Source: Muriicola jejuensis
Lineage (GTDB): Bacteria; Bacteroidota; Bacteroidia; Flavobacteriales; Flavobacteriaceae
DNA: 64,000 nucleotides
Direction: 5' to 3'
Assembly: GCF_010671595.1 (NCBI RefSeq)
Contig: NZ_JAABOP010000001.1
Location: 310,001-374,000 of the forward strand
Shown: one piece after another, positions 1 to 64,000 of the stretch
Numbering within the stretch: position 1 is the first letter of the stretch
How the letters are laid out: every line of letters begins with the position of its first letter
Notes under the pieces: generated by a model
Told to the model about the DNA's origin: nothing
Databases searched by the model: none
What the model saw: the letters and a program-made list of their open reading frames with translations, nothing else
Made by a program: the position numbers and the translations under genes

Positions 1-333
1 AGCGTAGCTGTCGTTCGCATCCCTCACCACCACTTTGTAGCTGTCCTTTTCGGCATTCCCGAAGTTAAAGGCCTTTTCCACTACCAGGGTAGATTTAAGA
101 GTCTCGCTGTAAAGGACCCGGTTCTCACTGTCGATCACTTTGATCTGTACATCCCCCATTTCCTTGTTGAAAAAATTCAGGAACAATTTGTCCCCCGATT
201 TTCTAAAGTAAGGTCCTTCTTTTAATTCCTTTTCCTTTCCATTAACTGAAGGCAGTGAGCTCACGGTGTTAGCAAAGGTTGTGGCTGATACCAGGATCAA
301 AGCCATTGCAGTAATTTTTTTAATTGTTTTCAT
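1..333 (-). CDS. Small secreted protein, 3' end outside window
   Basis: I translated this by hand from the ATG at 333; 111 codons are visible and the frame stays open to the window edge. The N-terminus (MKTIKKITAMALILVSATTF) is a clear Sec signal peptide. The mature part reads as a beta-rich segment with charged turns (KLFLNFFNKEMGDVQIKVID, then VVEKAFNFGNAEKDSYKVVV). This resembles the small secreted beta-sandwich proteins common in Flavobacteriia, but I do not recognise a named family. A -7-like element at 370-377 would give a leader of about 30 nt. The function is unknown. Confidence 0.75.
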   Translation of the reverse strand, partial: MKTIKKITAMALILVSATTFANTVSSLPSVNGKEKELKEGPYFRKSGDKLFLNFFNKEMGDVQIKVIDSENRVLYSETLKSTLVVEKAFNFGNAEKDSYKVVVRDANDSYA

Positions 334-369
334 GATTGTTTCTTTTTGATTGATGAATTAAACTCCCTA

Positions 370-377
370 CAAATCTA
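370..377 (-). promoter_or_regulatory. Bacteroidetes -7 element for the leftmost gene
   Basis: On the minus strand this reads TAGATTTG, an exact match to TANNTTTG, and lies 36 bp upstream of the ATG at 333. No TTG was found at the expected -33 distance, so only half of the promoter is supported. Confidence 0.4.
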
Positions 378-485
378 CCTTCAATTCACGGGGTTCACTA
401 CAGCAGGATTGGCCTATATCTGTTCTATTTTAACAGCAATAATCGTTAAGAATATCATAAATGGTAATATTCCATATTTTTTGGA

Positions 486-493
486 TAATTTTG
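486..493 (+). promoter_or_regulatory. Bacteroidetes -7 element for the AraC-type regulator gene
   Basis: TAATTTTG matches TANNTTTG exactly and predicts a transcript start near 500, about 40 nt before the start codon. No good -33 TTG was seen. The stretch between this site and the divergent gene is otherwise AT-rich with no evident gene. Confidence 0.4.
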
Positions 494-539
494 CAAAGTC
501 CTTTCAACAACCACATGAGTAATTTTAAGCGTATATAGG

Positions 540-1418
540 ATGACTATGATACAACAGAAACCTACTTTTGAGGCCATTGAACCTAACTTTGGTAACTCCT
601 TCACCTATCAGAAGTTCGACGAGGAACGTCTCAATAAGAACAACGTCTGGCATTACCACCCTGAGATAGAACTCGTATATGTGAACGGAGGGGCTGGAAA
701 ACGGCAGATCGGGAGTCATGTTTCTTATTATACGAACGGGGACCTCATCCTGATAGGGAGCAACCTGCCGCATTGTGGAATGACGGATAAGCTCACTGGA
801 AATAAAAAGGAGACGGTCATCCAGATGAAACAGGACTTTTTGGGGAATGATTTCTTCAAGATCCCCGAGATGAAACAGATACAGGCCCTTTTTGAACTCG
901 CTTCCGGAGGGATCGCATTTTCAGGCAAGACGAAAAGGAAGATAGGAGAAAAAATGGAGGTGCTGGAATACCAAACCGACTTCCAAAGGCTCCTTTCCAT
1001 CCTGAACATCCTCAATGAACTAGCTCATTCAGAGGAGTACAAAGTGTTGAATGCAGATGGTTTCTCCCTGAAAACCGAGGTCAAGGACAACGACCGTATC
1101 AACGTGGTCTTCAACTATGTCAAACAGAATTTCAGGGAAGATATTACCCTGGAGAAGATCGCAGACATGGTGAGTATGACGGTACCTTCCTTTTGCCGGT
1201 ATTTCAAGAAGATCACCAACAAGACCTTTGTTCAGTTCGTAAACGAATGCCGGCTGGTGCACGCTTCCAAATTACTGGCAGAACAACCCATGAGCATTAC
1301 GGAGGTGTGCTTTGAAAGCGGTTTCAACAACTTTTCCCATTTCAATAAATCCTTTAAGGCATTTACGGGACAAAATCCTTCGGAATACAGGAATGAGCTC
1401 AAAAAGGTCATCAGCTGA
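540..1418 (+). CDS. AraC-family transcriptional regulator with N-terminal cupin-type sensor
   Basis: This 292-aa protein has the usual AraC layout. The N-terminal ~120 residues look like a cupin ligand-sensing domain (VWHYHPEIELVYVNGG, then GDLILIGSNLPH). The last ~100 residues carry two helix-turn-helix motifs (ITLEKIADMVSMTVPSFCRY and MSITEVCFESGFNNFSHFNK) ending in the conserved TGQNPSEYR signature. It should bind DNA as a ligand-responsive activator or repressor; the ligand cannot be read from the sequence. A second ATG at 546 follows a short purine-rich AGGA and may be the true start. The AlkB-like gene starts 8 bp downstream, so the two are probably cotranscribed. Confidence 0.9.
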   Translation: MTMIQQKPTFEAIEPNFGNSFTYQKFDEERLNKNNVWHYHPEIELVYVNGGAGKRQIGSHVSYYTNGDLILIGSNLPHCGMTDKLTGNKKETVIQMKQDFLGNDFFKIPEMKQIQALFELASGGIAFSGKTKRKIGEKMEVLEYQTDFQRLLSILNILNELAHSEEYKVLNADGFSLKTEVKDNDRINVVFNYVKQNFREDITLEKIADMVSMTVPSFCRYFKKITNKTFVQFVNECRLVHASKLLAEQPMSITEVCFESGFNNFSHFNKSFKAFTGQNPSEYRNELKKVIS

Positions 1419-1425
1419 ATCCCGT

Positions 1426-2019
1426 ATGCAGACAGAAGCCCTGAAAATTGAGTTGCCCGAAAGTGATATTCAGTATTTCTCCGGTTTTTTTAGCCCTGGA
1501 GAAGCAGCCCGTCTCTTTGAGACCCTGAGAAGGGAGATCCCCTGGCAACAGGACGATATCCGGGTCTTCGGAAAGACCTACCCCCAACCCAGGCTTACGG
1601 CCTTGTTCGCCAATAACGGCAAACCCTACGCCTACTCCAACATCACCATGATTCCCCACTTATTTACCGGGGAACTCCTGGAAATAAAACAAAAAATAGA
1701 GCGCCTGCTGCCCGAAACATCTTTCACTACCTGCCTGCTGAACCTCTACAGGGACGGACGGGACAGCAATGGCTGGCATGCCGATGATGAATCCGTCCTC
1801 GGAAGGAATCCGGTGATCGCTTCGGTAACCCTGGGAGAGGAACGTCCTTTCCACTTCAAACACAAAAAAGATCCTTCTTTAAAGCACAAAATGATCCTTG
1901 AGAACGGCAGTCTGCTGATCATGAAAGGAGAAACACAGCATTGCTGGCTGCATCAGGTCCCCAAAACAAAGAGGCCTATTGGAGAGCGGATCAACCTAAC
2001 CTTCAGGGTCATTCGTTGA
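1426..2019 (+). CDS. AlkB-like 2-oxoglutarate/Fe(II) dioxygenase, alkylated nucleic acid repair
   Basis: The protein is 197 aa from the ATG at 1426. It carries the AlkB core: NLYRDGRDSNGWHADDES with the HxD iron ligands, a later His in GETQHCWLHQV, and GERINLTFRVI with the RxNxTxR motif that binds 2-oxoglutarate and substrate. The family oxidatively removes methyl groups from DNA or RNA bases. The frame is open upstream to 1312 inside the AraC gene, but that part is not AlkB-like; 1426 gives normal family length and an 8-bp gap after the regulator. GTG/ATG alternatives upstream (for example 1393) are less likely. Adjacency to an AraC-type regulator is reminiscent of inducible alkylation-response pairs, but that link is inference. 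Confidence 0.9.
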   Translation: MQTEALKIELPESDIQYFSGFFSPGEAARLFETLRREIPWQQDDIRVFGKTYPQPRLTALFANNGKPYAYSNITMIPHLFTGELLEIKQKIERLLPETSFTTCLLNLYRDGRDSNGWHADDESVLGRNPVIASVTLGEERPFHFKHKKDPSLKHKMILENGSLLIMKGETQHCWLHQVPKTKRPIGERINLTFRVIR

Positions 2020-2043
2020 TCCGTTAGATTCTTTTTATCTTTG
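2016..2043 (+). promoter_or_regulatory. Promoter of the DUF2805 gene
   Basis: TTG at 2016-2018 and TATCTTTG at 2036-2043 are separated by 17 nt, within the 17-23 nt range reported for Flavobacterium promoters. The predicted start of transcription falls at about 2050, next to the ATG at 2051, so the mRNA may be leaderless. Confidence 0.55.
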
Positions 2044-2050
2044 CCTCGCT

Positions 2051-2329
2051 ATGAAAAAAGAGTTCACCGAAAGAGAATTGGACCGTATCATTGAAATGGC
2101 CTGGGAAGACCGCACCCCCTTTGACGCCATTCAGTTCCAATTTGGCATCTCCGAACAGGAGACCATAGAGATCATGAGGAGGGAAATGAAGCCCAGCAGT
2201 TTCAGAATGTGGCGGAAACGGGTACAGGGCAGGCAGACGAAGCACTCCGCACTGAGATCCGCAGACAGCACCCGATTCAAAAGCACCCGACAACGCCAGA
2301 TCACAGGCAATAAGATCTCAAAACGCTAA
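2051..2329 (+). CDS. DUF2805 / TIGR03643 family small protein
   Basis: This 92-aa protein matches from memory the TIGR03643 (DUF2805) family: ELDRIIEMAWEDRTPFDAI, then QFGISEQETIEIMRREM and PSSFRMWRKRVQGRQTKH. The pattern resembles a helix-turn-helix-like fold with a basic C-terminus, which suggests nucleic acid binding, but the family function is not established. The last ~25 residues are low-complexity, rich in Arg, Ser, Thr and Lys. Its stop codon overlaps the convergent S1/P1 nuclease stop by 4 bp (2326-2329). It has its own promoter-like site, so it is probably a separate unit from the AlkB-like gene. Confidence 0.85.
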   Translation: MKKEFTERELDRIIEMAWEDRTPFDAIQFQFGISEQETIEIMRREMKPSSFRMWRKRVQGRQTKHSALRSADSTRFKSTRQRQITGNKISKR

Positions 2330-3099
2330 CGGAACAGGTCGTTCAAGACCGCTGCCAGCCTCACACCTCCTTTTAACAATTGCCGCTCGACGGTCTCCCA
2401 GTATACATACTTATACCGGTAGCCAAGGCGCTCCCCCGGAGTTACAGACCCGTAGATAGATGTCGCCAGCCGGTGAGACTCATCTACCCACGTACGTACA
2501 TTTCCTGCCTGCATTTCCAGCAAAGCTTGTTTTGACATTGGAGGAAGATCATTTGCCAATTCGGTATAGCTCATCCCAAAATGTTCGATGAGATCCGAGT
2601 CCCACAACCTGTGCAGGTTGCTCTTCTCCCGGAACCATTGGATCTCAATGTCGTTTCCTCCCCGGTTTTCCTCCCATCCTGCGTGAAGAGGCTGATGCAG
2701 GTCTCCGATGAAATGGATCAGCATTTTGAGATAAAATTCCCGTTGATCATCCGAGGTTTGACGGTCCTCCAATTTCCCAATACAGGTCTGAATGGCCATG
2801 ACGATGTCCCCTTCTTCGCTGGGAGGCTCTTCCCCATAGGTCTTGTCTGCCGGATAATTGACATAGTGCCAGGGATAGTATTGATTGTAGAGCGAATCCG
2901 ATTTGATATCGTCTGCGTAGTTGGATACCGAAGCCAGAGACCTGCCATTTAAAATCTTACGGACCATTTTTCTCGCCTTTCTGCTCAGGTGCATCTCCGC
3001 AACCTCCCCTACTACCCTGTGGCCGGTTTTTCCCCAGAAAGGGGGATTCCCAAAAGCGAGGTTGGCAAATGCTAAAAAGAGGATCAAAAACTTTTTCAT
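2326..3099 (-). CDS. S1/P1 family zinc-dependent nuclease, secreted
   Basis: The protein is 257 aa from the ATG at 3099 and begins with a signal peptide (MKKFLILFLAFANLAFGNPP). The mature chain starts near the trinuclear-zinc family's N-terminal Trp (FWGKTGHRVVGEVAE). Other zinc-site landmarks follow: NYADDIKSD, PWHYVNYP, HFIGDLHQPLHAG, GGNDIEIQW and HRLWDSDLIEH. Members cleave single-stranded DNA/RNA and 3' nucleotides and probably work in the periplasm or outside the cell in nutrient scavenging. The frame extends upstream to 3135, but the signal peptide and a full promoter at 3117-3146 both favour 3099. The stop overlaps the convergent DUF2805 gene by 4 bp. Confidence 0.92.
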   Translation of the reverse strand: MKKFLILFLAFANLAFGNPPFWGKTGHRVVGEVAEMHLSRKARKMVRKILNGRSLASVSNYADDIKSDSLYNQYYPWHYVNYPADKTYGEEPPSEEGDIVMAIQTCIGKLEDRQTSDDQREFYLKMLIHFIGDLHQPLHAGWEENRGGNDIEIQWFREKSNLHRLWDSDLIEHFGMSYTELANDLPPMSKQALLEMQAGNVRTWVDESHRLATSIYGSVTPGERLGYRYKYVYWETVERQLLKGGVRLAAVLNDLFR

Positions 3100-3116
3100 C
3101 TGTTTTCCTTTTTCTG

Positions 3117-3146
3117 CAAAAATAGAGGATGACAATTTACCGGCAA
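3117..3146 (-). promoter_or_regulatory. Consensus Bacteroidetes promoter of the S1/P1 nuclease gene
   Basis: On the minus strand, TTG (3146-3144), a spacer of exactly 19 nt and TATTTTTG (3124-3117) match the consensus fully. The predicted start of transcription is near 3110, about 11 nt before the ATG at 3099. This rules against translation from the upstream ATG at 3135. Confidence 0.7.
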
Positions 3147-3297
3147 GTTAATTCTCTCAGGTTATGTTACTCCGTTTTACTCACAAGACCTGAAATACCT
3201 TGCTCATATCACTGTATCCAAGTGAACGAATTCAAAAGTGCCTCAGAATTCCCGAAAGGTATCCTCGAATTTGGGATTTCTTTAACGCTTAAAATGT

Positions 3298-3305
3298 TAA
3301 ATTTG
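3298..3305 (+). promoter_or_regulatory. -7 element just upstream of the DUF5916 gene
   Basis: TAAATTTG is an exact TANNTTTG match. It predicts transcription from about 3312, one base past the first A of the ATG at 3311. If it is real, translation must start further in, and the GTG at 3332 becomes the best candidate. Confidence 0.45.
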
Positions 3306-3310
3306 CCGGA

Positions 3311-5545
3311 ATGTTATTTTCTGAACGCATAGTGATAAGGAAGGTGTTGCTGGCCTTCGTGATGCTTTTTTGTATCCAGTATTCCTTTGGTCAGAACAAC
3401 TTCAGTTCCAAGAACCGATCCTTTAAGGTCAAGTACATTCAGGATTTTATAAACCTAGACGGCATCCTGGACGAACACATATGGGAAGAAGCGGAGAGCG
3501 CCTCTGATTTCTGGGAATACTTCCCCGCAGATTCCATACAGGCCCTTAAACAAACGGATATAAAAATGCTGTATGACGATAAGAACCTGTACATAGGGAT
3601 TACCGTTTATACAGATGGCAAAAACTATGCAGTTGAGTCGCTTCGACGTGATTTTCGCGCAGGGAACAGTGACAACATCACCTTGCTTTTCGATACGTTT
3701 AATGATGGTAACAACGCTTTTCTCTTTGGGATAAATCCCTATGGGGTATTGCGGGAAGGCCTGGTTTCGGGAGGGGGACTCGACCTGAGAGGCTTTACCA
3801 TCTCCTGGGATGTAAAGTGGAGAGGAGATGCTAAGATCTTCGATGACCATTATACGGCGGAAATGATTATTCCCCTGACCTCCTTTAAATTTCGGGAGGG
3901 GGAAACCAAATGGCGTTTTAACAGCTACCGCTTTGACACCCAAAGTAATGAAAACAGTACCTGGGCGCGCATTCCACAGAATCAGAATATTTTTGGGCTT
4001 ACCTTTATGGGGGATATGGTTTTTGAAAAACCGCTGGGTAAATCCAGGACACCTTTTGCCGTTATTCCCTATATTAATTATCTGACCGCCCGGGATTTTG
4101 ATAATAATACCTCGACCAATGATTTTAAAGTAGGTGGTGATGCCAAGGTGTCCATTGGGAACAGCCTGAACCTGGATATCACGGTCAACCCCGATTTTTC
4201 CCAGGTAGAAGTGGATAATCAGATCACCAACCTGACGCGTTTTGAAATTGGCCTCCCCGAAAGGCGGCAATTCTTTATCGACAATAATGACCTGTTTGCA
4301 GACTTCGGGGATTCCCGGGACAGTAACCCCTTTTTTTCCAGACGAATCGGTATTGCCCGGGACACGGCCGGTAACACCATTGAAAATAGCATCCTAGGTG
4401 GGGTCAGGCTCAGTGGAAAACTGAATAAAAGACTTAGAATCGGTTTCCTCAACATACAAACCGAGGCTGATGTGGCCAATGAGATTGCCACGAACAACAA
4501 CATGATGATGGCCGTTCAGCAGCAGGTTTTCTCCCGTTCCAACATCGGCTTATTCTTTATTAACCGACAATCGACCCAGGACTACGACTTTCTGTCCGAA
4601 GAAGATCGGTATAACCGGGTTGTCGGAATCGACTATAACCTCATATCAGAAGACAATTTATGGAGCGGACGGGCCTTCCTGCACAAATCCTTTGAGCCCG
4701 CGGGAAGTGATGAAGACTTTTCATCTGGAATGCAGTTGGAATATAATTCCCGTTACTGGAACTTTTTCAGTAAAGCTGTGTTTGTGGGGGAAGATTATCA
4801 GTCTGATCTCGGCTTTATCCGTAGAACCGATATTTTCAAGGGTATTTTCAGTATGAGGAGGGTATTCTGGCCAAAGGAGGGAATTATTCAAAACCACAGC
4901 ATAAGGTTTTTACCGAATTTTATCTGGAGTCCGACCCGGGATTTCCTGAACACGGATTATACCGCCCGACTCGACTGGGAGGTGCGCTTTAACGATCTAT
5001 CTGAGGCGCAAGCCTCATTTTCGCATGAGTATACCTATTTATTAGACGAATTTGACCCTACCCGGAGTGATGATGCCCTGCCACTGCCCGGCGAGCAAGG
5101 CTATTATTACAATTCTGTCAGTTTTCAGTACCGATCAGACAGGCGACGTCTTTTTTCATATTCCATGGAACCTACCATCGGCCGGTTTTTTAACGGGGAT
5201 ATTTTTTCGCTGGAAGGAGGGGTAAACTTTCGCCTGCAGCCCAAAGCGGTCGTCTCCATGAACTTCAGGTATGACCAGATACAGTTGCCGGAACCTTATG
5301 GCAGTGCGAATATCTGGCTGATTAGTCCTAGGTTTGATCTGACCTTTAGCAAATCGATCTTCTGGTCGACTTTGATTCAGTACAGCAATCAGCGGGACAA
5401 TCTCGGGATCAATTCCAGGCTGCAATGGCGTTTTGCCCCCTTATCCGACCTTTTCCTGGTATACAATGACAATTACTTCGTCAACACATTCGCCCCAAAA
5501 GTCCGGTCTATCAACCTGAAGGTCACCTACTGGCTCAATATCTGA
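3311..5545 (+). CDS. DUF5916 outer-membrane beta-barrel protein with CBM9-like N-terminal domain
   Basis: The 744-aa protein has a signal peptide ending at YSFGQ near residue 28. A ~190-aa CBM9-like beta-sandwich follows (DFINLDGILDEHIWEEAES, then DIKMLYDDKNLYIGITVYTD). The remainder is dominated by alternating aromatic/polar strands typical of an outer-membrane barrel, ending in INLKVTYWLNI with a terminal hydrophobic residue. This is the DUF5916 arrangement, widespread in Bacteroidetes; the substrate is unknown, though glycan or surface-associated roles are often assumed. The GTG at 3332 gives a cleaner signal peptide (MIRKVLLAFVMLFCIQYSFG) and fits the -7 element at 3298-3305, so the annotated ATG at 3311 may be seven codons too early. 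Confidence 0.88.
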   Translation: MLFSERIVIRKVLLAFVMLFCIQYSFGQNNFSSKNRSFKVKYIQDFINLDGILDEHIWEEAESASDFWEYFPADSIQALKQTDIKMLYDDKNLYIGITVYTDGKNYAVESLRRDFRAGNSDNITLLFDTFNDGNNAFLFGINPYGVLREGLVSGGGLDLRGFTISWDVKWRGDAKIFDDHYTAEMIIPLTSFKFREGETKWRFNSYRFDTQSNENSTWARIPQNQNIFGLTFMGDMVFEKPLGKSRTPFAVIPYINYLTARDFDNNTSTNDFKVGGDAKVSIGNSLNLDITVNPDFSQVEVDNQITNLTRFEIGLPERRQFFIDNNDLFADFGDSRDSNPFFSRRIGIARDTAGNTIENSILGGVRLSGKLNKRLRIGFLNIQTEADVANEIATNNNMMMAVQQQVFSRSNIGLFFINRQSTQDYDFLSEEDRYNRVVGIDYNLISEDNLWSGRAFLHKSFEPAGSDEDFSSGMQLEYNSRYWNFFSKAVFVGEDYQSDLGFIRRTDIFKGIFSMRRVFWPKEGIIQNHSIRFLPNFIWSPTRDFLNTDYTARLDWEVRFNDLSEAQASFSHEYTYLLDEFDPTRSDDALPLPGEQGYYYNSVSFQYRSDRRRLFSYSMEPTIGRFFNGDIFSLEGGVNFRLQPKAVVSMNFRYDQIQLPEPYGSANIWLISPRFDLTFSKSIFWSTLIQYSNQRDNLGINSRLQWRFAPLSDLFLVYNDNYFVNTFAPKVRSINLKVTYWLNI

Positions 5546-5577
5546 GAGCGAAAAAGCTTCCCCCGGTCAATTATCTT

Positions 5578-5585
5578 TATATTTG
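5578..5585 (+). promoter_or_regulatory. -7 element of the DUF819 gene
   Basis: TATATTTG matches TANNTTTG and lies 26 bp before the ATG at 5611. No TTG was found at the -33 distance. Confidence 0.4.
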
Positions 5586-5610
5586 ACTCTATTGCTGAAT
5601 ACACGCGTTT

Positions 5611-6873
5611 ATGGATCACTTTCCTCTGACCGATGATACGGTCATCCTCGGCCTGCTTTGCCTCTGTCTTGGTTTTGTATTTTATACTTCCTCCCTTGAA
5701 ACGGGTTTCTGGAGCAAGTTCTATAAGGTGGTTCCCACCTTGCTGATGTGTTACATGCTCCCGGCCATTCTGACCAGTCTGGGACTGATCTCCGAGGAAT
5801 CCTCCAACCTGTATTACATAGCCAGCCGGTACCTGCTGCCGGCCGCGCTTATTTTGATGACGCTCAGTATTGACCTAAAAGCGATTTTGAACCTGGGTTC
5901 CAAGGCACTGATCATGTTCCTGACAGGAACCGCAGGGATTATTATCGGGGGCCCCTTAGCCATCCTGATCGTCTCCATTTTTTCCCCGGAGACCGTTGGT
6001 GGAGTGGGGTTCGACGCGGTGTGGCGCGGGCTGGCCACCATCGCGGGTAGCTGGATAGGCGGAGGTGCCAATCAGGCTGCCATGCTGGAGGTATTCCAGT
6101 ACAACCCGGCCAATTTTGGGGGAATGGTCCTGATCGATATCGTAGTGGCCAACATCTGGATGGCCATCATATTGCTCGGTGTGGGCAAGACGGAACGCAT
6201 CGATCGCTGGCTGAAGGCAGACACCAGTTCCATCGACCAGCTCAGAGCAAAGGTATCTGCCTATACGGCCAAAATCGCACGTATTCCCACCCTCAGGGAC
6301 TATATCATCCTCACCTGCCTTGCATTTACAGGGGTAGGGATCTCGCACTATCTGGGATTCCATTTTACAGATTACCTGCAGTCGAATTTCGAGATCATCC
6401 GCAACAAAGAAAAAGCCCTTTCATCCCTTGGATCGGAATTCCTGTGGATGGTAGTCTTCGCCACGGTGGTAGGGATCCTCTTGTCCTTCACAAAGGCAAA
6501 ATCCTATGAAGGGGCAGGAGCCAGCAAGATCGGCGGGTTATTCATCTACATCCTCGTGGCGACGATCGGCATGAAGATGGATCTGGGCAAGGTTCTGGAA
6601 AATCCCGGGCTGATCCTGATCGGACTCATATGGATCTCCATTCACGCCGGACTCCTTATCCTGGTCGCTAAACTGATCAAGGCGCCTTTTTTCTTCCTCG
6701 CCGTGGGGAGCCAGGCCAATGTAGGTGGTGCGGCGTCTGCCCCCATCGTGGCAGCCGAATTTCACCCTTCCCTTACCTCAGTGGGAATCCTCCTCGCCGT
6801 CCTGGGGTATGTGATCGGAACAGCCGGGGCCTATATTTGCGCTTTGCTGATGGAAGTTGCCTCCCATGTTTAG
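5611..6873 (+). CDS. DUF819 family integral membrane protein (YjcL-like)
   Basis: The 420-aa protein is almost entirely hydrophobic, with roughly ten or more predicted membrane segments. It carries the conserved DUF819 features: a glycine-rich GLATIAGSWIGGGANQAAML stretch near residue 145, and a mirrored SQANVGGAASAPIVAAEFHP stretch near residue 370. The two related halves suggest an inverted-repeat transporter fold. The family is annotated as a putative permease; the substrate is not known, and I infer none. It follows the DUF5916 gene by 65 bp with its own -7-like site. A small lipoprotein gene begins 43 bp downstream. Confidence 0.88.
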   Translation: MDHFPLTDDTVILGLLCLCLGFVFYTSSLETGFWSKFYKVVPTLLMCYMLPAILTSLGLISEESSNLYYIASRYLLPAALILMTLSIDLKAILNLGSKALIMFLTGTAGIIIGGPLAILIVSIFSPETVGGVGFDAVWRGLATIAGSWIGGGANQAAMLEVFQYNPANFGGMVLIDIVVANIWMAIILLGVGKTERIDRWLKADTSSIDQLRAKVSAYTAKIARIPTLRDYIILTCLAFTGVGISHYLGFHFTDYLQSNFEIIRNKEKALSSLGSEFLWMVVFATVVGILLSFTKAKSYEGAGASKIGGLFIYILVATIGMKMDLGKVLENPGLILIGLIWISIHAGLLILVAKLIKAPFFFLAVGSQANVGGAASAPIVAAEFHPSLTSVGILLAVLGYVIGTAGAYICALLMEVASHV

Positions 6874-6916
6874 ATTTCCATAAACTTTACGGATATTTGG
6901 GCAAAATTTTACACCC

Positions 6917-7621
6917 ATGAAATACCCTTGCTACTTTCTGGCAATTGCCATCCTGATATCTGCCTGCTCTGGCGAAAAAGCCGATACCATGGAGGTCAGT
7001 GGCACTGTCAAAGGCCTGAAAAAGGGGACTTTATACCTCCAAAAGGTGGAAGATTCCACATTGGTATCCCTGGATTCCCTGGAAATGAGGGGGAAGGGGG
7101 ATTTCCTGTTCACGACCTCGGTGGAGAGTCCTGAGATATTCTATCTCTACCTAAAGAAAGAAGACCAGAACGAGATTAATGACCGTATCACTTTTTTTGG
7201 AGAACCCGGGAAGATCAACATTCAGACCCTCTGGAATGCATTCGACACCAAAGCGGTCGTCACCGGATCGACCACCCAGAAGGAACTGGAAGAATTCCGT
7301 GAAATGATGAGCAGGTTCAACACCGAGAATCTGGAACAACTGAGAGCGGCGAGCGACCCTGAAATTCTCAAGGATCCCGCCTCTGTGGACTCCCTTCAGC
7401 AGGCAAATGAAAGGAACATCAGGAGAAGTTATCTCTATGCCCTGAATTACGCCATGAGCCATACGGGATCCCATATCGCCCCTTATATTGCGCTTTCAGA
7501 AGTGGCAGATGCCAACATCAAATATCTGGATTCGCTCTATAATTCGCTGGATCCTCAGGTGGCCGACGGAAAATACGGCAAGGCCCTCAAGAAACTTCTC
7601 GAGGAACGAAGATCAGAATAA
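6917..7621 (+). CDS. DUF4369-type lipoprotein
   Basis: The 234-aa protein starts with a lipoprotein signal peptide whose lipobox is LISAC, with Cys at about residue 17. The following ~100 residues read as a DUF4369 beta domain (MEVSGTVKGLKKGTLYLQKV, then SLDSLEMRGKGDFLFTT), which in Bacteroidetes often precedes a thioredoxin/AhpC domain. No thioredoxin fold or CxxC follows here; the C-terminal half is helical and charged instead. It is therefore an outer- or inner-membrane anchored lipoprotein lacking the usual redox domain. The function is unknown. It ends 9 bp before the convergent small gene at 7631. Confidence 0.85.
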   Translation: MKYPCYFLAIAILISACSGEKADTMEVSGTVKGLKKGTLYLQKVEDSTLVSLDSLEMRGKGDFLFTTSVESPEIFYLYLKKEDQNEINDRITFFGEPGKINIQTLWNAFDTKAVVTGSTTQKELEEFREMMSRFNTENLEQLRAASDPEILKDPASVDSLQQANERNIRRSYLYALNYAMSHTGSHIAPYIALSEVADANIKYLDSLYNSLDPQVADGKYGKALKKLLEERRSE

Positions 7622-7630
7622 TCGGGGAGG

Positions 7631-7900
7631 TTACCCCATTTTGTTGAGTCGGTTTACCAGGCTGGTGGCTTCCTTTTCCAACTCCTCCCGAACTGATTTC
7701 AGGTGAGCCTTCCGGTTCTCCACATTCTTCTGGTTCACCTTGGCGATCAGGTCATCAAAAGTGGCTATCGCCTTGTCGATGATCTCTGTGCCTTCCTTGG
7801 AGCCGGGGGTATTATTCGACTCCTCGAAGATGTATACTGCCTCTATAATATCGCCCAAGACGTAGTTGATGTCTTTCTTTAAATCGCGAATATTTGCCAT
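7631..7900 (-). CDS. Conserved small alpha-helical protein, unknown function
   Basis: The 89-aa protein is mostly helical and charged (IRDLKKDINYVLGDIIEAVY, then LIAKVNQKNVENRKAHLKSV). It has no signal peptide or membrane segment. It resembles small conserved cytoplasmic proteins of Flavobacteriaceae, but I cannot name a family. A -7-like element (TACTTTTG, 7919-7926 on the minus strand) gives a leader of about 12 nt and supports the start at 7900. It stands between a convergent lipoprotein gene and the end of manA. Confidence 0.75.
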   Translation of the reverse strand: MANIRDLKKDINYVLGDIIEAVYIFEESNNTPGSKEGTEIIDKAIATFDDLIAKVNQKNVENRKAHLKSVREELEKEATSLVNRLNKMG

Positions 7901-7918
7901 CTCTTATGAAATTTAATA

Positions 7919-7926
7919 CAAAAGTA
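7919..7926 (-). promoter_or_regulatory. -7 element of the 89-aa protein gene
   Basis: The minus strand reads TACTTTTG, an exact TANNTTTG match, 19 bp upstream of the ATG at 7900. No -33 TTG was seen. Confidence 0.4.
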
Positions 7927-7965
7927 ACCTATATCCACGGTATTGGGAAATAAGCCCGCATACTT

Positions 7966-8937
7966 TTACACGGTCACTTCCAGCAGCTCACAACCGGATG
8001 TGCGTATTTCGATCCTGGCAGAGGAGGCGGGCAGCAACACGGTCTCCCCTTTTTTTAGTGATGCTGACCCGTTTTCGTTTGCGATCACCGCTTCCCCATG
8101 AACACACATGAAAATGGTGAAAGAATCCCTGGACTGTGTATCCCGGACGAGGTCCTTTTGGAGGTTGAGGAATTGGGTCTTAAAATAGGGGCAATCCACC
8201 ATGGGGTTCACTACATCCTGCTTCCTCTCATAGGTAACGACAAAATCGTCCTTCTTTTCAAAATCTATAGCATCCAGGGCCAGGTCCGTATGCAATTCCC
8301 TGAGTTTGCCCTCCTTGTCTCGACGGTCAAAATCATAGACCCTGTAGGTGATATCGGAAGTTTGCTGGATCTCTGCCAGCAATACCCCAGCCCCTATGGC
8401 ATGGATCTTTCCCGTGTTGATAAAGAAGGTATCTCCCGGTTTTACCCTTTCGTAATTCATGTAGTCCAGGAGGGTTCTGTCTTCCAGGCTTCTCACGTAT
8501 TTTTCGCGCGTCATGGGTTGATTAAAACCCACGATCAGGTTGGCATCCTCATCCGCATCCATGATATACCACATCTCTGTCTTGCCAAAGGAGTTATGTC
8601 TGGACCTCGCCAGTTCGTCGTGTGGATGCAGTTGGATGGAGAGGTCTTGTTTGGCGTCGATGAATTTGATGAGGATCGGGAATTCCGAACCAAATCTTTC
8701 CATCACCGACCTGCCGAGCAATCGTTCGCCCCATTGATCGATGAGTTCATTCAGGGAGGTACCTTTGAGGTCCCCGTTCGCGACCCTGGAAACGTCTTCC
8801 TTTACTCCTGATAATTCCCAGCTTTCGCCCGTAATATCGCTGGTGATAGGCTTATTGAGTTTCTCGGCAAGCTTGGTCCCGCCCCACAGGCGTTCCTTTA
8901 GGATAGGGTGGAATTTAAGTGGATACAACCCATTCAT
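7966..8937 (-). CDS. manA: Class I mannose-6-phosphate isomerase
   Basis: The 323-aa enzyme interconverts mannose 6-phosphate and fructose 6-phosphate, feeding GDP-mannose and polysaccharide synthesis. The zinc-site cupin landmarks are visible: SIQLHPHDELA, KTEMWYIMDAD and GDTFFINTGKIHAIGAGVLL, followed by AEIQQTSDITYRVYDFDR. Its length matches the short ManA type of Firmicutes and Bacteroidetes rather than the longer enterobacterial enzyme. Its start codon overlaps the bcp stop by 4 bp (ATGA at 8937-8934), so it is the last gene of the idi-queD-bcp-manA operon and is probably translationally coupled. Confidence 0.93.
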   Translation of the reverse strand: MNGLYPLKFHPILKERLWGGTKLAEKLNKPITSDITGESWELSGVKEDVSRVANGDLKGTSLNELIDQWGERLLGRSVMERFGSEFPILIKFIDAKQDLSIQLHPHDELARSRHNSFGKTEMWYIMDADEDANLIVGFNQPMTREKYVRSLEDRTLLDYMNYERVKPGDTFFINTGKIHAIGAGVLLAEIQQTSDITYRVYDFDRRDKEGKLRELHTDLALDAIDFEKKDDFVVTYERKQDVVNPMVDCPYFKTQFLNLQKDLVRDTQSRDSFTIFMCVHGEAVIANENGSASLKKGETVLLPASSARIEIRTSGCELLEVTV

Positions 8938-9389
8938 GTGATCGATTTTATCGCTTTCAGCGCCCTGGTCATATGCCCGGAAGCACCCATATTGTTGAAG
9001 GTCATGACCACCAGACCCTTTTTGTCGACCACATAGGTCTCCCTTCCGGGAAGGAGGTTGAACAAAGCCTTTTCGACCTTAAAAAGCTTACGAACCTTGT
9101 TCCCGGGATCAGATAAGAGCACGAAAGGCAAGTTATACATGGATGCGAATTTACGATGTGAGGATTCAGAATCGGCACTGATGCCGATGACCTCCGCTCC
9201 TCTGTCGGCGAATTCCGCATAACTGTCTCTGAATGAACAGGCCTCTTTGGTACAACCGGGGGTATTGTCCTTGGGATAGAAAAAGATCACCATCGGTTTT
9301 TTGCCGATATAATCAGCGGTGCTGAATGTGTTACCGTGCTGATCGGCCAGGGAGAAATCCGGGATCCTGTCACCTACCTTTAATCCCAT
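8934..9389 (-). CDS. bcp: Thiol peroxidase of the Bcp/PrxQ peroxiredoxin family
   Basis: The 151-aa peroxiredoxin reduces hydrogen peroxide and organic hydroperoxides using thioredoxin. The active-site motif is FFYPKDNTPGCTKEACSFRD, with the peroxidatic Cys in PGCT and a candidate resolving Cys five residues later, as in Bcp/PrxQ proteins. The length is typical. The start codon shares a base with the queD stop (9389), and its stop overlaps the manA start. It sits in a tightly packed four-gene operon whose products belong to different pathways. Confidence 0.93.
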   Translation of the reverse strand: MGLKVGDRIPDFSLADQHGNTFSTADYIGKKPMVIFFYPKDNTPGCTKEACSFRDSYAEFADRGAEVIGISADSESSHRKFASMYNLPFVLLSDPGNKVRKLFKVEKALFNLLPGRETYVVDKKGLVVMTFNNMGASGHMTRALKAIKSIT

Positions 9390-9796
9390 TATCCGGTATA
9401 GGTTACAAAATTACGCGGCGTTTCATAGAGCACCACTTCCAGGTCGTCTGTCTTTTTGATATGCGGTCTGAGTTTGTTCCAGATCACCACGGCAATGTTT
9501 TCTGCGGTAGGGTTAAGTTTTCTGAACTCAGGGACTTCCAGGTTGAGGTTCTTGTGATCAAAGGCATCTTCCACCTCGGATTTGATCAGGTCCTTTAGGA
9601 TCTTGACGTCGATCACGAATCCGGTCTCAGGATCGATCTCGCCTGTGACACTTACGATAAGCTCGTAATTGTGACCGTGAAAATTGGGGTTATTGCATTT
9701 ACCAAAAACTGCCTCGTTCTTCTCATCCTTCCAGTCGGGTCTGTACAATCTGTGGGCGGCATTGAAGTGGGCCCTTCGGCTTACTTTTACTTTCAT
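9389..9796 (-). CDS. queD: 6-carboxytetrahydropterin synthase / 6-pyruvoyltetrahydropterin synthase homologue
   Basis: The 135-aa protein belongs to the T-fold PTPS/QueD family, which converts 7,8-dihydroneopterin triphosphate to 6-carboxytetrahydropterin in the queuosine pathway. The zinc ligands are HFNAAHRL and FHGHNYEL, and the candidate catalytic Cys is in FGKCNNPNF. ENIAVVIWNKLRPH and EVVLYETPRNFVTYTG close the fold. The Cys spacing is closer to QueD than to mammalian PTPS, but the exact reaction cannot be separated by eye. It overlaps idi upstream by 4 bp and bcp downstream by 1 bp. Confidence 0.9.
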   Translation of the reverse strand: MKVKVSRRAHFNAAHRLYRPDWKDEKNEAVFGKCNNPNFHGHNYELIVSVTGEIDPETGFVIDVKILKDLIKSEVEDAFDHKNLNLEVPEFRKLNPTAENIAVVIWNKLRPHIKKTDDLEVVLYETPRNFVTYTG

Positions 9797-10326
9797 CTGG
9801 ATTTCATATTTTCAATGAGGTGGTGGTAGAACTTCTCAAAAATAATCCGGAACCAGGCCGTGTACGCATCAGGAGAACGCTCTATGTCTTTCTTGATATC
9901 TTCGGGTGTCATCCATTTCCAGGAAGCCACCTCATCCTCATTGATCTGGGGCTCGCCTTCGTAGTAGCCCAGCATCACGTGGTCTAGTTCGTGTTCTGTG
10001 AGACCGTTGTCAAACGGGGCTTTATAGATAAAACTGAACAGTTCACGCAGTTCGGTCTGAAATCCCATCTCTTCCCGGAGTCGCCTTTTCCCAGCCTGAA
10101 TATTCGATTCGCCCAGACGCTGGTGGCTGCAGCAGGTATTGGTCCAGAGAAGGGGGGAATGATATTTATGGGCAGCCCTTTGCTGTAGCATGGTCTCCCC
10201 TTTCGAATTCATTACAAACACAGAAAATGCCCTGTGCAGAGCGGCCTTTTCATGAGCCTCCATTTTGGGCATCGTCCCGATTTCCTCATCCTTCTCGTTT
10301 ACAAGGATTACTTTTTCTTCTTCCAC
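9793..10326 (-). CDS. idi: Type I isopentenyl-diphosphate delta-isomerase
   Basis: The 177-aa NUDIX-fold enzyme converts isopentenyl diphosphate to dimethylallyl diphosphate, which supplies carotenoid, menaquinone and undecaprenyl synthesis. The catalytic Cys lies in LLWTNTCCSHQRLGE, the modified Nudix box in AGKRRLREEMGFQTE, and the catalytic Glu in LTEHELDHVMLGYY. The length matches the bacterial type I enzyme. It is the first gene of the overlapping operon. The 84 bp upstream, down to the porP stop, contain a small CCCAT-ATGGG hairpin but no clear promoter. Confidence 0.94.
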   Translation of the reverse strand: MEEEKVILVNEKDEEIGTMPKMEAHEKAALHRAFSVFVMNSKGETMLQQRAAHKYHSPLLWTNTCCSHQRLGESNIQAGKRRLREEMGFQTELRELFSFIYKAPFDNGLTEHELDHVMLGYYEGEPQINEDEVASWKWMTPEDIKKDIERSPDAYTAWFRIIFEKFYHHLIENMKSR

Positions 10327-10410
10327 CCGGTAAAAATAATACCTTTCCCCATGTATATGGGTTAAGTGTATCTTAAAACTTAAGTGAATAAGGTCGGTGA
10401 GATCAGCCGA

Positions 10411-11379
10411 TCAAAAGAAACGAGGAGATTTCAGGTTGTCCTTCACCTTGATAAAATCGTATCGAAGAATGATCTCGAAGGACCCGTCATTAAAGCGCGC
10501 GGTACCCAGCTCCGTGATCTCCCGGTCATAGGCCATGCCGATCAGGAATTCGGGCGACAGCTGGAACCCTGCCATGGCACTCACGGCTGCATCCCAGCGG
10601 TAGGCGGCTCCCATGATAAACTTGTCATTATACATGAAATTTGCCGAGACATCCACCTGTAAAGGCGCTCCCTGTACCACTTTTGACAAAAGGGTGGGTT
10701 TAAACTTCCAAAGAGGATTCATCTGGAATACATATCCCGTAATGAGATAGAAATTCATCTGTTCAGTAGCCGTAGACAGGGATGACTCCTCAAAATGAGA
10801 GGTCTGAAGAAAACGGGGTACCGATAGGCCCAGATAGTATTTATCGGTGTGGTAATAGATCCCAGCTCCTATGTTGGGGGATAGTTTGTTCTGGATATCC
10901 TGCTGGAGGGTGGGATCGGGACCTCCCGGATTGGTCCAGTCCTGGTTGAGTTCTGAGAAACGTATGTCCAGCATATGCACACTTCCCTTCAATCCAAAAC
11001 TCAACCTCTTTTCCGCAGCCAGCTGGATGGTATAAGAGAAATCCACATCGAAATACGTTTCCGACGTCGGCCCGATCTGGTCATTTACTATAGAAAGGCC
11101 CATTCCTACCCCCCTATACCCCACCGGGGTGTGGAAATTAAAGGTCTGGGTCTTCGGCGCCCCTTCCAGGCCCACCCACTGGGCCCTGTAAAGAGCAGCA
11201 ATGCTCAGGTGTCCCCTGGAGCCGGCGTACCCGGGGTTCACACTTACCGTATTATACATGTACTGGGTGTATTGAGCGTCTTGTTGCGCACTTATCTGCA
11301 GTGAGAAACACAGCAAAATCAGCGGGAGGCTACTTCGCACTATATTGGTTATGATGGTATTGGCTGGTTTTGGTCTCAT
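10411..11379 (-). CDS. PorP/SprF family type IX secretion outer-membrane protein (copy 1)
   Basis: The 322-aa protein has a signal peptide ending near LQISAQQ, followed by the family hallmark QDAQYTQYMYNTVSVNPGYA and SRGHLSIAALYRAQWVGLEG. The rest alternates as a beta-barrel and ends in a C-terminal aromatic (SPRFF). In Flavobacterium, SprF is needed to deliver the adhesin SprB, and PorP-like proteins work with type IX (Por) secretion of type-B cargo. It lies 3 bp after the type-B cargo gene, which itself follows the giant repeat gene, so it is the likely dedicated delivery partner. It closely resembles the second copy at 31703-32665. Confidence 0.93.
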   Translation of the reverse strand: MRPKPANTIITNIVRSSLPLILLCFSLQISAQQDAQYTQYMYNTVSVNPGYAGSRGHLSIAALYRAQWVGLEGAPKTQTFNFHTPVGYRGVGMGLSIVNDQIGPTSETYFDVDFSYTIQLAAEKRLSFGLKGSVHMLDIRFSELNQDWTNPGGPDPTLQQDIQNKLSPNIGAGIYYHTDKYYLGLSVPRFLQTSHFEESSLSTATEQMNFYLITGYVFQMNPLWKFKPTLLSKVVQGAPLQVDVSANFMYNDKFIMGAAYRWDAAVSAMAGFQLSPEFLIGMAYDREITELGTARFNDGSFEIILRYDFIKVKDNLKSPRFF

Positions 11380-11382
11380 GGG

Positions 11383-13398
11383 TTATCGGTTAAGGTAAAT
11401 GTAGCCGGTCAGGGACTTCATTGCACCGGTATTGTCCTCAAAATCGAGGATGTAGAAATAGGTTCCTACAGGGAGTTTGTTGTCCTGGTCTATTGTCGCA
11501 CGGCCCTGGGAGGTTCCATCGAAGACGTTCCCCTGGGTATTATAAGCCTTGGTCATGAAGACCTGAACCCCCCATCGGTTATAGATCTTGATGGTGTTAT
11601 TGGGATAATCCTCAAGTCCGCGTATGGCCAGAACATCGTGAATCCCGTCCCCATTGGGAGTTACCACGTTAAAGACCTCAATGTCGGCCACGATGGCATT
11701 GGGTTCCAGATAGTCCGGTGTACCGTTGTTGTTTTCGTCGTCGTTGGCCCAGTTTCCATCTCCGTTATAATCCTCGTCTACGGTGGGTATACGGTCGTTG
11801 TCATCATCCGTATCCCTGTAATCCGATTCTTCATCTCCGTCATTATTTGGCAGATCCCTGTATGGGTTGTCGATCTCATCATTGACGTCCACATCTATGG
11901 TTGAACTGCCTTCATACCCGTCATCCAGACCATCGTTATCCTTGTCTGAACCGATATAGGTCACATCGGGAATACCGTCATGGTCATGGTCGTGCCCTTC
12001 AATATTATCCGGTACCCCGTCATCATCACTGTCCTCATCCACATAGTCCGGTATACCATCCCCGTCCGTATCCACCGGAAGCAGACCCAGGCTACCCCCG
12101 TTCTCATAGGCGTCATCCAGACCATTGTCGTTGACATCCTGCCCGGATGGTGGGATATATCCGCTGGTGGACTGGGCCTCCACGTTATCCGGGATACCGT
12201 CATCATCACTGTCGATATCCAGATAATCCGGAATACCATCCCCATCTGTATCCGTCGGATTGGTGAAAGGGTCGTTGTCCCCATCCAGGTTCAGGTCCTC
12301 AAAAGCGTCCACGATCCCATCATTATCGGCATCCAGGTCCACATCGGGTTCATTCACATAAATGTAAATAGTCGCAGAACCACAGTTCCCTAACAGATCA
12401 CAAATGGTATAGACAAAATCATCTGCCCCCAGGAATCCCGGATTCGGAACATAGGTGATCACATCGTCAGTTGGGTCATTGGGTGTTCCGTTGTCATCCA
12501 GGATGAGTGTTCCGTTCGATGGGTTGGTCGTGGTCATGGTTCCGTTCACGGGCAGGTCATTATCGTTATTTGACCAGAATAAAATATCCACCGGGGTATC
12601 GAGGATGGTTGCCACTGCATCATCCACTAAATCGAGATAGGGTGTGACATCAATGTTCACTGTTGCCGTACTACAATCCCCGAGGGTGTTGCAGACGGTA
12701 TAGGTAAAGGAGTCCGGACCGTTGTAATCGATGAATGGGGTGTACTGTACGATATCGTCTGAAGGGTCGTTAGGCGTTCCGTTGTCATCAATGACCACCG
12801 TACCATTGGAAGGATCTGTGGTCGTCAAAGTCCCTGTCCCGGGAATACCACTGTCATTCGCATAGATCGGGATAAGGGTCGACGTGTCTTCGACAAGAGT
12901 GATGAAATCATCCACCAGAGTAGCGGCCTGTTGCAGGCAAACCACCGTGAAAGAGGGTAACTCCATGGAATTACCCACCTTGGTCAGCGTAGCGGTATAC
13001 CTGGTCACCGTAGTGGTTGCCGTAACGACGGGTCTCAACTGATCCCCGCTTACGGCTGGTGTCCAGCTCACCGTTGCACTGCCTGAAACATTGGCCGAAA
13101 TATCAAGGGTCACCTGGTTATCGGGATTCTCACAATCTGTAAGGATAAAGTACCCAGTGGCATTGGACCCGCAAAGGGTACCGTCATAGGTTGCGTAATA
13201 CACTCCGGGGGTAGAGGTCTCGTAAAAGAAGTTGGTGGAGAGTACGGTGGACGGGGCAGAGGCCTCATACCACCTGTAATTGGACTCATCACCACTATTA
13301 GGGGCCTGCAACAGAAACTGCGCATTAGATGCGAGAATCCCCAGCAATGAAAAAACAATGCTGAGGACCAAAAGCTTATATATGCGAGCTGTTTTCAA
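11383..13398 (-). CDS. Type-B type IX cargo protein: tandem Ig/cadherin-like domains, TSP3 calcium repeats, gliding C-terminal domain
   Basis: The 671-aa protein has a signal peptide (ending about LASNAQF), then a beta-rich region. Two similar ~100-aa cadherin/Big_9-like domains follow ([20 protein letters not shown] and [20 protein letters not shown]). A thrombospondin type-3-like stretch between residues ~355 and 560 repeats [20 protein letters not shown] and should bind calcium. The last ~95 residues form the CHU_C/gliding-motility C-terminal domain ([20 protein letters not shown], then [10 protein letters not shown] and YFYILDF), the signal for type IX secretion to the surface. The gene starts 22 bp after the giant gene ends and 3 bp before porP, so the three form one operon. 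Confidence 0.93.
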
Positions 13399-13420
13399 GC
13401 CTTTTAGGGTCGGTTTATCT

Positions 13421-16400
13421 TTATTTTACAACGAATACCACATTAATGAGGGAGTTGTAGTCTGTGGGTTGCCCAATGATATCATAGGTAAGTACGCCAT
13501 TGGCATCTATACTCATGTTGGCAAACACCGTGGGGTCTGCATAGGTCACGTAGTAATAGAGCTCCGAAGCTGCATAAGTGGGCAGTGCTGCCGGTGCACC
13601 CGTACTTGCCACTGCCGGTGTTCCAAACTGGGCGATGTACTGTGCATACAAGTCTTCCGTAAATCCTACTCCATTCGCAGACGCGTCTATCGCTATGGAC
13701 GGGGGATAGAAGATCCTCGCTGCCTTAGAGGTGATCGGGGCAATGGCATTGATAACCTCCTGTACAGTGGTTTCCGCTGTCGGGGAGGCCTCCCCTCCTT
13801 CATCCACATCGATGGGCGTCCTTAAAGGCACTTCATCGTCATACTGATCGTCCGTGCTTCCTGCAGCTACCTCATCGATCGCAGCCTGTACGTCGGCAGC
13901 GGTAAGGCCTGAAGCTGTATTGTCATAGGTAACCTCAGCAGCAGTCTGGTCGTCTGTACCCGGATCATCCAGGTGGGAGAGGTCTACGGTCTGACTCGTG
14001 CCGTCCTCAATACCCACAGTAAGGATATTGGTTCCTGTATCGATTGCCAGATTCGCAATGTTTTGATCATCGGTTCCTACCAGAGAAGACAGATCTACGA
14101 CCTCAGAAGCACCATTCTCAATGCCGATGGTCAGGTTGGTACCTACCAGGCCGGAACCGGAAATATTCTGGTCATCTGTGCTTCCTGCAGCTACCTCATC
14201 GATTGCAGCCTGAACGTCGGCGGCGGTAAGGCCTGAAGCCGTATTGTCGTAAGTAACCTCGGCAGCGGTCTGGTCGTCCGTGCCCACCAAGGAAGACAGG
14301 TCTACTGTAGTGGAGGTTCCATTCTCTATGTCGATCTGCAGGATGTTGGCCCCGCTTAAGGAGGCTCCTGTAAGGTTCTGATCATCGGTGTTGTCAAGAT
14401 ATGGACTCAGGTCTACGCTGTTCCCATCCTCTATGGAGAGGGTGTTGGCAGCCAGGGTTAGGTTCTGGTCGTCTGTACCTACCAAAGAGGACAGGTCCAC
14501 TACCTCCGAAGCACCATTCTCGATGCCGATGGTCAGGTTGGTACCCACAAGGCCAGAGCCGGAGATGTTCTGATCGTCTGTGTTATCCAGATAAGGGCTC
14601 AGGTCTACGCTGTTGCCATCCTCTATGGAGAGGGTGTTGGCAGCCAGGGTCAGGTTCTGGTCGTCTGTGCCTACCAAAGAAGACAGGTCGACTACCTCTG
14701 AGGCACCATTCTCGATGCCGATGGTCAGGTTGGTACCCACAAGGCCAGAGCCGGAGATGTTCTGATCGTCTGTGCTTCCTGCTGCTACCTCATCGATTGC
14801 AGCCTGAACGTCGGCGGCGGTAAGGCCTGAAGCTGTATTGTCATAGGTCACCTCAGCAGCGGTCTGGTCGTCTGTTCCCACCAAGGAAGACAGGTCTACT
14901 GTAGTGGAGGTTCCGTTCTCTATGTCGATCTGCAGGATGTTGGCTCCGCTTAAGGAAGCTCCTGTAAGGTTCTGATCATCGGTGTTGTCAAGATACGGGC
15001 TCAGGTCCACGCTGTTCCCATCCTCTATGGAGAGGGTGTTGGCAGCCAGGGTAAGGTTCTGATCGTCGGTACCCACAAGTGAGGACAGGTCGACTACCTC
15101 CGAAGCACCGTTCTCAATGCCGATGGTCAGGTTGGTACCCACCAGGCCGGAACCGGAGATATTCTGATCGTCTGTGCTTCCTGCAGCCACCTCATCGATT
15201 GCAGCCTGAACGTCGGCGGCTGTAAGGCCTGAAGCTGTATTGTCGTAAGTCACCTCGGCAGCGGTCTGGTCGTCCGTGCCTACCAAGGAAGAAAGGTCTA
15301 CCGTAGTAGAGGTTCCATTCTCTATGTCGATCTGCAGGATGTTAGCCCCGTTTAAGGAGGCTCCTGTCAGGTTCTGATCGTCTGTGTTATCCAGATACGG
15401 GCTCAGGTCTACGCTGTTCCCATCCTCTATGGAGAGGGTGTTGGCAGCCAGGGTAAGGTTCTGATCGTCTGTACCTACCAAAGAGGACAGGTCGACTACC
15501 TCTGAGGCACCGTTCTCGATGCCGATGGTCAGGTTGGTCCCTACCAGGCCGGAACCAGAGATGTTCTGGTCGTCTGTTCCCACGAGGGAAGAAAGGTCTA
15601 CCACTTCCGAAGCACCATTCTCAATGCCGATGGTCAGGTTGGTACCCACCAGGCCAGAGCCGGAGATGTTCTGGTCGTCTGTGCTTCCTGCAGCCACCTC
15701 ATCGATCGCAGCCTGTACGTCGGCAGCGGTCAACCCTGAAGCCGTGTTGTCATAGGTAACCTCGGCAGCGGTCTGGTCGTCCGTGCCTACCAAAGAAGAC
15801 AGGTCTACCGTAGTGGAGGTTCCATTCTCTATGTCGATCTGCAGGATGTTGGCCCCGCTTAAGGAGGCTCCTGTCAGGTTCTGGTCGTCCGTACCTACCA
15901 AAGAGGACAGGTCGACTACCTCTGAGGCACCATTCTCGATGCCAATGGTCAGGTTGGTACCCACCAGGCCGGAGCCGGAGATGTTCTGGTCGTCTGTTCC
16001 CACGAGGGAAGAAAGGTCTACCACTTCCGAAGCACCGTTCTCGATGCCGATAGTCAGGTTGGTACCCACCAGGCCGGAACCGGAGATGTTCTGATCGTCT
16101 GTGTTATCCAGATAGGGGCTCAGGTCCACACTGTTGCCATCCTCTATGGAGAGGGTGTTTGCAGCCAGGGTAAGGTTCTGGTCATCTGTGCTTCCTGCAG
16201 CCACCTCATCGATCGCAGCCTGTACGTCGGCGGCGGTGAGGCCCGAAGCTGTATTGTCATAGGTAACCTCGGCAGCGGTTTGATCGTCTGTTCCTACCAA
16301 AGAAGACAGGTCTACTGTAGTAGAGGTTCCATTCTCAATATCGATCTGCAGGATGTTGGCCCCACTTAAGGTAGCTCCTGTCAGGTTCTGATCGTCTGTG

Positions 16401-19400
16401 TTATCAAGATAAGGGCTCAGGTCTACGCTGTTCCCATCCTCTATGGAGAGGGTGTTGGCAGCCAGGGTCAGGTTCTGGTCGTCTGTTCCCACGAGGGAAG
16501 AAAGATCTACCACTTCCGAAGCACCGTTCTCGATGCCGATGGTCAGGTTGGTACCTACCAGGCCGGAACCGGAGATGTTCTGATCGTCTGTTCCCACGAG
16601 GGAAGAAAGGTCTACCACTTCCGAAGCACCATTCTCGATGCCAATGGTAAGGTTGGTACCCACCAGGCCGGAACCGGAGATGTTCTGATCGTCTGTGTTA
16701 TCCAGATACGGGCTCAGGTCCACGCTGTTGCCATCCTCTATGGAGAGGGTGTTGGCAGCCAGGGTAAGGTTCTGATCGTCTGTACCTACCAAAGAGGACA
16801 GGTCGACCACTTCCGAAGCACCATTCTCAATGCCGATGGTCAGGTTGGTACCTACCAGGCCGGAACCGGAAATATTCTGGTCATCTGTGCTTCCTGCAGC
16901 CACCTCATCGATGGCAGCCTGTACGTCTGCGGCAGTCAGGCCTGAAGCCGTATTGTCGTAAGTCACCTCGGCAGCGGTCTGGTCGTCCGTGCCTACCAAG
17001 GAAGACAGGTCTACTGTAGTAGAGGTTCCATTCTCAATATCGATCTGCAGGATGTTGGCCCCGCTTAAGGAGGCTCCTGTCAGGTTCTGATCGTCTGTGT
17101 TATCCAGATACGGGCTCAGGTCTACGCTGTTCCCATCCTCTATGGAGAGGGTGTTGGCAGCCAGGGTAAGGTTCTGATCGTCTGTACCTACCAAAGAAGA
17201 CAGGTCGACTACCTCTGAAGCACCGTTCTCAATGCCGATGGTCAGGTTGGTTCCCACAAGGCCGGAACCGGAGATGTTCTGATCGTCTGTGTTATCCAGA
17301 TAGGGACTAAGGTCCACGCTGTTGCCATCCTCTATGGAGAGGGTGTTGGCAGCCAGGGTAAGGTTCTGATCGTCTGTACCTACCAAAGAGGACAGGTCCA
17401 CTACCTCTGAGGCACCATTCTCGATGCCGATGGTCAGGTTGGTACCCACAAGGCCAGAGCCGGAGATGTTCTGATCGTCTGTGCTTCCTGCTGCTACCTC
17501 ATCGATTGCAGCCTGAACGTCGGCGGCGGTGAGGCCCGAAGCTGTATTGTCATAGGTAACTTCAGCAGCGGTCTGATCGTCCGTGCCTACCAAGGAAGAA
17601 AGGTCTACCGTAGTGGAGGTTCCATTCTCTATGTCGATCTGCAGGATGTTAGCCCCGCTTAAGGAAGCTCCTGTCAGGTTTTGATCATCGGTGTTGTCAA
17701 GATACGGGCTCAGGTCTACACTATTTCCATCCTCAATAGAGAGGGTGTTGGCAGCCAGGGTAAGGTTCTGATCGTCTGTACCCACAAGTGAGGACAGGTC
17801 GACTACCTCTGAAGCACCATTCTCGATGCCAATGGTCAGGTTGGTACCCACCAGGCCGGAACCGGAGATGTTCTGATCGTCTGTGCTTCCTGCAGCCACC
17901 TCATCGATCGCAGCCTGTACGTCGGCAGCGGTAAGGCCTGAAGCTGTATTGTCATAGGTAACCTCGGCAGCAGTCTGGTCGTCTGTACCCGGATCATCCA
18001 GGTGAGAGAGGTCGACCGTTTGACTCGTACCGTCCTCAATTCCCACAGTAAGGATATTCGTTCCGGTATCGATTGCCAGGTTCGCAATATTTTGATCATC
18101 GGTTCCTACCAGAGAAGACAGATCTACGACCTCAGAAGCACCATTCTCGATGCCGATGGTCAGGTTGGTACCCACCAGGCCAGAGCCGGAGATGTTCTGG
18201 TCGTCTGTGCTTCCTGCAGCCACCTCATCGATCGCAGCCTGTACGTCGGCAGCGGTCAACCCTGAAGCCGTGTTGTCATAGGTTACCTCGGCGGCGGTCT
18301 GGTCGTCTGTTCCCACCAAGGAAGACAGGTCTACTGTAGTGGAGGTTCCATTCTCTATGTCGATCTGCAGGATGTTGGCTCCGCTTAGGGTGGCTCCTGT
18401 CAGGTTCTGATCATCGGTATTATCCAGATAAGGGCTAAGGTCTACACTGTTCCCATCCTCTATAGAAAGGGTGTTGGCAGCCAGGGTCAGGTTCTGATCG
18501 TCTGTACCTACCAAAGAGGACAGGTCGACTACCTCTGAAGCACCATTCTCGATGCCGATGGTCAGGTTGGTGCCTACCAGGCCGGAACCGGAGATATTCT
18601 GATCGTCTGTGCTTCCTGCAGCCACCTCATCGATCGCAGCCTGTACATCGGCAGCGGTAAGGCCAGAAGCTGTATTGTCATAGGTCACCTCAGCAGCGGT
18701 CTGATCGTCCGTGCCTACCAAGGAAGAAAGGTCTACTGTAGTGGAGGTTCCATTCTCTATGTCGATCTGCAGGATGTTGGCTCCGCTTAAGGTAGCTCCT
18801 GTCAGGTTCTGGTCGTCTGTGCTTCCTGAAGCTACTTCATCGATCGCAGCCTGTACATCAGTAGCGGTAAGGCCTGATACCGTATTGTCATAGGGGTTGG
18901 AAGCTGCTGTTGTATTGATTGTAACAGGTGTTCCGTCATTGTTGTTAAAAGTATAGGTTCCATTGCCATTATCTGTGACATCCGATTTACTAATGGTCTG
19001 TGGTACCCCATTTTCATTCGTATAGGTAAAAGTACCATCTCCATTGTCAGCAATGTTCGTGATGGTCTCCGATATAGTTACTGAAGCTACATTCAAATAT
19101 AGCGCGCCGTCTGATCCTGCACTGATATCGTTATTGGCATCTGTGCTTATCAGGCTCGCAGACAGGGTTCCCCCGGCATCCGTTACCTCCAGTGCTCCGG
19201 CGTTCATGCCTACACCTGTATTGTATTCGTTGGTCGGGTCTGCATCCGCATCGTCCACATTAAGCGTGAGCGTATTCCCGTCTTCTATGGAAATATTACC
19301 GGGAGTATTATCTGTTGAAAGATTTTGATCATCGGTTCCTACCAGAGAAGACAGATCTACGACCTCAGAAGCACCATTCTCGATGCCGATGGTCAGGTTG

Positions 19401-22400
19401 GTACCCACCAGGCCAGAGCCGGAGATGTTCTGGTCGTCTGTTCCCACGAGGGAAGAAAGATCTACCACTTCCGAAGCACCGTTCTCGATGCCAATGGTCA
19501 GGTTGGTACCTACCAGGCCGGAACCGGAGATGTTCTGATCGTCTGTGTTATCCAGATACGGGCTCAGGTCCACATTGTTCCCATCCTCTATGGAGAGGGT
19601 ATTGGCAGCCAGGGTCAGGTTCTGGTCATCTGTGCTTCCTGCGGCTACTTCATCGATCGCAGCCTGTACATCGGCAGCGGTAAGGCCAGAAGCTGTATTG
19701 TCATAGGTCACCTCAGCAGCAGTCTGATCGTCCGTACCTACTAAAGAGGAAAGGTCTACAATTTCTGAGGCACCATTCTCTATCCCGATAGTCAGGTTGG
19801 TACCCACAAGGCCAGAGCCGGATATATTCTGGTCGTCCGTACTTCCTGCAGCCACCTCATCGATCGCAGCCTGAACGTCGGCGGCGGTAAGGCCTGAGGC
19901 TGTGTTATCATAGGTTACCTCGGCAGCGGTCTGATCGTCCGTGCCTACCAGGGAAGAAAGGTCTACCGTAGTGGAGGTTCCATTCTCAATATCGATCTGC
20001 AGGATGTTGGCTCCGCTTAAAGTGGCTCCCGTCAGGTTTTGATCGTCTGTATTATCGAGATACGGACTCAGGTCTACGCTGTTCCCATCCTCTATGGAGA
20101 GAGTATTCGCAGCCAGGGTGAGGTTCTGGTCGTCTGTTCCCACCAAGGAAGACAGGTCTACAATTTCTGAGGCACCATTCTCTATTCCTATAGTCAGATT
20201 TGTCCCTACGAGGCTGGACCCGGAAATATTCTGATCATCGGTACCCACCAGAGAGGACAGGTCCACAATCTCAGAAGCCCCGTTTTCGATACCGATAGTA
20301 AGGTTAGTCCCTACCAGGCTAGAGCCGGAAATGTTCTGATCGTCCGTGTTGTCCAGATACGGGCTCAGGTCCACACTGTTCCCATCTTCTATGGAGAGGG
20401 TGTTAGCAGCCAAAGTCAGGTTCTGGTCATCTGTGCTTCCAGCGGAAACTTCATCGATCGCGGCCTGTACGTCTGTAGCGGTCAGTCCGGAAGCGGTGTT
20501 GTCATACGGATTGCTGGAAGCGATGGTGCTTATGGTTACGGGAGATCCATCATTATTGTCGAATGTATAGGTTCCATCCCCATTATCAGTAACATCAGCT
20601 TTATTAATGGTCTGTGGAATTCCATTTTCGTTGGTATAGGTAAAGGTACCGTCCCCATTATCGGCTATATTCGTGATCGTTTCACCAACAGCCACAGAAG
20701 CTACATTCAGGTATAATCCACCATCCGAGCCTACAATAATGTCATTATTGGCATCGGCGCTGATTAGATCGATAGTAACCGAAGTTCCTGTTTCATCGGT
20801 ATACGTAAAAGTCGCATCCCCATTATTGACCAGGGTGGATATACTCGCATCACTGATCGTCGTAATATTTCCTGCAGCGTCGGTGAAGGTGTAGGTACCA
20901 TCCCCATTGTCTACAAGTGCCACCGTTCCGGCCAGGGCGTTGATCTCATCGATAGCAGCCTGGACATCGGTAGCAGTCAAGCCAGAAACCGTGTTGTCAT
21001 AGGGATTTGAACTGGCTCTGGTATCAATAGTTTGGGTAGCTCCCGTTTCATCCGTATAGGTATAGGTGCCATCGGCATTGTCCACTAACGTAGAGATGCT
21101 AGTATCGGTGATCGTAGTGGTATTACCTGCGGCATCCGTAAAATCGTAGGTGCCGTCCCCGTTGTCTACCAGGGAAACCGTTCCTGCTAGGGCGTTGATC
21201 TCATCGATGGCCGACTGAACATCGGTAGCGGTCAAGCCTGATGCGGTATTATCATAAGGGTTGCTCGAAGCCCGGGTATCAATGACCTGGGTGGCTCCCG
21301 TTTCATCCGTATAGGTATAGGTGCCATCGGCGTTGTCCACCAAAGTGGAGATGCTAGTATCGGTGATCGTAGTGGTATTTCCGGCAGCATCAGTAAAATC
21401 GTACGTACCATCTCCATTGTCTACCAGAGAAACAGTCCCGGCCAGGGCGTTGATCTCATCGATCGCAGCCTGAACGTCGGTGGCTGTTAAGCCCGAAGCG
21501 GTATTGTCGTAGGGGTTACTCGAAGCCCGGGTATCAATGACCTGGGTGGCTCCTGTCTCATCCGTATAGGTATAAGTACCGTCGGCATTGTCTACCAATG
21601 TAGAGATCGAGGTATCCGTAATGGTGGTCGTATTTCCGGCGGCATCCGTAAAGTCGTAGGTGCCGTCTCCGTTGTCCACCAAAGAAACCGTTCCTGCCAA
21701 AGCATTGATCTCATCGATGGCCGACTGAACGTCGGTAGCGGTCAAGCCTGATGCGGTATTATCATAAGGGTTGCTCGAAGCCCGGGTATCGATAACCTGG
21801 GTGGCCCCGGTCTCATCCGTATAGGTATAAGTACCGTCGGCATTGTCCACCAAAGTGGAGATGCTGGTATCGGTGATAGTAGTAGTGTTACCTGCGGCAT
21901 CTGTAAAGTCGTAGGTGCCGTCCCCGTTGTCTACCAGGGAAACCGTTCCTGCCAGGGCGTTGATCTCATCGATCGCAGCCTGAACGTCCGTGGCCGTTAA
22001 GCCCGAAGCGGTATTGTCGTAGGGGTTGCTCGAAGCCCGGGTATCAATGACCTGGGTGGCTCCTGTCTCATCCGTATAGGTATAGGTGCCATCGGCATTG
22101 TCTACCAAAGTGGAGATACTGGTATCGGTGATCGTAGTGGTATTTCCGGCGGCATCCGTAAAATCATAAGTGCCGTCTCCGTTGTCTACAAGGGATACGG
22201 TTCCTGCCAAAGCATTGATCTCATCGATGGCCGACTGAACGTCCGTGGCCGTTAAACCCGAAGCGGTATTGTCGTAAGGATTTGAAATCGCCCTTGTGTC
22301 AATGGTGACCGGACTTCCATCATTGTTGTTAAAGACGTAGGTTCCATCAAAATTGTCAATAATATCTGACTTGCTGATGATCTGAGCAGTACCGTCTTCA

Positions 22401-25294
22401 TTGGTATAGGTAAACGTACCATCGGCATTGTCAACCAGCGTGGTCAGTGTTTCCGCAAAGATGGTAGTCGCACCGGTTTCATCCGTATAGGTAAAACTTC
22501 CGTCCCCGTTGTCCACCAACGTGGAGATCGAGGTATCCGTAATGGTGGTCGTATTTCCGGCCGCATCGGTGAAGTCGTAGGTGCCGTCCCCGTTGTCTAC
22601 CAGGGAAACAGTCCCGGCTAAAGCATTGATCTCATCGATGGCCGACTGAACATCGGTAGCGGTCAAGCCTGATGCGGTATTATCATAAGGGTTGCTCGAA
22701 GCCCGGGTATCAATGACCTGGGTGACCCCTGTCTCATCCGTATAGGTATAGGTGCCATCGGCATTGTCCACCAAAGTGGAGATGCTGGTATCGGTGATCG
22801 TAGTAGTGTTACCTGCGGCATCCGTAAAATCGTAGGTGCCGTCCCCGTTGTCTACCAGGGAAACCGTTCCTGCCAGGGCGTTGATCTCATCGATGGCCGA
22901 CTGAACGTCGGTAGCGGTCAAGCCTGATGCGGTATTATCATAAGGGTTGCTCGAAGCCCGGGTATCGATAACCTGGCTGGCTCCGGTCTCATCCGTATAG
23001 GTATAGGTGCCATCGGCATTGTCCACCAGGGTGGAGATGCTGGTATCGCTAATAGTAGTAGTGTTACCTGCGGCATCCGTAAAATCGTAGGTGCCGTCTC
23101 CGTTGTCTACCAGAGAAACAGTCCCGGCCAGGGCGTTGATCTCATCGATGGCCGACTGAACGTCCGTGGCCGTTAAGCCCGAAGCGGTATTATCATAAGG
23201 GTTGCTCGAAGCCCGGGTATCGATAACCTGGGTGACCCCGGTCTCATCCGTATAGGTATAGGTGCCATCGGCATTGTCTACCAATGTAGAGATCGAGGTA
23301 TCCGTAATGGTGGTCGTATTTCCGGCGGCATCGGTAAAGTCGTAGGTGCCGTCTCCGTTATCTACCAGGGAAACCGTTCCTGCCAAAGCATTGATCTCAT
23401 CGATCGCAGCCTGAACATCAGTAGCGGTCAGTCCGGAAGCCGTGTTGTCATATGGGTTGCTCGCAGCCCGGGTATCGATAACCTGGGTGACCCCTGTCTC
23501 ATCCGTATAAGTATAGGTGCCATCGGCATTGTCCACCAAAGTGGAGATGCTGGTATCGGTGATCGTAGTAGTGTTACCTGCGGCATCCGTAAAATCGTAG
23601 GTACCGTCCCCGTTGTCTACCAGGGAAACTGTTCCTGCCAGGGCGTTGATCTCATCGATCGCAGCCTGGACGTCGGTGGCTGTTAAGCCCGAAGCGGTAT
23701 TGTCGTATGGGTTACTCGAAGCCCGGGTATCAATGACCTGGGTGGCTCCTGTCTCATCCGTATAAGTATAGGTGCCATCGGCATTGTCTACCAATGTAGA
23801 GATCGAGGTATCCGTAATAGTTGTCGTATTTCCGGTGGCATCGGTAAAGTCGTAGGTGCCGTCCCCGTTGTCTACCAGGGAAACCGTTCCGGCCAGGGCG
23901 TTGATCTCATCGATCGCAGCCTGAACATCGGTAGCGGTCAGTCCGGAAGCCGTGTTGTCATATGGGTTACTTGAGGCACGGGTATCGATAACCTGGGTGG
24001 CTCCGGTCTCATCCGTATAGGTATAGGTGCCATCGGCATTGTCCACCAAAGTGGAGATGCTGGTATCGGTGATCGTAGTGGTATTACCTGCGGCATCCGT
24101 AAAATCGTAGGTACCGTCCCCGTTGTCTACCAGGGAAACCGTTCCTGCCAGGGCGTTGATCTCATCGATCGCGGCCTGTACATCGGTAGCGGTCAAGCCT
24201 GATGCGGTATTATCATAAGGGTTACTCGAAGCCCGGGTATCAATGACCTGGGTGGCTCCGGTCTCATCCGTGTACGTATAGGTGCCATCGGCATTGTCTA
24301 CCAATGTAGAGATCGAGGTATCCGTAATAGTTGTCGTATTTCCGGCCGCATCGGTAAAGTCGTAGGTGCCGTCCCCGTTGTCTACCAGGGAAACCGTTCC
24401 TGCCAAAGCATTGATCTCATCGATGGCCGACTGAACGTTGGTAGCGGTTAAGCCTGATGCGGTATTGTCGTATGGGTTACTTGAGGCCCGGGTATCGATG
24501 ACCTGGGTGGCTCCTGTCTCATCCGTATAGGTATAGGTGCCATCGGCATTGTCCACCAGGGTGGAGATCGAGGTATCCGTAATGGTGGTCGTATTTCCGG
24601 CGGCATCCGTAAAGTCGTAGGTGCCGTCCCCGTTGTCTACCAGGGAAACCGTTCCTGCCAGGGCGTTGATCTCATCGATGGCCGACTGAACGTTGGTAGC
24701 GGTCAGTCCAGAAGCCGTGTTGTCATAGGTAACTTCCGCTGCAGTTTGGTCGTCGGTACCGACCAGTCCGGAAAGATCCACAGTCCGCGTATTGCCATTT
24801 TCAAGAGTAAGGGTCAGAATATTACTTGCGTCAATGCTAAAAGCTGTAATGATTTGGTCGTCTGTATTATCTAAGAAAGGCGTAAGATCAACAGACCCCC
24901 CATCTTCCAGGGTCAGGATGCTTCCTGCCAGGCTGAGGGCTTGGTCATCGGTACCTGCATTGCTGAGAGTGCTCAGGTCTACGTTTACCGTGTTCCCACC
25001 TTCAATATCCAGGGAAAGGATATTGGTGGCCGGGTTAAAACTGAAATTCTGCAGGACCTGGTCGTCCGAGGAGGTGAGCTCCCAGGTATTCCCGTCCCAG
25101 AAGTAGATCACCCCGGTATTGGTATTCACGTAAATATCTCCCGTATCGGCACCGGTTGGTGTCGTGGTACCCGGGGAGTTCACTGCGGTACCGCTGAGTA
25201 CCTCGCAGTTACACTGATCCTGCAGATTCACAGTGGTCTGTGAAAACGCAAATCCCGAGACCAGAAACAGAAGAAATAGGATCTTCTTATCCAT
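13421..25294 (-). CDS. Giant acidic repeat surface protein (~3957 aa)
   Basis: The ATG at 25294 gives a standard signal peptide ([19 protein letters not shown]); an upstream ATG at 25330 adds twelve residues and is less likely. After a ~170-aa unique head with the only visible cysteines (CNCE), residues ~190-1470 are about fifteen copies of an 85-aa unit ([20 protein letters not shown], then [20 protein letters not shown]). Residues ~1620-3815 hold about sixty 29-36-aa modules, each opening with TDDQ, interrupted by a ~165-aa spacer. The tail is a unique ~140-aa domain ending INVVFVVK. Lys, Arg and Cys are extremely scarce and Asp very common. No gliding C-terminal domain is present. A surface adhesin or stalk exported with the help of its operon partners is the best guess. 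Confidence 0.9.
13850..20440 (-). repeat. About sixty TDDQ-initiated short modules of five types in the giant gene
   Basis: Five module types each follow TDDQ. A is [20 protein letters not shown] plus [11 protein letters not shown] (35 aa). B is [20 protein letters not shown] plus PYLDN (29 aa). C is [20 protein letters not shown] plus [12 protein letters not shown] (36 aa). D is [20 protein letters not shown] plus [10 protein letters not shown] (34 aa). E is [20 protein letters not shown] plus [15 protein letters not shown] (two copies). Eleven modules precede and forty-nine follow a spacer at about 18,835-19,330. Edges and counts are from manual reading. Confidence 0.88.
20880..24735 (-). 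repeat. Array of about fifteen 255-bp (85-aa) repeats in the giant gene
   Basis: Each unit encodes [20 protein letters not shown], then [20 protein letters not shown], then a second [20 protein letters not shown] half and a R(A/S)SNP junction. I counted about fifteen copies. Protein variation is tiny (N/D, S/A, A/V, T/S), while the DNA differs at many third positions. One copy near 22,300-22,520 carries an inserted extra segment ([20 protein letters not shown]). Boundaries are approximate. Confidence 0.9.
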
Positions 25295-25374
25295 GGTTAA
25301 AAACTTAAGTATGTGCCTTTCTATTTTCACTAGATTCTTTGTGGGTTTACACCCGATACATTATTATCAACTAA

Positions 25375-25404
25375 CAAATTTAACCTGAACCTACCCCTGT
25401 GAAA
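25375..25404 (-). promoter_or_regulatory. Promoter-like site of the giant-protein operon
   Basis: The minus strand shows TTT (25404-25402), a 19-nt spacer and TAAATTTG (25382-25375), an exact -7 match with one mismatch in the -33 triplet. The predicted start of transcription is near 25368. The 144-bp conserved block begins 6 bp upstream. Confidence 0.55.
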
Positions 25405-25409
25405 ATAAT

Positions 25410-25553
25410 TGTTGTGTACTCGATGAAATGCATGGTCTAGAACCCGATACTTGAGGTTTTGCACGAAAAAAACCTTATAATCCTTAAGGTTTCGTTGGTC
25501 GATCATCCCAATAATCATGGGCTTTATCGAAGGGTGATTTCGTAGGAATTTTC
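25410..25553 (-). promoter_or_regulatory. Conserved 144-bp upstream block, copy A
   Basis: Read on the minus strand, it contains GAAAATTC, TACG, GGGATGATCGA, AACG, CTAGACC, TGC and CACAACA in order. The same strings at the same offsets occur at 29510-29653 with no gap in a 144-bp alignment; I count about 87 identical positions. It sits immediately upstream of the promoter-like site of the giant gene, so a shared activator-binding region is the simplest reading. Confidence 0.65.
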
Positions 25554-25561
25554 AACAAAAA

Positions 25562-25574
25562 ACAGAAAATCTGT
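25562..25574 (-). terminator. Weak hairpin after the 1243-aa protein gene
   Basis: ACAGA-AAA-TCTGT forms a 5-bp stem. On the minus strand it is followed directly by TTTTT and G, so it could end the transcript of the 1243-aa gene. The stem is short, and the site lies 140 bp after the stop codon. Confidence 0.3.
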
Positions 25575-25715
25575 CTAATTGGTGGACCAGAAATGAAGGT
25601 CGAATTGTAAGGCGATTTTGGGTCCGTTTTCCCTGCTCCCGGGTGCCGGTTTTCAGGACTGAAAATATCCTGATCCGCTTACTTGAACTTTCGTACCAAA
25701 AAGCGGAAATTGGAT

Positions 25716-28700
25716 CTAATTCGGGTTGACCCTGTAGGTGATCCGCCTGTTAGTGATCACGGTTCTTACCACGATCTCTGAGAAAGGAGAAAATTCTGAG
25801 GTAGTATTGGCTAATGTCGCAGTACCTGTTAGCAGGTTCCCTACACTTAAACCTGGAGGCGCCGGAATGCGCACTTCAAAGCGATTGGTATTATCTGTAT
25901 TCCCGTCCGTATCCAAATAGGAAGAGGAACCGGCATCAGAATCTGCCCCGCTACCTTCCACGGCACTTCCCAGGTAGATCTGTCCTTCTCCGTAGTCTTT
26001 TGAGTACCCTAGCTGGTTATCCCCTGCTGTGGCAGTTCCTTCATTGATATCGGTAAGGAAAAATTCGAGGGTAGCTCCGGGGCGTGACCATCCTTTGATC
26101 ACCACATTGGAGCCCTCCATGTAGGCTGCGCTGATCAGCGGGAAATTCGCAGCTCCATTCGGGCCTGTATCGCTGTCCCCATTGTCATTGAGGGTCACTC
26201 CATCCCCCATCCCGTCGGCCTGGTCGAGGTCGATCCCCAAAGCATCCGCACTGGTGCCGTTGGCGTAAATAGAGTTTTGAGAGATCAGGTTGCCGGAAGT
26301 GTTTCCGCCACCTAAAACGATCCCTGCACCCCCATTCTGATAGATGATATTTTGGGTAATGGAAGAATTGTTGCCCTCGAGCCTAATGCCCGCATTTTCG
26401 TTCTGCCCACTGCAATTGCCCCCGTTCTGTCCGGCTGTGGTAATGGTATTTTCAGTAATGGTCACCCCTCCGGCGATCCCACTTCCTTCTATGCCCATGG
26501 CACCCGATAGTTCAATGAGGTTTTGCTGTATCACCACTCCGGAACCCCCTGTGATGTTTATATTATCGGCACATGGTCCATTCCCGTTTGAAGTGATATG
26601 ATTGTTTTGCACCAGAGTGGATGTTCCGCCTGCAATCCCTATGCCGGCCTCCTGATTGGTGGCGATATAATTACCGTCAATTATGGAAGCCCCATTATTC
26701 ATGGAAATCCCATAGTCAATATTACCCCCATTGGCTCCGGTGGCATCTACCCCTAATAACATATTAGATACGGTAACATCACCTCCATTGATAATGAGTG
26801 CGGTGTTATTGTTGGCATAGATCGCCATATTTCTTATTACAGCAGCCGTTCCCTGAGTGGTAAGGACATTGCCGGATCCCTTGTATAACTGGATCTCGGG
26901 TAGATCAAAGGAGGGCAAATTGGTGGCAGATATCCCAACAGGGCTACCTCCGGCACCCACTGTGCCTGTATTGGTATTGCCGGAATAGGCGGTTTGTGTC
27001 CTCCCATCTATATGTGTGTTGTCACCTGTGATGGATGTCAAAGTAACCGGATTTGGTATATCTATTTCAAAATAATTCCCATTGTAATTGCCATCCGCGG
27101 GCCTTCCCAGGGCATCTCCCGCTGGCGGGATCATAAATACGGAGGTATCATCCCCCGCACCAGGATCAAAAAGGGCATTGGCCTCTATATCCAGCCCGGT
27201 TTCACCCAGGGCATTGGAATTCACAATAAATTGTTCCAGGGAGCCCTGTCCTTCTTCGTTGGTGTTGACGATGGTATTGAAATTAAATCCAAAATCCATC
27301 CCGGCGATCCCCTCATTGAGAATGGTGAAACTGGAAATGGACTGCGCATTATTCAATGTACCAGGACCAGGGTCCTCTCCAGAGGGGTCCTCCCCTCCTA
27401 CACTATTGGTATCTTCGACTACAATGCTAGCCAAATAGTCGGTCTTAAAGGTTTGTACAGGGATGCAGGTGGTACAGGTACTGCCCCCGGGGCGGGTTGA
27501 TCGAACGCTGTTATTCACTACCCGGACGGTATAAGCCCCATTGGCCATCCCGGCAAATACATAGCGGCCCGCGGCATTGGTCGTGGTTGTGGTCACCAGG
27601 CTTCCGCCTCCATTATAAAGTTCCACCGTGGCATTCGGAATAGGTACTCCTCCTGCCGTGGCCCTGTTGCGACCAGGACCACCTCCATAGTTGACATCCT
27701 CAAAGACAATCCCTGTGGTCAGGTTTGAAGGCACTTTCAGGGTCACCGTATTAAGGATCACGAAATCCTGGCCGGACCCCACATTCGTCGTCACAGAGGT
27801 CTCCCCTGGAGATATGAATGGGGAAATATTATAGGTATCCAGGTCTACCCCGTGGGAATTAGTATTGTTAACCACCGGAGCAGATGTATTGTCGTAATGT
27901 GTTGAGTTGAATGGGTTGATTGTGGGTAAGCCCGTGTTATCTCCGTCCCCCACCAGGTTAAAAGTACCTAACCCTGTGGTCACCGTTAAGCTTTCATTGT
28001 TGCTCAGGGTCTGGTCACCCTCCCAGGACTGCACCGTGGTCTTGGATCCGGTGGCGCCGATGGCAAAAAACCCGCTGAGGGTATAAGAAGAAGAAGAATT
28101 ACTTTCCCCGCTAAAACCCTCATACACGTTGATGGTGGAAGCAGGCAGGCTGTTATCTGTGTAAAATATCATCAGGGACCACCCTCCAAGAGTAGTAGCG
28201 GTGTTACAATAGGGGTTGGTATTGTCGATGGTAAGCCCTGAAAACGTCCAAAGATAGGTAGATGGGTTGGGAACGGCCGTCACAATGGCCGTAACATCGG
28301 CCCTTCCTCCGAAAAAGGACCGGTTGGTCAGGGTAGTTCCATACAAGAACTCTGCATTTACCGTAGTCCCGTCGAAGGTGACCTGCGTATCGGGAGTAGC
28401 TCCGGAATGCGCCCAGTACAGGATAGCCTGTTCAATGGTGGCCGTAGCTGGGATAGGGCTGCTAAGGGTATTGCTGGAACTGGTGGTGATCGCACAGGTA
28501 TTCCCCGTATTGGGTTCCGTCCTGAGCGTTCCCGCGGTGGAGGTATAATCCATATACCCGTCGAACTCATGGGTGAGGACCAGGGGAGCATTAAAGGCGT
28601 ATTCATCATCAATGATCGTTCCTATTCCTGTATTTGAAGCTACGATCACAGAGGGATCACTCACATTGCTCAGGACCACATTAAAGGTCTCATCGATAAA

Positions 28701-29447
28701 CTCCGGCACTGCATCGTCAATCAGCGGGACCACTATATTCTGAGTTTCCCCCGCTGTACCTGCAAAAACGAGGGTACCGCTAGTGGCTGTATAATCGCTT
28801 CCTGCCAGGGCTGTACCGTCGCTGGTTGCATAGTCTACAGTTAGACCGCCTGAGACTGCCTTGGTCAAAATCACTGTAAAGGTGGCCGTACCGTCGTCCT
28901 CATTGACGGTCACGTTGTCTATGGTGATATTTGGAGGAAAGTTTCCGCTGAAGATCACATTGTCCACAAAAATGATCTCCCCATTGCTCCATCCCCCGCT
29001 ATCTGTAACGAATCGGATCTCAGAGTTCGCTGAGATCTCATTCGCTGCCAGACTATAGTTCACAGTGCCTGTTCCATTCAATACAGCCACTTCATTCCAT
29101 CCAGTGCCGTTCCACAACTGCACGGCAATACGCTCATTCCCACTGGTTCGGTTATAGCTCATTGTGAGGGTGACCCCGGTTCCTCCGGTCATATCCAGGG
29201 TACGGCTGATCTCAGCACCATCCATGTTCTCAAAACGAAGCTGGTTGGAATTGATCTGTATCCTTCCATTATTGAAGTCCCCATCCTCGTTATCAACCCA
29301 ATCCGCCGAAAAGCTGAGGGTTCCATTATTATTGGAGTAGGATGCGGTATTGAAATTGTCCCAAAAGGTATCCTGCCCGAACAGCAGGGAACCCTGGAAA
29401 CATACTATTCCCAGAATCAAAAACTTCAGACTCTGTCTAAATCTCAT
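25716..29447 (-). CDS. Large secreted protein with Calx-beta, CNA-B/SdrD-like and right-handed beta-helix regions
   Basis: The 1243-aa protein has a signal peptide (ending SLLFGQD). Residues ~25-170 are a beta-sandwich. Residues ~172-282 form a Calx-beta domain (NVTVNEDDGTATFTVILTKA, then DETFNVVLSNVSDP and GTIIDDE). A long region follows containing TIEQAILYWAHSG and GGWSLMIFYTD. A CNA-B/SdrD-like domain is near residues 620-690 (TTGIVFEDVNYGG, NAAGRYVFAGMANGAYTVRV). Residues ~880-1090 look like parallel beta-helix rungs (GNYIATNQEAGIGIAGGTST, NNSSITQNIIYQNGGAGIVL). I see neither of the two usual type IX C-terminal domains; the chain ends ITNRRITYRVNPN. It is a stand-alone gene between the two secretion modules. 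Confidence 0.87.
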   Translation of the reverse strand: MRFRQSLKFLILGIVCFQGSLLFGQDTFWDNFNTASYSNNNGTLSFSADWVDNEDGDFNNGRIQINSNQLRFENMDGAEISRTLDMTGGTGVTLTMSYNRTSGNERIAVQLWNGTGWNEVAVLNGTGTVNYSLAANEISANSEIRFVTDSGGWSNGEIIFVDNVIFSGNFPPNITIDNVTVNEDDGTATFTVILTKAVSGGLTVDYATSDGTALAGSDYTATSGTLVFAGTAGETQNIVVPLIDDAVPEFIDETFNVVLSNVSDPSVIVASNTGIGTIIDDEYAFNAPLVLTHEFDGYMDYTSTAGTLRTEPNTGNTCAITTSSSNTLSSPIPATATIEQAILYWAHSGATPDTQVTFDGTTVNAEFLYGTTLTNRSFFGGRADVTAIVTAVPNPSTYLWTFSGLTIDNTNPYCNTATTLGGWSLMIFYTDNSLPASTINVYEGFSGESNSSSSYTLSGFFAIGATGSKTTVQSWEGDQTLSNNESLTVTTGLGTFNLVGDGDNTGLPTINPFNSTHYDNTSAPVVNNTNSHGVDLDTYNISPFISPGETSVTTNVGSGQDFVILNTVTLKVPSNLTTGIVFEDVNYGGGPGRNRATAGGVPIPNATVELYNGGGSLVTTTTTNAAGRYVFAGMANGAYTVRVVNNSVRSTRPGGSTCTTCIPVQTFKTDYLASIVVEDTNSVGGEDPSGEDPGPGTLNNAQSISSFTILNEGIAGMDFGFNFNTIVNTNEEGQGSLEQFIVNSNALGETGLDIEANALFDPGAGDDTSVFMIPPAGDALGRPADGNYNGNYFEIDIPNPVTLTSITGDNTHIDGRTQTAYSGNTNTGTVGAGGSPVGISATNLPSFDLPEIQLYKGSGNVLTTQGTAAVIRNMAIYANNNTALIINGGDVTVSNMLLGVDATGANGGNIDYGISMNNGASIIDGNYIATNQEAGIGIAGGTSTLVQNNHITSNGNGPCADNINITGGSGVVIQQNLIELSGAMGIEGSGIAGGVTITENTITTAGQNGGNCSGQNENAGIRLEGNNSSITQNIIYQNGGAGIVLGGGNTSGNLISQNSIYANGTSADALGIDLDQADGMGDGVTLNDNGDSDTGPNGAANFPLISAAYMEGSNVVIKGWSRPGATLEFFLTDINEGTATAGDNQLGYSKDYGEGQIYLGSAVEGSGADSDAGSSSYLDTDGNTDNTNRFEVRIPAPPGLSVGNLLTGTATLANTTSEFSPFSEIVVRTVITNRRITYRVNPN

Positions 29448-29473
29448 CTTTTGTGGTCAACGTTCTTTGACTC

Positions 29474-29505
29474 TAAAAGTAACCATAGGTTGCAGCCCGC
29501 CTAAA
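29474..29505 (-). promoter_or_regulatory. Promoter-like site of the 1243-aa protein gene
   Basis: The minus strand reads TACTTTTA at 29481-29474, one mismatch from TANNTTTG, with a T-rich -33 region around 29503-29505. The predicted leader is about 20 nt. It lies in the same place relative to the conserved block as the promoter of the giant gene. Confidence 0.4.
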
Positions 29506-29509
29506 AGAA

Positions 29510-29653
29510 TGTTGTGAACGGGGGTTATAGCAAGGTCTAGGCCCCGAATATTGAAGTCTCAATCCAGATTTGGATTAAAATTCAGGCGTGTCCGTTAATC
29601 GATCATCCCAGAAAACACGGGACTTGTAAAACCTGAAATACGTAAGAATTTTC
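29510..29653 (-). promoter_or_regulatory. Conserved 144-bp upstream block, copy B
   Basis: This is the partner of 25410-25553. GAAAATTC, TACG, GGGATGATCGA, AACG, CTAGACC, TGC and CACAACA all occur at identical offsets. It fills almost the whole gap between the OmpA-like gene stop (29661) and the promoter-like site of the 1243-aa gene. Confidence 0.65.
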
Positions 29654-29660
29654 GTATTAA

Positions 29661-31700
29661 TTAATAGCAGCAATTCTCCCCGTCCTCACAGAGGATCAGG
29701 AATTCGGACCTGCGGTTCTGCTGGTGTGCAGCAGCAGAACATCTCACCCCATCCGCACATTCGTTCACCAGTTTGGTCTCCCCGTAGCCGGCGTATTTCA
29801 ACCTGTCCCTGGAGATGCCCCTGGATATGATATATTCCACCGTGGCTTTGGCCCTGCGTTCGGACAGTGGCTGGTTATATGAATTGGGACCCCTGGAATC
29901 CGTATGTGAATTCACCTGTATCCTCAGACTGGGATAGAGGGTCATGGCATCCACAATGATATCGAGTTCGTCCTTATAGTCGTCCCGGATCTCAAATCTG
30001 TCGAAATCAAAAAAGATGGTGGGATCGAGGCCCAGCAATTTGGCGAGGTCCGTGCCGTAGTCCACACAATCGGTCTCCATATAGAAATCCACCATTCTCA
30101 GCTCACAGGGGTCTATCTCCAGGTATTCCTCCACCGTGGTATATCCTTCCCGCGTAGCCCTCACAAAATTGTTCCTGTTTCGGTCTATGGTCACCTCATA
30201 AGCCCCCTCCTCGTCGGTAAAGGTAGAGGCGATCACCTCGTTATTGTCATCGATGATATTGATGGTGGTTCCGGACAGGGGCAGCAGAGTGGTCCTGTCG
30301 CGGACAATACCGGTCAGCACTTTTGGATTGATACATTTGGCCGTAAAGGCATAGATATTATCAGAAGTATCCTCTACATTTTTCCTCCCCAGGGTCACCG
30401 TCCGTGGCCTGTTGGAAGCAAAAAATCCGTATTCCCCATCGCTGTCATAGATAAAGGAAAAATCGTCAAAGGACGTATTGACCGGTTCCCCGAGGTTTTC
30501 GGGAACTGAAGCCACCATGCCCTCTGCATTCAGGTCGACCGCATACACGTCCATCCTGCCCTTCCCGCCCAGGCGGTCTGAGGAAAAATAAAGTTTTCCC
30601 TCCTTGCTTACAAAGGGAAAGCTCTCCCTGAACTGGGTGTTCACCCGGTCACCCAGGTTGTCAATCCTTCCGGAGATCCCGGTCTCATTCATCTGGACCA
30701 CAAAAAGGTCTGACAAGCCTTTAGTGCCCGGCATGTCTGAGGTAAAATAGAGCCTGGTTCCGTCCGGACTCAGGGCGGGGTTTGCGAAGGAATACCCATC
30801 GGCATTGAAGGATTTATCTGCATTTGGATTTCGATACCAGGAATCATCGGTGATCATCCACCCCTCGTTTCCAAGAATTGCTTTAAAGATCTTCAGGCGT
30901 ACGATATTGTCGGAGTCCTTGACCAGTTCCCCATCGCTGAAATTGGAGGCTGTGAAATACATGGTCCTTCCATCCTGGGAAAATGTGGCGGTGGATTCAT
31001 CCACCTTGATCGCCGTGGTTTCCGCTTCCCGTGTATTGATCCCGTTCCCCCCAAAATTTATCTTGGTAATGACCATAAGGGAATCCGCGTCATAATCGAG
31101 CTGATAGAGGTCCAGGAAGTCCTTGTTGGTCCCGCTGTGACGGTAACGGTGGAAACTACCCGTATCCCGGTCTGAGGAGAACAGGAGCCCCTTTTTGTAA
31201 AAGATCGGCGCGAAGTCTGAGAAATAGGTGAGGTTCACACTGTCTCTGAGGTTCTTGAAATACTGTTTGAGGTCCTTTAATTCGTATACCCGGGTGGTCT
31301 GTACCACAGACGTCGCCCCGGATTCATCCAGGAAGGTGGCAAGTTTTTCCCTGGCCTCCTTTTCCCGTCCGATGGCCTTCAGACTCTGGCCATACCTGAA
31401 ATTGTATTCAACCGGAACCTCGAACTCCGGTTTTTCAGCCGCCCTTTGATACAGGACCTCATAGACCTTTGCGGCATTTTGGTAATCTGCTATAAAATAA
31501 TAGGAATCGGCCAGTTTCATCAATACTGTATCCTTCACCTTATCCGGCTTTTCCATCAGGCGTTTCTGGTACACCCTGGTGTACATGGTGTAGGTGTACT
31601 TTTCTTTTTTCTTTTCCGGCACACCCTGCGCAAAAATACTGCCTAGGGTCGCTGAGAAAAATATGCAGGTGATCAGTAAACGCTTTGTCATGGAGAGCAT
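29661..31700 (-). CDS. PD40 beta-propeller / OmpA-family outer-membrane protein with TPR and carboxypeptidase-regulatory-like regions
   Basis: The 679-aa protein begins with a signal peptide (ATG at 31700 or 31691). TPR-like helices follow (LADSYYFIADYQNAAKVYEV). PD40-type propeller blades are next (SFANPALSPDGTRLYFTSDM, SFPFVSKEGKLYFSSDRLGG). A carboxypeptidase-regulatory-like domain lies near residues 450-540 (LPLSGTTINIIDDNNEVIAS). The last ~115 residues are an OmpA peptidoglycan-binding domain (VNSHTDSRGPNSYNQPLSER). The same architecture occurs in PorE-like periplasmic proteins that link type IX components to peptidoglycan. It starts 2 bp after porP/sprF copy 2 and is third in that operon, so it probably anchors the surface system. 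Confidence 0.92.
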   Translation of the reverse strand: MLSMTKRLLITCIFFSATLGSIFAQGVPEKKKEKYTYTMYTRVYQKRLMEKPDKVKDTVLMKLADSYYFIADYQNAAKVYEVLYQRAAEKPEFEVPVEYNFRYGQSLKAIGREKEAREKLATFLDESGATSVVQTTRVYELKDLKQYFKNLRDSVNLTYFSDFAPIFYKKGLLFSSDRDTGSFHRYRHSGTNKDFLDLYQLDYDADSLMVITKINFGGNGINTREAETTAIKVDESTATFSQDGRTMYFTASNFSDGELVKDSDNIVRLKIFKAILGNEGWMITDDSWYRNPNADKSFNADGYSFANPALSPDGTRLYFTSDMPGTKGLSDLFVVQMNETGISGRIDNLGDRVNTQFRESFPFVSKEGKLYFSSDRLGGKGRMDVYAVDLNAEGMVASVPENLGEPVNTSFDDFSFIYDSDGEYGFFASNRPRTVTLGRKNVEDTSDNIYAFTAKCINPKVLTGIVRDRTTLLPLSGTTINIIDDNNEVIASTFTDEEGAYEVTIDRNRNNFVRATREGYTTVEEYLEIDPCELRMVDFYMETDCVDYGTDLAKLLGLDPTIFFDFDRFEIRDDYKDELDIIVDAMTLYPSLRIQVNSHTDSRGPNSYNQPLSERRAKATVEYIISRGISRDRLKYAGYGETKLVNECADGVRCSAAAHQQNRRSEFLILCEDGENCCY

Positions 31701-31702
31701 AA

Positions 31703-32665
31703 TTAAAAGAATCTAGGTGATACCAGGCCGCGGAAAGAGCGCACCAGTTCGAACCTCAGGAAGACCTCAAAGGAACCGTCATTGAAACGGGAACCGCTCA
31801 GTTCGGTGATCTCCCGGTCATAGGCAAGTCCCAGCATCAGCTGATCAGACAGCTGGAAGCCAAAAAGTGCACTGGCAGCCGCATCCCAGCGATAGGCCGC
31901 GCCAAAGGAAAACTTGTCGTTCAGCAGGAAAGTCCCGGAAAAATCGAGCTGCAATGGAGCCCCGCCTACCGCCTTCATCAGGAAGGCAGGTTTGAATTTG
32001 AAGTTGTAATTCAGATCGAAAACATATCCCGTGATCAGGTAAAAGTTCATTCGCTCGGTCGACTGGAACTGCACGGTATTTGCCGCCCGCTGCGAATTGT
32101 CAAAATAATCCGATTCCAGCAGGTTGGGTACGGAAAGCCCCAGGTAATACCTGTTGGTGTGATAATAAAGACCGAACCCGATGTTGGGGGAAAAGTTATT
32201 GGTGATATCCGCCCCGTCATTGATGGGTTCGTTGTCAAAATTCCGCAATTGCTGGAAATCCAGATTCAGGAGATTCCCCCCGGCCTTGAGGCCAAAGGAG
32301 AGTTTCCGGTCGTCCGCAAAATCGAGCGTATAGGAAACCACCGCATCGAAATAGGTCTCCTGTACCACCCCGTTCCCTATGTTGTCATTCACAATGGAGA
32401 GCCCGTATCCCAACTTGCTGTTCCTGATGGGGGAATGCAGGTTCAGGGTCTGGGTTTTGGGAGCACCGTCCAGGCCCACCCACTGCGCCCTGTACATGGC
32501 CGCGATGCTGAGCTGCCCCCTCGATCCGGCATAGGCGGGGTTCACACTCATGGTATTGTACATGTACTGGGTGTACTGTGCATCCTGTTGTGCCTGGAGA
32601 GAACCGCAAAGAGCCGTTACCCAAAATAAGAGTACAAAAGGATTTTTATAAAGTCTCATAGTCAT
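31703..32665 (-). CDS. PorP/SprF family type IX secretion outer-membrane protein (copy 2)
   Basis: The 320-aa protein has a signal peptide, then QDAQYTQYMYNTMSVNPAYA and SRGQLSIAAMYRAQWVGLDG, the PorP/SprF hallmark, and a beta-barrel ending SPRFF. It is strikingly similar to the copy at 10411-11379, especially over residues ~25-90 and at the C-terminus (YDREITEL, RFNDGSFE), which points to duplication. The ATG at 32659 (MRLYKN) may be the true start rather than 32665. It lies 9 bp after the 1554-aa cargo gene and 2 bp before the OmpA-like gene, forming a three-gene delivery and anchoring operon. Confidence 0.93.
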   Translation of the reverse strand: MTMRLYKNPFVLLFWVTALCGSLQAQQDAQYTQYMYNTMSVNPAYAGSRGQLSIAAMYRAQWVGLDGAPKTQTLNLHSPIRNSKLGYGLSIVNDNIGNGVVQETYFDAVVSYTLDFADDRKLSFGLKAGGNLLNLDFQQLRNFDNEPINDGADITNNFSPNIGFGLYYHTNRYYLGLSVPNLLESDYFDNSQRAANTVQFQSTERMNFYLITGYVFDLNYNFKFKPAFLMKAVGGAPLQLDFSGTFLLNDKFSFGAAYRWDAAASALFGFQLSDQLMLGLAYDREITELSGSRFNDGSFEVFLRFELVRSFRGLVSPRFF

Positions 32666-32674
32666 TTTCTTCTG

Positions 32675-35600
32675 TTATTTACTCAAATACAGGTAACCGG
32701 AATCCGTGATCCTCTGCTGATCCAGATCGTATTCAAAGATATAGAAATAAACCCCTGCCGGCAGGTAGTCATTCACACTCAGCGTGGAACGTCCTCTTGA
32801 TCTGCCGTCAAAAACGTTATTCTGGTTGTTGTAGTTGGCACCCTCGTAGACCGCAACTCCCCATCGGTTAAAGATGCGCAGCGTATTATTCCTTGCGTAT
32901 TCCACATCGCGGATAAACAGGAAGTCGTTCCTTCCATCCCCGTTGGGAGTTACCATCTGGTTTACCTCGATCTTGAAGTCCGTAATGATCTCAGAGACCA
33001 GGACGGTCACAGTGGCCGTATCGCAATTCTCAGGATCCGCGATCTCACAGATCGTATACTCAATGGTATAGATGCCGGGCGCTGTGCCGGGCTGGACGCT
33101 CACGGTCCCATCCGGATTGACGGTAAGCGGACCTGTAGGTGTAGACGTAATAACGACATCCGAAGGATTGACAGCTTCTCCGTTCAGGGTATCATTATCC
33201 AGGACATTGCTGTTTGCGACCAGGCCTCCGGCATCTCCATCGACGGTTACGCCAGTGAAATCATCATCCACAGCATCAATGATATTGGAGCCCATGCCCA
33301 CTTCCACAGTTACGGTGGCTGTATCACAATTCTCCGGATTGGCCACCTCACAGATCGTGTAGTCTATAGTATAGGTACCGGGATCTGTATTCGGAGCCAC
33401 ACTGACCGTACCGTCCGTATTCACGGTAAGCGGCCCTGTAGGTGTAGACGTAATGACGACATCCGAAGGATTAACGGGTTCCCCGTTCAGCGTATCGTTA
33501 TCCAGCACATTGCTGTTGGCGACTACCCCACCGGTAGTTCCATCCACAGGCTCGGCCGTAAAGTCGTCATCCACCGCATCGATCACATTCGGACCCGCAC
33601 CTACCTCCACCGTTACGGTTGCGGTATCGCAATTCTGAGGATTGGCCACCTCGCATATGGTGTAGTCTATGGTATATGTACCAGGGGCCGTATCAGGAGC
33701 GACACTGACCGTGCCGTCTGTGTTTACGGTAAGCGGACCTGTAGGTGTTGAGGTGATCACCACATCAGCGGGATTCACACTAACCCCGTCCAGGGTATCG
33801 TTGTCCAGTACATTGCTGTTGGGTACCACACCCCCGGTTGTTCCGTCTACGGGATTGGCACTGAAATCATCATCCACAGCGTCGATACCGGGAGCACCAT
33901 TCAGCACGGTGACCGTTGGATCATCAGGATTTCCATCCCCGTCACTATCGTTGTCTGTTGGGTCGTCAGGGTCATCAGAAAGGGTACTGATGGGTCCGTT
34001 ATCCGGAATAAAGGCCGTAACCGTGGCTGTATTCTGGAAACTACCGGCGTCAATGTCGGCCTGTGTAATCGTATAGGTAGCTGTAAAAGTAGTACTATCT
34101 GTCTCTCCCGGCTCAAGAATGGTCAAAGGACCTCCCACTAATTCTACCAGCGGATCGGTTATGGTAATATTACCCAACGGCACCGTACCTGTATTGATCA
34201 CGGTAAAGGTATAGCTGATGGTCTCTCCAGCCTGGGCATAGCCATCGTTGTTCTCATCATTAAAGGTATCCACTTTGAGTACAACAATATTCGGACCTCC
34301 CTCGACCACTACGGTCACCGAGCCTGTGTCGCAATTGGTAGGGTTGGCTACCTCGCAGATGGTGTATTCGATAGTATAGGTACCGGCACCTGTATTGGGT
34401 GCTACGGTTACTGTACCGTCAGGATTTACGGTAAGCGGACCTGTAGGGGTGCTGGTCAGCACCACATCGGCAGGATCGATCGGTTCACCATTCAAAGTAT
34501 CGTTGTCCAGGACATTGCTGTCCGGAACTACCCCTCCGGCAACCCCGTCTACGGGGTTGGCACTGAAGTCGTCATCCACTGCGTCGATCACATTGGCACC
34601 CGGATCCACCACTACGGTCACAGAACCCGTATCGCAATTAGTAGGGTTGGCCACCTCGCAGATAGTATATTCGATAGTGTATGTTCCGGCACCTGTATTG
34701 GGTGCTACGGTTACCGTACCATCAGGATTTACGGTAAGCGGACCTGTAGGGGTGCTGGTCAGCACCACATCGGCAGGATCGATCGGTTCTCCGTTCAGGG
34801 TGTCGTTATCCAGGACATTGCTGTCCGGAACTACGCCTCCGGCAACCCCGTCTACGGGGTTTGCACTGAAGTCGTCATCCACTGCGTCTATCACATTGGC
34901 ACCCGGATCCACCACTACGGTCACAGAACCCGTATCGCAATTGGTAGGGTTGGCTACCTCGCAGATAGTATATTCGATAGTGTACGTTCCGGCACCTGTA
35001 TTGGGTGCTACGGTTACTGTACCATCAGGATTCACGGTAAGCGGACCTGTAGGGGTGCTGGTCAGCACCACATCGGCAGGATCGATCGGTTCACCATTCA
35101 AAGTATCGTTATCCAGGACATTGCTGTCCGGAACTACGCCTCCGGCAACCCCGTCTACGGGATTCGCGCTGAAGTCGTCATCCACTGCGTCTATCACATT
35201 GGCACCCGGATCCACGACCACGGTCACAGAACCTGTATCGCAATTGGTAGGGTTGGCTACCTCACAGATAGTATATTCGATAGTGTATGTTCCGGCACCT
35301 GTATTGGGTGCTACGGTTACTGTACCATCAGGATTCACGGTAAGCGGACCTGTAGGGGTGCTGGTCAGCACCACATCGGCAGGATCGATCGGTTCACCAT
35401 TCAAAGTATCGTTGTCCAGAACGTTGCTGTCCGGAACTACGCCTCCGGTGACCCCGTCTACGGGATTCGCGCTGAAGTCGTCGTCCACTGCGTCTATCAC
35501 ATTGGCACCTACGGTAATGGTTACAGTAGCGGAAGCACAGACATCGGGTTCAGGGTCTGTATTACATACCTGATAAATGATGGTCACCGTCGAATTCGAT

Positions 35601-37339
35601 TCTGTGATATCAGGGGTGTATGTGAGCTCCCCGGTCTCCGGATCAAAAGATACAGTACCTGTGGCCGAACCACCTATCTGAGTAATTTGGGTCGTACCCA
35701 GGTTATTGGGATCGTTATTTGGTAGATAGTCATCATTGGCAAGGATATTTATGGTCACGGCCGTCTCAGCAGCGGTTTCACCTTCATCGTCTACAGCTGT
35801 TGCCACAAGGGGATTAGGATCTCCACCATTGGGGTTTCCGTCCCCATCACAGTCAATCGCATCCCATGCAGTTGAGGGATCGAGGGTCTGACTCGTCAAA
35901 AGGAGGGAACAGGGATCCTGAGGATCGGTCCCATCGTTATTTTCATCCCCGTTTGTCACCCCGTCTCCGTCACAATCCAAAGCCAGGTATTCATCACTCT
36001 GAGCTACCGTAATACTTTCGGGATTAAACGAGCAGGGATCCAGAGGATCGGTCTGGTCATCCACTTCGTCGGAGTTGGTCACGCCATCTCCATCGCAGTC
36101 CAGATTATCCCATTCCCCTGAAGGGGTTACGGTCTGGCTTGCAAGTACAAAGGAGCAGGGATCCAAAGGATCGGTGCCGTCGTTGTTCTCATCCTCATTG
36201 GTCACTCCGTCCCCGTCACAGTCGGCCAGCAGGTAGTCACCACTTTGAGCTACGGTAATACTTTCCGGGTTGAAAGAGCAGGGATCCAGAGGATTAGTTT
36301 GGTCATCCACCTCGTCTGAGTTGGTCACTCCATCCCCGTCGCAATCCAGGTTGTTCCATTCATAGGAGGGATCTACGGTCTGGCTGGCCAGGATAAAATC
36401 ACAGGGGTCGAACGGATCCGTCCCATCTCGGTCTTCATCGCCATTGGTTACCCCATCTCCGTCACAATCGGAGATCACATAATCTCCACATTGTTCTACA
36501 GTAATGCTTTCCGGGTTGAAGGAACAGGGATCCAGGGGATCGGTCTGGTCATCCACCTCGTCTGAGTTGGTCACTCCATCCCCGTCACAATCCAAGTTGT
36601 TCCACTCATAGGAGGGATCTACGGTCTGGCTGGCCAGGATAAAATCACAGGAATCGAACGGATCCGTCCCGTCTCGGTCTTCATCTCCATTGGTTACCCC
36701 ATCTCCGTCACAATCGGAGATCACATAATCTCCACATTGTTCTACAGTAATGCTTTCCGGGTTGAAGGAACAGGGATCCAGGGGATCGGTCTGGTCGTTT
36801 ACCTCGTCTTCATTGGTCACTCCGTCCCCGTCGCAATCCAGGTTATTCCATTCATAAGAAGGGTCCAGGGTCTGACTGCCCAAGACAAAGTCACAGGGAT
36901 CAAATGGGTCGGTCCCGTCAGTATGTTCTTCCCCATTGGTAACCCCATCCCCGTCACAGTCAGAAATCACGTAGTCTGCGCATTGTTCTACGGTAATGTG
37001 ATTGGGACCAAAGGAGCAGGGATCCAGGGGATCTGTATTATCGCATATCTCGTCGTAATTGGTCACACCATCGCCGTCACAATCTGCGAGATTCCAAGCC
37101 GCACTCGTGGGTAGGGTCTGGCTTGCAAGAACAAAATCACAGGGATCGTTTGAATCTGTTCCATCCCGTTGTTCGTCAGAATCCCTTACGCCATCTCCAT
37201 CTGTATCTTTATTCTCAATGAATTTACCTGCTACCATGGAGGTATTCGCATGGGTAATTGCCGACAGAAGTTGACAAAGGATGAAAGTGAGTATAGTGAG
37301 GAATAGTTTCCTCGTTTTCAACAGTGTAATGTTCTCCAT
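32675..37339 (-). CDS. Large type-B type IX cargo protein with TSP3 calcium repeats and tandem 101-aa domains
   Basis: The 1554-aa protein has a signal peptide (ending about AITHANTS). Residues ~45-510 are about a dozen thrombospondin type-3-like units (DCDGDGVTNGDEDRDGTDPF plus DPC). They alternate between two subtypes and should bind calcium. Four near-identical 101-aa domains follow (DAVDDDFSANPVDGVAGGVV, VLTSTPTGPLTVNPDGTVTV), then a DUF11/CARDB-like domain (AQAGETISYTFTVINTGTVP). Three more divergent copies of the 101-aa domain come next. The C-terminus is a gliding-motility C-terminal domain (VTPNGDGRNDFLFIRDVEYA, IFNRWGVAVYEG, YFYIFEYDL). It heads an operon with porP/sprF copy 2 and the OmpA-like gene. 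Confidence 0.93.
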   Translation of the reverse strand: MENITLLKTRKLFLTILTFILCQLLSAITHANTSMVAGKFIENKDTDGDGVRDSDEQRDGTDSNDPCDFVLASQTLPTSAAWNLADCDGDGVTNYDEICDNTDPLDPCSFGPNHITVEQCADYVISDCDGDGVTNGEEHTDGTDPFDPCDFVLGSQTLDPSYEWNNLDCDGDGVTNEDEVNDQTDPLDPCSFNPESITVEQCGDYVISDCDGDGVTNGDEDRDGTDPFDSCDFILASQTVDPSYEWNNLDCDGDGVTNSDEVDDQTDPLDPCSFNPESITVEQCGDYVISDCDGDGVTNGDEDRDGTDPFDPCDFILASQTVDPSYEWNNLDCDGDGVTNSDEVDDQTNPLDPCSFNPESITVAQSGDYLLADCDGDGVTNEDENNDGTDPLDPCSFVLASQTVTPSGEWDNLDCDGDGVTNSDEVDDQTDPLDPCSFNPESITVAQSDEYLALDCDGDGVTNGDENNDGTDPQDPCSLLLTSQTLDPSTAWDAIDCDGDGNPNGGDPNPLVATAVDDEGETAAETAVTINILANDDYLPNNDPNNLGTTQITQIGGSATGTVSFDPETGELTYTPDITESNSTVTIIYQVCNTDPEPDVCASATVTITVGANVIDAVDDDFSANPVDGVTGGVVPDSNVLDNDTLNGEPIDPADVVLTSTPTGPLTVNPDGTVTVAPNTGAGTYTIEYTICEVANPTNCDTGSVTVVVDPGANVIDAVDDDFSANPVDGVAGGVVPDSNVLDNDTLNGEPIDPADVVLTSTPTGPLTVNPDGTVTVAPNTGAGTYTIEYTICEVANPTNCDTGSVTVVVDPGANVIDAVDDDFSANPVDGVAGGVVPDSNVLDNDTLNGEPIDPADVVLTSTPTGPLTVNPDGTVTVAPNTGAGTYTIEYTICEVANPTNCDTGSVTVVVDPGANVIDAVDDDFSANPVDGVAGGVVPDSNVLDNDTLNGEPIDPADVVLTSTPTGPLTVNPDGTVTVAPNTGAGTYTIEYTICEVANPTNCDTGSVTVVVEGGPNIVVLKVDTFNDENNDGYAQAGETISYTFTVINTGTVPLGNITITDPLVELVGGPLTILEPGETDSTTFTATYTITQADIDAGSFQNTATVTAFIPDNGPISTLSDDPDDPTDNDSDGDGNPDDPTVTVLNGAPGIDAVDDDFSANPVDGTTGGVVPNSNVLDNDTLDGVSVNPADVVITSTPTGPLTVNTDGTVSVAPDTAPGTYTIDYTICEVANPQNCDTATVTVEVGAGPNVIDAVDDDFTAEPVDGTTGGVVANSNVLDNDTLNGEPVNPSDVVITSTPTGPLTVNTDGTVSVAPNTDPGTYTIDYTICEVANPENCDTATVTVEVGMGSNIIDAVDDDFTGVTVDGDAGGLVANSNVLDNDTLNGEAVNPSDVVITSTPTGPLTVNPDGTVSVQPGTAPGIYTIEYTICEIADPENCDTATVTVLVSEIITDFKIEVNQMVTPNGDGRNDFLFIRDVEYARNNTLRIFNRWGVAVYEGANYNNQNNVFDGRSRGRSTLSVNDYLPAGVYFYIFEYDLDQQRITDSGYLYLSK
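34297..35510 (-). repeat. Four near-identical 303-bp tandem repeats in the 1554-aa cargo gene
   Basis: Each encodes 101 aa starting near ANVIDAVDDDFSANPVDG and ending near TGSVTVVVDPG. The protein copies are virtually identical, and the DNA copies differ only at scattered third positions. On the opposite strand they also create a long open frame that is not a gene. Boundaries are approximate. Confidence 0.9.
35840..37200 (-). repeat. Thrombospondin type-3-like repeat block
   Basis: About a dozen units of ~36-40 codons carry the core CDGDGVTN(G/S/E)DE followed by TDP.DPCSF. Units with ESITVEQCGDYVISDCDGDG alternate with units with SQTVDPSYEWNNLDCDGDG. Every unit keeps Asp residues spaced for calcium binding and a paired Cys. 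Confidence 0.85.
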
Positions 37340-37722
37340 ATGTGTTAGCTTTTTGAACTAAGCACCATGGCGGGTAGCAAGAACAAGGGGTAAGACTTTG
37401 GGGGTCTGAAAGTACCGTGCAATATATGGTATTCGCAGCGATCCTCAAATTGTTTGCGCACTTTCCAACCCGCATCTCTTTGACCGACCTGAAAAATCGA
37501 TAAACTGATCTGCTGCTAAAGGGATACCTATCGATTATCGACCTTTTTTATCGTCAAATGCGTGCTTTACTCTGTAGAATAGAGAATTTCAATTATTTGA
37601 TGTTCCACTGAAAGACCGGACGGCTGTTTAAGTAAAAAAAGGACAGTGATCCTCTTTATACTATTCAAAGTCCGACGTTTTCGATAGGATAAAAACACGT
37701 ACTTTTGCACAAATTTTTTACA
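37340..37722. other. Divergent intergenic region between the surface operon and prfC (383 bp)
   Basis: The region serves two divergent units. The prfC promoter is at the right edge (37678-37707). On the minus strand I see no exact TANNTTTG. It has only partial resemblance to the conserved 144-bp block: GATCG near 37440 and CTTGCTA near 37377 are present, but spaced 8 bp closer. Repeated TCGATAA/TTATCGA words occur at 37497-37503 and 37535-37541 as an inverted pair. No credible coding sequence was found. Confidence 0.6.
37678..37707 (+). promoter_or_regulatory. Promoter of prfC
   Basis: TTT at 37678-37680, a 19-nt spacer and TACTTTTG at 37700-37707 match the consensus except for the last base of the -33 triplet. 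Transcription would start near 37714, 9 nt before the GTG at 37723. This excludes the TTG at 37705 as a start codon. Confidence 0.6.
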
Positions 37723-39312
37723 GTGAATTTCAAAAAGGAAATCGCAAAACGCCGGACTTTCGGCATCATCTCCCACCCCGATGCAGGGAAGACCACCCTG
37801 ACGGAGAAATTACTGCTTTTCGGGGGTGCCATTCAGGAAGCCGGAGCCGTAAAGAACAACAAGATTCGTAAATCGGCCACCAGCGATTTTATGGAGATCG
37901 AACGGCAAAGAGGTATTTCCGTGGCCACTTCCGTACTGGCTTTCCTGTACAGGGACAAGAAGATCAACATCCTGGATACCCCCGGGCACAAGGACTTTGC
38001 AGAAGATACCTTCCGAACCCTCACAGCGGTAGACAGCGTGATCGTGGTCATAGACGTGGCCAAAGGGGTGGAGGAACAAACGGAGAAACTCGTCGAGGTC
38101 TGCCGGATGCGCAAGATCCCCATGATCGTGTTTATCAACAAGCTCGACCGGGAGGGAAAGGACGCCTTCGACCTGCTGGACGAGGTGGAACAGAAGCTGG
38201 GTCTGTCCGTTACACCCCTGAGCTTTCCCATAGGGATGGGATACGATTTCCAGGGGATCTACAATATTTACGAGAAGAATATCAACCTCTTCAGCGGGGA
38301 CAGCAAAAAGAATATAGAGGAAACCATCGCTTTTGACGACCTCAGCAACCCGGAACTGGAAAAGATCATCGGCAACAAGGCCGCTGCAACCCTGAGAGAG
38401 AACCTGGAACTCATCTCGGGGGTCTACCCCGACTTCAGCAAGGAGGCATACCTGGAGGGAAACCAGCAACCTGTTTTCTTCGGGTCGGCCCTGAATAATT
38501 TCGGGGTGAGGGAACTACTCGACTGTTTTATTGAGATCGCACCTCCTCCCCGCGACAAAAAGGCAGAGGAGCGGGTGGTAAAGGCAGACGAAAAACAGAT
38601 GACGGGCTTTGTATTTAAGATCCACGCTAACATGGACCCAAAACACAGGGACCGCCTGGCTTTTGTGAAAGTAGTGTCAGGGACCTTTGAACGCAATAAA
38701 CCCTACCTGCACGTCAGGCAGGGGAAGAACCTGAAATTTTCAAGTCCAAACGCCTTTTTCGCGGAAAAAAAGGAGGTAGTGGATATCTCTTTTCCGGGAG
38801 ACATTGTGGGTCTGCACGACACGGGAAATTTCAAAATAGGCGACACGCTCACAGAGGGTGAGGTCATCCACTACAAGGGGATCCCGAGTTTCTCACCGGA
38901 ACATTTCCGGTATATCAACAACGCAGATCCCATGAAGGCCAAGCAATTGAACAAAGGGATAGACCAGTTGATGGATGAAGGCGTAGCCCAGCTTTTCACC
39001 CTGGAGTTGAACGGCCGGAAGGTGATCGGTACGGTAGGGGCGCTGCAATACGAGGTGATACAATACAGGCTCGAACACGAATACGGGGCCAAATGCACTT
39101 ATGAGAATTTCCCGGTACACAAGGCCTGCTGGGTAGAACCGGAAGATCCCAAGAGTGAGGAATTCGCAGAATTCAAGAGGGTAAAGCAAAAATTCCTTGC
39201 AAAGGACAAGAGGGGGCAGCTGGTCTTTCTGGCAGATTCGGCTTTTTCACTGCAGATGACCCAGCAAAAATACCCCAGGGTAAAATTGCATTTTACGTCG
39301 GAGTTCGATTGA
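37723..39312 (+). CDS. prfC: Peptide chain release factor 3
   Basis: This translational GTPase recycles RF1/RF2 from the ribosome after termination. With the GTG start at 37723 it is 529 aa, the same length as E. coli RF3, and begins MNFKKEIAKRRTFGIISHPD. GTPase motifs are G1 SHPDAGKTT, G3 DTPGHKDF and G4 NKLDR. The RF3-specific C-terminal part is intact (GRKVIGTVGALQYEVIQYRL). An upstream TTG at 37705 keeps the frame open but overlaps the promoter, so it is rejected. It is the only plus-strand gene among the core genes here. A hairpin at 39437-39462 lies between it and the convergent DUF3467 gene. Confidence 0.95.
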   Translation: MNFKKEIAKRRTFGIISHPDAGKTTLTEKLLLFGGAIQEAGAVKNNKIRKSATSDFMEIERQRGISVATSVLAFLYRDKKINILDTPGHKDFAEDTFRTLTAVDSVIVVIDVAKGVEEQTEKLVEVCRMRKIPMIVFINKLDREGKDAFDLLDEVEQKLGLSVTPLSFPIGMGYDFQGIYNIYEKNINLFSGDSKKNIEETIAFDDLSNPELEKIIGNKAAATLRENLELISGVYPDFSKEAYLEGNQQPVFFGSALNNFGVRELLDCFIEIAPPPRDKKAEERVVKADEKQMTGFVFKIHANMDPKHRDRLAFVKVVSGTFERNKPYLHVRQGKNLKFSSPNAFFAEKKEVVDISFPGDIVGLHDTGNFKIGDTLTEGEVIHYKGIPSFSPEHFRYINNADPMKAKQLNKGIDQLMDEGVAQLFTLELNGRKVIGTVGALQYEVIQYRLEHEYGAKCTYENFPVHKACWVEPEDPKSEEFAEFKRVKQKFLAKDKRGQLVFLADSAFSLQMTQQKYPRVKLHFTSEFD

Positions 39313-39436
39313 TGTAAAGACTTGGAAATCCTTTTTGACCTACAAACAGGAACAACCAAACAGGTCCAGGTCCTTCCCCCAAAGTTTTATGTGCTTTTCA
39401 TTTTTACCCATGTAAACTGAACGCCTGAGAAAGAAA

Positions 39437-39462
39437 AAACCCATGACTTGCGCCATGGGTTT
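39437..39462 (-). terminator. Terminator after the DUF3467 gene (possibly bidirectional)
   Basis: AAACCCATG and CATGGGTTT form a 9-bp stem around an 8-nt loop. On the minus strand the stem runs straight into TTT and a T-rich tail, so it should end the DUF3467 transcript. On the plus strand a weaker T-rich tail follows, so it may also stop prfC transcription. Confidence 0.8.
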
Positions 39463-39467
39463 GTTCT

Positions 39468-39779
39468 TTATGCTTCGCCCGTAGGTCCGAAATTGAGCGG
39501 AATGGGCGGTTGCTCGTAATCCTTGATGGTCCCGTGCGCCTTTTCAAAACGACTTATGTTCTCGTTGAGCGCCTTGAGGAATTTCTTGGCGTGCTGGGGG
39601 GTGAGTACGATGCGGCTCTTTACCTTGGCCTTGGGGGCTCCGGGCATAAGGCTTATAAAGTCGATCACGAATTCGGAGACCGAATGGTTGATGATGGCCA
39701 GGTTGGAATACACCCCTTCCGCCGTCTTCTCATCGAGCTCTATATTGATCTGTTTCTGTTTGTTCTCTTTCTCCGCCAT
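39468..39779 (-). CDS. DUF3467 family protein
   Basis: The 103-aa protein matches DUF3467: QINIELDEKTAEGVYSNLAI, then HSVSEFVIDFISLMPGAPKA and RIVLTPQHAKKFLKALNENI. The family is small and soluble, and its function is unknown. It lies directly downstream of rpoC on the same strand, separated by a terminator hairpin (39807-39829), so read-through from the polymerase operon is possible. A second terminator follows its stop codon. There is no signal peptide or membrane segment. Confidence 0.9.
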   Translation of the reverse strand: MAEKENKQKQINIELDEKTAEGVYSNLAIINHSVSEFVIDFISLMPGAPKAKVKSRIVLTPQHAKKFLKALNENISRFEKAHGTIKDYEQPPIPLNFGPTGEA

Positions 39780-39806
39780 GAGTTTGATTTTAGGTTGAAT
39801 AAAAAA

Positions 39807-39829
39807 CCCCCAACCTGAAGGTTGAGGGC
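39807..39829 (-). terminator. Terminator/attenuator between rpoC and the DUF3467 gene
   Basis: CCCCCAACC-TGAA-GGTTGAGGG forms a 9-bp stem with one mismatch. On the minus strand it is followed by TTTTTT. It should end most rpoBC transcription, with read-through into the DUF3467 gene. Confidence 0.8.
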
Positions 39830-39837
39830 TTTTTTTA

Positions 39838-42800
39838 TCAGAATTTCAGTTCTTCCTTGCGGGCCATGATCTCGTCGTACTCCTGTTTGGAGCCTACGAT
39901 GATGGATTCATAGTCGCGCATTCCGGTACCTGCAGGGATCCTGTGTCCAACGATCACATTCTCCTTCAGACCTTCGAGGTCATCTATCTTGCCACTTACG
40001 GCCGCTTCGTTCAACACCTTGGTGGTTTCCTGGAAGGAAGCCGCAGAGATGAAGGACTTGGTCTGGAGGGAGGCCCTGGTGATCCCCTGGAGTACAGGGG
40101 TGGCAGTTGCGGCAATAGCATCGCGTGCGGATACCAGTGCCTTATCAGCCCTTTTCAGGATGGAGTTCTCGTCTCTTAATTCGCGGGCAGTAATGATCTG
40201 TCCGGCTTTCAGGTTTTCAGAGTCCCCTTTGTCTTCCACGACCTTCTTGCCGAAGATCTCGTCATTTTCCTGGATAAAGTCGTCCTTGTGGACCAGCTGG
40301 TTCTCAAGGAAGATCGTATCTCCCGGATCCTCTATCCTTACCTTCCTCATCATCTGCCTAACGACCACCTCAAAATGCTTGTCGTTGATCTTCACACCCT
40401 GGAGTCGGTATACTTCCTGTACCTCATTGACCAGGTACTGCTGTACGGCAGAAGGTCCTTTGATGGCGAGGATGTCTTCCGGAGTCACAGATCCGTCTGA
40501 CAGAGGCATTCCTGCTCTGACGTAGTCGTTCTCCTGTACCAGGATCTGGTTGGAGAGTTTTACGAGGTACTTCTTCTGTTCCCCCAACTTGGATTCGATG
40601 ATGATCTCACGGTTCCCCCTCTTGATCTTCCCGAAGGATACCACCCCGTCGATCTCAGAGACCACGGCAGGGTTGGAAGGGTTACGGGCTTCAAACAATT
40701 CGGTCACCCTTGGCAGACCTCCTGTAATATCTCCGGTCTTGGCCGACTTACGTGGGATCTTCACAAGGATCTTTCCTTCTTTGATCTTCTCCCCGTTATC
40801 TACCATGATGTGGGAACCAACTGGCAGGTTGTAAGACCTCAATACCTCGTCCTTGCTGTTCTTGATCAACAGGGTCGGGATGAGTCTCTTGTTCCTGGAT
40901 TCGGTGATCACCTTCTCCTGGAAGCCGGTTTGCTCGTCGATCTCTACCTGGTAGGTTATTCCTTGCTCTATATTCTCATATACGATCTTACCGGTGAATT
41001 CAGAAACGATCACCCCGTTATAGGGATCCCACTGACAGATCAGCTGGCCTTTCTCGATCTTAGCACCGTTCTTCACAAATAATTGTGAACCGTAAGGGAT
41101 ATTGTTTGTACTCAGGGTAATCCCCGTTTTGTTATCCACGATCTTGATCTCAGAGGTCCTGGAGATCACGATGTCTACGGGTTTGCCCTCATTGTTTTCT
41201 CCTTTTACGGTCCTCAGATCTTCGATCTCAGCCCTACCGTCGAATCTGGCCTCCAACTTGTTGTCCTCGGAAATGTTACCAGCGATACCTCCCACGTGGA
41301 AAGTACGCAGTGTAAGCTGTGTTCCGGGTTCCCCGATAGACTGGGCAGCTACCACACCAACGGCTTCACCCCTTTGTACCATCTTGTTGGTAGCGAGGTT
41401 ACGGCCATAACACTTGGCGCAGATACCCTTCTGAGCCTCACAGGTAAGAGCAGAACGCACTTCCACTTTTTCAATGGGTGAGGCTTCTATCTTCTTCACG
41501 TCGGCTTCCATGATCTCCTGACCTGCCCTGAGGATCAGTTCCTCAGTGAGAGGATTGTAGACGTCGTGCAGGGATACCCTTCCCAGGATACGTTCCCCTA
41601 AGGTTTCCACCACCTCTTCATTCTTCTTGAGGCTTTCAACTTCGATGCCGCGGAGTGTTCCACAGTCCTCTATATTGATGATGACGTCTTGTGACACGTC
41701 TACCAGCCTACGGGTAAGATACCCCGCATCGGCCGTTTTCAGGGCCGTATCCGCCAATCCTTTACGCGCACCGTGGGTGGAGATAAAGTACTCCAGAATG
41801 GACAATCCCTCTTTAAAGTTCGACAGGATGGGGTTTTCGATGATCTCCCCACCTCCTGCGGTCGATTTCTTGGGTTTTGCCATCAGTCCGCGCATACCCG
41901 TAAGCTGACGGATCTGTTCCTTGGATCCCCTTGCACCGGAGTCGAGCATCATGTATACAGAGTTGAAGCCCTGCTGGTCTTCACGGATCCGCTTCATGGC
42001 CAGCTCGGTGAGCATGGCATTCGTGGAGGTCCACACATCGATCACCTGATTGTAACGCTCGTTATTGGTGATCAGACCCATATTATAATTCATCATGATA
42101 CCATCCACCTGCTGGTTGGCATCAGCAATCATATCGTATTTCTCCTCCGGGATGATGATATCCCCGAGGCTGAAGGACAAGCCGCCTTTGAAGGCGAACT
42201 CGTATCCCATCGTCTTGATCTTGTCCAGGAACTCGGCCGTAGTTGGCACGTCCGTCACGGAAAGGATCTTTCCGATAATGTCCCTGAGCGACTTCTTGTT
42301 CAGGACCTCATTCACATATCCGGCCTCTTCTGGCACGACCATGTTGAAAAGTACCCTTCCCACAGTGGTCTCTATGATCTGATTGACCAGCTCTCCTTTT
42401 TCATTGAAATCCTTGGCCCTTACCTTGATCCCGGCATTGAGTTCCACCTTGCCTTCGTTAAAGGCGATAACGACCTCTTCGTAGGAGTAGAATGTCAGGC
42501 CTTCCCCTCTTACGGGTCTTTCCTTGGTAGACTTACGCTCCTTGGTCATATAGTACAACCCGAGTACCATGTCCTGAGAAGGTACGGTAATAGGCGAACC
42601 ATTGGCGGGGTTCAGAATGTTGTGAGAAGCCAGCATCAACAACTGTGCTTCCAGGATGGCCTCCGGACCCAGCGGCAGGTGAACTGCCATCTGGTCTCCG
42701 TCGAAGTCGGCGTTAAATGCTGTACACACCAGTGGGTGCAGGCGGATCGCCTTACCTTCGATCAGTCTTGGCTGGAATGCCTGAATACCCAACCTGTGAA

Positions 42801-44136
42801 GGGTGGGGGCCCGGTTTAGCAATACCGGGTGTCCCTTGAGGACGTTCTCCAGGATATCCCATACCACGGGCTCTTTCTTATCTATGATCTTTTTAGCCGA
42901 TTTTACCGTTTTCACGATCCCCCTTTCGATCAGTTTTCGGATCACGAAAGGCTTGTAGAGTTCGGCGGCCATATCTTTGGGTAACCCGCACTCGTACAGG
43001 CTCATTTCCGGACCGACGACGATCACGGAACGGGCGGAATAATCCACACGTTTTCCGAGCAGGTTCTGGCGGAACCTACCCTGTTTTCCTTTCAGGGAGT
43101 CGCTGAGGGATTTCAGCGGCCTGTTGGATTCTGTTTTGACGGCAGATGCCTTCCTGGTATTGTCGAAAAGGGAATCCACAGCTTCCTGCAGCATCCTTTT
43201 TTCGTTCCTGAGGATCACTTCAGGGGCTTTGATCTCCATCAACCTTTTGAGTCGGTTGTTTCGGATGATCACCCTTCTGTACAGGTCATTGAGGTCAGAG
43301 GTCGCGAATCGACCACCATCCAATGGCACCAAAGGCCTCAGTTCAGGTGGGATCACGGGGATCACCTTCATGATCATCCACTCCGGCCTGTTCTCACGGT
43401 TGTCCTGAGATTCCCTCAGGGCTTCTACTACCTGCAGCCTTTTGAGAGCCTCAGTCTTCCTCTGTTTGGAGGTTTCTGTATTGGCCTTGTGCCTCAGGTC
43501 ATAGGAAAGTTCTTTGAGGTCGATCCTTGAAAGGAGGTCGATCAGACATTCCGCTCCCATCTTGGCGATGAACTTATTGGGGTCAGAATCTTCCAGGTAC
43601 TGGTTTTCCGGCGGGATGGTCTCCAGGATATTGAGGTACTCCTCTTCCGTGAGGAAGTCGAGCATCTCCAGCTCTTCTCCTTCAGGGCCTTTTGCGACCC
43701 CCGGCTGGATCACCACATACCTTTCGTAATAGATGATCATATCCAGCTTCTTGGACGGCAAGCCCAGCAAATATCCTATTTTATTGGGCAGGGAACGGAA
43801 GTACCAGATGTGGGCCACGGGAACGACCAGGTTGATATGCCCTACGCGGTCCCTTCGCACTTTCTTCTCGGTGACCTCAACCCCGCAACGGTCGCACACG
43901 ATCCCGCGGTAGCGGATCCTCTTGTACTTCCCGCAGGCGCATTCGTAATCCTTTACAGGACCAAAGATACGCTCACAGAACAACCCATCCCTTTCCGGTT
44001 TGTGCGTCCTGTAGTTGATCGTCTCAGGCTTGAGGACCTCTCCTCTCGACTCCGCCAGGATGGCTTCAGGAGAAGCCAGACCGATGGATATCTTGTTAAA
44101 CCTCTTTACTGCTGTGTTATCGTGATGTCTAGCCAT
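39838..44136 (-). CDS. rpoC: RNA polymerase beta' subunit
   Basis: The 1432-aa subunit contains the catalytic magnesium motif [15 protein letters not shown] near residue 465. The N-terminal zinc ribbon is [13 protein letters not shown] plus CDRCGVEV, and the second zinc site is built from CGTLRG, CEAQKG and CAKCYGRN. The bridge/trigger-helix region is intact ([20 protein letters not shown]). The length is normal for Bacteroidetes. It begins 44 bp after rpoB and is cotranscribed with it. No inserts or damage were seen. Confidence 0.97.
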
Positions 44137-44180
44137 AATGCTATTGGTGATACTATATTATTGTATAACAGGTACTCTAA

Positions 44181-47100
44181 TTATTCCTCCAGTCGGATAT
44201 CGAGGCCCAGCCCTTTGAGCTCGTGCATCAATACGTTGAAGGATTCTGGCAATCCAGGTTCCGGCATGGTCTCTCCTTTGACGATAGACTCGTATGTCTT
44301 CGCCCTTCCAATGACGTCATCCGACTTCACGGTAAGGATCTCCCTGAGGGTTGCGGAGGCTCCATAGGCCTGAAGGGCCCAAACTTCCATTTCCCCGAAT
44401 CGCTGTCCACCGAACTGCGCTTTTCCTCCCAGAGGTTGCTGGGTTATCAGCGAGTAAGGTCCGATAGAACGGGCGTGCATCTTGTCGTCTACCATATGGC
44501 CCAGTTTGAGCATGTAGATCACACCCACGGTAGCAGCCTGGTCAAAGCGTTCCCCGGTTCCACCATCGTAAAGATAGGTGTGTCCGAATCTCGGGATGCC
44601 GGCCTCGTCCGTAAGTTTATCGATCTCGTCAATGGTGGCACCGTCAAAAATTGGGGTAGCGTATTTCTGCCCCAGGTTCTGACCTGCCCAGCCCAATACG
44701 GTCTCGTAGATCTGACCGATGTTCATCCTCGAGGGTACACCCAGCGGGTTCAGCACGATGTCCACAGGGGTTCCGTCTTCCAGGAAAGGCATGTCTTCCT
44801 GGCGAACGATACGTGCCACGATACCTTTGTTTCCGTGGCGTCCGGCCATCTTATCCCCCACTTTCAGCTTTCTCTTTTTGGCGATGTACACCTTAGCCAG
44901 TTTCATGATACCGGCTGGGAGTTCATCTCCAACTGAAATCGTGAACTTATCCCTTCTCAGGTTCCCCTGGAGGTCGTTCAGCTTGATCTTGTAATTGTGC
45001 AGGAGATCTGCCACCATTACGTTGGTAGCCTTGTCCGTGGTCCAGCTGCCGCTTACCAGGTGGGCGAAATCGTCCACGGCATTCAGCATCTTCATCGTGT
45101 ATTTCTTGCCTTTAGGCAATACTTCCTCTCCTAGATCATTGACAACCCCCTGGGAGGTCTTTCCGTTGATCAGTTTGAAGAGCTTGTCTACGAGAACGTC
45201 CTTCAGCTCCTGGAATTTCACTTCGTATTCCAGTTCCAGGGCGTTGATCGCCTCCTTATCTTCAGAACGCTTGCGCTTGTCCTTGATAGACCTGGAGAAC
45301 AATTTCTTATCGATCACCACACCCCTGAGCGATGGAGAGGCTTTGAGGGAAGCGTCCTTGACGTCCCCTGCCTTATCTCCAAAGATCGCGCGAAGGAGTT
45401 TTTCCTCCGGCGTAGGATCGGATTCCCCTTTCGGAGTGATCTTACCGATGAGGATATCACCGGGCTTGACCTCCGCACCGATGCGGATCATTCCGTATTC
45501 GTCCAGGTCCTTGGTGGCTTCTTCAGACACGTTCGGTATGTCGTTGGTCAGTTCCTCTGCCCCCAGTTTGGTATCCCTTACTTCAAGGGAGTACTCATCG
45601 ATGTGGATTGAGGTAAAGATGTCTTCGCGAACCACTTTTTCAGAGATCACGATCGCATCCTCAAAGTTGTATCCCTTCCAGGGCATAAAGGCCACTTTAA
45701 GGTTCCTACCCAGGGCCAGTTCTCCGTTCTCGGTAGCATATCCCTCGCAAAGGACCTGTCCTTTTTTCACCTTGTCGCCTTTCCTGACGATAGGCTTCAG
45801 GTTGATACTGGTTCCCTGGTTGGTCTTGCGGAACTTGACCAGTTCATAGGTCTTGGAATCCTCGTCAAAACTCACCAATCTTTCCTCATCGCTGCGGTCG
45901 TACTTGATGACGATCTTCTGGGCATCCACGTATTCGATGACCCCGTCGCCCTCTGCATTGATCAATACCCTCGAATCTGAAGCCACCTGCCTTTCGAGCC
46001 CGGTTCCCACGATGGGAGACTGGGGTTTCAAGAGAGGTACTGCCTGCCTCATCATGTTGGATCCCATAAGCGCGCGGTTCGCATCATCATGCTCCAGGAA
46101 TGGAATGAGGGATGCGGAAATGGATGCGATCTGGTTGGGCGCCACATCCGTGTAGTTCACTTCGGCTGGGTCTACCACGGGGAAATCGCCTTCCTCGCGG
46201 GCAATGACCTTATCCCGATCTATGGTACCGTCCTTCTTAAGCGGTATGTTCGCCTGAGCGATCTTCATACCTTCTTCTTCCTCAGCACTGAGGAAGACGT
46301 ATTCTTTCGTATCCACTTTTCCGTCGGCCACCTTGCGATAAGGCGTCTCCAGGAAGCCCATGGAATTCACCTTGGCAAAAACCGAAAGGGACGAGATCAA
46401 ACCGATGTTCGGTCCTTCAGGGGTCTCGATCGGGCAAAGCCTGCCGTAATGGGTATAGTGAACGTCCCTGACCTCGAAACCGGCCCTTTCCCTTGAAAGT
46501 CCGCCTGGTCCCAGAGCCGAAAGCCTCCTCTTGTGAGTGATCTCGGCAAGGGGGTTGGTCTGGTCCATGAACTGGGACAGCTGGTTGGTTCCAAAGAAGG
46601 AATTGATCACCGAAGACAAGGTCTTGGCGTTGATCAGGTCGATGGGTGTAAACACCTCGTTATCCCTAACGTTCATCCGCTCGCGGATGGTCCTGGCCAT
46701 ACGTGCCAGTCCCACGCCAAACTGGGCGGATAGCTGTTCGCCCACGGTCCTCACCCTCCGGTTGGAAAGGTGGTCAATATCGTCGATCTCCGCTTTGGAG
46801 TTGATCAATTCTATGAGGTACTTGATAATGGTGATGATATCCTCTTTGGTGAGGACCTGCTTGTCCATCCCAATATCGAGTCCGAGTTTCTTGTTCATTC
46901 TGTACCTTCCCACTTCGCCCAGGTTGTACCTCTGGTCCGAGAAGAACAGTTTGTCAATGATGCCCCTGGCGGTTTCCTCATCCGGTGGTTCGGCGTTCCT
47001 CAACTGGCGATAGATGTGCTCTACGGCCTCTTTTTCCGAGTTGGTGGGGTCCTTTTGCAGGGTATTGTGAATGATGGCATAGTCGCTCTGGGCGTTGTTC

Positions 47101-47990
47101 TCCTTGTGAAGGAGGATGGTCTTCACATCGGCGTCTATGATCTGCTGTATGTGGTCTTTTTCCAGGATGGTGTCCCTGTCCAAGATAATCTCGTTACGTT
47201 CGATCGAGACCACTTCTCCTGTATCTTCGTCCACGAAATCCTCGTGCCAGGTATTGAGAACCCTTGCAGCGAGTTTGCGTCCGAGCACTTTGGTAAGTCC
47301 GGTCTTGGTCACCTTTACTTCCTCTGAAAGGTCAAAGATCTCGAGGATGTCCTTATCCCTCTCGAAACCAATTGCCCTGAACAAGGTGGTTACCGGTAAT
47401 TTTTTCTTTCTGTCGATGTAGGCGTACATCACGCTGTTGATGTCCGTAGCGAACTCGATCCACGACCCTTTGAACGGAATGACCCTAGCAGAGTACAATT
47501 TGGTCCCGTTGGCGTGAAAGGACTGTCCGAAGAAGACACCGGGGGAACGGTGCAGCTGGGAAACAACTACCCTTTCGGCTCCGTTGATCACAAAAGTCCC
47601 ACTGGGAGTCATGTAGGGAATGGTCCCCAGATATACGTCCTGAACGATGGTCTCAAAGTCCTCGTGCTCGGGATCTGTACAATACAGTTTTAACCTGGCT
47701 TTGAGAGGTACACTGTAGGTGAGTCCGCGTTCAATACACTCCTGAATGGAATAGCGCGGAGGGTCTATAAAGTAATCGAGGAATTCCAAAACGAATTGGT
47801 TCCTGGTATCGGTAATGGGAAAGTTTTCCATGAAGGTGTTGTACAACCCTTCATTGCCCCTCTCGTCAGATTTTGTTTCAAGCTGAAAAAAATCTTGAAA
47901 TGATTTAATCTGAATGTCCAAGAAATCCGGGTAATCCGGTATGTTCTTAGCGGATGCGAAACTTAATCTTTCAGTCTGTTTTGTGAACAT
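44181..47990 (-). CDS. rpoB: RNA polymerase beta subunit
   Basis: The 1269-aa subunit has the rifampicin-binding cluster [20 protein letters not shown] plus [18 protein letters not shown]. The residues equivalent to E. coli D516, H526 and S531 are all wild type, so a rifampicin-sensitive polymerase is predicted. The C-terminus ends in the conserved [20 protein letters not shown] and [17 protein letters not shown]. It follows rplL after a 130-bp gap that contains a long hairpin. Confidence 0.97.
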
Positions 47991-48059
47991 CTATGGACAA
48001 AATTTTGAACGTGAATACTGTGGTGGGTGGTATATGACTTCATATACTAGCTATAAAAG

Positions 48060-48099
48060 GGTTTAGGTCTAGCCACCGTAAGGCGGAAAGACCTAAACC
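48060..48099 (-). promoter_or_regulatory. Long hairpin between rplL and rpoB
   Basis: GGTTTAGGTCT (48060-48070) and AGACCTAAACC (48089-48099) form a perfect 11-bp stem. The 18-nt loop can itself pair as CCaCC-GTAA-GGcGG. On the minus strand the stem is followed by C and TTTT. The position matches the E. coli rplL-rpoB attenuator/RNase III region, so an attenuator or processing site is likely. Confidence 0.7.
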
Positions 48100-48120
48100 A
48101 AAACCGTATGGTCGTAGCAA

Positions 48121-48504
48121 TTATTTAAGCTCAACTTCTGCTCCTGCTTCTTCCAAAGATTTTTTGATGCCTTCGGCTTCGTCCTTAGACACGCCTTCCT
48201 TAACGGCTTTTGGTGCACTGTCCACGATGTCTTTTGCGTCTTTCAGACCAAGACCGGTCAGTTCTTTTACCAATTTTACCACTGCGAGTTTAGAGGCACC
48301 AGCTGCTTTCAAGATCACATCAAATTCAGTTTTCTCTTCAGCGGCTTCAACTTCTCCACCTCCGGCAGCTCCACCAGCAGCAACAGCTACCGCTGCAGCA
48401 GCAGGCTCGATGCCATACTCTTCTTTAAGGATGTCAGCCAATTCGTTTACCTCTTTTACGGTAAGGTTGACCAACTGTTCTGCGAATTCTTTTAAATCTG
48501 CCAT
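48121..48504 (-). CDS. rplL: 50S ribosomal protein bL12 (L7/L12)
   Basis: The 127-aa stalk protein starts at the ATG at 48504 ([20 protein letters not shown]). An upstream open stretch is not part of the family. The acidic, Ala/Gly-rich hinge ([16 protein letters not shown]) and the C-terminal factor-binding domain (KVELKxVGASK equivalents; [20 protein letters not shown]) are intact. It recruits translation factors to the ribosome. It lies 52 bp after rplJ and ahead of the rpoB hairpin. Confidence 0.96.
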
Positions 48505-48556
48505 TTTTCTATCGTTTAATAAAATTTTAAAATATACTTGTTTTAGTGCGTACTGA

Positions 48557-49072
48557 TTATCTTTCTGATAAGGTCTTGAGGATTCCTGCGAGTTTGCCAC
48601 CACCCGACTTCAGGCCGGAGATCACGTTCTTGGCAGGAGACTGGAGCAATCCGATGATTTCTCCGATCATTTCCTCCTTAGACTTAATACTTATCAGGGT
48701 ATCTAACTTATCGTCCCCCACAAAGATGGCCTCTTCAATGAAAGCCCCTTTTAACATGGGTTTTTCAGCCTTTTTCCTGAAGGTTTTGATAAGTTTGGCC
48801 GGGGCGTTTCCGATCTCTGAGAACATCAGGGATGTATTCCCTGTAAGTACCTCAGGGAGCTCCCCGAATTCCTTGTCAGAAGCCTCCATGGCTTTTGCCA
48901 GCAGCGTGTTCTTGACCACAGACAACTTGATATTGGCCTTAAAACAGGCCCTTCTCAGTTCTGAAGTGGTCAATGCGTCCAAGCCCGAAATGTCGGCCAG
49001 GTAAATGGTCGAATTCTCGGCCAGCTGTGCGGTCAGATCTTGTATTACCGTAGCTTTTTCTTCTCTTGTCAT
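48557..49072 (-). CDS. rplJ: 50S ribosomal protein uL10
   Basis: The 171-aa protein anchors the L12 stalk to 23S rRNA. It begins [20 protein letters not shown] and contains [20 protein letters not shown] and the conserved [11 protein letters not shown]. The length is typical for the family. It starts 18 bp after rplA, so no room remains for an L10 leader structure between them. It probably belongs to a single secE-nusG-rplKAJL-rpoBC transcript. Confidence 0.96.
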
Positions 49073-49090
49073 TACTTTACGTTTTCAGAA

Positions 49091-49780
49091 TTAAACCGCT
49101 TTGGGATCTAATTGAACACTGGGACTCATGGTGCTTGACATGTAGATGCTCTTCATGTATACTCCTTTGGCCGCTGTGGGTTTCAACTTTATCAGGGTGT
49201 CGAGGAGTTCCTTGGCGTTGCCCGCGATCTTCTCTGCAGGAAAGGAGGCCTTTCCTATTGCAGCGTGTACGATCCCGGTCTTGTCTACCTTGAAATCGAT
49301 CTTACCGGCTTTCACCTCAGATACGGCCTTGCCCACATCCATGGTCACGGTCCCTGTCTTTGGGTTGGGCATAAGCCCGCGTGGGCCCAGTACCCTTCCG
49401 AGGGGTCCGAGTTTACCCATTACGCTGGGCATGGTGATGATGACGTCAACGTCTGTCCACCCGCCTTTGATCTTTTCCAGATACTCATCCAAACCGACGA
49501 AATCCGCACCGGCTTCCTTGGCTTCCGCTTCCTTATCGGGGGTCACCAGGGCGAGGACTTTCACGTCCTTACCCGTACCGTGGGGCAGGGTCACGACCCC
49601 GCGCACCATCTGATTCGCCTTACGCGGATCCACACCCAGGCGGACCGCGATATCGACAGATGCATCAAATTTGGTTTTGGTGATTTCCTTGATCAGGGCA
49701 GAAGCTTCTTCCAGGGAGTAGAGTTTATCCTTCTCAATTTTAGCCCTGGCTTCTTTTTGCTTCTTGGTTAATTTTCCCAT
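49091..49780 (-). CDS. rplA: 50S ribosomal protein uL1
   Basis: The 229-aa protein binds 23S rRNA at the L1 stalk and in many bacteria represses its own operon. Landmarks are [35 protein letters not shown] and the [20 protein letters not shown] signature. It follows rplK by 21 bp. A regulatory L1-binding site upstream of rplK is expected by analogy but could not be recognised with certainty. Confidence 0.97.
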
Positions 49781-49801
49781 ATAAAATGCCTTAAATAAGA
49801 T

Positions 49802-50239
49802 TTAAAAAGGTTTTTTACCTGCTACTTTGATCCCCATGGATCTCGCAGTTCCGGCAACCATGTTCATGGCAGATTCAACGGTGAACGCATTGAGGTCCAC
49901 CATTTTTTCCTCTGCAATGGCCTTCACCTGGTCCCAGGTAACATTCCCTGTTTTCACTCGGTTAGGTTCGCCAGATCCTTTTTTAATCTTAGCCGCTTCC
50001 ATAAGTTGTACTGCCGCTGGTGGTGTTTTAACGACAAAGTCGAACGACTTGTCCTTGTACACGGTGATAACCACAGGCAGGACTTTGCCCTGCTTGTCCT
50101 GGGTCCTGGCATTGAACTGCTTACAGAACTCCATGATGTTAACGCCGGCAGCACCTAAAGCGGGTCCAACCGGTGGCGACGGATTCGCGACACCTCCCCT
50201 AACTTGTAGTTTAACTACTTTACTTACTTCTTTTGCCAT
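49802..50239 (-). CDS. rplK: 50S ribosomal protein uL11
   Basis: The 145-aa protein forms the GTPase-associated centre with 23S rRNA. It has the proline-rich N-terminal loop [20 protein letters not shown] and the C-terminal signature near residues 125-145 ([20 protein letters not shown]). The length is normal. It is separated from nusG by 71 bp. Confidence 0.97.
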
Positions 50240-50310
50240 TGTTTAAAATTAAATGTCAAAACCGTGTTTAATTTGGAAGCAACACAGCCTTTATATATGT
50301 AACATTTGTA

Positions 50311-50862
50311 TTATACTTTTTCTACCTGCATGTAACTCAGCTCCAGAGGTGTCTTCCTTCCAAAGATCTTCACCATCACCTCCAGCTTGCGTTTCTCCTC
50401 ATTGATCCTTTCCACGGTTCCGTTAAAACCGTTGAAAGGTCCGTCTATAACTTTTACGGTTTCACCCAGGACGAAAGGAATTGCGACACTGTCCGTATTG
50501 ACGGCCAGTTCATCCACCTTCCCGAGCATGCGGTTTACCTCCGACTTGCGCAGAGGAACCGGGTCTCCACCTTTGGTCTCACCCAGAAATCCAATCACAT
50601 TGGTGATGGACCTGATGATGTGTACCATTTCTCCGCCCAGGTTGGCCTTGATCATGATATATCCCGGAAAATAGACCCTCTCTTTGTTGATCTTCTTCCC
50701 GTTCCTGATCTGCACTACCTTTTCGGTAGGTACCAGCACCTCTTCCAGGTAATCCCCAAAACCAGCCCTTTCAACCTCAGACTCTATATAGCCCTTGATC
50801 TTATTCTCCTGACCGCTTACGGCCCTTACCACATACCATTTTTTCTCCAGCACTTCAGACAT
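50311..50862 (-). CDS. nusG: Transcription elongation/antitermination factor NusG
   Basis: The 183-aa protein has an N-terminal NGN domain (KKWYVVRAVSGQENKIKGYI, VYFPGYIMIKANLGGEMVHI) and a C-terminal KOW domain (VKVIDGPFNGFNGTVERINE). It binds RNA polymerase and couples it to Rho or the ribosome. It starts 8 bp after secE and is in the conserved secE-nusG-rplK order. Confidence 0.97.
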   Translation of the reverse strand: MSEVLEKKWYVVRAVSGQENKIKGYIESEVERAGFGDYLEEVLVPTEKVVQIRNGKKINKERVYFPGYIMIKANLGGEMVHIIRSITNVIGFLGETKGGDPVPLRKSEVNRMLGKVDELAVNTDSVAIPFVLGETVKVIDGPFNGFNGTVERINEEKRKLEVMVKIFGRKTPLELSYMQVEKV

Positions 50863-50870
50863 GACCTAGT

Positions 50871-51056
50871 TTAATTTAAGGTGTTAAAATACAGTTGAAT
50901 CAGTTTGCTGAAAACCGTATCCACACCCCAGGTGGCCAGGGCGAACAGTATGGAAAACACAGCTACGATCACCATCAGGTTGGACGCCTCAGCCCTTGTA
51001 GGCAATGAGACATTGTGTTTCAACTCTTCAAAGGATTCTCTTATGTAGGTAAACAT
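50871..51056 (-). CDS. secE: Preprotein translocase subunit SecE
   Basis: The 61-aa single-span protein begins MFTYIRESFEELKHNVSLPT at the ATG at 51056 and has one membrane helix (NLMVIVAVFSILFALATWGV). This short form is typical of Bacteroidetes. An upstream open stretch to 51155 overlaps tRNA-Trp and is not coding. The gene is 69 bp downstream of that tRNA and 8 bp upstream of nusG. It stabilises SecY in the inner membrane. Confidence 0.94.
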   Translation of the reverse strand: MFTYIRESFEELKHNVSLPTRAEASNLMVIVAVFSILFALATWGVDTVFSKLIQLYFNTLN

Positions 51057-51125
51057 GCTGTTCTTGTTAAATGGAGGGAGGAAAATCAACCGTTCTCGTA
51101 AGACCCCCGAATTTTTCTGACTGTG

Positions 51126-51198
51126 CACGGGAGGAGAGACTCGAACTCCCGACACCTGGTTTTGGAGACCAGTGCTCTACCAACTGAGCTACACCCGT
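51126..51198 (-). tRNA. tRNA-Trp (anticodon CCA)
   Basis: The 73-nt cloverleaf has anticodon loop CTCCAAA between CTGGT and ACCAG, T arm GGGAG-TTCGAGT-CTCTC and D arm GCTC/GAGC. The acceptor stem ACGGGTG/CTCCCGT leaves one U6-U67 mismatch. The 3' CCA is not encoded. It lies between tuf and secE, a conserved location. Confidence 0.95.
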
Positions 51199-51215
51199 AT
51201 CTATTTGCATTGAAA

Positions 51216-51239
51216 GGCATCCCGCCGTAGCGGGATACC
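51216..51239 (-). terminator. Hairpin after tuf
   Basis: GGCATCCCGC-CGTA-GCGGGATACC forms a 10-bp stem with one mismatch. It is followed on the minus strand by TTTC only, so it is a weak terminator or a processing/protective hairpin between tuf and tRNA-Trp. Confidence 0.6.
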
Positions 51240-51263
51240 CTCAAGCTTATTTACTTCTTAGAA

Positions 51264-52451
51264 TTAATCTAAAATCTTGGTAACCTGTCCGGCTCCTACA
51301 GTCCTACCACCTTCTCGGATCGCGAAACGCAGACCGACGTTAAGGGCGATTGGCTGAAGCAGGTCGACAGTGATCGTAAGGTTGTCACCAGGCATTACCA
51401 TCTCAACTCCGCTAGGCAGGTTGATGGTTCCGGTAACGTCTGTGGTCCTTACGTAGAACTGCGGACGATAGTTGTTGTGGAATGGGGTGTGACGCCCACC
51501 TTCTTCTTTTTTCAGGATATAGACCTCAGCCTCAAATTTGGCGTGTGGTTTTACAGAACCTGGCTTGCAGATAACCATACCTCTCTTGATATCGGATTTC
51601 TCAATACCCCTGAGGAGGATACCCACGTTGTCTCCGGCTTCACCCCTGTCGAGGATCTTGCGGAACATCTCAACTCCGGTAATGGTAGAAGTCAGTTTTT
51701 CTGCTCCCATCCCGATGATCTCCACTGGGTCACCAGTATTGGCTACACCTGTTTCGATACGACCTGTGGCAACAGTACCACGACCGGTGATGGTGAATAC
51801 GTCTTCAACTGGCATCAGGAAAGGCTTATCCACATCCCTTTCTGGTAATTCGATCCAGGTATCAACAGCATCCATCAACTTCATAACGGTGTCTACCCAC
51901 TTCTGCTCACCATTCAGAGCACCCAGGGCAGAACCAGCGATAACAGGTCCGTTGTCACCATCGTACTCATAGAACGTAAGAAGTTCCCTTACTTCCATCT
52001 CAACGAGTTCCAGAAGTTCCTCATCGTCTACCATATCCACCTTGTTCAGGAAGACAACGATACGAGGAATACCTACCTGGCGTCCGAGGAGGATGTGCTC
52101 ACGGGTTTGTGGCATAGGTCCGTCTGTTGCAGCAACCACGAGGATGGCTCCATCCATCTGTGCAGCACCTGTAACCATGTTCTTCACGTAGTCAGCGTGA
52201 CCAGGACAGTCAACGTGCGCATAGTGACGGCTGGCAGTCTGGTACTCTACGTGAGACGTGTTGATAGTAATACCCCTTTCTTTTTCTTCAGGTGCATTAT
52301 CGATAGAATCGAAGCTCCTTACTTCGGAGAGACCTGCATTGGCCAATACAGTAGTAATAGCTGCAGTCAATGTAGTTTTACCGTGATCTACGTGTCCAAT
52401 AGTACCTATATTCAAGTGCGGTTTGGAACGGTTAAAGGTTTCCTTTGCCAT
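51264..52451 (-). CDS. tuf: Elongation factor Tu
   Basis: The 395-aa GTPase delivers aminoacyl-tRNA to the ribosome. All motifs are present: G1 GHVDHGKT, G2 [13 protein letters not shown]3 DCPGHADY, G4 NKVDMVDD and a GSALGAL G5 loop. The two C-terminal beta-barrel domains are intact ([26 protein letters not shown]). It sits between tRNA-Thr(GGT) and tRNA-Trp, so the tRNA genes and tuf are probably cut from one precursor transcript. Confidence 0.98.
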
Positions 52452-52505
52452 TTTTGTGAATTTTAATCTTAGTTTATATTAGTGTCCAAATTTTTCTTAT
52501 CGCTG

Positions 52506-52577
52506 AGCCAACGACGGGAATTGAACCCGTGACCTCTTCCTTACCAAGGAAACGCTCTACCCCTGAGCTACGTCGGC
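52506..52577 (-). tRNA. tRNA-Thr (anticodon GGT)
   Basis: The 72-nt cloverleaf has acceptor GCCGACG/CGTTGGC (one G-T pair) and anticodon loop TTGGTAA between TTTCC and GGAAG. The T arm CGGGTTCAATTCCCG region is intact. The 3' CCA is not encoded. Confidence 0.94.
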
Positions 52578-52668
52578 ATTTTGGGTTTGAGTTCATGTCC
52601 GGGGGTATCTATGACCACACCCCGTGTAACCATCACCCCAAACAGCAAACGTTCACTCAAAGTTTTAG

Positions 52669-52741
52669 AGCGGGAGACCGGGTTCGAACCGGCGACATTC
52701 AGCTTGGAAGGCTGACGCTCTACCAACTGAGCTACTCCCGC
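52669..52741 (-). tRNA. tRNA-Gly (anticodon TCC)
   Basis: The 73-nt cloverleaf has a perfect acceptor stem GCGGGAG/CTCCCGC and anticodon loop CTTCCAA between CAGC and GCTG. The T arm contains GGTTCGAACC. The 3' CCA is not encoded. Confidence 0.95.
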
Positions 52742-53086
52742 ATTAATTTTGGTATTCAATATGTCAGGTAAGGCAATCCCCTCTTTGGTTTCCCGCTCAA
52801 GGCAGGATTACCTCTCTTCGTTCGGTGATCCTGAACCGGGGGTCCAGGATCAAAGATTTTTTCTCGTGTTCTTACGAAAGCGAGCTTTCGACGCCCACAT
52901 TTCCTTTTCAATGAACCTTCCAAATCAAGAGGATTACCTCTCTCCGTTCGGTGATCCTGAACCGGGGGTCCAGGATGGATTACCTCTCTCCGTTCGGTGA
53001 TCCTGAACCGGGGGTCCAGGATCAAAGATTTTTTCTCGTGGCCTTTCAAAAGCCAGCTTTTGACGCCCACTTTGAAAAAATCTTTG
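52742..53086. other. Spacer between tRNA-Gly and tRNA-Tyr (345 bp)
   Basis: This is long for a tRNA-cluster spacer. Most of it (52805-53070) is the hairpin-rich repeat family described separately. The remaining ~60 bp at 52742-52804 and ~16 bp at 53071-53086 show nothing I can name. Short open frames crossing it only reflect the repeats. Confidence 0.7.
52805..53070. repeat. Three copies of a 46-bp hairpin element with a longer partly repeated unit
   Basis: Copies lie at 52805-52850, 52931-52976 and 52977-53022; the last two are directly adjacent. Each holds ATCCTGAACC-GGG-GGTCCAGGAT, a 10-bp stem with one mismatch. Copies 1 and 3 continue into a shared CAAAGATTTTTTCTCGTG and a second hairpin. 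That second stem is CGAAAGC-GA-GCTTTCG in copy 1 and TCAAAAGC-CA-GCTTTTGA in copy 3, so paired changes keep it folded. Confidence 0.85.
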
Positions 53087-53169
53087 TGGGGAGAGCAGGA
53101 TTCGAACCTGCGAAGGTAAAAACCAACAGATTTACAGTCTGTCCTCGTTGGCCGCTTGAGTATCTCCCC
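53087..53169 (-). tRNA. tRNA-Tyr (anticodon GTA)
   Basis: The 83-nt type II tRNA has a long variable arm, acceptor GGGGAGA/TCTCCCC and anticodon loop CTGTAAA between ACAGA and TCTGT. The T arm is GCAGGTTCGAATCCTGC. The discriminator is A; the 3' CCA is not encoded. Confidence 0.95.
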
Positions 53170-53196
53170 GAACCTTTAACTTTTCAAGAACTTTCG

Positions 53197-53270
53197 AGCC
53201 GATGGAGGGACTCGAACCCACGACCCCGAGATTACAAATCACGTGCTCTAGCCAGCTGAGCTACATCGGC
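53197..53270 (-). tRNA. tRNA-Thr (anticodon TGT)
   Basis: The 74-nt cloverleaf has acceptor GCCGATG/CATCGGC on the plus reading and anticodon loop TTTGTAA between CGTGA and TCTCG, with one T-T mismatch in the stem. The T arm is GTGGGTTCGAGTCCC. It is the first tRNA of the cluster after the promoter at 53320-53348. Confidence 0.93.
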
Positions 53271-53296
53271 TTTGACCGCTTTTTCAAGCACAAAAA

Positions 53297-53318
53297 AGTC
53301 CGCTATTTCTAACGGACT
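53297..53318 (-). terminator. Terminator of the xerC-hpf transcript
   Basis: AGTCCG and CGGACT form a 6-bp stem around a 10-nt loop, followed on the minus strand by TTTTT. It lies 38 bp after the hpf stop codon and overlaps the predicted start of tRNA-operon transcription. Confidence 0.75.
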
Positions 53319-53319
53319 G

Positions 53320-53348
53320 CAAATGTAGATATTTTTTATTTTAAACAA
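53320..53348 (-). promoter_or_regulatory. Promoter of the tRNA-tuf-secE-nusG-rpl-rpo gene cluster
   Basis: The minus strand has TTG (53348-53346), an 18-nt AT-rich spacer and TACATTTG (53327-53320). This is a full match to the Bacteroidetes consensus. The predicted start is near 53313, about 43 nt ahead of tRNA-Thr(TGT). The AT-rich spacer suits a strong promoter. Confidence 0.7.
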
Positions 53349-53355
53349 AACTATT

Positions 53356-53673
53356 TCACAAAAATTTTAAAGCCACTGAACCCCTTGGTTTCCTTTTCTT
53401 GCTGACTAATTTTCTTTCCAGAGAATCACAGGCAGAATCAACGGCTTCCTCGAATGATTTGCATTGTTTTTTAACGATGAATACATCGCCCGGAACATGC
53501 ACCTTGATCTCTACGATCTTATTCTCTTTAGCACTCGTATTCTCCACTTTTAAATACACATCTGAATTGACGATCCTGTCGTAAAACAGTTCCAGCTTAT
53601 CCAGACGTTTCTGTATGAACTCTATCAGCTTGATATCGGCAGTGAAGTTCACAGATTGCGTATGTACTTTCAT
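53356..53673 (-). CDS. hpf: Short-form ribosome hibernation-promoting factor (HPF/RaiA family)
   Basis: The 105-aa protein begins MKVHTQSVNFTADIKLIEFI at the ATG at 53673; the eleven codons before it lack family similarity. It has the beta-alpha-beta-beta-beta-alpha pattern of HPF (LIEFIQKRLDKLELFYDRIV, VEIKVHVPGDVFIVKKQCKS, FEEAVDSACDSLERKLVSKK). It should bind the 30S subunit in stationary phase. It lacks the long-form C-terminal dimerisation domain. It follows xerC by 45 bp and precedes a terminator. Confidence 0.92.
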   Translation of the reverse strand: MKVHTQSVNFTADIKLIEFIQKRLDKLELFYDRIVNSDVYLKVENTSAKENKIVEIKVHVPGDVFIVKKQCKSFEEAVDSACDSLERKLVSKKRKPRGSVALKFL

Positions 53674-53718
53674 TGGCAAACTTTTTAGGGTTAAACAAAA
53701 CTTCAAAAGGGATATTTT

Positions 53719-54609
53719 TTACTTCCTGTTCCTGGGATGAGCCCTGGAATGAACCTTTTTGAGTTCGGCTATGCTGTTGTGTGTATAGACCTGTGTAGAA
53801 GCCAAACTCGAGTGCCCCAGGAGTTCCTTTACCGAGTTCAGATCTGCTCCCTGGCTCAGCATGTGAGTCGCGAAGGTATGTCTCAGAATATGCGGACTCT
53901 TTTTGACCTTAGAGGACACCTTACTAAAATATCCATTTATAATCCTATAAACAAGAGTTTCATATATTTTATTACCTCGGGAGGTCAAAAAAACTGCCTT
54001 TGTCTCACCGGCCCCTGTTTGTTCATCCCGCAGGGTAAGATAGGCCTCAAAGAGGTGGACCATACCTGCCAGCAGGGGGATGATCCTCTCTTTATTTCGT
54101 TTTCCCAAAACCTTTATGGTGCGGTTAGGCAGGTCGAGGTCGGCCATCTCCAGGTTGATCAGTTCGGACCGGCGGATCCCGGTGGCGTAGAACAATTCTA
54201 TGATGAGCCTGTCGCGAAGCCCTTCGAAGTTGTCCTCAAATGAAATGCTGTTCAGCAACTCGTTCATCTCTGCCTGCGAAAAGGGGATCTCTACCTTCTT
54301 GGGGGTTTTCAGCGCCTTATGCCGGGCAAGCGGATTTGCAGGGATGTCCCCTACTTTGAGAAGGAATTTGTAATAGGACTTCAGGGCGGTCACCTTACGG
54401 TTCACACTGCGGTTGCTGATACCCTGTTCCACAAGGTCCACGATCCACTCCCTGATCTCCCCGTAGTTGGCCTGATCGATCCCAGTGTCTCCCCCCCTAG
54501 ACAGGTGAAAGTCCCTGAATTCTTCCAAATCCTTTCTGTAGGCCTTTACCGTATGGGGTGAATATTTCTTCTCCAGAGACAGGTAGGAAATAAACGCATC
54601 GAAGCCCAT
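53719..54609 (-). CDS. xerC: Tyrosine recombinase XerC/XerD, chromosome dimer resolution
   Basis: The 296-aa protein has an N-terminal SAM-like DNA-binding domain (FDAFISYLSLEKKYSPHTVK) and a catalytic domain with R (ATGIRRSELINLEM), K (LGKRNKERIIPLL), HxxR (PHILRHTFATHML), H (ELLGHSSLAS) and Tyr (TQVYTHNSI). The length and motifs match the housekeeping Xer recombinases rather than an integrase of a mobile element, as does the setting between rpsU and hpf. No dif-like site was recognised in the window. A -7-like element sits directly before the start. Confidence 0.93.
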   Translation of the reverse strand: MGFDAFISYLSLEKKYSPHTVKAYRKDLEEFRDFHLSRGGDTGIDQANYGEIREWIVDLVEQGISNRSVNRKVTALKSYYKFLLKVGDIPANPLARHKALKTPKKVEIPFSQAEMNELLNSISFEDNFEGLRDRLIIELFYATGIRRSELINLEMADLDLPNRTIKVLGKRNKERIIPLLAGMVHLFEAYLTLRDEQTGAGETKAVFLTSRGNKIYETLVYRIINGYFSKVSSKVKKSPHILRHTFATHMLSQGADLNSVKELLGHSSLASTQVYTHNSIAELKKVHSRAHPRNRK

Positions 54610-54613
54610 ATCT

Positions 54614-54647
54614 CAAAGATACAAAAGCCAGCCTGAGTTGAGGTCAA
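54614..54647 (-). promoter_or_regulatory. Promoter-like site of xerC-hpf
   Basis: On the minus strand TTG (54647-54645), a 23-nt spacer and TATCTTTG (54621-54614) fit the consensus at the upper spacing limit. Transcription would start at about 54607-54609, giving a leaderless xerC mRNA. The -33 triplet abuts the T tract of the rpsU terminator. Confidence 0.45.
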
Positions 54648-54653
54648 AAAAAA

Positions 54654-54671
54654 ATCCCGCTATTGCGGGAT
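54654..54671 (-). terminator. Terminator of rpsU
   Basis: ATCCCGC-TATT-GCGGGAT is a perfect 7-bp stem, followed on the minus strand by eight T residues. This is the clearest intrinsic terminator in the window. It ends the rpsU transcript 23 bp after the stop codon. Confidence 0.92.
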
Positions 54672-54693
54672 TTCTATTGAGTGATTTCTGAGT

Positions 54694-54888
54694 TTACATC
54701 TCCTCTTTATCGCGGAGACCTTGAATGTATTGTGCTTTCTGAATCTGCTGTCTGCGCTCTACAGAAGGTTTTGTGAATTGCTGACGCTTCCTCAATTGCC
54801 TCATCGTGCCTGTCCTGTCGAACTTGCGCTTAAAACGCTTCAGCGCTCGGTCTATGTTCTCTCCTTCTTTTACTGGTATAATTAACAT
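54694..54888 (-). CDS. rpsU: 30S ribosomal protein bS21
   Basis: The 64-aa basic protein (MLIIPVKEGENIDRALKRFK) has the bS21 core RFKRKFDRTGTMRQLRKRQQ. In Flavobacteriia, bS21 together with bS18 and bS6 hides the anti-Shine-Dalgarno end of 16S rRNA, which explains why most genes here lack an SD. This gene has a strong SD at 54897-54905, its own promoter and its own terminator, so it is a one-gene unit suited to autoregulation. Confidence 0.97.
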   Translation of the reverse strand: MLIIPVKEGENIDRALKRFKRKFDRTGTMRQLRKRQQFTKPSVERRQQIQKAQYIQGLRDKEEM

Positions 54889-54896
54889 GGGCTACA

Positions 54897-54905
54897 ACCT
54901 CCTTT
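54897..54905 (-). promoter_or_regulatory. Extended Shine-Dalgarno of rpsU
   Basis: The minus strand reads AAAGGAGGT, 8 nt before the ATG at 54888. It would pair over 8-9 bases with the 16S rRNA tail. I saw no comparable SD before the other genes I checked here (for example tuf and rplL). The arrangement fits the reported SD-dependent feedback control of rpsU by bS21-deficient ribosomes. Confidence 0.85.
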
Positions 54906-54923
54906 CTTTTGGGATTCGGGTCG

Positions 54924-54955
54924 CAAAGATAAAACGAAATAGGGAAAAGAAACAA
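54924..54955 (-). promoter_or_regulatory. Promoter of rpsU
   Basis: TTG (54955-54953), a 21-nt spacer and TATCTTTG (54931-54924) on the minus strand fit the consensus. The predicted leader is about 29 nt and includes the SD. The -33 triplet falls within the last codons or just beyond the acyl-CoA dehydrogenase stop (54958). Confidence 0.6.
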
Positions 54956-54957
54956 AC

Positions 54958-56106
54958 TTATTTCAAAATATTCTTTGCGATGACCACTTTCTGTATCTCG
55001 GTAGTGCCTTCCCCTATGGTACACAGTTTTGCATCCCTGTAGAATTTCTCCACCGGGAAGTCCTTGGTATACCCGTAACCCCCGTGGATCTGGACGGCCT
55101 CGTTGGCCACCCTGACACACGTCTCGGAGGCGTACATTTTAGACATGGCACTCAATTTGGTCATTTTCCTCCCCTGGTTCTTCAGGAAGGCGGCCTTGTG
55201 CAATAACAGTTCCGAGGCCTCTATTTCCGTGGCCATATCGGCCAGCTTGAAGGATATTCCCTGGAAAGAGCTGATGGGTTTCCCGAATTGTACCCTTTCC
55301 TTGGAGTATTTCAGAGCAGCTTCGTAAGCCCCTTTGGCGATACCCAGGGAAAGTGCCCCAATGGAGATTCTTCCCCCGTCCAGGATCTTCATGGACTGAA
55401 TGAAACCGTCTCCGATCTCCCCTAACCTGTTCTCATCCGGGATGCGGCAATTGTCAAAGACAAGTTCAGCCGTTTCACTGGCGCGCATCCCAAGCTTATC
55501 CTCTTTCTTTCCACTGCTAAAGCCTTTGGTACCTTTCTCTATAGCGAAGGCTGTCATACCGTGGCTGTCTCCTTTCTCTCCCGTACGGGCAATGACCACG
55601 GCTATATCCCCGCTTTTTCCGTGTGTGATGAAGTTCTTGGCACCGTTGAGGATCCAGTCGTCTCCCTCCCTGATCGCAGTGGTATTCATCCCGCCTGCAT
55701 CGGAACCGGTGTTGTGCTCGGTCAGGCCCCAGGCGCCTATCCATTCTCCAGAGGCGAGCTTTGGAATCCAGCGGTCTTTTTGTTCCGTATTCCCGAAGGA
55801 AAGGATATGGTTTGTGCAAAGTGAATTATGGGCGGCAATGGAAAGGCCTATAGAGGGATCAACCTTGGAGATCTCCTCTATAATAGCGATGTACTCGTGG
55901 TATCCCAGTCCAGAGCCTCCGAGGCTTTCAGGCACCAGAATGCCCATAAATCCCATCCTGCCGGCCTTTTTGAACACCTCCACAGGAAATTCCTGGGTCT
56001 CATCCCATTGCATCACATAGGGCCTGATATGCTGCTCTGCAAATTGCCTGGCCGATTCGGCGACCATACGCTGCGTTTCCGAGTAATCAAACCCAAATTC
56101 AGTCAT
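54958..56106 (-). CDS. Acyl-CoA dehydrogenase, short/medium-chain family
   Basis: The protein is 382 aa from the ATG at 56106 (MTEFGFDYSETQRMVAESAR), the normal family length; the ATG at 56121 is the main alternative. FAD and substrate signatures are GAWGLTEHNTGSDAGGMNTT and ILNGAKNFITHGKSGDIAVV. The C-terminal EAVQIHGGYGYTKDFPVEKF and the candidate catalytic Glu in IGEGTTEIQKVVIAKNIL are present. It catalyses alpha-beta dehydrogenation of acyl-CoA in beta-oxidation or branched-chain amino acid breakdown; chain specificity cannot be read by eye. Its upstream extension overlaps the HhH protein gene and is not used. Confidence 0.92.
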   Translation of the reverse strand: MTEFGFDYSETQRMVAESARQFAEQHIRPYVMQWDETQEFPVEVFKKAGRMGFMGILVPESLGGSGLGYHEYIAIIEEISKVDPSIGLSIAAHNSLCTNHILSFGNTEQKDRWIPKLASGEWIGAWGLTEHNTGSDAGGMNTTAIREGDDWILNGAKNFITHGKSGDIAVVIARTGEKGDSHGMTAFAIEKGTKGFSSGKKEDKLGMRASETAELVFDNCRIPDENRLGEIGDGFIQSMKILDGGRISIGALSLGIAKGAYEAALKYSKERVQFGKPISSFQGISFKLADMATEIEASELLLHKAAFLKNQGRKMTKLSAMSKMYASETCVRVANEAVQIHGGYGYTKDFPVEKFYRDAKLCTIGEGTTEIQKVVIAKNILK

Positions 56107-56134
56107 TGTTCCAGTGATCATTCTAGCAATTTTT

Positions 56135-56977
56135 TTACAGGGCCAAATATAGCTTAATTCTGCCAATCCGCTCTGATGGAAAATCTTCAATTTTTGTTAA
56201 TTGTTCGATGGAGTCGAACTTCCCATGCGCATCCCGGTAGGCCACAATTCGGCCTGCGAGCTTCTTTCCGAGATAGACCAGTTCACTCAATTCTTCTACT
56301 CCGGCCGTGTTGAGCGGGATCTTTTTTATCCTCGGTATTTGTTTTACCCTGAACATCTTCAAAGCCTTCCTGCCCACTTCTTCGTCCAGGCCGTATACGT
56401 CGAACAGTTGCTCGTCCAACAGGAAACCCCCGAGTCTGTCCCTGAACCGGACGATTCGGGAAGACAGTACGGGACCTATTCCGGGGATAGACCGGAGATC
56501 TTCCGCCCTGGCCTCATTCAGGTCCATGAAACCTGTAGGAACAGGGACCTTTTTTTCTCCGATTACTTTATCATAGCGGAAATCCGGAAAGGAGAAAGAA
56601 GGAGCAATGGTGTTGAGCAGGCTGTCTGAGATCCCCGTCACGCGACCAAATTCCTCTGCGGAATTCACATACCTTCCATCCTTCCTGAAGGCGTGCAGGC
56701 GGTCTAATTCCTCCGGGGACATTCCCAAAAGATATCCCTTGTAGTCTGAAATGAAATTGGGGTTAAAAGGCCTTTGGTCTTTCTTCTCCCTCCGGTCTCT
56801 GAGGAAAGAACTGTCAGGGAAGATGGCGGACAAACTGTCTGCTGTCATCAATGGCAGGTCGGGATACTTTAGTCCGGAATCATAAAAAAGAAGTACGACC
56901 TGAAACCCTGCCATCAAAATGAGCAGGATCACGATCCCCCTTTTTTCCTGTTTTGTATATCGGAAAGGGGATCTCAT
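56135..56977 (-). CDS. Membrane-anchored helix-hairpin-helix protein, ComEA-like
   Basis: The 280-aa protein has one N-terminal membrane helix (GIVILLILMAGFQVVLLFYD) and an exported region with helix-hairpin-helix units. The clearest are LNEARAEDLRSIPGIGPVLS (then SRIVRFRDRLGG) and LNTAGVEELSELVYLGKKLA (then GRIVAYRDAHGKF). These resemble the DNA-binding ComEA repeat used in DNA uptake. No other competence gene is nearby, and similar proteins occur throughout Flavobacteriia, so the role is uncertain. It ends 14-29 bp before the acyl-CoA dehydrogenase start and begins 12 bp after the AgcS gene. Confidence 0.88.
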   Translation of the reverse strand: MRSPFRYTKQEKRGIVILLILMAGFQVVLLFYDSGLKYPDLPLMTADSLSAIFPDSSFLRDRREKKDQRPFNPNFISDYKGYLLGMSPEELDRLHAFRKDGRYVNSAEEFGRVTGISDSLLNTIAPSFSFPDFRYDKVIGEKKVPVPTGFMDLNEARAEDLRSIPGIGPVLSSRIVRFRDRLGGFLLDEQLFDVYGLDEEVGRKALKMFRVKQIPRIKKIPLNTAGVEELSELVYLGKKLAGRIVAYRDAHGKFDSIEQLTKIEDFPSERIGRIKLYLAL

Positions 56978-56989
56978 AGCATTCTGCTT

Positions 56990-58600
56990 TCAGGTCTTCA
57001 GGGCCCTGATGGCCTCCAGGTATTTTGCCAGTTCCTCCCGAACCTTGGGGAAGAGGAACATCAGGCCCAGCATATTAGGGAACACCAGCGCGAGGACCAT
57101 GGCATCCGAAAAGGCAAAGACAGCGCCCATGGAAGCGGAAGCCCCGATGATCACGAAGGCGATAAACAGCAATTTATACGTCAGGTCTGCAGTTTTACTG
57201 CGGCCGAAGAGAAATTTCCACGACTGAAGGCCGTAATACGACCAGGAGATCATGGTAGAAACCGCAAAGAGAACCACAGCCAGGGTTAATACATAAGGGA
57301 ACCAGGGAAGTACAGACTCAAAGGCAAGGGATGTCAGCGTAACGCCTCCGAGGCTTTCCCCGTTCACGATCACATTTCCGGCACCATCCCCCCCGTATTC
57401 AAAGATGCCTCCGCTGTTGTAGAAGATGATCACAAGTGCGGTCATGGTGCAGATCACTACGGTGTCTATAAATGGTTCCAGCAGGGCCACGATCCCCTCA
57501 CTTGCAGGATACTTGGTCTTCACAGCCGAGTGTGCGATGGCTGCAGAACCCGCACCCGCCTCGTTCGAGAAGACCGCCCGCCTGAAACCGACGATCAGCA
57601 CTCCGAACAGGCCACCGAGACCGGCCTCAGGGGTAAAAGCGCCTTCGAAGATCAGGACAAAAGCGTCATCCACATAGGAAAAATTCGCGAAGATCACCGC
57701 AAAACAGGCGAGGGCATAGATGACCGCCATAAAGGGTACGATCTTTTCCGTGACGGCGGCTATCCGTTTGATGCCGCCTATGATCACGATCCCGACCAGG
57801 ATAGCGAGGACCACCCCAATAATAAATCCGGTAGACCCTCCCTGAAGTCCCATCATCGCGGCAAGCTGCTCGGCAGCCTGGTTAGACTGCACCGCATTCC
57901 CGCCCCCGAAAGAAGCGCCAACACAGAGGACTGAGAACAAAACAGCCAGGACCTTCCCAAGGCCGGTAAAACCCCTTTCGGTCAACCCCCTTGAGAGGTA
58001 ATACATGGGCCCCCCGTATACCGTTCCCTTTTCATCTACGTCCCGGTATTTCACTCCCAGGGTGCATTCTACGAACTTTGTACTCATACTGAGGAGGCCA
58101 CAGACGATCATCCAGAATGTCGCTCCAGGTCCGCCTATGGCGATGGCCAAAGCCACTCCGGCAATGTTCCCCAGGCCAACCGTCCCTGATACCGCCGTGG
58201 CAAGGGCCTGGAAGTGACTCACTTCCCCGTGTTTGCTCTCATCCCGAATGGTATCAGCCAGGTCCCCATCCACAATATTGACCTCGGCCTTCTCCACCCC
58301 ATGGCCTTCGGGTCCTTCAACGGCATCGTATTTGCCGCGGACCACATTGATAGCGAGGGGAAACCGGCGGATATTGACAAAACCAAAATAAAGCGTAAAA
58401 AAGGCTGCACCCAGAACGAGGATGATCACGACCAGCGGTATACCGGTGCCGGGGACCTGCCAGAAGACGATGGATTCCCAGACGGCTGTGATGGGCTCGA
58501 ACCAGGCGTTGATGCGCTCGTCCAGGCCGGGCTCCTCAGTTTGCTGTGAATAGGATAGAACGGGCAGGAGCAGGGCCAGGGGGGCGATCAATTTATGCAT
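56990..58600 (-). CDS. Alanine/glycine:cation symporter, AgcS family
   Basis: The 536-aa protein carries AgcS landmarks: [60 protein letters not shown] and [20 protein letters not shown]. About ten membrane helices follow a leading cleavable-looking signal (PLALLLPVLSYSQQ) and a ~35-aa periplasmic stretch, longer than in classical members. It should import alanine, glycine or a related amino acid with sodium or protons. It lies 3 bp after a second AgcS gene, so they form a tandem transporter pair. Confidence 0.92.
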   Translation of the reverse strand: MHKLIAPLALLLPVLSYSQQTEEPGLDERINAWFEPITAVWESIVFWQVPGTGIPLVVIILVLGAAFFTLYFGFVNIRRFPLAINVVRGKYDAVEGPEGHGVEKAEVNIVDGDLADTIRDESKHGEVSHFQALATAVSGTVGLGNIAGVALAIAIGGPGATFWMIVCGLLSMSTKFVECTLGVKYRDVDEKGTVYGGPMYYLSRGLTERGFTGLGKVLAVLFSVLCVGASFGGGNAVQSNQAAEQLAAMMGLQGGSTGFIIGVVLAILVGIVIIGGIKRIAAVTEKIVPFMAVIYALACFAVIFANFSYVDDAFVLIFEGAFTPEAGLGGLFGVLIVGFRRAVFSNEAGAGSAAIAHSAVKTKYPASEGIVALLEPFIDTVVICTMTALVIIFYNSGGIFEYGGDGAGNVIVNGESLGGVTLTSLAFESVLPWFPYVLTLAVVLFAVSTMISWSYYGLQSWKFLFGRSKTADLTYKLLFIAFVIIGASASMGAVFAFSDAMVLALVFPNMLGLMFLFPKVREELAKYLEAIRALKT

Positions 58601-58603
58601 CAG

Positions 58604-60673
58604 CTACTTTTTTTTAGTGTAAAGTTGGTTGTTCTTTAGTTTTAACCAGTATTCTTTCAGGTCATTACGCACCTCTCCTGACATAATGTACAGGCCGATG
58701 ATATTGGGGAATGACATGGCAAGGATCATCATATCCGAGAAATCGAGTACCGCACCAAGGCTTACCGAAGCTCCGACAACCACAAAGACTAAGAACAGGA
58801 TCTTGTAGATCATTTCCGAACGCGTGCTTTTACCGAACAGATAGGTCCAGGCCCTCATCCCGTAATACGACCAGGAGATCATGGTGGAAAAGGCGAAGAG
58901 GAAGACCGCTATTCCGAGGACATATGGGAACCAGGAGATCACACTGCCAAAAGCATCGGAGGTGAGCTGGGCCCCGGCCATTCCTTCTACTTCGTGCATT
59001 CCCGTGAAAATGAGGACCAGGGCTGTGAGGGTACACACCACCACGGTATCAATAAAGGGTTCCAGCAAGGCCACAAATCCTTCTGAAGGAGGGTTATTGG
59101 TCTTTGCCGTGCTGTGGGCGATGGCCGCAGAGCCTACACCGGCCTCATTGGAAAAGGCCGCACGCTGGAAACCTACGACCAGTACGCCTATAACCCCGCC
59201 CTTTAGGGCACTGGGACTAAACGCTCCCTCAAAAATGGCCGTAAAGGCCGGACCGATATTCTCTATATTTACAATGATCACGGCAAGGGCCGCCAGAATA
59301 TAGATGGAAGCCATAATGGGCACAACTCTGCCCGTTACCTTCGCGATGCTTTGAATCCCACCGATGATGACCACTCCCACGAGGATCGCGGTTACGATAC
59401 CAAACCAGAAACCATTCCCTTCCAGCATGGAGAATTGCCCGGCCAGTTGTTCAAAGGACTGATTGGCCTGGAACATATTCCCCCCACCAAAGGAGGCCCC
59501 TACCGCCAGTACAGCAAAGACTCCTGCCAGGACCTTTCCAAATCCCTTCATATTCCTTTTCTCGAGACCGTATCTCAGGTAATTCATAGGTCCGCCAAAG
59601 ACGCGGCCGTCCGGCAGGATATCCCTGTACTTCACGCCCAGGGTGCATTCCACGAATTTGGATGACATGCCCAGCAAGCCGCAAACGATCATCCAGAAAG
59701 TTGCGCCGGCCCCACCCAGGGATACCGCAACGGCAACCCCGGCTATATTCCCTAACCCCACCGTCCCGGAAACGGCCGTAGCCAAGGCCTGAAAATGGGT
59801 CACCTGTCCCGGGGCATCCGGGTCGTCGTACTTTCCCTTAGCCAGACTTATGGAGTGCCGGAAACCCCTTATGTTTATAAAGCCCATCCTCAGGGTGAAG
59901 AAGGTGGCCCCAAGGACCAGCCATATAACGATAAAAGGGATGTTTTTGGTCACAGGATCCCCGTTAGGATGACGGATGATCTCCGGAGTATCGTACTCGA
60001 TCTCCGCGAGATAATGCGCTCCCTGTTCTATGACGTGTTCCTTGTTATCAGAATTGTAAATGACCTTTCCCTCCCCTACAAGATATTTCAGTTTTCCATT
60101 GGCCAAAGCCATTACGGTATCCACAGATCCGTCGCTACTGGAGACCAGGGCTATTTTCTGACCTTTTTTAACTTCGGCACCTTCATCGGCCAACCATTGT
60201 TTCAGGACAAAACGGTCTTCAACAGTTGCAGACCAGCCCGGGGTCGGGACCAATTTCACGTCTGCATACACTACAGGGTCGTAGATCCCGGTAGCCTCGA
60301 ACGGATCCCAGAAGAGCACACTGCCAAGGGCACTTACCGCGGGTGCCATGTTCCCGTTAAAGACCTCGGGGATGGACTGGGTTTCCACCGTGAATTCTTT
60401 GGTGACTGAAGCCCCTGCCGCATCTGTTACGGTGACGGTGTAAGGGATGCCCTCTACCAGTCCGACCGAGGTATTGGCCGTCTGAGGGGTCTGCTGATTG
60501 CTCCATTTATAGGTATAGGGAGGAATGCCCCCTTCCACTTCGAGCTTGATCGTCCCGTCATTGATATTATCTGATGGGTTCACAGTGACGCCACGGACCA
60601 CCAGATCCTGGGAAAAAAGGGTCACAGAGAACAGGAACAGAAAAATGCTGATGTAATTTTTTATATCTGTCAT
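58604..60673 (-). CDS. AgcS-family symporter with N-terminal SprB-like and barrel-sandwich extension
   Basis: The protein is 689 aa from the ATG at 60673 ([20 protein letters not shown]), which supplies a signal peptide; the frame extends further up without one. Residues ~20-95 resemble the SprB repeat ([20 protein letters not shown], then [17 protein letters not shown]). Residues ~155-215 resemble a biotinyl/lipoyl barrel-sandwich fold ([20 protein letters not shown]), but no modifiable Lys sits at the hairpin tip. The rest is a complete AgcS transporter ([40 protein letters not shown]). The extension should face the periplasm and could bind or sense substrate. That is inference. Confidence 0.88.
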
Positions 60674-60756
60674 ATAAGAATTTAAAGGAGGGTAGGTTGC
60701 ACGGTCGGGCAATATCCTAAAAAAAAGTATCCGAATCAAATAAACTTTCCCAAATG

Positions 60757-61767
60757 TCAGGACTGAATGTGGAACATCTCATTCAGTTTTCGGATCTGTT
60801 CGGGCCTTCCCAATACGATGACCTTGCTCTTGGGCATGAGCGGCATATCGGCCTCGGGATTAATGATGTATTTCCCGTTTGGCTCGATGTACCCGATGAT
60901 GGTACAGCCGGTCTTTCTCCTCAGGTCCAGATCGCGCAGGGAATTGCAATCCACCTGATCCGCAAAATCCTCGATAGCCACTTCCTCCAGGTTCGTCGTG
61001 TGTTCCCCTTCCATGGACAGTTTGTCCATAAAGGTGATCAGGTCCGGGATCACGACCAGGGAGGCCATGTGGTCCCCTCCTATCTTATCGGGCATGATCA
61101 CTTTATTGGCCCCACCCAGCTCCAATTTTTTCTGGGAGGTGACCTTGGAGGCCCTGCTGATGATGAACAGGTTCTTGTTGAGCTGTCTCGCCGAAAGCAC
61201 CACAAATAAATTCTCCGCATCGTCTGGCAGGGCAGCGATCAAATAACTGGCCCTTTCCACCCCGGCCTCAATCAAAACATTGTCCTCATTGGCATCGCCT
61301 TCCACAAAGAGTACCTCATCCTCGTACTTTTCGATGATCTCCTTGTCCCTTTCTATGACGATGAAAGGACGCTTGTACGCCTTGAGCCGCTCTGCGGCCT
61401 GCATGCCATTGCGCCCATAACCACAGACGATCACGTGGTTCGACAAACTGTTGATCTGGTTTTTCACTTTCTTCTTTTTTAGGAGTTGCAATGAATTTCT
61501 ACTGAGGATGTATTCCGTGATCACCGAGAGGGCAAAGGAAAAGATGATCACGCTGCTGATGATGAGCATTACCGTGAAGATCTTCGCCTCTGCGTCCAGG
61601 GGTTTTACCTCCATGAACCCAACCGTGGTGACCGTGATGATCGTCATGTAGAGCGCATCGAGCCAATTGTAATCCGAGATGTACCTATAGCCCATCACCC
61701 CCACCAAAAGAACCATCACCATGAGTGACAAGGCCAGGTAGATCTTTGAACGAAACAGTCTTATCAT
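60757..61767 (-). CDS. Two-helix potassium channel with cytoplasmic RCK (TrkA-N/TrkA-C) domains
   Basis: The 336-aa protein has an outer helix ([20 protein letters not shown]), a pore loop, an inner helix ([20 protein letters not shown]) and an RCK domain with the Rossmann motif [18 protein letters not shown] TrkA-C domain near residues 245-330 follows. The pore reads [13 protein letters not shown], so the usual TVG(Y/F)G filter ends in Met rather than Gly. It is likely a ligand-gated monovalent cation channel; the altered filter makes potassium selectivity uncertain. It begins 1 bp after the PspC gene ends. Confidence 0.9.
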
Positions 61768-61768
61768 C

Positions 61769-61996
61769 TTACAGGTCGAAAACTGAGGTGCGTTTGGTAT
61801 AAATGAGATCCTTTATCCGCAGCCAGAAAGCCAGGAACAGGTAGAGGGCAAATCCGAATCCCAGGGTCACAAAGGTCAGGTATATAAACGTGATACGCAC
61901 AACCCGAGCCCGGATACCCAGTCTTTCCGCAATCCGGCGGGAGACCTCAAATCCCCGTTTCTGAAAAAAGTACAGCAGGCGGTAGAAGATATTCAT
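61769..61996 (-). CDS. PspC-domain protein
   Basis: The 75-aa protein has the PspC core FEVSRRIAERLGIRARVVRI, then a hydrophobic segment (FIYLTFVTLGFGFALYLFLA) that spans the membrane. PspC proteins take part in envelope stress (phage-shock) responses. This short form contains only the core, with no ArsB-like or coiled-coil additions. It sits between the DUF2851 and channel genes with gaps of 9 and 1 bp, so the three are probably one operon. Confidence 0.87.
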   Translation of the reverse strand: MNIFYRLLYFFQKRGFEVSRRIAERLGIRARVVRITFIYLTFVTLGFGFALYLFLAFWLRIKDLIYTKRTSVFDL

Positions 61997-62005
61997 GCCC
62001 TAAAA

Positions 62006-63289
62006 TTAGTATTTTCCATACAATAAATAGCGGCCCCACCTGCATTGGAGACATTTATTTTTGCAGCAGTAGTTATTGTGGAGTTCGAGGAGTGCCTGGG
62101 ATCCTACGGCGTTTCTAACAGGAATCCCTTCCTTATTAAAAAGGCGGGTAACCCGGTTATTCTCCGCCCTGATCGCTCCTATCCATTTCCAGACCGGAGG
62201 ACATCCGGTCTTGCCAGTCTTCCTTCGATACGCCCAAAGTAAAGGGGCTACCGTGTTGAGGATGAGCAGATCCGTAAAGCGGGCCGAGGTCTCCCTCAAA
62301 GTAAATACGCAACCCCTCCCAAAGGAATAATGCGTTTTCCAATACGAACTGGTGTTTGTTTTCATAAGAACTCTCAGATCCGCAAGGGATTCCACCCTCG
62401 TGATCCGGTCGAATAAATTCGGGCTTCTGTGAAGTAAAACAGCGATTTGTGAGAGTCTTACCGTAGGGAAATTAGCCGGTCTAAGGGCAAAAAAGACAGG
62501 GGTCTGGCAGGCGTCCGAACTGAGTTTAAATTTTGTTTTCAGGAAAGCGTATTCCCTAATCAGGGCCTGGGAATATTCATCCGGGAACCGGATCCTTTCC
62601 AGGAGTCCGCTGAGGCCAAAGAACAGGCTCTCGAGTGCAAGGAGGTCTGTCCTGACTTTTAAAAGGACCTGAAAAGGCAAGGCAGTGGCCAGACTCGCAA
62701 AGGCCTCACCATTTCGGTTGAGTCCGAAACCCCTCAGAAGGGCCCTGTAAAAAACCTCATCCCAATGATCCGAAGTATCTTCCGCCCAGTGAAGAAATTC
62801 GTTTGACCTTCCGTTTAGTCTCTCTTCGAACAGATCTTCCATCCAGGAATGCTTAAGGTGTTCCGGTATCTTATTCAGGTGAGTACTGCAAAGCAAACGG
62901 TTATCTGCACTTTGCCCAAGTGCTGCGGCTATTTTAAAGACCTCTTGTTCGGAGACGTAATCTGAGAGTGCCAGGGTGGGAATGAACGTCCCATCTTCCC
63001 GTCTTGCCTCGGCATCGGCCTTCCAGACCACGTGGAGGATCACGGCGTTGTAGGCCTTATCGAGATGGTGTTTATGGAGGTACCAATCCGAAGCATGCAA
63101 GTGTATTTCCACATGCCCAGACCAGAGATGATCCGCTATGCGTAACTTAGAGAAATGAAAATCGGGTCCTGAACCGGAATTGGGCTTTCCGGCTGCCAAT
63201 ACCTGAAGGGTCTCACCAGATGTGGTAAACAATGGGATACACAACAGATACTGCTCCTCCCAAAGGCGATGAAGTACGGTTTCTCGCAT
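62006..63289 (-). CDS. DUF2851 family protein
   Basis: The protein is 427 aa from the ATG at 63289 (MRETVLHRLWEEQYLLCIPL), which matches the usual family N-terminus; the ATG at 63316 adds nine residues of doubtful origin. Family features visible are GSGPDFHFSKLRIADHLWSG, HVEIHLHASDWYLHKHHLDK and a C-terminal Cys cluster (NYCCKNKCLQCRWGRYLL) that may bind metal. The HVEIH/W region resembles nuclease-like motifs, but the function is not established. It is the first gene of the DUF2851-PspC-channel operon. Confidence 0.87.
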   Translation of the reverse strand: MRETVLHRLWEEQYLLCIPLFTTSGETLQVLAAGKPNSGSGPDFHFSKLRIADHLWSGHVEIHLHASDWYLHKHHLDKAYNAVILHVVWKADAEARREDGTFIPTLALSDYVSEQEVFKIAAALGQSADNRLLCSTHLNKIPEHLKHSWMEDLFEERLNGRSNEFLHWAEDTSDHWDEVFYRALLRGFGLNRNGEAFASLATALPFQVLLKVRTDLLALESLFFGLSGLLERIRFPDEYSQALIREYAFLKTKFKLSSDACQTPVFFALRPANFPTVRLSQIAVLLHRSPNLFDRITRVESLADLRVLMKTNTSSYWKTHYSFGRGCVFTLRETSARFTDLLILNTVAPLLWAYRRKTGKTGCPPVWKWIGAIRAENNRVTRLFNKEGIPVRNAVGSQALLELHNNYCCKNKCLQCRWGRYLLYGKY

Positions 63290-63345
63290 CCTGAAAGATA
63301 GGCTTCCAGGCTGCAATCAACATTCAAAAAAGTGTCCTTACCGGT

Positions 63346-63654
63346 TTATTGAAGTTCACCTTCCCATTCCAAAATACCCCCTTTTAGGTTGTAGGCATTT
63401 GGAAAGCCGAGGCTGTTCAGGATCGCACAGGCCTGCCCGCTTCGGTTCCCGGAGCGGCAGTAGACATAATAGTTTTTGCTCTTGTCCAGCTTTTCCAGGG
63501 CATCGACAAATGCCTGACCGGTATAAATGTCGATATGTATCGCATCCCCTATCTTTCCATCCTCCACCTCTTCCGGGGTCCTAACGTCCAGGATGACACT
63601 GTTGGGATCCTCGGCCGACATCCGGGCCCATTCTTCCTGTGAGAGATCTGCCAT
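63346..63654 (-). CDS. Single-domain rhodanese-like sulfurtransferase
   Basis: The 102-aa protein has the rhodanese fold (SVILDVRTPEEVEDGKIGDA) and active-site loop YVYCRSGNRSGQAC with the catalytic Cys. The length is that of a stand-alone single domain, like GlpE or PspE. It transfers sulfur from a donor to a thiol acceptor; the physiological partner is unknown. No signal peptide is visible, so it is cytoplasmic. A -7-like element (TATTTTTG, 63673-63680 on the minus strand) gives a leader of about 12 nt. Confidence 0.93.
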   Translation of the reverse strand: MADLSQEEWARMSAEDPNSVILDVRTPEEVEDGKIGDAIHIDIYTGQAFVDALEKLDKSKNYYVYCRSGNRSGQACAILNSLGFPNAYNLKGGILEWEGELQ

Positions 63655-63672
63655 AATTCAGATTTTAGTAGG

Positions 63673-63680
63673 CAAAAATA
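63673..63680 (-). promoter_or_regulatory. -7 element of the rhodanese gene
   Basis: The minus strand reads TATTTTTG, an exact TANNTTTG match, 19 bp upstream of the ATG at 63654. No -33 TTG was seen at the normal distance. Confidence 0.4.
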
Positions 63681-63802
63681 GGAATACTTCCTTATATAAA
63701 ATACACTCAAACCCAGAGTTTGAAGAATTGGACCTTAGGGAGCTCAAAAAAGATTTAACAGATTTTTACCATCATGAGATCTCGTGGAGAGGAAATTTAT
63801 AT

Positions 63803-63819
63803 TACATTTGTATATACAA
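63803..63819 (+). promoter_or_regulatory. -7 element overlapping a perfect palindrome (probable MarR operator)
   Basis: TACATTTG (63803-63810) matches TANNTTTG. The perfect 12-bp palindrome TTGTATATACAA (63808-63819) overlaps its end and covers the likely transcription start. MarR-family proteins bind such palindromes, so negative autoregulation is a reasonable reading. Confidence 0.6.
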
Positions 63820-63832
63820 TTGTTGTAACTAC

Positions 63833-64000
63833 ATGAATGTAGAGGAAATCATAAAGACCAAAAAAAAGATGCCCCTGCCCAGCAGGACTCTGATCCATTT
63901 GATGCTGGTCAACAACAAGATCGTGGAACGCATTACCTGGGCGTTGAAACCCTTTGGCGTTTCCCTTCAGCAATTCAACGTACTGAGGATCCTCCGTGGT
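63833..64000 (+). CDS. MarR-family winged-helix regulator, 3' end outside window
   Basis: I translated 56 codons by hand from the ATG at 63833 (MNVEEIIKTKKKMPLPSRTL); the frame is open to the window edge. LIHLMLVNNKIVERITWALK and PFGVSLQQFNVLRILRG match the N-terminal dimerisation helix and first DNA-binding helix of MarR proteins. The palindrome at 63808-63819 lies 13 bp upstream. The ligand and target genes cannot be seen. Confidence 0.82.
   Translation, partial: MNVEEIIKTKKKMPLPSRTLIHLMLVNNKIVERITWALKPFGVSLQQFNVLRILRG

Follow-up and report, generated by a model that had tools for sequence, protein, structure and literature searches.

Two 144-bp blocks in the window, the 64-kb stretch of DNA analysed here, are probably LytTR-controlled promoter regions that co-regulate two surface proteins, judging from their sequence. 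Block a (25410–25553) and block b (29510–29653) are both on the minus strand. Their sequence and spacing are conserved, and they are associated with the locus and the presence of one LytTR response regulator. The 144 positions aligned without gaps, and 87 of them were identical, in agreement with the count of about 87 in an earlier note on this DNA. The best other ungapped placement of either block on both strands of the window gave 63 identities, and the background over all ungapped placements had a mean of about 36 with a standard deviation of 5.3–5.4.

Block architecture and downstream genes

From the alignment and from its copies in three same-genus genomes (G006, G002, and G004) and in other genera, block a was assigned as a regulatory region ahead of the predicted promoter of the giant gene. 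On the minus strand it contains a distal motif, ATCGACCAACG (25493–25503), which fits ATCG[AG] at 86–88 bp upstream of ACAACA in 18/18 copies. Closer to the gene are a half-site at −42, ACCTCA (25452–25457), a degenerate half-site at −21, ACCATG (25431–25436), and the promoter-proximal half-site CACAACA (25410–25416). Block b, likewise assigned from the alignment and its copies to the Calx-beta/beta-helix gene's predicted promoter, has the same elements on the minus strand: ATCGATTAACG (29593–29603), ACTTCA at −42 (29552–29557), the degenerate ACCTTG at −21 (29531–29536), and CACAACA (29510–29516). The distal motif of block b was placed by comparing copies, the −42 and −21 half-sites by a half-site matrix and copy comparison, and the proximal half-sites by pattern match and copy comparison. 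In both blocks the half-sites are exactly 21 bp apart (0, −21, and −42), about two helical turns. The motif clusters that the earlier note had named stood at equal internal offsets in the two blocks.

The predicted promoters were located by their −7 boxes. The Bacteroidetes sigma-A −7 box is TAnnTTTG (PMC9723704). The box behind block a, TAAATTTG (25375–25382, minus strand), fits this consensus. The box behind block b, TACTTTTA (29474–29481, minus strand), matches 7/8 positions, with the two free positions counted, and is off at the last base. The distance from block end to box, given as about 27 bp in the earlier note, was 27 bp in block a and 28 bp in block b. A scan for E. coli-type promoters was uninformative (8 found, 6.6 expected). 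The pattern ACAACA-N25..30-TAnnTTTR had 18 matches in this genome, compared with 10 for a reversed-pattern control. The spacer was 28 bp in 10 of the 18, including block b, and 27 bp in block a. Other matches to the TGGGATGATCGA pattern (loci L032, L036, L038, and L039) were found without the remainder of the block.

Block a precedes a secreted protein of 3957 aa (13421–25294, minus strand, ATG at 25294, stop included), the largest product of the window by a wide margin. Block b precedes a secreted protein of 1243 aa (25716–29447, minus strand) with Calx-beta, beta-helix, and SdrD_B matches. The two proteins had no meaningful similarity to each other (best BLASTP E 7.3), in agreement with the claim that the coding sequences are unrelated.

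Conservation of the block in the genus and in other genera

Block a was found upstream of the orthologous giant gene in G006, G002, and G004. Between species it was 79–93% identical, whereas 58–78% of the aligned positions were identical in the 140 bp upstream. For the beginning of the giant gene, fourfold sites were compared in two pairs only. Between this genome (G000) and G002, block a was 90% identical and the fourfold sites 40% (54/134); between G006 and G004, the values were 81% and 41% (55/133). The other pairs were left out because in ungapped comparison their nucleotide identity was 60–64%, as if shifted by indels.

Diverged copies were also present upstream of the Calx-beta orthologue in the same three genomes, and a ninth copy (copy c) lies at a contig end in G004. 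The copies b of the three genomes were 37–51% identical to copies a, whereas copy b of this genome was 50–57% identical. They keep mainly the core motifs and their spacing; only copy b of this genome matches over 144 bp without gaps. The order common to the nine copies is ATCGA, AC[CT]TC[AT], a weak site, CACAACA, and the −7 box. ATCGA lies 86–88 bp and AC[CT]TC[AT] exactly 42 bp upstream of ACAACA, and the spacer to the −7 box is 27 bp in copies a and c and 28 bp in copies b.

Four copies a and one copy b served to build a whole-block model, R1, which was searched against 149 genomes of the family. At E up to 1e-3, it matched in 17/149 genomes, this genome included. G019, G081, G111, and G092 had partial matches only. 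The features of R1 hits are partly ascertained because R1 was built from block copies, but the exact register was not forced. In 18 copies including those of other genera, AC[CT]TC[AT] stood at −42 in 18/18, AC stood at −21 in 17/18, and the −7 box lay 27 or 28 bp downstream in 18/18 (14 and 4, respectively). The 149-genome search used stricter filters, and 18 candidates were scored per genome, so absence of the block from a family genome is weak evidence.

In other genera 9 copies were inspected; each comes after a gene ending in [VI]ITNR[RK]IT[YH]R and before one that encodes the N-terminus of the giant protein. These 9 are the copies outside this genome among the loci given for 10 of the 17 matching genomes. 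The earlier note had proposed searching related genomes for the block and its spacing and had named missing conservation upstream of orthologues as counter-evidence. Both are conserved across genera upstream of giant-gene orthologues, and the counter-evidence did not appear. Within the genus, a nucleotide search with block b was too insensitive and returned block b itself and short chance-level hits. No exact match to the gapped pattern was found in viral contigs.

A LytTR regulator–kinase locus with the same array

In G001, a weak R1 hit (E 0.25) fell in the gap that separates the gene of a LytTR response regulator from that of a histidine kinase. ACAACA repeats 21 bp apart were present in the orthologous gaps L084 (this genome) and L041 (G006). 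In this genome the locus is on contig C19, outside the window. The candidate response regulator (about 112,242–113,006) has Response_reg and LytTR domains, and the adjoining histidine kinase (about 113,660–115,621) has TPR, HisKA_2, and HATPase matches. PMC5399024 was considered as a source on a relative of the regulator and was rejected, as it names the OmpR and BaeS families.

Relatives of the regulator in named genomes were analysed with the best 80 of 275 matches, which were 88–96% identical. For these 80 Flavobacteriaceae loci, the gap was defined as the stretch from the regulator to the next frame of at least 150 aa. In 3 of them (L157, L170, and L185), no next frame was found, and the 1000 bp used instead held no repeats. 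ACAACA-N15-ACAACA occurred in the gap of 72/80 loci. Of the ACAACA pairs, 95 were spaced at 21 bp; no other spacing up to 80 bp occurred more than 8 times. ACAACA was found 303 times on the coding strand and 30 times on the opposite strand. Downstream of ACAACA, TAnnTTTR occurred 103 times at 34 bp and 77 times at 55 bp, and the layout of the array is ACAACA-N15-ACAACA-N28-TAnnTTTR. The consensus of 104 gap promoters, in which ACAACA and the −7 box were imposed by the pattern and two genomes were counted twice (L110 with L090, L127 with L089), was tTTCACAACA.AAa....c.gtTTCACAACAATa, followed by TAatTTTG. This genome encodes 9 LytTR proteins. When each gene was searched with 1.5 kb of flank, ACMNCA-N15-ACAACA was found only at the locus of this regulator.

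The ACAACA pairs were compared with the classical LytTR half-site consensus. It overlapped 0/95 of the gap pairs and had no match in block a; in block b its one match fell on the distal motif. According to PMC6193735, LytTR half-sites diverge from the consensus and are little conserved between systems. The classical consensus is therefore not strictly defining for LytTR promoters. Other features of LytTR promoters were present. A response regulator with a LytTR domain is linked to the sites, as the array lies downstream of its gene. LytTR promoters have 9-bp direct repeats separated by about 12 bp, which gives a period of about 21–22 bp, and repeats with this period are clear in the gaps (95 pairs at 21 bp). 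The blocks keep the register exactly, although their −21 half-site is degenerate. The repeats stand just upstream of the −35/−33 region, 27–28 bp from the −7 box, in 18/18 copies.

Independent tests of the half-sites in the blocks

A half-site matrix was trained only on the regulator–kinase gaps (90 distinct promoters) and run over the nine block copies, with copies a averaged. Over 125 offsets, the best mean scores were at 0, −42, and −21, in that order. The half-sites at −42 and −21 are weak, as their mean scores were negative; −42 ranked 2–8 and −21 ranked 2–21 of 141 offsets in single copies. A half-site at −84 had poor matrix support, so the matrix does not account for the distal motif. 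A profile built from 91 gap promoters was run at full sensitivity over 17 sequences. At E up to 5, its sole hits in the 64-kb window were the two blocks, with weak E-values of 0.11 and 0.2. The spacer in copies a is 27 bp, compared with the 28 bp usual in the array. The earlier note had suggested several protein-binding sites on one DNA face, and this suggestion gained support from the exact 21-bp spacing and the apparent match to a promoter array of a LytTR two-component system. The kinase-promoter consensus, over its reach, did not show the distal ATCGA..AACG motif, which lies about 130 bp upstream of the predicted start. This motif may serve a second regulator.

Co-occurrence of the array and the regulator

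The regulator was present in 26/149 family genomes and in 16/17 block-bearing genomes (Fisher p 7e-14, relatedness ignored). The exception, G092, has a weak partial block match and no regulator. A shared clade could account for part of this co-occurrence, and it may be that the regulator, the blocks, and the giant gene are no more than markers of one clade.

The strict array was counted with up to one mismatch in 60 genomes, and the regulator was called at E up to 1e-60. The 13 genomes with the regulator had 134 strict sites (5–19 each; control, 8), and the 47 genomes without it had 36 (0–4 each; control, 19). Four regulator genomes outside the genus had 16, 19, 11, and 12 sites. Some one-mismatch places recur in many genomes and look like coding sequence, so the strict-site counts, in which loci L190–L219 were taken in bulk, contain non-sites.

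Other candidate targets

Forty regions around strict-array places were fetched from eight genomes, and 39 of them held 42 strict sites. Of these sites, 8 preceded a gene for a sigma-70-like factor and 4 the kinase gene; 3 stood before a gene whose N-terminus marks it as the orthologue of a collagen-repeat protein, and 2 before an acetyltransferase-like gene. Eight were followed by a shared small-RNA-like motif, and 17 had no same-strand frame of 100 aa within 500 bp.

The array precedes the sigma-70-like factor gene in 9 loci from 9 genomes of several genera. One is L107 (1640–2221, plus strand), and the others are L225, L232, L240, L242, L250, L252, L258, and L261. This gene is a candidate core target of the putative regulon. 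In L223 (815–4318, plus strand), the array is 32 bp before the start of a gene for a 1168-aa secreted protein with long collagen-type repeats. Small RNAs are likely encoded behind the array in L084 (1880–1995, plus strand), L108 (1412–1500, minus strand), and L099 (1540–1700, plus strand). L084 and L108 have TTTTTTCATTTTCATATAGTGTTCTCGTAAAA in common, followed by a terminator-like hairpin. In L099, the array is followed by a terminator-like hairpin with no nearby same-strand frame. TTCATATAGTGTTCTCG was present in 60/80 regulator loci. Rfam searches of four further loci, including the small-RNA candidates, gave only matches below the family thresholds.

Proposed control and alternative explanations

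The half-sites at 0, −21, and −42 would lie directly upstream of the predicted promoter core, and the 21-bp register would let a LytTR-type response regulator bind one DNA face as a dimer or short array. If the −7 box spans about −12 to −5 (PMC9723704), ACAACA would occupy about −46 to −41; the half-sites further upstream would fall near −67 to −62 and −88 to −83, and all three would face the same side of the DNA. A bound regulator would contact RNA polymerase and would most likely be an activator. The likeliest regulator is the response regulator on contig C19 beside the TPR/HisKA_2 kinase, and the promoters of this kinase gene have the clearest copies of the array. Linked expression of the giant and Calx-beta genes is plausible.

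It is unlikely, though the most serious alternative, that the phased sites are bound by another regulator, either one of the eight other LytTR proteins or a non-LytTR protein that controls the kinase promoter too. Nine LytTR proteins are encoded in this genome, a site near a regulator gene need not be that regulator's own, and the half-site is off the classical consensus. However, the array was found within 1.5 kb at this LytTR locus only, and across 60 genomes the strict sites track the regulator orthologue. Common descent would be a less probable explanation still. The blocks would then be copies of one ancestral promoter, with their spacing due to descent, the promoter core, and upstream sites of another kind, and LytTR control would play no part. 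Copies a, b, and c do look homologous (37–57% identity between types), and conservation extends well beyond the half-sites and includes the distal motif. Descent nevertheless fails to account for the ACAACA-to-−7 geometry and the 21-bp register in otherwise unrelated promoters, or for the way in which a matrix trained independently of the blocks ranked the offsets.

The blocks make better sense as upstream promoter parts than as RNA elements. The structured upstream RNA that the earlier note had offered as its other reading, either a leader or a riboswitch, is very improbable. A 9–10-bp hairpin can be drawn in copies a, but the block is upstream of the predicted transcription start, the fold z-scores were −0.4 to −0.7, two-sided changes occurred at 3/38 consensus pairs with an unfavourable covariation term, and Rfam gave only chance-level matches below the family thresholds in the block region. 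The block thus had neither a stable conserved fold with covariation nor a match to a known family. There is practically no probability that the block is a small coding region or a mobile-element footprint. One reading frame runs open through block a in this genome and, shifted, in G004, yet it has stops in G006, G002, and copy b. At E up to 1, with 150 of 468 candidates scored, the block model yielded no more than two copies in this genome, and copies are at corresponding gene positions in other genera. The coding and mobile-element readings are already contradicted by these stops and by the conserved position.

Relation to known systems

The proposed LytTR-controlled promoters resemble the direct-repeat promoters of AgrA (agr P2/P3) and of HdrR/BrsR and further LytTR systems in Streptococcus mutans, with repeats just upstream of the core. 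LytTR activators, AgrA among them (PMC4227749), use direct repeats just upstream of −35, mostly with 12 bp between them (PMC6193735). The AgrA and S. mutans systems also have a spacing of about two turns and an autoregulated signalling locus (PMC6193735; PMC4227749). The system here differs from the classical ones in its half-site (ACAACA), in its TAnnTTTG-type −7 box, in its host family (Flavobacteriaceae), in its partner, a TPR/HisKA_2 kinase, and in the third phased half-site and conserved distal motif of the surface-protein promoters. In the same family, promoter control of a large adhesin with a PorP/SprF-type partner is described for remFG-sprCDBF of Flavobacterium psychrophilum (PMC9723704). 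The promoters there are reported as sigma-54-type (SM4) and SM5 and were reporter-tested, whereas here a sigma-A-like −7 box is predicted together with LytTR-like repeats. PorX/PorY control of type IX secretion likewise ties two-component signalling to secreted or surface proteins in Bacteroidetes; the regulator here differs in having a LytTR domain. No title or abstract found described a LytTR regulon in Bacteroidetes or Flavobacteriaceae, which is not proof of absence, since LytTR is mentioned in the text of, for example, PMC5395568, PMC10057207, and PMC10197871.

A family-wide LytTR system might command, through one phased array shared by their promoters, a surface-lifestyle regulon of giant and collagen-like proteins, the sigma-70-like factor, the kinase, and several small RNAs, with giant promoters adding a second regulator at ATCGA..AACG. 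We would give this broader proposal an even chance. To our knowledge, little is known about how giant surface proteins are switched on in marine flavobacteria, and one signal may govern surface proteins as a set. With a cis element recognizable by its pattern and a conserved candidate regulator, the regulon can be tested directly. The sigma-like factor, the collagen-like protein, and the small RNAs are predicted as unlinked targets.

Surface-protein neighbourhood

PorP/SprF-family, OmpA-family, and type B sorting-domain proteins flank both genes (10411–13398 and 29661–37339, minus strand), and this flank resembles type IX secretion cassettes. A common tail, [VI]I[ST]NR..T[YH]R[VI], was found on otherwise different surface proteins that precede blocks, here at 25719–25760 (minus strand) in the window and also in loci L062, L063, L073, L077, L222, and L265–L273. 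The tail is possibly a short sorting or anchoring signal. In G006 and G002 (L062 and L063), there is an extra surface-protein gene before the Calx-beta gene and a gene of 598–601 aa after it; both are missing here, at 25553–29660 of the window. Copy b of this genome is nearer to copies a than the orthologous copies b are, as if its promoter had been replaced.

In G006 and G002, the gap that separates the OmpA-family gene from the following surface-protein gene in the same cluster contains a one-mismatch array site. With this site, three promoters of that cluster would share one control. G004 has a second cluster (L222, contig C15) that encodes an OmpA-family protein, a Calx-beta-like protein of 1256 aa, and proteins of 593 and 1036 aa. 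ACAACA sites were found in at least 3 of its gaps, and one of them belongs to copy c at the contig end.
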